In this document: one piece after another, positions 1 through 33,857 of the stretch
How the letters are laid out: the number at the start of each line of letters is the position of its first letter
Numbering within the stretch: the stretch's first letter is position 1
IMG/VR virus record: IMGVR_UViG_3300025120_000254
Location: 1-33,857 of that record
Strand: one strand, 5' to 3'
Length of the DNA stretch: 33,857 nt
Origin: a virus
Notes under the pieces: generated by a model
What the model was told of the DNA's origin: nothing
Databases searched by the model: none
The model's input: only the letters and a program-made list of their open reading frames with translations
Program-made: the position numbers and the translations under genes

Positions 1-263
1 TACAGCATTGGGTAATCATTGAATGATTGTCCTTCGTGCCCTCCGGATTGTATTCCCAGAGCCTGCCATTCACCGTTGACATAGTCTCCTGACTTGTCAT
101 CAAAGTCGTCTGGAAGTCCCCTGACACTGTCAGAGAAATCTTCTGGATCCAGGAAAGTCTTATTTGGTTGGGAATCGAACTCGTGTTTAATGTCTTGCCA
201 GTGTTTTTCCAACTGTCTGAAACATTCGCCCTGCTGTCCTTGGTAGTAACTCTTATCAAGCAT
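1..263 (-). CDS. Partial gene, possible aspartyl/asparaginyl beta-hydroxylase-like protein (N-terminal part only)
   Basis: An open frame starts at ATG 263-261 and runs off the left edge, giving about 87 residues. It begins MLDKSYYQGQQGECFRQLEK. The start overlaps the end of the preceding glycine-rich gene by 8 bases, so translation is probably coupled; no clear ribosome site is seen. The pattern LEKHWxxIxxE, then FLDPEDF, then GEWQALGIQSGG resembles the N-terminal half of Asp/Asn beta-hydroxylase domains (LExxWxxIxxE, FLPED, GdWxxfxLxxxG). Those are 2-oxoglutarate and iron enzymes that hydroxylate protein side chains. The catalytic His/Asp/His residues would lie outside the window, so activity cannot be judged. 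The resemblance is by eye. It could instead be an unrelated structural or chaperone protein. Confidence 0.55.
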   Translation of the reverse strand, partial: MLDKSYYQGQQGECFRQLEKHWQDIKHEFDSQPNKTFLDPEDFSDSVRGLPDDFDDKSGDYVNGEWQALGIQSGGHEGQSFNDYPML

Positions 264-1689
264 TTAGTATATTAACATTTTTATCATGTATCTGTCTATC
301 ATGATCCTGCCAATTACTAAAAAATTCTTCGCCGTGATTAACAAGTTCTTGTTGTTCACTTAATTCGAAGTAGTCTGTAAATTCTGTTCCGTTAATGATG
401 ATTCTTCTGTTCTGGTTACCAAACACATACACTATCACTTCATCATCGCCCAGTGATACTCCCATTCTACTGTCTTCAACCCTGATCCATGCACCATCTT
501 CCTTGACCATGTGTGTTCCTGAAACCTGTATGCCATTGTAATCATATAAATTGTCTATTAAGAATTTACCAGTTGCGAAAACTTTGCCACCAACTGAAAC
601 CTCATCACCAATGTCCACTTGTTCAACTGGTTTGAATGAACCATCGTGCATTGTGATCATCGTTCCTGCTATGAAACAACCACCTCCTCCTCCTGATCCT
701 GATGATCCTGAAGTAGTACCACCACTAGCGTTACCAAAACCTGCCGCTGTTGGGACGAAAAGTTGATCTATACCGGCGTTATATAACGCCTTCCATGCAC
801 CGCCGACTTTTACATATCCTGCTGTGATTAATTTCCAACTACCACCAACTTTTACGTGTACTGAATTAATGTCTTTCCATGCTCCGCCAACTTTGAATTC
901 TGCGCCAACACCTATGTTGAATACTATTGTTGCTGATCCGTCAGCACCTGATCCACTTCCTTGTCCACCTACTGCCGCTCCACTGGCATAAAATGCATTG
1001 CTTGTGCCACCTGGCGTGACACCTGAACCGTTGTCCTCAGATCCACCGGCCGCTGTGTTTGATCCTGATGTACCACCAGTCCCACCTCTGTCGCCTGATC
1101 CGCCGCTACCACCTGTACCACCGTCAGTACCTCCACCACCAGCACCTCCACCACCACCGTCACCGGAGTGGCTTGCACCATTTTCTCCCAGTGTGCCTGG
1201 TGAGTTTGATGTTGCTGAGTTTGTGTTTGCACCTGATGTACCGTTAGAAAATTGTCCTGCACCTCCTCCGCCAGCACCGCCTCCAGCGGTCGCGATCTCG
1301 TTGCCGTCTACCTGGACCGATGTGGCTCCGCCACCTCCGCCCCCAGATCCTGAATAAGGTTGTGGTCCTGCGTTACCGCCTGTACCACCTGAGTATCCTG
1401 CTATGCTTTTGCCATTGGTTCCGCCTGGTGCGCCACCACCTGATGAACCACCTGCACCACCACCACCAACTGAAATGGTCATTGTCTTGCCGATGTTTGA
1501 TGTCATTGATATGCCTGTGGCACTTACATGATGTCCAGCGGCACCAGTACCACCTGGTCCACCTGCGTCAGATCCTCCACCGCCTCCTGCTCCACCCCAT
1601 AGGTGCACAGCAACAGAAGTTGTACCGGCCGGTATGACGATAGTGTTTAGTGTGCCTGTGAAGTTGAATGTCCTAGCGATCGCTACCAT
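256..1689 (-). CDS. Glycine-rich adhesin/tail-fibre-like protein with C-terminal Hint (hedgehog/intein) domain
   Basis: This 477-residue protein has four visible parts. Residues 1-30 look like a beta strand-rich start. Residues 33-250 are extremely glycine-rich, as in phage adhesins with polyglycine sandwich folds. Residues 264-301 carry three tandem copies of a (F/V)KVGG(A/S)WK motif, which recurs in phage tail proteins. Residues 338 to about 440 match a Hint domain: CFIAGTMITMHDG starts with the nucleophile-position Cys338 after a GGGGG linker, VDIGDEV follows, and GTHMV holds His393. Hint domains self-cleave or ligate at the N-terminal Cys. No C-terminal His-Asn pair of a splicing intein is seen, so cleavage or thioester chemistry is more likely than splicing. 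GGGAGG lies 7 bases before ATG 1689 and the start is 4 bases after the upstream stop. It is the sixth structural gene after gp25 and probably a host-contact protein. Confidence 0.8.
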   Translation of the reverse strand: MVAIARTFNFTGTLNTIVIPAGTTSVAVHLWGGAGGGGGSDAGGPGGTGAAGHHVSATGISMTSNIGKTMTISVGGGGAGGSSGGGAPGGTNGKSIAGYSGGTGGNAGPQPYSGSGGGGGGATSVQVDGNEIATAGGGAGGGGAGQFSNGTSGANTNSATSNSPGTLGENGASHSGDGGGGGAGGGGTDGGTGGSGGSGDRGGTGGTSGSNTAAGGSEDNGSGVTPGGTSNAFYASGAAVGGQGSGSGADGSATIVFNIGVGAEFKVGGAWKDINSVHVKVGGSWKLITAGYVKVGGAWKALYNAGIDQLFVPTAAGFGNASGGTTSGSSGSGGGGGCFIAGTMITMHDGSFKPVEQVDIGDEVSVGGKVFATGKFLIDNLYDYNGIQVSGTHMVKEDGAWIRVEDSRMGVSLGDDEVIVYVFGNQNRRIIINGTEFTDYFELSEQQELVNHGEEFFSNWQDHDRQIHDKNVNILNA

Positions 1690-1693
1690 GGGA

Positions 1694-3133
1694 CTACGCC
1701 TCCCTTACGAACCAGAGATCTCCGTTTGAACCTTGACCTGATGTTGGTACCGAGGTCTCCACGTATCTATTTCCAGCGATGCTGTTGCTACCATCATTGG
1801 ATATTGTTGAACCACCCCATAACTTCAGTGATCGTGTAAGCTGTCCTAATGTTGTAACATCAGCACTTGTGGTAGATGAAGATGATGTAACAGGATCTCC
1901 AGTTTCGAGTAGTGTTAGTGTGGTCACTTTCAAGTTACCTGTAGATGAATCTGTAGTCAACGGTTTGGTGCCTTTGTTCGAGTCACCGTCGTCTGTCATG
2001 TCTGACAGTAGTAATAGTTTAGAATATGTTTGGTTCTCACCTGCTGACCAACGATTCTCAGATACGTCATAGAATAATCTAGCGTCATCTGTGTCTGATG
2101 TTTCGACTATCACACCTGAATCAGTTTCAGAGTTGCCGTTGTTTAGTTTTATGAAGGCATCGTCGTATGTGTTGATGTTAGTAGAAGTTGCATTGTATTC
2201 ACCACTCACATTCAACTGTCCTGTGATGTTTACATTTCCAACTATGTTCACTGCTGTCTCGCTACCGTCCAATGTCAATATGGTATTTGTTGTTCCGTTG
2301 TCATTGACCGTGAATTTTAAATCTTTGTCCTGTGATGTCTGTGCAATCGTTACGTCGTTGCTTGAAACTGTGACTGTTAGTTCCTGTGCGTCACCAACTA
2401 TGATGCCCGAATCTGTGTCTACGGTCAGTGCACCTGTAGTTGTGTCTGCCGCATCTGCCCTCAAGAAGTTTCCACCTGCTATCAATGTACTGGATGTGTT
2501 TGATGTTCCTGACACATCTATCGCCGCGGCCTGTGTGTTTGTTCCTTCGAACACCGCACTCAACGTAGAGTTAAGTGTAAAACCTGCCTTGATTGACGCG
2601 AAGCCTGTCTGTGTAACACTCGGTGTGAATGTTTCCTTGGAAAGTATAGCCACCCGTGTGTTCCCTACGTACATAGAAGACACAACCTTGTCTCCACCTG
2701 AACTACCCAGTGTCTCTATCTTCCAGCCGGACAATGTCTGTGTTGACGTATATACTGGCCCAGCTAGTACAAATGCTCCTCCTGTGTAAACATAAAGTTG
2801 ATCATCATCTGAATCGTGCCAAAGGTCACCAGCCGATGCTGATGATGGTGCCGCTGATTGTGATTTTGCCGCCCCTGTGGGTTTGAATGCTGATCCATCG
2901 TAAACTTTTAACTGTGCTGTGTTTGTGTCGAACCATAACTCACCTGTCAATGGTGATGTGGGTGCCGCTGTGCCTGAAGCGTTTTCAAGTAGCTTTACTA
3001 GGTTCTCGTTAAGGCCCTCACCAAAACCAGAAAAACTCTTACCAAACAACTGCAACGAAGTGGTGTTGTCTACCGTTCCGTCCGTGATAGTTGTTACTAC
3101 TGATCCGTCTGTTTTGTTAATTGTGTACGCCAT
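1694..3133 (-). CDS. Virion structural protein, tail fibre-like (paralogue of the next upstream gene)
   Basis: A 479-residue protein starting MAYTINKTDG. Its N-terminus (residues 1-126) has the marine T4-like fibre pattern LFGKSFSGFGEGLNENLVKLLEN. Two copies of GxLWxDxxxxxLxVYxGxxF follow, near residues 64-83 and 102-121, and a third partial copy (GDLWFVREA) ends the protein. The middle is Ser/Thr/Asp-rich beta sequence with few charged helices, as expected for a fibre shaft. The N-terminal module is shared with the 566-residue protein encoded just upstream, so the two are probably duplicates that attach to the same baseplate position or form one fibre. The intergenic gap is 16 bases. The exact fibre role and receptor cannot be told from sequence. 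Confidence 0.82.
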   Translation of the reverse strand: MAYTINKTDGSVVTTITDGTVDNTTSLQLFGKSFSGFGEGLNENLVKLLENASGTAAPTSPLTGELWFDTNTAQLKVYDGSAFKPTGAAKSQSAAPSSASAGDLWHDSDDDQLYVYTGGAFVLAGPVYTSTQTLSGWKIETLGSSGGDKVVSSMYVGNTRVAILSKETFTPSVTQTGFASIKAGFTLNSTLSAVFEGTNTQAAAIDVSGTSNTSSTLIAGGNFLRADAADTTTGALTVDTDSGIIVGDAQELTVTVSSNDVTIAQTSQDKDLKFTVNDNGTTNTILTLDGSETAVNIVGNVNITGQLNVSGEYNATSTNINTYDDAFIKLNNGNSETDSGVIVETSDTDDARLFYDVSENRWSAGENQTYSKLLLLSDMTDDGDSNKGTKPLTTDSSTGNLKVTTLTLLETGDPVTSSSSTTSADVTTLGQLTRSLKLWGGSTISNDGSNSIAGNRYVETSVPTSGQGSNGDLWFVREA

Positions 3134-3149
3134 TTTGTATATTTACCTA

Positions 3150-4850
3150 TTAAGCCACTGTATCGTATTGGGCTATATATTTCCTTGTTTCAAGTCCATT
3201 TATCTCATAAAGTTGTTCAGAGTTTGTAGTTGACCCATCACCTATCGGTCTTGAACCTTGTGACGTTCCATCTAGCTTGTATTCTATTTGTCTTATTGTT
3301 GCAGTCTGTGTAATAACCGCGATCACTTTCCGTGTTCCGGCCTGTATGTTTGTAATGTTTAGTGCTAGGTTTCCATTGACGTAGACTTCGGCAAATCTTG
3401 CAGTTGACATGTCTATGGTTTGATCTGTGGTTACACCCGAACTTACTGTTCCTACCGACAGTACCTCGCCGACTATTGAGTCAGCAGTCAAGGCACCTTG
3501 TACCTGCAAATCGTCCTCTATGGTGACAGCACTTGAGTCTGAAGCCTTCAACACAGTGCCTGTTACAGACAGCCCGTCTATGTGGACCGCTCCTGTGCCT
3601 GCACCTTTAAGTTCTAAGTTGTCATTGGATCTGCTGGCTTGTATTAAATTATCATTTATTGTTACACCTTGAGTCTTGATATCTGTTGCGTCTAATGTGT
3701 CCAGGAACGCTGTGGCGAATCTAGTACCATCAGTACCCACGTTGTATGTGGAATCTGCACTTGGTAGTATTGCCCTAGATGTCAGTGTGCCTGTCAGTGT
3801 ACCACCTGTTTTCAGCAAGTTCAGGCTAGCGGATCCAGTGACTGTTCCTGTCACATCACCTGTGACGTCACCTGTCAAGTTACCTGTGACCGCACCTGTT
3901 AGTGGGCCTGTGAAAGCAGTCGCAGTCACCGTTCCGGATACGTCTAATATTGTCGATGGCGTCGTGGTACCGATACCTATCCTCGATTCTGAACCGTCCA
4001 TTGTCATCAGGGTTGTCACTGCACCAGCGTCGTTGGTCTTGAATGTTATGTCCTTGTCTGATATGATGTTCTGTACGACAACTCCTGTGCTCTCTACTGA
4101 TACTTTGAAATCACTGTCTATACCAACTGATAATCCCGTGTCGTTGACTATTCCAAGGGTGCCTGATGTGGTGTCGTTGGTGTTTGATCTCAGGTAGTTT
4201 GCCGCGGCAACGTTGCCCAGCTTGTCTGAGTCTGACGACACTCCTGCAAATCTCAGATCTGAGATTGCTGTCGAAAGCGTAATGCCTTTTGTAATTGTTG
4301 CAAATCCTGAGATTGCCGCCTTGGGCGTGAACGTGTCTTCTGAAATAATTGCAATAAGATTTCCATCATTGAACCATTTGGTTACATTTTGTGAAACATC
4401 TGTTGAATCAATTATCGATTCATAAAGGAATCCGTTGGTGTTTGTGCCTGACGAGGTAGTTGGTCCTATCAGGATGTTTGATGTTCCGTTGTAAAAGAAA
4501 AGCTGTGATGTGTCTGAATCTATCCAGAGGTCACCTGTGACCAAATTGGCAGGTGCAGTCGACCCATAAGGCACACTACTTCCAGAAGGTACAAAGTTCG
4601 CACCTGTGTAGACTTTTAATTTTTGAGCCCCGCTGTCATACCATAACTGTCCCACTATCGGTTTGCTCGGTGCAGATGGGTTGGCAAAATTTTCTAAAAG
4701 ATGTAAGAAGTTTTCAGCAATCAATTCACCGTAACCTGCATAACCTTTTCCAATCAGACTCAAGTCGGTCTGTGTGTTGACACCACTATCCTGCACAGTG
4801 TATGAACTTGGTGTGGCTGAACTATTTGTCTTGTTAACTGTGTATGCCAT
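3150..4850 (-). CDS. Virion structural protein, tail fibre-like
   Basis: A 566-residue protein starting MAYTVNKTNS. It shares the N-terminal fibre module of its downstream neighbour (LIGKGYAGYGELIAENFLHL, then paired GxLWxDxxxxxLxxYxG motifs within residues 1-130). Around residues 310-345 it has a short low-complexity run of (V/L)TGxVTG units (encoded at about 3815-3930), typical of beta-helical fibre shafts. The C-terminal ~80 residues differ from the paralogue and may be the tip or a trimerisation part. The ATG overlaps the stop of the upstream gene in a TAATG junction and is preceded by AGGA, so translation is coupled. Fibre identity rests on module pattern and location; receptor specificity is unknown. 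Confidence 0.82.
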   Translation of the reverse strand: MAYTVNKTNSSATPSSYTVQDSGVNTQTDLSLIGKGYAGYGELIAENFLHLLENFANPSAPSKPIVGQLWYDSGAQKLKVYTGANFVPSGSSVPYGSTAPANLVTGDLWIDSDTSQLFFYNGTSNILIGPTTSSGTNTNGFLYESIIDSTDVSQNVTKWFNDGNLIAIISEDTFTPKAAISGFATITKGITLSTAISDLRFAGVSSDSDKLGNVAAANYLRSNTNDTTSGTLGIVNDTGLSVGIDSDFKVSVESTGVVVQNIISDKDITFKTNDAGAVTTLMTMDGSESRIGIGTTTPSTILDVSGTVTATAFTGPLTGAVTGNLTGDVTGDVTGTVTGSASLNLLKTGGTLTGTLTSRAILPSADSTYNVGTDGTRFATAFLDTLDATDIKTQGVTINDNLIQASRSNDNLELKGAGTGAVHIDGLSVTGTVLKASDSSAVTIEDDLQVQGALTADSIVGEVLSVGTVSSGVTTDQTIDMSTARFAEVYVNGNLALNITNIQAGTRKVIAVITQTATIRQIEYKLDGTSQGSRPIGDGSTTNSEQLYEINGLETRKYIAQYDTVA

Positions 4851-5575
4851 TAGTATCCTGTGTTACCACCTGAAGTTGTTCCACTGACAGTGTTTGAAGT
4901 TGACAGTGCAGTTGAACTTGTTTCAGTAAATGTTGTCAATGATTGTATCCTTAAAGTGTAATCTATCTGTATCAATCTGTTCAGAGACTTCTGCACAGGG
5001 TGGAATATTACGTGTGTCAACAATTTGTTCGTTGATCCGTTCTCTGTTCCTTCCCAGCTCTTAAGTCCCAACTCATCAAAAACGTAATCGCCATTAAAAT
5101 CTGTGGTATTGTCGAATGCCGCCTGTCCAGTAGGCTCACCGTAGTCCAGTGTGCAAGTCACAACGATGTCGGTGTACTTGTTACCTGCTGTGTGTCTAAC
5201 TTCCATTTTGTTCCGTGTGGCGTCCTTGTTGGTAGCGGAGTTGTCGTCAACAACTTTGTAATATGTTTGATTGTATAAAGTGGCGTTTGTCCCTGTGGAG
5301 TTTGGTGTCAAGTATGTGATGATACCTGTTGGATCTACACTTGTACCGCCATTTCCTAGTGCTATCTCATGCACAAAACCTGTCGTTTTATTTGCCAATG
5401 AATTTGCCAATGCCTGAGACATGTTTTCGTAATGGATCGCATTTCTCTTGTCAACAATCACCTCACCCGTCTCTGGATCTGAAATCTTGATATGCCCCGT
5501 CATCATAACACCTGTGTTATCCTGAGGCTTCTTGTTCTCTTCTTTTGATTCTGTTGGTTTGTTGTCCTGTGTCAT
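4850..5575 (-). CDS. Conserved virion structural protein of unknown role (baseplate/fibre region)
   Basis: A 241-residue protein. Residues 1-22 are hydrophilic and Lys/Glu/Gln-rich. The body begins MMTGHIKISDPETGEVIVDK and contains ENMSQALANSLAN, EIALGNGG and VFDELGLKSW, motifs of a kind seen in phage tail/baseplate accessory proteins. The last ~25 residues are Ser/Thr/Gly-rich and end NTGY, much like the C-terminus of gp6 in this window. There is no signal peptide or membrane segment. It starts 9 bases after the giant protein stop, and its own stop overlaps the start of the 566-residue fibre gene. A connector between baseplate and fibres would suit the position, but that is inference. Confidence 0.7.
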   Translation of the reverse strand: MTQDNKPTESKEENKKPQDNTGVMMTGHIKISDPETGEVIVDKRNAIHYENMSQALANSLANKTTGFVHEIALGNGGTSVDPTGIITYLTPNSTGTNATLYNQTYYKVVDDNSATNKDATRNKMEVRHTAGNKYTDIVVTCTLDYGEPTGQAAFDNTTDFNGDYVFDELGLKSWEGTENGSTNKLLTHVIFHPVQKSLNRLIQIDYTLRIQSLTTFTETSSTALSTSNTVSGTTSGGNTGY

Positions 5576-5584
5576 CTAGTGTAT

Positions 5585-8500
5585 TTATTCAGGTGCGTTT
5601 GTTGGTTCGTTAGCTATGAATTCAGCCTGTTGCGTGGTTGAAGCCTGTAATCCTTTACCATCCGCTGGATTACCATCTGCCGCTGTGTACCATACCTGTC
5701 CTCTCTTATGTAAGATTTTTACCTGTGTGCCAGATGCTGGCACAGTGCTTAAAGTCACTGCTGTCGTGCTTCCGTCCACAGAATAGTTAATAGTTGATCC
5801 ATCCTCGCTAGTAAGCAACAATCGTTGGCCACCAATGAATATGTCTAACTCACTAGCAGAGGCTGGGGTTTGTGATAGTGCAAACGTTGCCGTACTACCG
5901 TCACCTGTAAAGGTGTTGGTGTACACAGTGTCCGCATAAGGGATGGTTTGAGTACCAGACGCATCTACCACTTCCGTGCCTGATCCATGCTCCTTAATTC
6001 CTGTACCAAGTGTTCCACGTCTAAGTTGTCCTAACGTGTTACCTGATTTTGTAAAATATTCTATTCTTTCTTTGTCTATAAACACCACCCCAGGAACGTT
6101 TGCGGATGCGTTTGGTGTTGGTAGTAGTGCCGCGTCCTCCACAGTAATTGTTTGTGTCCCTGCTGTCATGTCTAAGGTTAATTTTGAAGTTGAAGTTTTA
6201 GAAATACGTTTGTAGAATGTCCTGTTCATCATGTCTTTAAAGATCCTGAAGCCAGTGGCACTCACTGCTGTGTCTACTGCGAAGTACATCACATCTAATC
6301 TGTCTGTTGATACTATGGTTCTTCCATTTACCGTTATGGTGTTGCCACTCACTGTGTAGTCACTACCCTGTATCAACTGCACACCGTTAAGCCATGCGTA
6401 AGTGTAACCTGCATTTAGTGTGTCAAATCTCAATTTAAACACTCCAGATCCTCTGCCTTCCAGCACTTCCCTTCTCTGTTTCATTCCCAATGCGTTGTTG
6501 AAAGTTGTAACTGATAATACATCACTCGCACTCAACGAGTAAGGTGATGTTATGGCACTTGTCACTAGTACTAGATCTGCGTCTGATCCGCCGTCTACGA
6601 AGTACTGGTGATCAACCAAAGTCGATATGCATATTACATCTGTCGCTGTTGGTACAGAATCAGTACGGAAGTTTATGTTGTTGTTTCCTGTGTCCACCGT
6701 GTAGTGGGTGTTTAGATCTTTCTGCACACCATTCACAAAAACTTCTACCTGAGATGCTGACGATATTGTCTTGGAAGGATCAACTGTTGAATCGTCCTCT
6801 AGCCCTGACACCACACCATAAGTGTACGTGCTTCCATCACCAACATAGTAGGTATTGTCAGGTCCTCTAAGGACCCTTCCATTCAATTCCACTATAGTCA
6901 GTCCAGAGAATGGACCTATTGCTCCTGGTGGATAAGTCAAACTGTACCTGTTGGTCGAACCATCATAGGTTATTGCCTCACTCCTCACACTTGCAAAACT
7001 TCTAGTTGAGGTTGTTGACTTGTTAAATCCTGCAATCTGTATGTAAGTGTCTGCACCTGGTGCCGTTGTAAACGTAACCGTGATTGTGTTTGCAGATGTT
7101 GTGGAAGAATAAGCCGTTGTTGGTACGCCATCTACTGTTACATAAATGTCTGATGATGTAGAATCTAGATTGAATTCTCCCCTCGTTGACGTTAGATACG
7201 CTGTCGTGCTTCCGTCACCTGTGAAAGTGTTCAACACCCTGTAGTTCTCTCCTGATATTGCGAACACTTTAGTAGATATCTGACTATGATTGGCCGGCGC
7301 TGAGTCAAATGTTATAGTTTTGTTTGCTAAGTCTATTGTGTAATCAGACACTGTAGAATCTAATGCACTGCCTTTCTTGACAGATCCATCTACCGCTACA
7401 GTCACAGATCCCAATGTGCCTGGGAAATCACCGATGCTGAACACTGTTGTTGTGCCATCGCCCCTGTAATTCTTTTCGGATATGAAAGGCACGCCCGACT
7501 CAGGTGACGTGTAAACTTTGATGTCCACTGTGTCGAACATCTGTCCAGGAACAACTTCTTCAGGTGCGTAGCTTGTGTCTGGTGATACAAAATCGTCACC
7601 CTCTAGCACTATATCACTTGGTGCGTGTCCAAGAGCAGAAGTGAACAGGCCGCCCTTGACTATCGAATCTAGTGTCCTGTCATCCGTTGGTGTAAGCACA
7701 CCGTCGTCATCGAAAGGTATGAATTCGACAAGTGCATTCAATTCAGGTATTTCGCTGATAGCAAACCTTACTGTGGATCCATCACCCCTGATGACGTCAT
7801 TAAGTTTTTTCCTCGTGCTGTCATCTTGTGTGATGTAAACTTGATACACGTCGGTGTTTGCAGGAGCAGTGTCAAAAGTGTAATCGTTATTAGTTCCGTC
7901 TGCCCTGAACGCCTTTATCCTAGACTCACCATAGTTGTCCCAAGGGAAATCATACCAACCTGCTTTGTCCCAACCAGCTTCCTGTGAGAACAACAGACCC
8001 GTGACCATTGTTCCGCCATAGTCTACACCCGTCATCACTTGGTCAAGTTCGTTGCCCGGCATGCCAGATCCTGGCGTGTAGAAACCTTTAGTCCTGTCCG
8101 CCGCTGTCAGTCCAATTTCATTTCCATAAACCTTGTATAAATTTCCTATACCCTCGTCAAAGTCTGTTGTTGATGTAAATGCGTTTGTAACCTTGTAAAG
8201 TTGGTTGGCATGTCTTAAAAGATCGTTGTAGGCGTAACTTGTGCTAGCCGTCCAATCCGTAACCCTAGACGTGCTTGATACCCTGTCAAATTTCACTGTT
8301 GTGTCGAAGCCTCTGACTAGATCATTGTCGAGGTTTGCATAAGCTCTCGCCGTGTCTGTTGGCGTTGATCCATCGGACGCACCTCCTGAGATCACCACCT
8401 TTGGTGTTGCCGTGTAGTTTGCCCCTATACCTGTCACAGTAATTCTACTGACCTTGCCATCTTGTATGGTTGCTGTGGCTGTGGCCGCTGTCACTGTTGG

Positions 8501-11500
8501 TGTTTCGTATAATTTGTATGATCCTGACTTGGTCGATGTAGCAGTAATTGATGTGCTAGGACCATAGAATGTTGCAGTGTACCCATCGAATGTGTATGTG
8601 TTTGTTGTGCCTGACCCACCATTCTGGCTATCCCATATTTCTGCCTGTGTTTGGCTTGAGAACAGAGGATAGTAGTAACCATACGTCCCTGATGTGGAAC
8701 CACTTGAACTTGTCGCCTGTAGTTGGAATGGTCCTGTCGATGCCACTGTCCCGCCAACTATTGTAACGGTTGGTGTTTTGGTGTAACCCGAACCCCCTGC
8801 TGTCACAGTGATAGATGTAACGTACTTCTTGTGGTAATCAACCCACATCTGCCATGGATACTCGGTAAGTTTAGCTGTGTCCAAATCAACGTTCAATGGT
8901 CTGATCTTGCCTGTGGCTGAGTCATAGAAGGTTGGGTTGTCAAAGTCAGAGAACAGTCCATCCTGTGTTTCGGTCTTGTCGTAACCAAGTCGGTACTCTC
9001 TTAATTTTGTATGGAAAGGTTTGACCTCATTGATATAACTCTCTATCCAACTGTCTGTTCCTGTCGTGTAAGTTTTTCTCTGGTCCAGTTGTCTCACTGA
9101 ATTCTTAACATTGATGAATGACGTTTTGAACATCCAGTCAACGTAAGTCTGTTCCGAAAGGACTTTCCTCAGTCCAGTAAAGAACAGTGTGTTGTACTCG
9201 ATGGCCAAGTCGTTAATGAATAGGTCATCCCTCAATGCTGTCAAAATTTTTCTCGTCTCTGTACTTGGTTCTTGGTCAAAGAAGTTGTCGTCAAAATTAT
9301 CAGCGCCTGCAAAGCCCGTGGCGTCCTGAGCGTAGTCATACAGTTTAGTGCTCAATCTTATTGTGCCATTCTCCGTTCCAACATTTGTATATCCTGTTGC
9401 AGTCTTCATGAAAAGTTTCCATCCACCTGTGTCAGCACTTGTAACCTTCACATGTTTGCCTATTGCTAGGTCAAGCGAGTCAAGTTCATATTGGAAGGTT
9501 ACCTGTTTGTCTATCTTGGTGTTTTCATCATGTAACATTCCGTGGACTGCTGGATCTGTACCGTACCAATCTGTGTAAGTCCAATACGCTGAAGTGTTGT
9601 AAGTTTGTAGTTTTGTTCTAGTAAATTCTGTGCCATCCCATGTGTATATTGCCCAATAATTGTTGGCTGTCTCATCTGCTTTAACCAGATACTTCACACT
9701 GCCTGATAGGTCCGCTGTATTCAAATAAGTCAGTTCCGCGTAAGTGTCGATTGTTGCGTCCCATTCCAGACTCTGTGCAGTAGGTTCAGGTTCTTTGGAA
9801 TCTAAGTTGGTCAAGTTTATTTGCCCAACCAATTGGTTCTTCTTAAGCACTGTGTTTGAGTAATCTATTATCTCCTTGAGTGCCGAATACCTGTCTACGT
9901 ACCAACTCTGTCTAGGTCTCACATTACTTCCGTATCTCTCATTGACTGGCAACTCGGGATCAGGAACAAGATCTCCTGTGTCGTTTTTGCCTACTAGTGA
10001 ATCCCACCAACGTGCTTCCACCGAAACACCTGGTCTGAAATCCTCGTCTCCCTCTCTGGCCAACTTCCAGATGCTGTGTGCGTCACCTTCGAAGGCATTT
10101 GTCCTAATGTCTATGTTTAGAACTATGTCGTCATTGACCAGATCGTTTACATTAAAGATCTGCAGTTTGTTCGTGTCAGTGATCGCATAGTATTTGAAAT
10201 CAAAACCAATTGGGTTTGTTATAAGGTTGGCAACATACGCCACTGTGTTCTTCCTTTTTCCGTTCTGGGGTAGGGTTGATTTTCCCTTGACCCAGTAGTA
10301 ATAGTAGTTCACGAATCTGTCTAATCTCGAATCGTATCTCTGCTTGACAGTGTACTGTGAATCATCGCCATACAAAGGAGTACCAGAAATTGTCTCTGTT
10401 GTTCCTTCCGGTCTCAGGTTCCATTCACTTGGAAGCAATCGCGATTCGGTCCATTCATACACATCTACACTCGAACCTGGGAAAAGTTTTCCCCAGTTAT
10501 TTTGTTTGTACTCCTGTGTATCTTGTTCATACCATAACCATTTCACGGTCGAAAGATCCCACCATACCTCGCCGATGTGATCCTCGGCCCATGGTGTCTT
10601 ACTATTTGGGTTACTACCAAAGTTATAAGTAGCCGGATCCCATGCTGTCTTAATGTCGATCTCTCTGTCAGCAACACCTAGTATCCTTCCTTTGATTGGA
10701 TCATAAAGATCGTAGTGATCCCTGATCTGTTTACTCTTGTTGTTAAACTCGAAAACTTGCCCTAATTTGTCTACATCTATTAATGCCGTCTCTGTGGTTA
10801 GATTTTTCCAAGCATACTCGCCGTTTGTAGTCAAATCAAAATTTGTCACAGTGCCGTCATCAGCTATTCCGGTGTTACCCTCATCTTTTGGTGAGCCAAC
10901 CAACACTTCGTTGTCTATTATGCATACCCCACGTCCAAAGTCGTCGTTCCCTGACACACTGTCTGTGACCAACATGTCATCTATCACAAATTTCGTGTTG
11001 TACATGGTGGCGGTAAATGCACCGCCGGATCCTGTGTTGAGGTCCACTATGTCAGTGTCCTGCAGGTCAAAAGTGGTCTCTCCAGAGTCAAACTTCATCT
11101 CCCTAAATGTTGCAAACTGTTCTGCCCCTATGACCAACCTTTTGCCTTCTTGATTGATATCAAGAGTTGTCCCGAACTTCATGTTGTTCTGTGTTTCCGG
11201 TGCCAGTATGGTTTGTTGTAGAGTGTAAGTATTTGTTGATGCGTCAGCATTCCACTTGTAGTAGTACACTGCTCCACCGTCTATCTGGCTGGTACTGCCG
11301 TCATCCACACCCGGTGCACCTATTATCAATGTGGTGCCATCCTTGCTCATTGCAATACTTTCACCAAACCCCGTGTTCAATGATGAACCGTCTGCTGATA
11401 CGCCTGTCAGCGTCTGTGTAAGTGCAAATGAATTCTGTGTGCTTCCATCATTGCTCTGTGAAGTCCTTCTGAATATTTCTACCTTGCCGGCGTTGCCCGG

Positions 11501-14500
11501 TGCCAGTGAACTGACTGCCAATATATCGCCGTTGTCATTTGCGGCCAATCTGTGTCCAAACCTGTGTCCTTCGCCACTGTCAGGTGCTTCTATTGTGTAG
11601 TTCTGTGTCCAGGTATCATAAGTTGAACCGTCCGCTCCAACACCCCAAGTGTACATGTACACTCTGCCCTGGTCACTATCATGACCTGGTGCTGATATGA
11701 AAAGATATTTGGTTGGTGTTGTCCTCACAGAATCTGTGCCTGGTTCCGATATCTTGTGTTGCCAACCAAAGTTAAGTCCGTCATTTGATGAGGATCCATC
11801 TGTTGGTGGTGAAATTGTGTTTAGGATTCCGTATTTGAACGAGGCAGGATCCCATAGATACACTTTGACTAGACCACTGTTCAACTGCCTTGTACTTCCA
11901 TCTGAATCAAGTGTGTTAGTGTAGGGTGCGCCTGCAACCACATAGTTCTCATCTGTGCTGATGGACAGTGATTCACCGAGTCTACTGGTGTTGTCATCGT
12001 TCTCTGTCATTGTTACCGTCGCTTGTTGTAAAAAAGTTGTGCCTGCGTTTGCGGAACTCCTGAAGAAGAAAGCGAGCTCTCCCTGCCCTTTACCTGGAGC
12101 GGATACAACCATGGCTCTTCCGTCATTACGTGCCACTATTCTGTGTCCAAATTCCTGTTCTGCAGTGGTGGTGTCGGGCGAAAGTATCAAACTTCTAGTG
12201 TATGGATCTTGCTTTTCGTAAACACGCCACAGGCCTGAACTGTCTGCGTCTGCGAACACTGTGTCTCCGGCTTGTTCTATTGCTGTGTTCTTGTCTCGGT
12301 AGGCACTGTAATCAATAAGATCGTTAACGTTATCCATTGAGCTTAACCTCACTGACACGAATTTGTAAACGTTACCATAGCTATCTGCAGTTGATCCGTC
12401 TTCCAGTGCCGGTATGAAACCTACATTGCCTGTGTAGTCTATGATCACTGTTTTGTGGCTTGGTGTTGCTTTAACTTGATACACACCGTTAAGCGACGCC
12501 TCTTCGCTGTTTGAGATGGCAAAGTAGTCCGCCAGTGTGGTCGTCGAACCCGCTGACAGATTGTGTGATCCTGTGAATGTGATCTCCAACTGTGTGTTCT
12601 CGTTGATCAGTACCAGCGTTGATATCTTTATGCCTGCACTCGTGACCCTGAATACGTCCCAGTCTTTATTGGTCTTGTTTGCAATCCAAATCAACTCATT
12701 GGCAGTGATTGAATTTATATCAAGATTAACTAGGTCTGTAATATCAAATGCAGTGTGTTGCACTTGATTTAATTGTGGGTATCCTGCAGTTTTAAAAATC
12801 TGCGAGATGTCCCTACTCACACCTTCCTTGGTGTAGTCCAATCTGCTGAACGTACTGGTTGCTGTGTAGTCGACAGGTTTGTAGTAGAAATTTGCCTTGG
12901 CTATGCCTTGTGATCCTTTGTACGACACCGTGTCGTTGGTGTTGTCTAGGAGTTCTATGCTCTGCGGATTTTTCCTTATCTCGTTATCTTTGAGCACTAT
13001 CTGTACGTTTTCAGTTGAGTCGGTGTTTCCGAAAGCACCTGTCCTTATCATCCATTCAGGATAGAGGGCCAGATTGATATCTTCTCCCTCGTACTTGGCC
13101 TTCAATATTTTGTTTATGGCGTTCTGTGTGCCCTTTTCTCTGATGTAACCTTGATAGAACTTGTATTGAGACACATCGTTGACGAAAAGATTTTCCAAAT
13201 AGTCTCTGCTTTGATATCCGATCAACCTCTGAGCCAGCTGTTGTTGTGATTCATCAAAGTTGTTGCTTTCAAGTTCGTAGAAATCGTTGAACTGGGCTAT
13301 CTTGTATTCGAAGTTTGGAATAAGTTGTGGTGCTGGCTTGTCATCTTTTTGTGTCCAGTTTGCGGTAACAAACGTTGACCCGGAGTTTTGATTAATCTTG
13401 GAAACGTAAAACTTGCCTTGGTATTCAACGCTGTCCCCTATCCTGTAGTCTGTGTTGGCAAGCCAATAAGTGACCTGTGCGGCATCAAACACGAAACCTG
13501 GTGCATAGTAGTCACCGTTCCATCCTGCTGTCTTCCATCCTACCAACTTCAATCTCTGCTGTCTGAAACCGGTTGATGGCTCGTAAATTATGTCTGAGAA
13601 CACCGTGTTGTTGTCAAAAAGCAATAGGTGTTCTTTCTGCACTGTGTTCAGGGCTACATTGTACAGTCCCACAGTGTCTGATTTAATTGCTAGTTCGAAG
13701 GTTTTTCCTATCCTTTTAGTTGACAACTCTCCAATGTCTATCTTTCTACCACCCGAATCAAGTATCGAGTAGTCTCCTGACAGATTCCTCAACTTACCAA
13801 CCACACTGTTTTCAGTGTCAAGTTCGAATCCATCTGCGGCCGGAGATACAGTCACAGCCGAGCCTGGTGCCCATTCCTGTGTGGTCCAAAACAAGAACTC
13901 CCTTACTGCATTTTCCCAGTTCAGTGTTTCTTTAAGTTCTGTTGAAAATTTGTTGAATTTGAATCCCTGTGATTCCAACCAGTTACCGTATCCAAATAGG
14001 AAATCTGTAACGTCTTGTATTGTGTTGAAAATATGTCCATAAGGAATGGTCTGTGTGACTTCTTGATATGTTGCATATCTTTTTACTTGTAATGACCCTG
14101 GTACAGACACTGGTGCCTCTGTCGCAGTCTTTACCGGATAGTTAAAATTAAAATATGGTTTGATTGTGCTGTAACCTAGAACTTTGTATCCTCCTAACAC
14201 GGTGGATCCATCTTGACTGATGTCTGTGTTCTTCTCTATTAGGACTCCTGAGTAGTAAAAACTTTCAACAGGGTTTGATGTCCTGAATAAGATCTTGTAG
14301 TTCTCGTCAGGAATAAATTTAGATCCTGCTGTGGATCCAGGCGACACACTGTCTGTCAACACTTTTATGTTTTCTTTGTCTGTGAAACCACCTAGCTTGT
14401 AAGACAACTGTACTTTCAAATCTTTCATCTTATCATAATAGAAAACTTTAGCATCAAGATTCCTTGACACCAAGTAGTTCACTACATAAGGTTGGTAACC

Positions 14501-17500
14501 AGCTGTCTGGTATCTAGTTGTGATACCTGTCGCTGTGTCTGTTTCCGTTTCTAGGTGGTATTTGGCAGTTGCCAATGTCCTTCTTAAACCTGTATCTGTG
14601 TCAATTTGATTTCCAGAAACATTTGTTGTAAGTCTTGACGGATCAAAAAAGTTTGAAAAGAATTTTGCTGGCTTGGTCAAAGCAAGTGTCTTCATTGCAG
14701 TGAATGGGAATGAGCTGGATCTCCTCCATGCCGTCTCTGCTGGAGCTTGATCTCCAAACTTCCATGCATTCTGTCTGCCCGGAATGTCATAATTTGCAAC
14801 TAATTTAGCCCCCAAAGGATCTAAAAGGTTACCCGATGCATCAACTGGTAGATAAGACTTGATACCTGGCTTGCCGTATCTTCCCGGCTCAGTTTCTATT
14901 GCCGTCCATAGAATATCATTCGCCGACGTGTATGGTGCTGGTCCGTAAAGTGTCTCCCAGTCTGTTGGCTTCTCTGAATGCCCAAACATCTCCCATGGTC
15001 TCACGTGAGGGGCGTCTGTGTCATAGAAATATTTGTATATGCCTCTCCAGTGTCCTGGTAAGTTTTCGTCTATAAGTCTGCCTCTTGATCTTGCGTAGTT
15101 GTAAGTGAATGGAGATCCTTCCGTGAACGCAGTGTTGTTGATGTACTGAACGTTGTTCCTGCCCGCCCATTCATAAAAATCAGTGCCCATTACGTTATTG
15201 ATTTGATTCAATGTGTATTCTGTAGATCCAAATGCACTAGGCATCACGTCATTGATGTCAATCAAACTTGCATCGTAAGATGTTTTAAGATTGTTGTATA
15301 TTCTTTTTTCTAATTCTAAAATAAGAGCATCACGTTCGTCGCCGTATGCCTTGATTATAGACCCGTCGTGCTTCCTGATGACAGCTGTGTCTGTCAGATA
15401 GGTTGTGTCTGTGAATGTTTCAGGAGTAAATTTTGGATACATGCCCAATTTGGTCGGTGATGGAGGCATGTAACTACCTGTGGTGTCTCCGTAGTCTTTT
15501 ATTACAACTTTATCACCTTCTACTAAGGCCTTTGATATAACAACCGTGTCATCTACTGTGCTGAACGTGTAGTCTGTGCCTAGCAACAATTGAACGCCGT
15601 TAAGGTACACATACACAGCTCTGTTGCTTGTTGTGGTGATGCTGTGTTGCGAATCTAATGCATATTCAGTTTGGGACGCACCCATAACCGTGTATGATCT
15701 CGTAGATACGTTCTCTCCCCATCCTATCATATCTTCGTAATAGAAAGGGAAACTGCTGTTCCTTCCTGGAGTGATTGCAGTTATTATTTCGTCCACCCTG
15801 TCAGCGGCCACACCCTCATATGCCGTCCCTATAGCATGTGTCAGGAATGCATTGTACCATTTCTCGTACTCACGGCTGGCGTAGTCTATCGCGGTGATGG
15901 CATTTGCATCTTGATCTATAAGGTTGAATACAGCAGGAAGCAACGGTGCTTCATGTTGATGAATGCTACCACCCTTAAGTCTAGCGTCCGGTTTGTCCCT
16001 TAGGTTTGAAACACCTGGGATAGCGCCTGTAACATCTTGATTTCTATCTAGTATGTCTCTAACGTGATTTAAAATTTGTCCAAATGTGAAAGTGCCCAAC
16101 TGTTGGTTGAGACTGTTTGTTGATAAATTTTGTGGCACTTCATATATGCCTTTGGTGCTTACCTTGTTGACACTGCTGTAGCCTGCTATCTTTACCTGGT
16201 CGTCCACGTCCAATTCTTTTACGAACTTCACATATCTGTTTGTTGTGCCGTTGACTAGTGTGTAATCGGTGGTCAACGTCTTCCTTATTCCATTCACAGA
16301 TACTGATGTCTCTAGATCTGTAAGTGAAGCCGACTCCTTGTAGAAGTCTATTGGGAACAACTGTTTCTCTGTGGCGTCTACTATATAGGTCCTTACCACA
16401 CGCTGTTTGCTGTCGGTTGTTCTTTTAATCCAAGAACTTCTAGAGTTGTGGGTTGTACGTCCTGTAGTGTAGTGTAAGTGTCCTTCTCCTAATTTTTTAG
16501 TGACAGTGGTTGTCCCACTCTTGTATGTAAAACTGCCCGATGTGTGATCTGAGTCAAACACTATGTCACCCACATTGTTTATGGTGTTGTATTTCACTTT
16601 TATGCCCAACACTGTATCTTTTGTGGCAGTGTCCGACGTTGCGAATTCAAACACCTTGGCTCCTGCGAATGAGGAATTTGGATAGGTTGTTGCGTCATCG
16701 AATGACACGTGATTGTTGTCAAACATGCTGAACAATGGTTGTTGGTTAACACCCGTCTTCTGTTGCGATTCCTTCCATGAAGTAGTTGCAAGATCATAAA
16801 AGAAAGTCTTTCCTTGGTTATTTGTCCCGAACTCTATAAACACACTGTCATTAACTCCTGGAACGCCGTCATCTTCTTGTGTCAATGAAATGACCTGTGA
16901 ACTGTCCCCCGCATTAGCAAAGCTGACTTTGTATATCCTGCCCTTCACCGTTGGGTCAGTGTCAGCCGCGAATATTACCCTCATGCCTTCCGCCAGTGCA
17001 AGACCATCGACTATGTAACCTGTTTGGAGAACAACGTTGCTGAATGCATCCGTTGTCACTGTGTCGTAAAGCGTGACCGACCGCTTGGCCACTATTCCGT
17101 GATTGTATAGTGCAAGTCCAGAATCAAATTCTATGATCGGTCTCTTTGCCCTGTCGTCTTCGTTCAAAGTTGGAGTGTAACCTCCCACCCTAGCTGTTTC
17201 CTCTATGATAGATTTGTGGAACCACCTGTTGTACCTGGACCATGCGTTTTGATCCAATGAATCTCTTTTTATTGTGATGTAATCTGTGGTTTCTGGAGTG
17301 TAGTACGCCTTCGCATACGGTCTTGAGTCATACCCTACCGAATCATACAGTATAGTTGATTCTGTGGCATAACTGGCAGGAGTGATAAGATCATCTATGT
17401 CTGTGAGTGTGATCCCTTCGCCGACCCCTTCCACATAATACTCTTTGTTTTGATATGCGGTTGGTACCTTAGAGCTCGTAAACTTGACCTTCATTCCGTT

Positions 17501-18463
17501 TGAAAGATCCACTGTCCTTAGGCTGTAATTTTTCACACCTATTATATCATTCTCAGGATCTATGTCAGCCGTGGTAGTGATATCTCTGATCTGAAGTATA
17601 CCATACATGGCATCGTGATTTCCACACTGATAATACAAAGTGTCTGGTGCACCTGTAGTAGGCACTGTGAATGTCACTGTTCCGTAATCAGTTCCGTTGT
17701 TTGTCACACCCGTATCAAATATAGTAGATGTTGACCCGTCCTCAGACACCTTGCTCTTGTAAGGTTCGGTCATTATCCAGAAAGGATGTCCTTTGACATT
17801 TACGTTGAATTTGTATGTGTTGCCCCTGTACAGTTTTAGTATCGGATTCCTCTCATTTTCTCTGTGTGGGAAACTGTAAGCCCTTGCAGAACTTCCATCG
17901 CTTTCTGCTATCTCTACACTGTATTCTGCCACTGCCGATGGTCCAACAGAATCTATCTCAATAGATCCAGGTCCTTCCGGCACCCAGTAGTACTCTCTGT
18001 AATTGACCAATTTGTCATAGTCAATTGCTGGATTCCAGCTGTACACTGTTTCTTTGTTTAGCTTGTCATGGTTGTCAACGTTACCACCGAAGTATTTGAT
18101 CTGGTTGATGTAGTCGTCATAGGTACCTGTGAATTTTACCTGATCCTCTGGGTTAATCGACGTTGTGTCCTTGTCCGTGTAAGTGACTGCTGGTTCCAGT
18201 TGGTATGACATCCTATCCCTGCTGGTAGCAGTCAAATATCTGTCGTTGACATCTCTGGTGTAGGCGTCCTGCCTACCTATAAATCCATCCAGTCTCTCCA
18301 GCGAACCTTTCTGCACCAACGGATCCATTGTACTTGCAAGAAATCTTTGGTTGCTGTCTGTCCTGTAAAATGAAGGTAGGTGTTGAACAGTTCTCCGGTA
18401 CTCGTTGGTACCTTGTTTTACAACTTCATTACTTGTTAATGGATTTGTTGGACTGTCAGCCAT
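5585..18463 (-). CDS. Giant multidomain baseplate/tail structural protein (4292 aa), in the gp7 position
   Basis: One uninterrupted frame takes up about 38% of the window. It directly follows gp6 (TAATG junction), the place of the wedge protein gp7 in T4, but it is about four times longer than T4 gp7 (1032 aa). Domains visible by eye: cupredoxin-like, residues 180-295 (His226, Cys280, His283, Met286); a segment with AWSRYNRWFHKSIIEE and RAKRPIIEF, near 407-446; CBM5/12-like segments near 1663-1710 and 3400-3448; FG-GAP-like propeller repeats, about 2100-2570; GGSGYTKTPTVTIVGG at 3223-3238; repeated GDGSTxxF beta modules from about 3555 to the end; and an FIDKERIEYF...RRGTLGT module at 4128-4154. 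DGST/DGSS tetrapeptides occur about twenty times. It is probably a wedge-attached scaffold carrying host-binding domains. The gp7 equivalence is by gene order only. Confidence 0.8.
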   Translation of the reverse strand: MADSPTNPLTSNEVVKQGTNEYRRTVQHLPSFYRTDSNQRFLASTMDPLVQKGSLERLDGFIGRQDAYTRDVNDRYLTATSRDRMSYQLEPAVTYTDKDTTSINPEDQVKFTGTYDDYINQIKYFGGNVDNHDKLNKETVYSWNPAIDYDKLVNYREYYWVPEGPGSIEIDSVGPSAVAEYSVEIAESDGSSARAYSFPHRENERNPILKLYRGNTYKFNVNVKGHPFWIMTEPYKSKVSEDGSTSTIFDTGVTNNGTDYGTVTFTVPTTGAPDTLYYQCGNHDAMYGILQIRDITTTADIDPENDIIGVKNYSLRTVDLSNGMKVKFTSSKVPTAYQNKEYYVEGVGEGITLTDIDDLITPASYATESTILYDSVGYDSRPYAKAYYTPETTDYITIKRDSLDQNAWSRYNRWFHKSIIEETARVGGYTPTLNEDDRAKRPIIEFDSGLALYNHGIVAKRSVTLYDTVTTDAFSNVVLQTGYIVDGLALAEGMRVIFAADTDPTVKGRIYKVSFANAGDSSQVISLTQEDDGVPGVNDSVFIEFGTNNQGKTFFYDLATTSWKESQQKTGVNQQPLFSMFDNNHVSFDDATTYPNSSFAGAKVFEFATSDTATKDTVLGIKVKYNTINNVGDIVFDSDHTSGSFTYKSGTTTVTKKLGEGHLHYTTGRTTHNSRSSWIKRTTDSKQRVVRTYIVDATEKQLFPIDFYKESASLTDLETSVSVNGIRKTLTTDYTLVNGTTNRYVKFVKELDVDDQVKIAGYSSVNKVSTKGIYEVPQNLSTNSLNQQLGTFTFGQILNHVRDILDRNQDVTGAIPGVSNLRDKPDARLKGGSIHQHEAPLLPAVFNLIDQDANAITAIDYASREYEKWYNAFLTHAIGTAYEGVAADRVDEIITAITPGRNSSFPFYYEDMIGWGENVSTRSYTVMGASQTEYALDSQHSITTTSNRAVYVYLNGVQLLLGTDYTFSTVDDTVVISKALVEGDKVVIKDYGDTTGSYMPPSPTKLGMYPKFTPETFTDTTYLTDTAVIRKHDGSIIKAYGDERDALILELEKRIYNNLKTSYDASLIDINDVMPSAFGSTEYTLNQINNVMGTDFYEWAGRNNVQYINNTAFTEGSPFTYNYARSRGRLIDENLPGHWRGIYKYFYDTDAPHVRPWEMFGHSEKPTDWETLYGPAPYTSANDILWTAIETEPGRYGKPGIKSYLPVDASGNLLDPLGAKLVANYDIPGRQNAWKFGDQAPAETAWRRSSSFPFTAMKTLALTKPAKFFSNFFDPSRLTTNVSGNQIDTDTGLRRTLATAKYHLETETDTATGITTRYQTAGYQPYVVNYLVSRNLDAKVFYYDKMKDLKVQLSYKLGGFTDKENIKVLTDSVSPGSTAGSKFIPDENYKILFRTSNPVESFYYSGVLIEKNTDISQDGSTVLGGYKVLGYSTIKPYFNFNYPVKTATEAPVSVPGSLQVKRYATYQEVTQTIPYGHIFNTIQDVTDFLFGYGNWLESQGFKFNKFSTELKETLNWENAVREFLFWTTQEWAPGSAVTVSPAADGFELDTENSVVGKLRNLSGDYSILDSGGRKIDIGELSTKRIGKTFELAIKSDTVGLYNVALNTVQKEHLLLFDNNTVFSDIIYEPSTGFRQQRLKLVGWKTAGWNGDYYAPGFVFDAAQVTYWLANTDYRIGDSVEYQGKFYVSKINQNSGSTFVTANWTQKDDKPAPQLIPNFEYKIAQFNDFYELESNNFDESQQQLAQRLIGYQSRDYLENLFVNDVSQYKFYQGYIREKGTQNAINKILKAKYEGEDINLALYPEWMIRTGAFGNTDSTENVQIVLKDNEIRKNPQSIELLDNTNDTVSYKGSQGIAKANFYYKPVDYTATSTFSRLDYTKEGVSRDISQIFKTAGYPQLNQVQHTAFDITDLVNLDINSITANELIWIANKTNKDWDVFRVTSAGIKISTLVLINENTQLEITFTGSHNLSAGSTTTLADYFAISNSEEASLNGVYQVKATPSHKTVIIDYTGNVGFIPALEDGSTADSYGNVYKFVSVRLSSMDNVNDLIDYSAYRDKNTAIEQAGDTVFADADSSGLWRVYEKQDPYTRSLILSPDTTTAEQEFGHRIVARNDGRAMVVSAPGKGQGELAFFFRSSANAGTTFLQQATVTMTENDDNTSRLGESLSISTDENYVVAGAPYTNTLDSDGSTRQLNSGLVKVYLWDPASFKYGILNTISPPTDGSSSNDGLNFGWQHKISEPGTDSVRTTPTKYLFISAPGHDSDQGRVYMYTWGVGADGSTYDTWTQNYTIEAPDSGEGHRFGHRLAANDNGDILAVSSLAPGNAGKVEIFRRTSQSNDGSTQNSFALTQTLTGVSADGSSLNTGFGESIAMSKDGTTLIIGAPGVDDGSTSQIDGGAVYYYKWNADASTNTYTLQQTILAPETQNNMKFGTTLDINQEGKRLVIGAEQFATFREMKFDSGETTFDLQDTDIVDLNTGSGGAFTATMYNTKFVIDDMLVTDSVSGNDDFGRGVCIIDNEVLVGSPKDEGNTGIADDGTVTNFDLTTNGEYAWKNLTTETALIDVDKLGQVFEFNNKSKQIRDHYDLYDPIKGRILGVADREIDIKTAWDPATYNFGSNPNSKTPWAEDHIGEVWWDLSTVKWLWYEQDTQEYKQNNWGKLFPGSSVDVYEWTESRLLPSEWNLRPEGTTETISGTPLYGDDSQYTVKQRYDSRLDRFVNYYYYWVKGKSTLPQNGKRKNTVAYVANLITNPIGFDFKYYAITDTNKLQIFNVNDLVNDDIVLNIDIRTNAFEGDAHSIWKLAREGDEDFRPGVSVEARWWDSLVGKNDTGDLVPDPELPVNERYGSNVRPRQSWYVDRYSALKEIIDYSNTVLKKNQLVGQINLTNLDSKEPEPTAQSLEWDATIDTYAELTYLNTADLSGSVKYLVKADETANNYWAIYTWDGTEFTRTKLQTYNTSAYWTYTDWYGTDPAVHGMLHDENTKIDKQVTFQYELDSLDLAIGKHVKVTSADTGGWKLFMKTATGYTNVGTENGTIRLSTKLYDYAQDATGFAGADNFDDNFFDQEPSTETRKILTALRDDLFINDLAIEYNTLFFTGLRKVLSEQTYVDWMFKTSFINVKNSVRQLDQRKTYTTGTDSWIESYINEVKPFHTKLREYRLGYDKTETQDGLFSDFDNPTFYDSATGKIRPLNVDLDTAKLTEYPWQMWVDYHKKYVTSITVTAGGSGYTKTPTVTIVGGTVASTGPFQLQATSSSGSTSGTYGYYYPLFSSQTQAEIWDSQNGGSGTTNTYTFDGYTATFYGPSTSITATSTKSGSYKLYETPTVTAATATATIQDGKVSRITVTGIGANYTATPKVVISGGASDGSTPTDTARAYANLDNDLVRGFDTTVKFDRVSSTSRVTDWTASTSYAYNDLLRHANQLYKVTNAFTSTTDFDEGIGNLYKVYGNEIGLTAADRTKGFYTPGSGMPGNELDQVMTGVDYGGTMVTGLLFSQEAGWDKAGWYDFPWDNYGESRIKAFRADGTNNDYTFDTAPANTDVYQVYITQDDSTRKKLNDVIRGDGSTVRFAISEIPELNALVEFIPFDDDGVLTPTDDRTLDSIVKGGLFTSALGHAPSDIVLEGDDFVSPDTSYAPEEVVPGQMFDTVDIKVYTSPESGVPFISEKNYRGDGTTTVFSIGDFPGTLGSVTVAVDGSVKKGSALDSTVSDYTIDLANKTITFDSAPANHSQISTKVFAISGENYRVLNTFTGDGSTTAYLTSTRGEFNLDSTSSDIYVTVDGVPTTAYSSTTSANTITVTFTTAPGADTYIQIAGFNKSTTSTRSFASVRSEAITYDGSTNRYSLTYPPGAIGPFSGLTIVELNGRVLRGPDNTYYVGDGSTYTYGVVSGLEDDSTVDPSKTISSASQVEVFVNGVQKDLNTHYTVDTGNNNINFRTDSVPTATDVICISTLVDHQYFVDGGSDADLVLVTSAITSPYSLSASDVLSVTTFNNALGMKQRREVLEGRGSGVFKLRFDTLNAGYTYAWLNGVQLIQGSDYTVSGNTITVNGRTIVSTDRLDVMYFAVDTAVSATGFRIFKDMMNRTFYKRISKTSTSKLTLDMTAGTQTITVEDAALLPTPNASANVPGVVFIDKERIEYFTKSGNTLGQLRRGTLGTGIKEHGSGTEVVDASGTQTIPYADTVYTNTFTGDGSTATFALSQTPASASELDIFIGGQRLLLTSEDGSTINYSVDGSTTAVTLSTVPASGTQVKILHKRGQVWYTAADGNPADGKGLQASTTQQAEFIANEPTNAPE
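5594..7801 (-). repeat. Tandem GDGSTxxF beta modules at the C-terminus of the giant protein
   Basis: From residue about 3555 to the end the pattern GDG(S/T)TxxF recurs every 70-120 residues (RGDGSTVRF, RGDGTTTVF, TGDGSTTAY, YDGSTNRYS, VGDGSTYTY, TGDGSTATF). Each is usually followed by a V(F/Y)VNG or similar strand and a DYT strand. These are small beta sandwiches found in tandem in many phage tail proteins. The run suggests a long flexible arm built of repeated modules. Confidence 0.65.
10754..12166 (-). repeat. FG-GAP-like beta-propeller repeats within the giant protein
   Basis: Residues about 2100-2570 carry at least five repeats. Each has an FG(H/E/T)xxx opening and a (V/L)(V/I)(S/G)AP-like strand. 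Examples are FGHRIVARNDGRAMVVSAPG, LGESLSISTDENYVVAGAP, FGHRLAANDNGDILAVSS, FGESIAMSKDGTTLIIGAPG and FGTTLDINQEGKRLVIGA. Several are followed by VYxYxW. This is the signature of integrin-alpha-type FG-GAP blades, which fold as a propeller and often bind ligands or calcium. The repeats are strongly diverged at the DNA level. Confidence 0.7.
13328..13486 (-). other. Carbohydrate-binding-module-like segment (CBM5/12 type) within the giant protein
   Basis: Residues 1660-1712 contain YWLANTDYRIGDSVEYQGKF, then YVSKINQNSG and NWTQKDD. The spacing YxxGDxVxYxGxxYxx...xxW is that of small chitin/cellulose-binding modules (CBM5/12). A second, weaker copy lies at residues 3400-3448 (WTASTSYAYNDLLRHANQLY). 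Such modules in a baseplate protein would fit binding of surface polysaccharide. The identification is by motif only. Confidence 0.45.
17579..17926 (-). other. Cupredoxin-like domain within the giant protein
   Basis: Residues 180-295 of the giant protein read as a small beta sandwich. It contains GHPFWIM (His226), a GTVTFTVP strand, and the closing motif YYQCGNHDAMYG (Cys280, His283, Met286). This His...Cys-x2-His-x2-Met set is that of type 1 copper proteins of the plastocyanin/azurin fold. The same pattern occurs in many marine bacterial extracellular proteins. All four candidate ligands are present, so copper binding is possible. The domain may equally serve only as a structural or adhesive sandwich. 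Confidence 0.65.
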
Positions 18464-21400
18464 TAGTATCCTGATCCACTACTGCCCGAACTCGAACTTG
18501 AGCCTGAACTTGTTGTAGTGGAGCCTGATACTGCTGATCCTGATGTAGTGTTTGTCGTGGCAGTTGATGTTGATGTAACCACAGTGCCTGAGGATGCCAG
18601 TTGATTGGCTCCTAGTGCAGTTATGATAGAAACATCATCAACGGTGGCCCCACTGATAAAAATTTCGTCCGCCGCTGAATTCAGCTGGAATAAAGATCCA
18701 AACGCCTGTCCTGATTGATTTGGTACAATTACCACAGTCAGTAAGTCTGGAGCCAACTGGTTATGTACGTAAGCGGCTAATTCCGTGAAATAAAATGCAT
18801 CACCAAAATCCCAGTTGTCCAACGCAAAGAATTCATTAATTGCGGCAATCACACGTGTCTTTATGACTGCGTCTGATATGTTTGTTTTTAAATTTTTTAC
18901 AACTTTGAAAGTTGCTTGTAGTTGTTCTTCTGCATTGGTACCAAACAATATTTTATATTTCACTGGATGATACACTATCTGGTCTGAAAGTGATTTCAAA
19001 GGATTTAGCGTTCCTGAATAACTGATACGTAATTGATCCGCTGTGGATGTGCTTGGCATCGTGCCACCGTCTTGCAAGTAAATTCTAAACAGGTTATCAT
19101 AAGTCCTTTCCAACAGGTACACATCTACAATGTTAGAAACACTCGGATCAATCCTTGTCTCCTGTCCTGCGTGATGTTTGTATTGGAAGTCTATAGAACT
19201 CCTACCTTTCCTAGCAATGTAGTCAGTGCTTGTTGTAAGTGTGTTTGTGGTTGAACTATAAGACTTAATCACATCCTCGGCTGGGGCATAAAAATAAAAC
19301 AGCTGACCGTCTGTGTAGTTCCCAGTGCCAAGAGTTATATCGGCTTCATTTTTGCTGACAACGAAATTAGATGCCGCGTATGGTCTAAATCTTTCTATGT
19401 TGTTGTAAGACAGGTATTTCTCAAAGTAAACAAATTTAGTAGACTCCGAAACTGTGGGTTCAATGAATATATCAAATATTTCAGGATTGTCCACCACTCC
19501 GTCGTCGTCTTCATCGAAGAAACCAACCTTGACCTTCCTGTTGTCCTGGAAGCCGTCTGATTCGGTCACTGTGTCTACCACCTGCCAACTTATAGGGTAA
19601 CCTATGCTGTTGCCCGACGAAACGATGCTGTTTGTCTTTAAAATTTTCACTGTGTCTTTTACACTCTTTCCTGTCTTGTAATCGTAAATTTTTTCTTCAA
19701 GATCATAGTGGAACTTGTTTTGTGATTCTGATTCAAATATGTAATCCAACTTCCTGTATTGCACAGTGTAGGTGTTTCCATCGTTGGTGAACTTGAACCA
19801 CCAACTCGCGTCTACGTTGGTGCCTGCTGTGCTACCTTGATTTCCTAGATCAAACACTGAGCTTGTCGACAAGTTAGTTGATGTTATTACCTTCCATGTT
19901 TCTGTGTCTATGTCATATCTAAGACCAAAATCTTCATAGTCCTCAACCCTCTCAATGATGTCTGCTTCCAGTGTAGATGTAAATGAGGTTGTTAGGTTTG
20001 GAATAATTGCATTTATCACAGAACCGTCTGGCACAATGTTGTTGAGTGTCACAGGTCCTACCCCTGATTCTAAATTTCCTATTCCACCGTTGGCACCATC
20101 TAAGACCACTGCACCTATCTTGGCCCATAGTCTATCTTCTGCGTTGTCTGTTGTTGAAGTAACCAAAGTGCCGTTCAAGAACTTCCTCGTGTCAGGTGAA
20201 GTAAATTTGATCAATGCTCCTGATTTTGCATACTTCAAATTAGAAGTTGCCGAATCACCTAATGCTAGGGCACCCCCTGATGTGAAATATCCAGTATTGG
20301 TGTTAGTGGACGTGGTTGTTGAATTCCATGTTGTTGAAAGTGTGCTTACATCCTTGGTTGGATATTTCAAATAATAGAACTGCCTTGCGTATGCCTCTTT
20401 CAGTTTGGCCTCCACAGATGTGTCTATGGTGGACTGTATGTCACTCCTGTTGTTGAATGAGAAAGTGAACTGCTGAATTGACTCTTCCCTGTAGAGTATT
20501 CCATCCTCTGCGAACACACTTACATTCGAGTACGCACCAGTTGGGTCTAAAATTTCTTTTGCCCTTGAGATCCCCGATGCCGATCTGTTCACAGATCTCA
20601 CTTTAACGATCTCCTGTGAAGCCGACAGAGGAACCACTTGGTAGTCCTCGGCAGTTATCATCCTGTTCTGTGAATAGTAAACCTGTGATGCTTTTTCTTT
20701 TATGGATTCATTAGACTCAGTTGCGGCAGAGTTGTAAACACTGGATTTGAGGCTAACACTCATCGACAATGATTGCTGTGCACCGTTGGTGTCTGTGTAT
20801 GGCACCGTTAACTGAACACTTTGCATATCGGCTGGTTGTATGCCAAACTTGGCATTGTCGCTGACCCTGTAGTATGTCCTAAAACTGCCTAGTGGTATGT
20901 TTGAAAAATTTCCGTCACCAAAAACTAAATCTACTGCATCGTTATTTTTAGTAACAACATTGTATGTATTTCTTTCTCCTTTTGCTAAAGAGTTGTAAAT
21001 TGCATTGTTCCCAGACAGTGCAGGCACCTTGGTCCATGCCTCTGACAGCTGTCCAAATTGATCTAACTTGTATAGCCAAAAATCTGTATCGTTGATGTTT
21101 GTTGTTTCTAAACTCTTTATGTAATTGGTCACGGAAGTTTCAACAGAAAACTCTTGATTTTGCATTGTACCTTGTTTGAAAAGAAAAAAGAATCCTGTGT
21201 TGTTTGAACTGTCACCAGAACCGTCTGTCCTGTATGTGTATGTCAGTCCCGTACCTGGCACAGGTGATGATTCATATATTGAATCTGATTCTGTAATCGT
21301 GCTCGACACAATTTCGAAACTTCTGGTTATACCGCCTACACTTTTTGAAAAATTGAATATGGGCAGATCCAACTGGTTAGAACTCAAGGTGTAGACTTCT

Positions 21401-21951
21401 GTGTCTATGCCGCCTATCTTTGCAGACTCCCTTGGATTGCCAAACAGTTGTCCCGTTTGGTTTGCCGCATTCAATATGGCAGTGAACTGCTCTCTGTAGT
21501 TGGCGTTTGCGGAATCATTCCATATTACATTTGAATTTGCTAAATTTGTTCCTGAACTGTCTAGCACATCTTGTGTTGTTGACATGCTATCTATCTTCAA
21601 TAGTCCGGTTGCAGGTTTGTTTCTCTTGGCGTTGTAGTTGATAAGACGTGCTAATCTTAAAACTGAATTTCTTCTTTCCGCAGTTTCAAGGAAGTTCTCT
21701 CTGGCATTCAAATCTACTCTGAATGATAGGGCCTGTGAGATGTATGCTATCAGATCTATAAGTGCCACGTACTCTGAACTCTCCACAAAATCATTGAAAT
21801 CATCTGGGTAGTTCTCACGGAGATAGGCAACCATGGTCCTTCTCAGTGTTTCAAAATCATATGATTTGAAATCCGCCTGTTGGAATGCCTGGTAGATCTT
21901 TCTCCAATCTTCCGCTACTAGTAATCTGTTCTGTCTATCTGTTGTGGCCAT
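18463..21951 (-). CDS. gp6: Baseplate wedge protein gp6
   Basis: A 1162-residue protein whose N-terminus (VAEDWRKIYQAFQQADFKSY, then LRENYPDDFNDFVESSEYVA and ALSFRVDLNARENFLETAER) is characteristic of gp6 of T4-like marine phages. gp6 forms the ring joining the baseplate wedges. A C-terminal part near residues 985-1125, with INEFFALDNWDFGDAFYFTE, resembles the baseplate J-type end domain. T4 gp6 is 660 residues, so this version carries a large extra middle region. The last ~40 residues are almost only Ser, Thr and Gly and end GSGY. It lies 42 bases after gp25 and overlaps the giant gene start by one base. No good Shine-Dalgarno site precedes ATG 21951; a CATAAATA element lies 14 bases upstream. 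Confidence 0.92.
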   Translation of the reverse strand: MATTDRQNRLLVAEDWRKIYQAFQQADFKSYDFETLRRTMVAYLRENYPDDFNDFVESSEYVALIDLIAYISQALSFRVDLNARENFLETAERRNSVLRLARLINYNAKRNKPATGLLKIDSMSTTQDVLDSSGTNLANSNVIWNDSANANYREQFTAILNAANQTGQLFGNPRESAKIGGIDTEVYTLSSNQLDLPIFNFSKSVGGITRSFEIVSSTITESDSIYESSPVPGTGLTYTYRTDGSGDSSNNTGFFFLFKQGTMQNQEFSVETSVTNYIKSLETTNINDTDFWLYKLDQFGQLSEAWTKVPALSGNNAIYNSLAKGERNTYNVVTKNNDAVDLVFGDGNFSNIPLGSFRTYYRVSDNAKFGIQPADMQSVQLTVPYTDTNGAQQSLSMSVSLKSSVYNSAATESNESIKEKASQVYYSQNRMITAEDYQVVPLSASQEIVKVRSVNRSASGISRAKEILDPTGAYSNVSVFAEDGILYREESIQQFTFSFNNRSDIQSTIDTSVEAKLKEAYARQFYYLKYPTKDVSTLSTTWNSTTTSTNTNTGYFTSGGALALGDSATSNLKYAKSGALIKFTSPDTRKFLNGTLVTSTTDNAEDRLWAKIGAVVLDGANGGIGNLESGVGPVTLNNIVPDGSVINAIIPNLTTSFTSTLEADIIERVEDYEDFGLRYDIDTETWKVITSTNLSTSSVFDLGNQGSTAGTNVDASWWFKFTNDGNTYTVQYRKLDYIFESESQNKFHYDLEEKIYDYKTGKSVKDTVKILKTNSIVSSGNSIGYPISWQVVDTVTESDGFQDNRKVKVGFFDEDDDGVVDNPEIFDIFIEPTVSESTKFVYFEKYLSYNNIERFRPYAASNFVVSKNEADITLGTGNYTDGQLFYFYAPAEDVIKSYSSTTNTLTTSTDYIARKGRSSIDFQYKHHAGQETRIDPSVSNIVDVYLLERTYDNLFRIYLQDGGTMPSTSTADQLRISYSGTLNPLKSLSDQIVYHPVKYKILFGTNAEEQLQATFKVVKNLKTNISDAVIKTRVIAAINEFFALDNWDFGDAFYFTELAAYVHNQLAPDLLTVVIVPNQSGQAFGSLFQLNSAADEIFISGATVDDVSIITALGANQLASSGTVVTSTSTATTNTTSGSAVSGSTTTSSGSSSSSGSSGSGY

Positions 21952-21965
21952 TGTGTATACAACGG

Positions 21966-21973
21966 TATTTATG
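21966..21973 (-). promoter_or_regulatory. Candidate late-promoter-like element before gp6
   Basis: CATAAATA on the minus strand differs by one base from the T4 late octamer TATAAATA. It is in the 42-base gap between gp25 and gp6, only 14 bases before the gp6 ATG, so a transcript would be nearly leaderless. The same TAAATACCGTT string also lies just before the nuclease start at 33683. A chance AT-rich match is possible. Confidence 0.3.
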
Positions 21974-21993
21974 TGTTAGGAAATATGCGTATA

Positions 21994-22407
21994 TTAAGAT
22001 AGGCGCAATAGTGAGTTCTCGTCGAAATTGAATCTCAATTTCTCCGTGATGTTCAGTGGCACATAGGTTATAGTGGCCTGTATGGCTATGCCCTTGTCCG
22101 CTTCTGTTACAAATATCTCCTCCGTGGCTATACGTGGATCTGCGTTGAGATTGGCAGTGATGTCCTCGACAATGGCGTCTTTAAGTTGTTCTGTGAATGG
22201 TTCGAATATGGCATCATATATTATAGTGCCAAACTCAGGGTTCTCGACCCTCTCGCCCTTACGTATGCTTAGTCTATTGATGAGATCTTGCTTGGCAACC
22301 TCGAAGTCGTACAGCTTAAAGTTCTGCTTGTCCGCACGCGAACTGAAACCCTTAAAGGTCACCGTCTTGTTTGATAAATCTCCTGATCCTGAATCTCCGT
22401 ATGCCAT
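21994..22407 (-). CDS. gp25: Baseplate wedge protein gp25
   Basis: A 137-residue protein, close to the 132 residues of T4 gp25. It has the gpW/gp25 family core: KQDLINRLSIRKGERVENPEF, followed by GT and FEPFTEQL, then a two-strand ending with ATITYVPLNITEKLRF. gp25 is the small sheath-initiator-like wedge protein that works with gp6 and gp53 and starts sheath polymerisation on the baseplate. It sits between gp5 and gp6, 9 bases after the gp5 stop. The identification is firm from sequence pattern, length and order. Confidence 0.94.
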   Translation of the reverse strand: MAYGDSGSGDLSNKTVTFKGFSSRADKQNFKLYDFEVAKQDLINRLSIRKGERVENPEFGTIIYDAIFEPFTEQLKDAIVEDITANLNADPRIATEEIFVTEADKGIAIQATITYVPLNITEKLRFNFDENSLLRLS

Positions 22408-22416
22408 ATACTATAT

Positions 22417-23904
22417 TTACGCTATGTCGTCCAGCTCTCTTCCACCCGCTGGTCTTGTGTATGGTTCGTGTGTTACAAAGCCTCCTACAGTTGTTTTTAC
22501 TTTTACTTTCTCGTAGTTGGGTTTTCCATTTAAAATAGGTTGTTGTGCGATTACATCTTGTTCTTTAGTTTCCTGTATTCCTACTTTGGTGCTTGTTGGT
22601 TGCAACCAACCAGGTCCCATGTTAGATCGTGGACCAACGGAGTTCAAATGAACTTGACCACCACTCGCCAAATCGATCCTCCCGTTTGCACTATGAAACT
22701 GTATACCTTTTGTGTGGGAGGTTATGCCGTCCCTGGCAAAGTTCCTTACACTCCCTTTCTGCGAGGCACTTAATATACCTGACTCTCCCATCACGTACAC
22801 ATACTTTTCTGCGTTAAGCACTACGTTTTCTTCAGCGGTAAATTTAATTTTCTTCCCTGCATGGAAGTTGATGTCATCATCTGCGTGTAGATTGAAATCT
22901 CCCTCTGCCCGTATGTCTATGCCCTTGTCCGAATATATGCTGATCTTGCCATTCTTGTCCATCTCTATGAATGCCTTTCCAGAACCATTGGCAAGATAAA
23001 CCACACCTTCAGTGTCGTGCATCAGCAGTTGATGTCCTGATGCCGTCCTCAATCTAGTCAGTTGGTTTGTGCCGTCCTCCGCACCGTCGTCCATGACGAA
23101 CGTGTGTCCTGTCTTCCTGGTAACATAATCCTGTGCTGTGGAATCTTTTGCTCCAACTTTCTCTTTTGTCGTTGTGGTGTCTTTCCTGCCTGGGGTGCTT
23201 ATACCAAACACCTGACTTGGCGTTTCCCTACGTGCCGAACTAGAAGTGTTCCCACGAATATCATCTGCACTCAATCCTTGTTCTAGTAATGTTTCTGCAA
23301 ATGGGTGTATTGGTTTTGGCAGTGAGTCGTAGTTGCCGTTCTGTAAGGCACCTTGCCTGTTCCTGTTTAGTTCTCCCGATGGAACATTGGTTGTACCATA
23401 TTTTGATTTTTTATCTTGTTGAAATCCTGCCTCTGGACCAGTAAATGTTCCATCCAGTGCGTCGTTGGTGTTGGTGCTGGACGCTATGCCTGGCGTCATG
23501 TGATTGGTGTAAGGCTCTTGCACACAACCTATCCAGTAGGCCTGCTCCATTTTACCTTCTGCAAATATTACTAGAACTTTTGTCTCCAGATCAGGTGGTA
23601 CAGCCCAGAAACCATAAGAGTGCTGTGAATCTTCAAAGCCTATTCCTGCTCCCTTGGCGTACTTGCCTCCCTTGGCGCCATAGAACGGTGCTAGGTATTC
23701 GCAAGTTATAAGTTGATTCTCTGATGGGTCGGATGTCTTTGCCAGACTAGGAATGTGCACCTTCAATCTGCCCATTCTTGCAGGGTCTATGTTACCCTTG
23801 ACTGTGCCGAGGTAAGGGCCGGGGTTCTGTCCCGTCCATGATTTGTCTCCTCCCGGAGCCTTGGCTGTGGAAGCATCTCCCTTTAGATAGTTGTGCAATG
23901 ACAT
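22417..23904 (-). CDS. gp5: Baseplate hub/central spike protein gp5, without visible lysozyme domain
   Basis: A 495-residue protein. Residues 30-130 form the OB-fold (PYLGTVKGNIDPARMGRLKV, then FWAVPPDLETKVLVIFAEG). Residues 265-400 are the beta-helical spike, with RKTGHTFVMDDG, TASGHQLLMHDTEG, and IYSDKGIDIRAEGDFNLHAD rungs like those of VgrG/gp5 proteins. In T4 gp5 a lysozyme domain lies between these parts. Here the linker (about 140-262) is low in hydrophobic residues and shows no lysozyme motif, so the spike probably punctures without peptidoglycan cutting by this chain. Its TAATG junction with the upstream hub gene suggests coupled translation. The OB-fold and spike assignment is firm. 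Confidence 0.9.
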   Translation of the reverse strand: MSLHNYLKGDASTAKAPGGDKSWTGQNPGPYLGTVKGNIDPARMGRLKVHIPSLAKTSDPSENQLITCEYLAPFYGAKGGKYAKGAGIGFEDSQHSYGFWAVPPDLETKVLVIFAEGKMEQAYWIGCVQEPYTNHMTPGIASSTNTNDALDGTFTGPEAGFQQDKKSKYGTTNVPSGELNRNRQGALQNGNYDSLPKPIHPFAETLLEQGLSADDIRGNTSSSARRETPSQVFGISTPGRKDTTTTKEKVGAKDSTAQDYVTRKTGHTFVMDDGAEDGTNQLTRLRTASGHQLLMHDTEGVVYLANGSGKAFIEMDKNGKISIYSDKGIDIRAEGDFNLHADDDINFHAGKKIKFTAEENVVLNAEKYVYVMGESGILSASQKGSVRNFARDGITSHTKGIQFHSANGRIDLASGGQVHLNSVGPRSNMGPGWLQPTSTKVGIQETKEQDVIAQQPILNGKPNYEKVKVKTTVGGFVTHEPYTRPAGGRELDDIA

Positions 23905-26171
23905 TAACTTATAAATCCTTTAATTTTATCTGTCACTTTATTTTTGAGCCTGTTAACATTTGATGATGCAAGATCAATAAATTTCTTCCCAATACTAGTT
24001 AAGTTCGATCTTATGTTCGTCAAATCTTTTGCACTGTAGTATTTTGTAAGTTCATTTCTTAGCACCACAGTTGGCACACCGTCCTTGGTAATCACACTAG
24101 TAGTAGGCACAGGATCAGATATTGGCATGCCTTGGTTGTTAAATCTGGTCATGTTAAGCACGTTTGTGTACTTGCCGTCAGTGAAATTGTGTTCCACCTG
24201 TACCACCCTGTACAGTCCGCTGAATGACGCTGACTGGTCTGCCTGCAGTTCATATACACCTGTCTGGTCATTGAGATCTGTGGGCATTCTGAAATTCAAG
24301 TTTATGATGGGCTCGGCCACATCGGTGTTGTAGCAACGCAAATCCGGATTCCAGATCCGGTCCCTGTTGCGTCTCCAGTAACTGATATCTGGGTCTGAAG
24401 CCTTGCCTGTGCCTTGTGCGAAATTCTTGGCGTTGAGTGGTATGAACTGCGACTGGCTGATCCAGGCTGGGTCTCCTAACACCTCCATCCTCACGTTCAC
24501 CATATCCGCCATAGGGTGTGTAAGTGCGTCAAGGAAAGAGTCCAACTGTGTTGGTGTTCCGCCGGTCTTACCGGTGCCTTCAGACTTTGCACTGTCCGGA
24601 TGAGATCTGGTCAAGAAGTCCTGATCTGTGAAATATTGAGTGGCATTGGTTGCTCCTGTGGCCTTGTCAGTAGCGTCAGCTATTGTGTTCTTACGATCGT
24701 CTGTATTCTCAAAATCCTTAAGCCTGCTCTGGAAGTAGGCAACCTTATAGTTGATGTCCAGGTCCAACACATCTATGTTTTCACCTGTGAATATGTAGTT
24801 GTATGTCTTGAACACGAAATTCTTGAAGTTCTGTCCTGTGCTCACGCCAGGTATGGCCAGAGAATAGGCATGCACTTTGTAGGGCTCCACATGAAAATTA
24901 ATTTTTTTTTGGTTCATGGCACGGATTTTGTCAAACTGTCCTGGGATCGGCTCAACGCTGGCCCTGATCTTGAAATAGTCGAAGTAGAAGTCTTGTGACT
25001 GGTCCGACACCGCCTGTGCTCCACCCTTAAACTGTGCCACGTTGAGAACCTTAGACACTTTCTGTTTCCATTGTTCAAATTTCTTACTAGTGTATTCAGG
25101 ATGGCCTTTCATGATCTCTTCGAGTATCTTAGTGATGGCGTTGCTGGAATTGATCTTCATGTAGTCAGGTGGAATCTCCTGAGTCCCTCCTACGTAAAAG
25201 CCTGCATCACTACCTGTCAAACTTTGTGAAGCCATTCCTGTCTGCTCAAGATTTTCCATAGGTAGCACGGCGTCTTTTATCCCTGTGCTACTATCATCGA
25301 ACGTGATAGTGTATATGTCCGGTTTCTCTACCTGCCCTTCGTTTTTCTCGTCTGTGTTCTGTTTGTTCAGCAGTTCCTCTAAGGCCCTGAACACGTCTGA
25401 CAACTTCCTGCCCACTGGTTGAAGTTGTCCTGCTGTCCTAGGATAATTGTGCCTGTTGACATACGCGAATTCGTTGTAAGGTATTGCCTTGACCGAATAC
25501 ACCGTGCCTGCCTGGGCAACATTCATCTGCATGTCCACTATTTTGATTGGTATCAAACGTTTCATAGTTTGCGAATCCTTGGTCGAAGCCACATTTCCTA
25601 GCTCGTCAAATCCTTTGAAATCTATTGTAAGTAGGAACGGAGCATCAAGGTGGTCTAGGAATCCGTTGTTAATGGCCGCCCCTCGTATCCTCTCCAGCAG
25701 TGTGATCCCGGCCGGCTCCACTATATCCATTGTGATCTGTGTTACTGACGTCAATCTCCTTTTATCGTTGAGCCCTGGTATGCTGTTCATAGACACATTC
25801 CTGATGTACAGATCTCTGTTACGTTGAAGCACAGTTCTGCTCTTCTCAACTGCACCCTGTAGCCTTTCATTATCTTCCAGTATTTTTTTGTCCTCTGGAC
25901 TCAGTGGTGCCCTATCTAAATTTTCTGTTGGACCTATCCCTGAACTTCTTAGTATGACATCGTGTGGTTTTGAATTTAACAATATTTTAGTGTTTGCTAG
26001 ATCGTCCCTGGACAAAGCACTGAGTGTGAACAACGCAGTGTACGAAGCGAATTGGTGCAGGATGTTTGGATCGTTTATGGTGGTGATGTATACGTCGTTG
26101 GTTTTATTTAGGGTAACTTTTCCTGTGATAGTTTCGCCAAAGTCAGGACCATTATATTGCGTTTCTGCCAT
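23904..26171 (-). CDS. Large baseplate hub structural protein (gp27/gpD-like by position)
   Basis: A 755-residue protein starting MAETQYNGPDFGETITGK. It lies between gp53 and gp5. The closing part (near residue 655: RVVQVEHNFTDGKYTNVLNM, then TRF) resembles the end of hub proteins of the gp27/gpD group, in which the last strand domain completes the hub barrel. Residues 165-250 (LLTIDFKGFDELGN, RLIPIKIVDMQMNVAQAGTV) also read as a beta barrel. T4 gp27 is only 391 residues, so most of this chain is extra. A role as the trimeric hub carrying the gp5 spike fits its place directly before gp5, but gp27 identity is not proven. The start has AGGG upstream and lies 3 bases after the gp53 stop. Confidence 0.72.
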   Translation of the reverse strand: MAETQYNGPDFGETITGKVTLNKTNDVYITTINDPNILHQFASYTALFTLSALSRDDLANTKILLNSKPHDVILRSSGIGPTENLDRAPLSPEDKKILEDNERLQGAVEKSRTVLQRNRDLYIRNVSMNSIPGLNDKRRLTSVTQITMDIVEPAGITLLERIRGAAINNGFLDHLDAPFLLTIDFKGFDELGNVASTKDSQTMKRLIPIKIVDMQMNVAQAGTVYSVKAIPYNEFAYVNRHNYPRTAGQLQPVGRKLSDVFRALEELLNKQNTDEKNEGQVEKPDIYTITFDDSSTGIKDAVLPMENLEQTGMASQSLTGSDAGFYVGGTQEIPPDYMKINSSNAITKILEEIMKGHPEYTSKKFEQWKQKVSKVLNVAQFKGGAQAVSDQSQDFYFDYFKIRASVEPIPGQFDKIRAMNQKKINFHVEPYKVHAYSLAIPGVSTGQNFKNFVFKTYNYIFTGENIDVLDLDINYKVAYFQSRLKDFENTDDRKNTIADATDKATGATNATQYFTDQDFLTRSHPDSAKSEGTGKTGGTPTQLDSFLDALTHPMADMVNVRMEVLGDPAWISQSQFIPLNAKNFAQGTGKASDPDISYWRRNRDRIWNPDLRCYNTDVAEPIINLNFRMPTDLNDQTGVYELQADQSASFSGLYRVVQVEHNFTDGKYTNVLNMTRFNNQGMPISDPVPTTSVITKDGVPTVVLRNELTKYYSAKDLTNIRSNLTSIGKKFIDLASSNVNRLKNKVTDKIKGFIS

Positions 26172-26174
26172 TGG

Positions 26175-26474
26175 TTATATCCCTAGGTCTTTGAGCAGGT
26201 TCTCTTTCTTTGGCAGTTGAACCGTAACTCCAGGTTTGAAGTCGTAGATGGGATCCTCTATCTGGTCTGGGTTACGCTGTGCGAACACCCACCAAAGTCT
26301 TGGTGAGCCGTATAAATCGTAGGCCAACAAATCAGGCCTGTACGCATACGTCCTTTCTATTGTGTAACTTTGGTCGTCCTGTTCGGCAGTCAGTGTCCTT
26401 GGATTTAAAATATCTAGGTAGTCTGCAATTTCACTTGTCTCGAAATAAGGTGATGTGTTTGAGTACTTGGCCAT
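26175..26474 (-). CDS. gp53: Baseplate wedge protein gp53
   Basis: A 99-residue protein with the gp53 signature YRPDLLAYDLYGSPRLWWVF, followed by AQRNPDQIEDPIYDFKPG and VQLPK. The short end domain resembles a LysM-type fold. gp53 clamps neighbouring wedges around gp6 and gp25. T4 gp53 is 196 residues; marine T4-like versions are commonly shorter, and this one is reduced to the core. The ATG overlaps the upstream gp48-like stop (TAATG) with GGAT upstream. Confidence 0.88.
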   Translation of the reverse strand: MAKYSNTSPYFETSEIADYLDILNPRTLTAEQDDQSYTIERTYAYRPDLLAYDLYGSPRLWWVFAQRNPDQIEDPIYDFKPGVTVQLPKKENLLKDLGI

Positions 26475-27304
26475 TAGATGAATCCTACCTCATTGCTCTT
26501 GCCGTTCAATTCTCCCCTGACAAATTTCTTCATTGAGAAGTTCTTGATCGAATCTCTGCTGTATATTGGAGTGACCAGCACTGATATGTTTGATAGTGTC
26601 GGCGCCCAGGTCTGTGATTCACCTTGTTCAGCAGAAAAGTCAAAACCAGCATCTGGTCCATTCAGTTCTCTGTAGGGTGTGTTGGTTTGTTTTGTAGAAA
26701 TATAATCTATGCCTGGTCTAAGTTCAACGTTGAATGTGTTTATGATCACAGGTACCTTGTTGAACATATGATCACCATATCCAAACAAGTGCATGATTGG
26801 TGGCGGATTTCCTTTGAGTCCTTCTATTCCTTGTTCGTTACCAAAGAACATCTTGGTCGCTGTCCTTAAAAAGTTTACAGTGGCCACCCAATGCTTGGCA
26901 TCCTCGGCATTCTGTACAGGATATTCTCCAATAATGTTCATTGAATCGACCTGTGAGTTTTGGTATGCCTGGTGTGGATAGTTACTGTGTACCTGATCCA
27001 TGGCATTGTAGTTGGCCGAATGCTGTATCACCACTGCTGGTGTCAAAGGCCAAAAAATACCTTTAGACGCTGACAAAGGTTTCATTATAGGATTGTTGTC
27101 AAAATCAAAGAACTTGGTCAACGGTCCATCCGGTACTTGCAATCTAACACGCCAGTCTGTCTTATCACTTCTTCCTGACCATTTTGCCCGGGCCTGCACT
27201 ATCCTGCTGTCGGACGAAATACCAGCACCCGTCAGCCTTCCCAGGGTTCTGTTGAATATGCCCTGTCCTACGTTCTTTATTATCCTGCCAAATTCATTTG
27301 CCAT
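26474..27304 (-). CDS. gp48: Baseplate tail-tube cap protein, gp48-like (gp54 family related)
   Basis: A 276-residue protein. After a basic N-terminus it has the pattern IFWPLTPAVVIQHSANYNAM, then NIIGEYPVQNAEDAKHWVAT, FLRTATKMFFG, PPPIMHLFGYG and VPVIINTFNVEL. This matches the tube-cap proteins of marine T4-like phages, usually annotated gp48. The protein sits on top of the hub and starts tail-tube polymerisation. gp54 has a related fold, so the exact T4 equivalent could be gp54. It is the first gene of the minus-strand structural block, with a GGGAAAG ribosome site before ATG 27304 and a TATAAATA late promoter 44 bases upstream. Confidence 0.82.
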   Translation of the reverse strand: MANEFGRIIKNVGQGIFNRTLGRLTGAGISSDSRIVQARAKWSGRSDKTDWRVRLQVPDGPLTKFFDFDNNPIMKPLSASKGIFWPLTPAVVIQHSANYNAMDQVHSNYPHQAYQNSQVDSMNIIGEYPVQNAEDAKHWVATVNFLRTATKMFFGNEQGIEGLKGNPPPIMHLFGYGDHMFNKVPVIINTFNVELRPGIDYISTKQTNTPYRELNGPDAGFDFSAEQGESQTWAPTLSNISVLVTPIYSRDSIKNFSMKKFVRGELNGKSNEVGFI

Positions 27305-27321
27305 TTTATGGTTGCTTTCCC

Positions 27322-27351
27322 TTGTAAAATTTCGTATACTTTAACTATATT
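27322..27351 (+). promoter_or_regulatory. Candidate sigma-70-like promoter for the gp55 operon
   Basis: TTGTAA and TATATT are separated by 18 bases on the plus strand, a fair but imperfect match to -35/-10 elements. The -10 overlaps the late octamer on the other strand, so the two directions could compete. A second TATAAAG box lies at 27429-27435, too close to the start to serve as a -10 with a normal leader. Confidence 0.3.
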
Positions 27352-27355
27352 TATA
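27348..27355 (-). promoter_or_regulatory. T4-type late promoter (TATAAATA) for the structural block
   Basis: The minus strand reads CCTATAAATATAG, holding the exact T4 late octamer TATAAATA. It lies 43 bases before the gp48-like ATG, at a distance giving a leader of about 35 bases. T4 late promoters need only this -10 element and are read by gp55-bound RNA polymerase. gp55 itself is encoded divergently about 90 bases away. Confidence 0.75.
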
Positions 27356-27445
27356 GGCATTATTCTAGGCACACTTAATTCACCATACGACACGATTCAA
27401 CCGGCCTGTTTGTGGTCACTCACATTAATATAAAGTAAAGGAATT

Positions 27446-28429
27446 ATGAAGAGAGTCAAGTACCTAAACAACAGAGATCTGCTGGCACAGATACACGCCA
27501 GCAAGAACACGTACTGTTCTTACGTCACACCCGAGGACGCACAATATGATTTGATAGTGCCCAATCTCAAGAAGGTCAACGCCAGTGCAGTGGCACAGGC
27601 ACGTAAGGCCAAGGCCAAACGCTTGACACAGGAGGCATGGGAGGAGGCCAAGGCCGCAGGACTTAAGAAGATCAAACTGGCGGACTACACTGTGTCGCCA
27701 AGGAAAATAGAAAAGACGGACCTCGTTTTCAGGGTCATGATGTTTGATCACGTGCCCATGGACGCCGAAAGAAAAAAGAATCCAAAGACCACAGCGGATC
27801 ATCATTCGAAAGTCAACTTCCCCCCTTTCCAACACTACAAGTTTGACAAGAAAGACAAATTGGTCTGTATTGGCAAATCACACTGGGTTGGTGGAATGAA
27901 CAACGGACACTTCTCTGTCGATCACGGCAAGATGACAAACCAGCTGGCCATGATGTATATGAAACTGTGTGAGAGATATGGTACGAGAGCAAACTGGAGA
28001 GGATACACCTACAATGACGAGATGCAATCACAGGCGCTGATGCAACTGTCACAGATTGGTCTGCAATTTGACGAATCAAAATCAGACAATCCTTTTGCAT
28101 ATTACACGGCGGCCATAACAAACAGTTTCACGAGGATACTGAACATAGAAAAGAAAAATCAAGCGATCAGAGATGACCTGCTGGAGTTCAATGGTATGAT
28201 GCCAAGTTTCACAAGACAGAACGAGAACGAGACGGCCGGTCCATCGTATCAGAAAAGGATGAAGACTGCACACGGCGATGTGCATGAGATCAACAAGACC
28301 GCCCTTAAGAAGTTGAACAAAACCCTGAAGAAAAAAGGCAAACTCGACGCAGATGATTTCGATGATGTCAAGTTCAAGAACAAAATAGATATGACCGATC
28401 ACAAACCAATTGTAAAAAAGAAATGGTAA
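27446..28429 (+). CDS. gp55: Late transcription sigma factor gp55, with long N-terminal extension
   Basis: A 327-residue protein. Residues about 160-245 match the sigma region 2-like core of gp55 (YTYNDEMQSQALMQLSQIGL, then FDESKSDNPFAYYTAAITNS and RILNIEKKNQAIRDDLL). gp55 replaces the host sigma factor and recognises the TATAAATA late promoter. T4 gp55 is 185 residues; here about 150 residues precede the core (LNNRDLLAQIHASKNTYCSY and an Ala/Lys-rich helix at 45-75). The basic end HKPIVKKKW does not look like the acidic/hydrophobic clamp-binding tail of T4 gp55. The ribosome site AAAGGAA is 2 bases before ATG 27446. First gene of the plus-strand operon, with gp47 3 bases downstream. Confidence 0.85.
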   Translation: MKRVKYLNNRDLLAQIHASKNTYCSYVTPEDAQYDLIVPNLKKVNASAVAQARKAKAKRLTQEAWEEAKAAGLKKIKLADYTVSPRKIEKTDLVFRVMMFDHVPMDAERKKNPKTTADHHSKVNFPPFQHYKFDKKDKLVCIGKSHWVGGMNNGHFSVDHGKMTNQLAMMYMKLCERYGTRANWRGYTYNDEMQSQALMQLSQIGLQFDESKSDNPFAYYTAAITNSFTRILNIEKKNQAIRDDLLEFNGMMPSFTRQNENETAGPSYQKRMKTAHGDVHEINKTALKKLNKTLKKKGKLDADDFDDVKFKNKIDMTDHKPIVKKKW

Positions 28430-28432
28430 TTA

Positions 28433-29455
28433 ATGGCATTCTTTAAGAAAGTCGCATGTTTCACCGACATACACTTCGGACTGAAGGGCAACAGTCGTAT
28501 ACACAACGACGACTGTGAGTCATTCGTACAATGGTTCATAGAACAGGCCAAAGCAGAAGGCTGTGAGACCTGTATATTCCTAGGCGATTGGCACCATCAT
28601 AGATCCGCAACAAACGTCTCCACGATGAACTACACAGTGTCCAACATGGAACGACTGGGTGCGGCATTTGAAAAAGTTTACGTGATAATGGGAAACCATG
28701 ATCTGTATTACAGAGATAAAAGGGAAATTAATTCAATGGAGTACATCAGGAACATACCAAACATACACATCGTGAATGAATGGTTAGTCGAAGATGATGT
28801 TGCTATAATCCCATGGATAGTGGAAGACGAATATAAAAAGATACAGAAAATGAAACAGAAGTATGTGTTTGGTCATTTCGAACTGCCGTACTTCAAAATG
28901 AACGCAATGGTCGAGATGCCCGATGTAGGTGGTATACAGACAGATCATTTTGCAGGATGTGGGAAGGTGTTCTCAGGACACTTCCACAAGAGACAGTACA
29001 TGAAGAACGTGACTTACATGGGTAATGCGTTCCCCCACAACTACGCAGATGCTTGGGACGATGACCGAGGCATGATGATACTGGAGTGGGGTGGTGAACC
29101 AAAGTTTGTGAACTGGCCAGACATGCCAAGATACATCACTATAAAAGTCTCGGAACTGCTAGAGGATCCGGACAAGTACCTGAAACCTAAAATGTATGTG
29201 AGGGTGACCCTGGACATAAAAATTTCATACGAAGAAGCAAACTTCGTGAGGGAAACATTCATAGACAAATACCAATTGAGGGAACTACAACTGATCCCAG
29301 AGCAGGTTGATAACGCACAACAACCGTTGGTAGAAGTACAGAAGTTTGACAGCGTTGATCAAATCGTTATCAAGCAGTTACAAGGGGTTGACTCAGAGGT
29401 GTACGACAAGAACATATTAACAGCAATTTACAACGATCTCGATGTCACGAATTAG
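28433..29455 (+). CDS. gp47: Recombination endonuclease subunit gp47 (Mre11/SbcD-like)
   Basis: A 340-residue protein, nearly the length of T4 gp47 (339). The calcineurin-type phosphoesterase motifs are all present: DIH (Asp12, His14), GDWHHH (51-56), GNHD (87-90), GHFE (147-150) and GHFH (182-185), which bind the two metal ions. With gp46 it forms the Mre11-Rad50-like complex that resects DNA ends for recombination-dependent replication and helps degrade host DNA. It starts 3 bases after the gp55 stop. The end overlaps a small gene by 14 bases. Function is firm. Confidence 0.95.
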   Translation: MAFFKKVACFTDIHFGLKGNSRIHNDDCESFVQWFIEQAKAEGCETCIFLGDWHHHRSATNVSTMNYTVSNMERLGAAFEKVYVIMGNHDLYYRDKREINSMEYIRNIPNIHIVNEWLVEDDVAIIPWIVEDEYKKIQKMKQKYVFGHFELPYFKMNAMVEMPDVGGIQTDHFAGCGKVFSGHFHKRQYMKNVTYMGNAFPHNYADAWDDDRGMMILEWGGEPKFVNWPDMPRYITIKVSELLEDPDKYLKPKMYVRVTLDIKISYEEANFVRETFIDKYQLRELQLIPEQVDNAQQPLVEVQKFDSVDQIVIKQLQGVDSEVYDKNILTAIYNDLDVTN

Positions 29456-29606
29456 TAAAAAAAAATTGATCAAAGTTCTTAAGGGTGATCTTGAGGAACC
29501 TGTAACCAAACAATCACTTTTGGATCAACTTGCAAAACCTGTAACCCAAGAAGAGTGGTTACGTGGATATAACGAATGGAAGAAGAAACAACTTGCTAAC
29601 AATTAA
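29442..29606 (+). CDS. Small hypothetical protein (54 aa) between gp47 and gp46
   Basis: This short frame starts at ATG 29442, 14 bases inside the end of gp47, and ends at TAA 29606, inside the beginning of gp46. The protein starts MSRISKKKLIKVLKGDLEEP and ends EWKKKQLANN. It is charged and probably helical, with no known motif. It fills the otherwise uncoded gap of over 100 bases between gp47 and gp46. T4 also keeps small genes (46.1, 46.2) at this place, but sequence likeness was not established. The ribosome site is poor, so expression would depend on coupling to gp47. Confidence 0.6.
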   Translation: MSRISKKKLIKVLKGDLEEPVTKQSLLDQLAKPVTQEEWLRGYNEWKKKQLANN

Positions 29607-31368
29607 AGAACTCACAGTAAAAAACTTCATGAGCGTGGGTAACCAGGCCCAGGCCATAGACTTCTCTAACAAGAGCCTAGTGTTGGTAATTGGTGAGAAC
29701 ATGGATCTAGGTGGTGATGATGCAGGTGCTAGGAATGGCACTGGTAAGACCACAATAATAAATGCACTATCCTATGTGTTCTTTGGTGAGGCGCTGACAA
29801 ACATCAGAAGAGATAACCTTGTGAACAAGACCAACGAGAAGGGAATGTTGGTCGGTGTGAAATTCATAAAGAACGGAATAACATACACAATAGAAAGAGG
29901 CAGAAAGCCACAAGTATTTAGATTCTATGCCAACGACATAGAACAAAAGACCGAAAGCAACGAAGCACAAGGCGAGAACAGAGAAACACAGGTAGAGATC
30001 AACAAACTGATGGGAATGACACATTCAATGTTCAAGAACATCATAGCACTGAACACGTACACACAGCCGTTCTTGTCAACTAAACAAGCAGAACAACGAG
30101 AAATTATCGAACAGTTACTTGGTATAACTTTGCTTTCACAAAAAGCAGATCTGTTAAGAGAAAAACAAAAAGCAACCAAACAGTTGCTCACAGAAGAAAA
30201 ATTAATGATAGATGCCAAAGTCGTATCAAATGCAAAAATACAGGAATCGATAGAAAGTTTAAAAATAAGATCCAATGCTTGGACAAAGCAAAAACAGGAC
30301 GACGTAAAAAGTTTCCAAGAAGCAATAGCAGAGCTGGAAAAAGTGGACAGTGAGATAGAGATTGCCAAACACAAGAAATTACGGAAACACAACGAGATGC
30401 AGACAGCGTTGAGAAGCCTTGAAAAAGAAAAAGCATATCATGAAAATTCGTTGACCAAAGCGGAAACTACAGTGGATAAAACTGAAAAAGACCTAGAATA
30501 CGCAGGACAGCAAAGGTGTCCAACCTGTGAACAAGAACTGCATGACGACAAGCACGAACACTTGGTTGGGAAATTGAAAACACAACTGTCGGAATCAAAA
30601 GAGTACGTTGCAAAACTAAAGTCAGATCTCGCAAAAATACAAGAGGGCATAGACGAAGTCGGGGACTTAGGACAACTGCCAGACACATACTATGACACAA
30701 TCGACGAAGCGTACAATCATAAAGGTTCGCTACAGGATCTCATGAGACAGCTGGCACAGACCGAGAAGAAAGAGGACACGTATGCAGAACAGATTGAGGA
30801 AATGAAAAAGTCAGCTATACAAGAAGTAGATTACGAGAAAGCCAACGAGCTAGAAGACTTGCACAGGCACCAAGAATTTTTGTACAAACTTTTGACAGCA
30901 AAGGACTCATTCATAAGAACAAGGATCATAGAACAGAACTTGACATACTTGAATCAGAGGCTGGCATACTTCTTGGGCAAGGTGAAACTGCCACACACAG
31001 TGACTTTCCAATCGGACTTGAGTGTGCGTATCGAGGAACTGGGCAGAGAACTAGATTTCGATAATCTAAGCAGAGGTGAGAGAAATAGATTGATTTTAAG
31101 TTTAAGTTGGGCATTCAGAGATGTATGGGAAAGCCTTTATCAACAGATCAACTTGCTGTTCATAGACGAGCTCGTGGATGCTGGTATGGACATATCCGGT
31201 GTTGAGAGTTCAATGGCCGTGCTTAAAGACATGAGCAGGACACAAAAGAAGAACATATTCCTGATCTCCCACAAAGATGAGTTGGTAAGCAGGGTGAATA
31301 GTGTACTAAAAGTGGTAAAAGAGAATGGCTTTACCAATTACGCAAATGATGTAGATATCATCGTATAA
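29593..31368 (+). CDS. gp46: Recombination endonuclease subunit gp46 (Rad50/SbcC-like ATPase)
   Basis: With the TTG start at 29593 the protein has 591 residues and begins (M)LTIKELTVKNFMSVG, the usual family start. A GTG at 29563 would add 10 residues but overlap the small gene by 44 bases instead of 14. Visible parts: Walker A GARNGTGKTT (45-54), a coiled coil with the zinc hook CPTC (309-312), the ABC signature LSRGER (492-497), Walker B LLFIDE (521-526) and the switch ISHKDE. It is the ATPase partner of gp47 in DNA end processing. GGAAGAAG precedes the TTG start. Function is firm; the start is uncertain. Confidence 0.93.
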   Translation: MLTIKELTVKNFMSVGNQAQAIDFSNKSLVLVIGENMDLGGDDAGARNGTGKTTIINALSYVFFGEALTNIRRDNLVNKTNEKGMLVGVKFIKNGITYTIERGRKPQVFRFYANDIEQKTESNEAQGENRETQVEINKLMGMTHSMFKNIIALNTYTQPFLSTKQAEQREIIEQLLGITLLSQKADLLREKQKATKQLLTEEKLMIDAKVVSNAKIQESIESLKIRSNAWTKQKQDDVKSFQEAIAELEKVDSEIEIAKHKKLRKHNEMQTALRSLEKEKAYHENSLTKAETTVDKTEKDLEYAGQQRCPTCEQELHDDKHEHLVGKLKTQLSESKEYVAKLKSDLAKIQEGIDEVGDLGQLPDTYYDTIDEAYNHKGSLQDLMRQLAQTEKKEDTYAEQIEEMKKSAIQEVDYEKANELEDLHRHQEFLYKLLTAKDSFIRTRIIEQNLTYLNQRLAYFLGKVKLPHTVTFQSDLSVRIEELGRELDFDNLSRGERNRLILSLSWAFRDVWESLYQQINLLFIDELVDAGMDISGVESSMAVLKDMSRTQKKNIFLISHKDELVSRVNSVLKVVKENGFTNYANDVDIIV

Positions 31369-31380
31369 TTAGGTGTATGT

Positions 31381-32463
31381 ATGTTTTGCTCACAACCATT
31401 TAATCACATAGATATTGTTGTAGAAAACGATAAGGTTATGTTGCAACCCTGCAACGTCTGGAACACAAGAAAATTCAGTATTGAGGAATATAAAAAAAAT
31501 CTAGGTGAATTGAAAGACGTGTTGGCTACTACCTATCATCACCCCGGCTGTAAAATTTGTGTCGACGAGGATAAAAAAAACATCAGATCCAGACGTATTG
31601 CACAGAACGAATTTGCCAATGATAACGATCTTTCACTGCAAAAACTACAAAGTTTGGGTGTGAGATACGGTACTTTGTGTAACAGCAAATGTATGATCTG
31701 TGGTCATACAAGATCTTCATCCTGGGTCGTAGATTCAGAGAAACTTGGAATTCATGTAGAAGACCGATACAAATACAAGAAAAATCTATTGCCGGGCGTT
31801 GATGTGTTCTTTGACAATTTTGATCTAGATGATCTAAAATATGTTGAATTTCATGGCGGAGAACCTTTGATGCAAGATTACCCTGAACAATTTTTGAAGA
31901 GAATCAAAAACTTAGATAAGTTAATTGTTAAATTCAACACCAACCTGACTGTTTTACCGTCTGCTGAGTTGAACCTTTTATTAAAAAAATGTAAAAGGGT
32001 GGACTTCCTTTTGAGTGTTGACGATACCGGTGACAGATACGAAATACTGAGATATCCAGGAAAATGGGACACATTCACACAGAACCTATCCACACTGAAA
32101 CAGCAGGGACACAGAATAATGGCCTACAACTGTCTATCATCGTTAAACATCTTTTATGCAGTAGAGTTTTACGAATGGGCTATAAAAAACTTTGGTACTG
32201 AGGTGCATTCTCAGTTTGTTGTTGACCAAGAACACCTGGACATAAGTTATCTTCCACAACACGCCAAAGACATAGTGTTAGAAAAAATAGAAAAACACAA
32301 AGGTAAAATATTTGATTCTATTCGGCAAAGGCTTAACATAAAAAAAGAATACCGTATAGGGGTATTGTTAAAATACATCGCAGATCTAGATGGCATAAGA
32401 AAAACAAACTTCGCAGAAACTTTTAAGGAATGGCACACAATATTAAACAAAAAAATAGTATGA
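31381..32463 (+). CDS. Radical SAM protein with twitch-type auxiliary cluster domain
   Basis: A 360-residue protein. The radical SAM cluster motif is CNSKCMIC (Cys100, Cys104, Cys107), followed by FHGGEPL (158-163) for SAM binding. Before it lie Cys3 in FCSQPF, Cys24 in QPC, and CKIC (Cys57, Cys60), the layout of the twitch-type auxiliary iron-sulfur site in phage and bacterial radical SAM proteins. Such enzymes use SAM radicals to modify peptides, sugars or other substrates; the substrate here is unknown. It starts 13 bases after gp46, preceded by TTAGGT, and its stop overlaps the next ATG (ATGA). The cassette has lower G+C than gp55 and gp47, which suggests separate acquisition. Confidence 0.85.
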   Translation: MFCSQPFNHIDIVVENDKVMLQPCNVWNTRKFSIEEYKKNLGELKDVLATTYHHPGCKICVDEDKKNIRSRRIAQNEFANDNDLSLQKLQSLGVRYGTLCNSKCMICGHTRSSSWVVDSEKLGIHVEDRYKYKKNLLPGVDVFFDNFDLDDLKYVEFHGGEPLMQDYPEQFLKRIKNLDKLIVKFNTNLTVLPSAELNLLLKKCKRVDFLLSVDDTGDRYEILRYPGKWDTFTQNLSTLKQQGHRIMAYNCLSSLNIFYAVEFYEWAIKNFGTEVHSQFVVDQEHLDISYLPQHAKDIVLEKIEKHKGKIFDSIRQRLNIKKEYRIGVLLKYIADLDGIRKTNFAETFKEWHTILNKKIV

Positions 32464-32939
32464 ATGTATTGATCACAGGCGGTAACGGCAATCTAGCAAA
32501 CAGTTTGAAAAAGTACATAGACGGAGATTATTACGGCAAGGATGTGTTGGATCTTACTGATAGAAATTGCATAAGAAACTTGCCCATGTATGATGTGCTT
32601 ATACACACTGCCACTGGAAATAAAAAAATTAACGATAATTTGAACCTACTGTATAAGAAAGCCAAAAAAATATTTGTGTTCACAAGCAGACAAGGAACAT
32701 TTTTAAATTGGAAAAAACCGGCTAACATTGACTACGGATTAGAAAAATTATCTTTAAATTTTTTCACGTACCGACACAATATGGAAAATCATAATGCTCA
32801 AATATTTGAACCGGGACACATGGATTCACAAAAAGATTACGACGGAATCGCTGAAAAGTTCAATGAAATATATAAAGACTGGCAATTTACCAAAAATCAA
32901 ATATATGATCTGGTAAAAGATCAATATATTCCTTATTAA
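32460..32939 (+). CDS. Mini short-chain dehydrogenase/reductase-like protein
   Basis: A 159-residue protein starting MNVLITGGNGNLANSLKKYI. ATG 32460 is chosen because it forms an ATGA overlap with the radical SAM stop and begins directly at the first Rossmann strand; an in-frame ATG at 32430 would add 10 residues. Visible SDR features are TGGNGNLA (6-13, NAD(P) binding), Ser76, YGLEK (Tyr92-x3-Lys96, the catalytic pair) and EPGH near 117-120 at the place of the PG motif. SDR enzymes are usually about 250 residues, so this is a compressed version. It probably reduces or oxidises a carbonyl/hydroxyl on the product or substrate of the coupled radical SAM enzyme. G+C is about 31% over 32581-32940. 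Confidence 0.75.
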   Translation: MNVLITGGNGNLANSLKKYIDGDYYGKDVLDLTDRNCIRNLPMYDVLIHTATGNKKINDNLNLLYKKAKKIFVFTSRQGTFLNWKKPANIDYGLEKLSLNFFTYRHNMENHNAQIFEPGHMDSQKDYDGIAEKFNEIYKDWQFTKNQIYDLVKDQYIPY

Positions 32940-32944
32940 TCCAC

Positions 32945-32974
32945 TTGACAAAACCACTTCTTACGTGCTTTAAT
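32945..32974 (+). promoter_or_regulatory. Sigma-70-type promoter for the histone H1-like gene
   Basis: A perfect -35 TTGACA (32945-32950), an 18-base spacer and -10 TTTAAT (32969-32974). A start site near 32981 would give a leader of about 47 bases. This leader contains the palindrome TTAATTAA (32985-32992), a second GTTAAT copy, and CGTACG, which could be an operator. It differs from the late promoter type and suggests expression by the unmodified host polymerase. Confidence 0.6.
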
Positions 32975-33027
32975 TACACTGACGTTAATTAATGTTAATC
33001 GTACGATAATAAAGGAAGGATATAATT

Positions 33028-33222
33028 ATGTCAAATGAAACACACGACGCTATAATGACAGCAATTCAAACTTACTCGGAAGAGAATGGGAAGTTCGTTG
33101 ATAAGGGTGTAAAAGCCTCTGCAACAAGAGCCAGAAAGGCCCTAGCAGAATTATCAAAACTGATCAAGTCAAGAAGAAAAGAAATACAAGAAGTTAAGAA
33201 CGCGGCAAAAACAGCGGCGTAA
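33028..33222 (+). CDS. Small basic histone H1/Hc1-like protein
   Basis: A 64-residue Lys/Ala/Arg-rich helical protein. The part GVKASATRARKALAELSKLI followed by KSRRKEIQEVKNAAK resembles the small bacterial histone H1-like (Hc1-type) family, which binds DNA without sequence preference. There is no membrane segment or signal peptide. AAGGAAGGA lies 7 bases before ATG 33028, the strongest ribosome site in the window. With its own promoter and a hairpin terminator the gene forms a one-gene unit that is probably strongly expressed. It could condense phage DNA or act on the host nucleoid; both are inference. The family call is by composition and pattern. Confidence 0.7.
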   Translation: MSNETHDAIMTAIQTYSEENGKFVDKGVKASATRARKALAELSKLIKSRRKEIQEVKNAAKTAA

Positions 33223-33247
33223 TTTTCGTTAACATTTAAAAGTTTAA

Positions 33248-33277
33248 GACCCTCGGCTTACGGTCGGGGGTTTTTTT
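33248..33277 (+). terminator. Rho-independent terminator after the histone H1-like gene
   Basis: ACCCTCG pairs with CGGGGGT (one G-U pair) around a short loop and is followed by seven T. It lies 26 bases after the stop at 33222. The T run reaches the stop codon of the convergent nuclease gene (33276-33278), so the unit ends exactly at the gene boundary. Confidence 0.85.
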
Positions 33278-33683
33278 ATGACTTGAGGATTCCCTTGCCG
33301 TGTACCCTCACACGGATATGACCATTGTAGTAATCATTAGTTTCCAAGACCTTGCGTGAGAACTGTTCACGTGCCTCCACATAGGATAGTTCTGCTTTGG
33401 ACTTGCAGTAGAAAAGTATCTCCCTTGTGAATTTGTCTTTACCAAGTTTGTTGACATCCATGGTGAGATCATCACTGGACCCATAATAATCTTGCCAGTC
33501 AGAATCTACTTTGTATCTACGCTTGTTCTTTCTGCCTTTGAGTGGTGGACGACTTCTCTTGAATCTAGCAAGTTTCTTGCCTATGTACATCCTACCGTTG
33601 GTTGTATTTGTTATGAGATAAACAAATCCCACAACATCTTCCGGCATATTGGTAATTTCATTTCCTTGGTATGTCCAATGCAT
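33276..33683 (-). CDS. GIY-YIG-type endonuclease (homing endonuclease-like)
   Basis: With the ATG at 33683 the protein has 135 residues and begins MHWTYQGNEITNMPEDVVGF, a usual start for this phage family. A TTG at 33701 would add six residues. The GIY-YIG motifs appear as VYL (21-23) and YIG (33-35), with Arg40/Arg43, Glu103 in YVEAREQ and Asn120 as candidate catalytic residues. The segment SDWQDYYGSSDDL (61-73) is typical of small phage GIY-YIG proteins. The enzyme would cut DNA, possibly as a free-standing homing nuclease like the T4 seg genes or in DNA processing. It is convergent with the histone-like gene. Upstream bases TTTAAATACCGTT resemble the gp6 leader. Confidence 0.8.
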   Translation of the reverse strand: MHWTYQGNEITNMPEDVVGFVYLITNTTNGRMYIGKKLARFKRSRPPLKGRKNKRRYKVDSDWQDYYGSSDDLTMDVNKLGKDKFTREILFYCKSKAELSYVEAREQFSRKVLETNDYYNGHIRVRVHGKGILKS

Positions 33684-33701
33684 AACGGTATTTAAAGCCA
33701 A

Positions 33702-33857
33702 AAAGATTGACCAACATTTTTATCTGTGTTATATAGTAGTTGAAGGGCAACCGTATCCTTCCACCAGGCAAACAAATTTCCCAATAGGCAAACATAGCAT
33801 CGCAACCAGTGAGCAAGGAAATGCGGCTAACAAGCGACAGGTGAATCCTTAGATGCA
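33702..33857. other. Right-edge region without a clear gene
   Basis: No convincing coding frame, tRNA or promoter is seen. AGGCAAACA occurs twice (33766-33774 and 33786-33794). It would be the upstream region of the nuclease gene and of whatever lies to the right. Confidence 0.4.

Follow-up and report, generated by a model that had tools for sequence, protein, structure and literature searches.

What do a radical SAM enzyme and a very short SDR-like protein do side by side in a marine T4-like phage, and do they do it together? The question is raised by the window, the whole 33,857-nucleotide stretch of viral DNA analysed here (IMG/VR record IMGVR_UViG_3300025120_000254), in which the two genes, hereafter rSAM and SDR-A, are coupled. 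An initial annotation had singled them out as a candidate for a phage-coded pathway and held that neither has a role in known T4 biology; both are indeed absent from classical T4. The pair proves to be real, conserved and unusual, and is located in an active exchange slot; it is not a dedicated, fixed pathway. Many rSAM genes in such phages have already been reported: one T4-like marine virus genome described by Nishimura et al. carries 12 of them (PMC5332604), and pelagimyophages possess rSAM cassettes within a hypervariable region (PMC7029224). In the literature searched, we found no account of the gp46-Hc1 slot, the mini-SDR family or the rSAM/mini-SDR pairing.

Organization of the locus

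The left flank is formed by a gp47-like (SbcD) nuclease subunit (28433..29455, + strand; PHROG_100, E about 1e-69), syntenic in relatives, and by a gp46-like (SbcC) subunit (29563..31368, + strand; PHROG_77, E 3e-98), which is the left border of the slot; the recombination nuclease neighbours first recognized by eye are thus confirmed. The rSAM gene (31381..32463, + strand, 360 amino acids) starts 12 bp after the end of gp46 and is joined to the SDR-A gene (32460..32939, + strand, 159 amino acids) by an ATGA overlap, also present in the related locus L038. Both ORFs and their coupling are as originally described. The 159 residues are counted from the ATG within that overlap; a 169-residue SDR ORF with an upstream start at 32430 was rejected, since its added codons run through the last part of the rSAM gene in a different frame. 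The right border of the slot is a small basic protein resembling histone H1 (Hc1; 33028..33222, + strand; PF07432, E 4e-12), and a SegE-type GIY-YIG endonuclease gene (33276..33701, − strand; PF19835, E 1e-36) flanks the slot; both are syntenic in relatives.

The G+C content is 35.8% in rSAM and 32.3% in SDR-A, for 43.5% in the whole window. The drop counted by hand in the initial annotation (~31% over 32581-32940 against ~51% over 27541-27780) was measured at 30.6% versus 50.4%. Only 0.36% of 360-nt segments are as low in G+C, and the minimum of the whole window, 29.7%, is found at 32621, inside the SDR gene.

A promoter-like element (TTGACA, 18 nt, TTTAAT; 32945..32974, + strand) lies upstream of the Hc1-like gene and was found in all 13 loci inspected. 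Its designation as promoter-like is based on this conservation, the number of sites in a promoter/terminator scan being no higher than in shuffles. In the relatives carrying the putative oxygenase described below, the antisense of this element encodes the first residues of that 181-residue protein (L002:3770-3806 and equivalents), and coding and regulatory constraints would overlap there. Elsewhere in the window, a single ORF of 4292 amino acids (5585-18463, − strand) stands amid structural genes, and positions 256-1689 (− strand) encode a glycine-rich protein whose C-terminal motif (CFIAGTMITMHDGSFKPVEQVDIGDEV) resembles, by eye, a Hint/intein-type domain.

The radical SAM enzyme

The rSAM protein matches NCBIfam NF033640 (N_Twi_rSAM) along its full length (residues 2-354 on profile positions 4-397), with 192.7 bits for a curated cut-off of 170 bits, and displays the same succession of an N-terminal cysteine domain and an rSAM core. 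The core cluster motif CNSKCMIC (CxxxCxxC; C100/C104/C107) and HGGEP, holding the GGE motif, are invariant among 14 rSAM sequences, and so are four more N-terminal cysteines (C3/C24/C57/C60), bringing the invariant cysteines to seven. These four are collinear with a relative that has a Pfam SPASM match at its N-terminus, and the N-terminal auxiliary Fe-S (twitch) domain that defines NF033640 is predicted here as well. The Pfam profile PF04055 is matched with E 4e-6 and 27.4 bits, slightly below the gathering score of 29.5 bits; a relative in L050 passes it with 40.9 bits. On the strength of its CxxxCxxC and GGE motifs and of the Radical_SAM profile, the window gene is predicted to be a member of the radical SAM superfamily. 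The fold of its AlphaFold model matches SuiB, BlsE, MoaA, anSME, SkfB and AprD4 (6fd2, E 4e-3), the pLDDT falling below 50 at residues 99-113, within the catalytic part. Profile similarity to MoaA, QueE and viperin is weak.

The window protein differs from NF033640 in that its subclade (MFCxQPFNH...LQPCNVW) forms a separate branch, retrieved here only from uncultured phages, where it is coupled to mini-SDR genes. A single-sequence pattern search gave no match, and relatives were retrieved with an alignment as query instead of a single sequence; the best tblastn matches among 50,697 phage records were vibriophage rSAM proteins with only ~24% identity. A search of the genome collection, made as a test of cellular origin, did not find the subclade. 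Neither SDR-A nor the rSAM subclade occurs in 289 genomes of one bacterial class, in which the sole deep rSAM match lies on a phage-looking contig; phage contigs, the control of the SDR-A search, were detected.

The mini-SDR

SDR-A shares with the RmlD-like and classical members of the SDR superfamily a Rossmann fold, a glycine-rich nucleotide motif (TGGxG) and the catalytic YxxxK with its upstream Ser/Thr, here predicted as Y92xxEK96 and T75/S76. These residues are invariant among 26 SDR sequences; the active-site motifs that had looked complete in both enzymes are therefore conserved in their relatives (14 rSAM, 26 SDR). The AlphaFold model (pLDDT 88.5) matches PDB SDR structures with E 8e-5 and TMq up to 0.74. 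The difference lies in size: SDR-A is only 159 residues long, its substrate-binding part is reduced, most of the usual region being missing, and in Pfam, NCBIfam and PHROGs it has no match above noise. Weak profile matches point to dTDP-4-dehydrorhamnose reductase and to the RmlD structure (E 0.027), and a relative in L033 weakly matches a PHROG epimerase (E 0.026); tblastn of SDR-A against the 50,697 phage records returned no match. Because its placement derives from fold and motifs, SDR-A is filed as an SDR-like fold belonging to no named family.

In comparisons with most relatives, both rSAM and SDR-A have pN/pS values of ~0.2-0.3, and their dN/dS is 0.04-0.14 in close pairs. Substitutions are mostly synonymous, which argues that both are selected and, by this measure, functioning genes.

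An exchange slot between gp46 and Hc1

In the viral contig collection, relatives share the order gp47 - small ORF - gp46 - slot - Hc1 - SegE, with gp46 identities of 72-93% across related contigs. Cultured relatives are missing: among the matches listed, the best gp46 identity to a named phage is 48%. Two further viral contigs (L003=L011=L038 and L008=L016=L047) show the rSAM+SDR-A order of the window, so that the pair does occur together elsewhere. The 25 slots holding SDR-A are otherwise diverse, 20 containing a putative 2OG-Fe(II) oxygenase, three the rSAM and two neither. Other states comprise rSAM with a different mini-SDR (SDR-B), rSAM alone, rSAM with two unrelated genes, and the oxygenase without SDR-A; slots reduced to a single gene hold SDR-A (L018, L036), the oxygenase (L103, L106) or rSAM (L042-L044, L046). 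Mapped on the gp46 tree, the presence or absence of rSAM requires a minimum of 10 changes, and that of SDR-A a minimum of 8. As 22 of the 25 SDR-A slots are devoid of rSAM and 11 of the 14 complete rSAM loci are devoid of SDR-A, neither gene needs the other. What survives of the proposed phage-coded pathway is a set of real, conserved and coupled enzymes of named superfamilies; what does not is a fixed two-gene pathway. Moreover, a 196.6 kb relative (G313) has neither SDR-A nor a close rSAM copy, harbouring only more distant twitch rSAMs, and the pair therefore looks dispensable. Judged by these gene contents, the gp46-Hc1 space is an exchange slot in an uncultured group of marine T4-like phages, and the window is one of its content states. 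What this slot carries would be small sets of enzymes of carbon redox chemistry.

In the L097 contig of G313, a reference for the group, the slot is occupied by the 181-residue gene overlapping an unknown 267-residue gene, and not by SDR-A. In two other contigs (L022:7225-8004, L023:1604-2383), an HNH/NUMOD3 endonuclease repeats at its C-terminus the last 12 residues of gp46 (ITNYANDVDIIV); this gene looks like a homing element inserted where gp46 ends, the downstream junction being restored by it.

Cyanophages possess endonuclease-flanked mobile metabolic cassettes, e.g. zwf/gnd (PMC3037559). The slot resembles the metabolic cassettes of marine T4-like phages, in that accessory enzymes replace one another at one given position, leaving decayed remnants, and an endonuclease gene lies alongside; it differs from them by its gp46-Hc1 position and by the enzymes involved. 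It offers a natural record of metabolic gene swapping at a single site, with intact, hybrid and decayed states side by side and a homing-type endonuclease adjoining them.

Partner enzymes

The commoner partner of rSAM is not SDR-A: it is SDR-B, which accompanies it in L041, L045, L048, L049, L050 and L083. SDR-B matches YdfG (E 3e-5), and hhalign gives a probability of 0.1% for SDR-A versus SDR-B, hence no detectable sequence relationship beyond the SDR type. The rSAM+SDR-B couple occupies three distinct positions, namely behind gp46, between SegE and Hc1, and behind nrdAB, which suggests that the two genes are mobile together. Phages of another group (L085, L086, L088) have SDR-B with an overlapping TauD gene (PF02668, E ~1e-19 in the two tested). 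As for SDR-A, its usual neighbour is the convergent gene of the 181-residue protein present in 20 slots. This protein has no Pfam, NCBIfam or PDB match, and one member only reaches PHROG_61 (E 0.04); its putative identity as a 2OG-Fe(II) oxygenase comes from an HxD...H...R signature (H111, D113, H163, R173) invariant in 10 sequences. Two mini-SDR lineages with no detectable sequence relationship are thus both found repeatedly next to a C-H activator, rSAM or a 2OG enzyme (a putative one for SDR-A). The loci are not independent counts, and the separate pairings number about four.

Origin of the rSAM/SDR-A junction

SDR-A usually lies directly 3' of gp46, with junctions such as ATAATAGTATGA, and in L045 the start of SDR-B overlaps the end of rSAM as AAAAATAGTATG. 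The window junction, AAAAAATAGTATGAATG, contains sequence of both types: ATAGTATGA is common to it and to the native gp46/SDR junction, while ATAGTATG is common to it and to the rSAM/SDR-B junction of L045. Comparison of these junctions designates the rSAM stop/SDR start segment AAAAAATAGTATGA (32448..32463, + strand) as a possible recombination point. The deepest rSAM branches carry SDR-B. A stump of SDR-B (KIVFSGNA*) persists behind rSAM in L039 and is its sole convincing remnant, since in L043 and L046 the bases resembling SDR-B can also be aligned to the oxygenase gene; L039 and L040 retain a broken start of the latter. The AU test of a single origin of the rSAM+SDR-A arrangement gave p values of 0.097 and 0.16. 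On these sequence comparisons, rSAM was probably joined to SDR-A by recombination at a short shared sequence, which would make the window pair a hybrid of the two arrangements. The rSAM+SDR-A arrangement is found only at the native site of SDR-A, and the pair could accordingly have come about by chance, through an upstream insertion.

Possible functions of the pair

Our favoured explanation, held tentatively with a probability of about 0.4, is that rSAM and the mini-SDR carry out a redox edit of a sugar-like substrate in two steps. The SAM-binding [4Fe-4S] cluster of rSAM would generate a 5'-deoxyadenosyl radical, by which a hydrogen would be taken from a carbon of the substrate; the N-terminal twitch cluster would handle the substrate or a second electron, and the intermediate would be a keto compound or a dehydrated one. 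The mini-SDR, an NAD(P)-dependent enzyme encoded by the same message, would then reduce the carbonyl, so that the substrate would be epimerised or deoxygenated overall, as with AprD4/AprD3. The 2OG-Fe(II) oxygenase would take the place of rSAM in sister phages. Computation shows what the genes are, that their motifs are conserved and under selection, that the slot turns over and that certain neighbours recur; the radical chemistry, the order of the steps, the sugar-type substrate and the joint action are what we infer here. The sequence of a radical step and an oxidoreduction, put forward in the initial annotation, remains plausible, as each mini-SDR lineage is repeatedly found next to a C-H activator.

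AprD4 and AprD3, a radical SAM diol dehydratase and an NADPH-dependent reductase, act sequentially on a sugar in apramycin biosynthesis (PMC5461906). In the window too, an rSAM gene and a predicted NAD(P)H reductase gene are neighbours, in an order kept in L038 and L047, and the rSAM model has AprD4 as one of its fold matches; however, the two pairs are compared here by analogy, and the phage SDR is very short. A sugar-like substrate is favoured, with modest confidence, because of family-level neighbours (carbamoyltransferase, epimerase, glycosyltransferase), evidence that does not come from this gene; the weak SDR-A matches to dTDP-4-dehydrorhamnose reductase point the same way. Two long relatives (G001, G004) have five twitch rSAM matches each, several in tandem with carbamoyltransferase, NDP-sugar epimerase and methyltransferase genes. 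In a Bacteriovoracaceae genome (G024), many twitch rSAMs lie close to genes for a carbamoyltransferase, a GT2 enzyme and ABC-2 export, and one of its proteins is 38% identical to a protein of the phage rSAM cluster. No glycan gene adjoins the rSAM+SDR-A pair itself. If the two enzymes do work together, they would represent a portable two-enzyme kit for carbon-centre editing in uncultured marine phages, and C-H activation would count unusually small SDRs among its partner enzymes.

A serious competitor, though one we would still bet against, is that rSAM, the mini-SDR and the oxygenase are each accessory genes in their own right, with unrelated jobs, which entered the slot via recombination or homing-endonuclease-driven conversion and overlap as a result of tight phage gene packing. 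The occurrence of each gene without the others, the repeated changes on the gp46 tree, the persisting SDR-B and oxygenase remnants and the SegE gene flanking the slot all agree with it. It fits less well with the rSAM+SDR-B overlap kept at several places, with the SDR-B/TauD overlap in an unrelated phage group, or with the C-H-activating enzyme adjoining nearly all mini-SDRs seen.

It is rather unlikely, in our view, that a minimal SDR without a substrate domain of its own works with whichever C-H activator is at hand, the O2-sensitive rSAM or the O2-dependent 2OG enzyme. Were the slot modular in this sense, rSAM and 2OG would stand in for each other at one step without being orthologous, and the choice of enzyme would possibly track oxygen or iron in the water of the host.

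Improbable is a modification of nucleotides or DNA bases tied to the recombination nuclease, altering phage DNA or dNTPs for protection or marking. The pair does sit behind gp46/47, rSAM+SDR-B follows genes read as nrdA and nrdB in L049/L050, the weak likeness of rSAM to MoaA, QueE and viperin would suit such a role, and bases are substrates of some 2OG enzymes. However, no glycosyltransferase, kinase or hydroxymethylase partner is found near the pair, NF033640 relatives adjoin carbamoyltransferase and epimerase genes, and no base-modifying family is matched above cut-off. Least likely of all is a RiPP-type maturase whose product on a virion or host protein is finished by the mini-SDR: the peptide maturases SuiB and SkfB are among the best fold matches and a PqqD-like protein is encoded close to two of the many twitch rSAMs of a bacterial genome, but these matches reflect a general rSAM/SPASM core, as BlsE, MoaA and AprD4 are matched too, and no obvious precursor-peptide or PqqD/RRE gene lies by the pair in the window, L038 or L047.

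A separate observation concerns L062 (G001:36000-55000), L063 (G004:2000-21000), L064 and L065, where up to five N-twitch rSAM genes form an overlapping tandem run. Carbamoyltransferase, NDP-sugar epimerase, methyltransferase, thioredoxin-reductase-like and, by eye, SGNH-like genes belong to the same run, which lies near tail-fibre-like genes and is likely a large phage-coded biosynthetic cluster. Phage-like contigs with an rSAM cluster of this type (L067, L068, L069) are binned in Rickettsiales, Betaproteobacteria and Pelagibacter MAGs, either as a hint of the host or as contamination.
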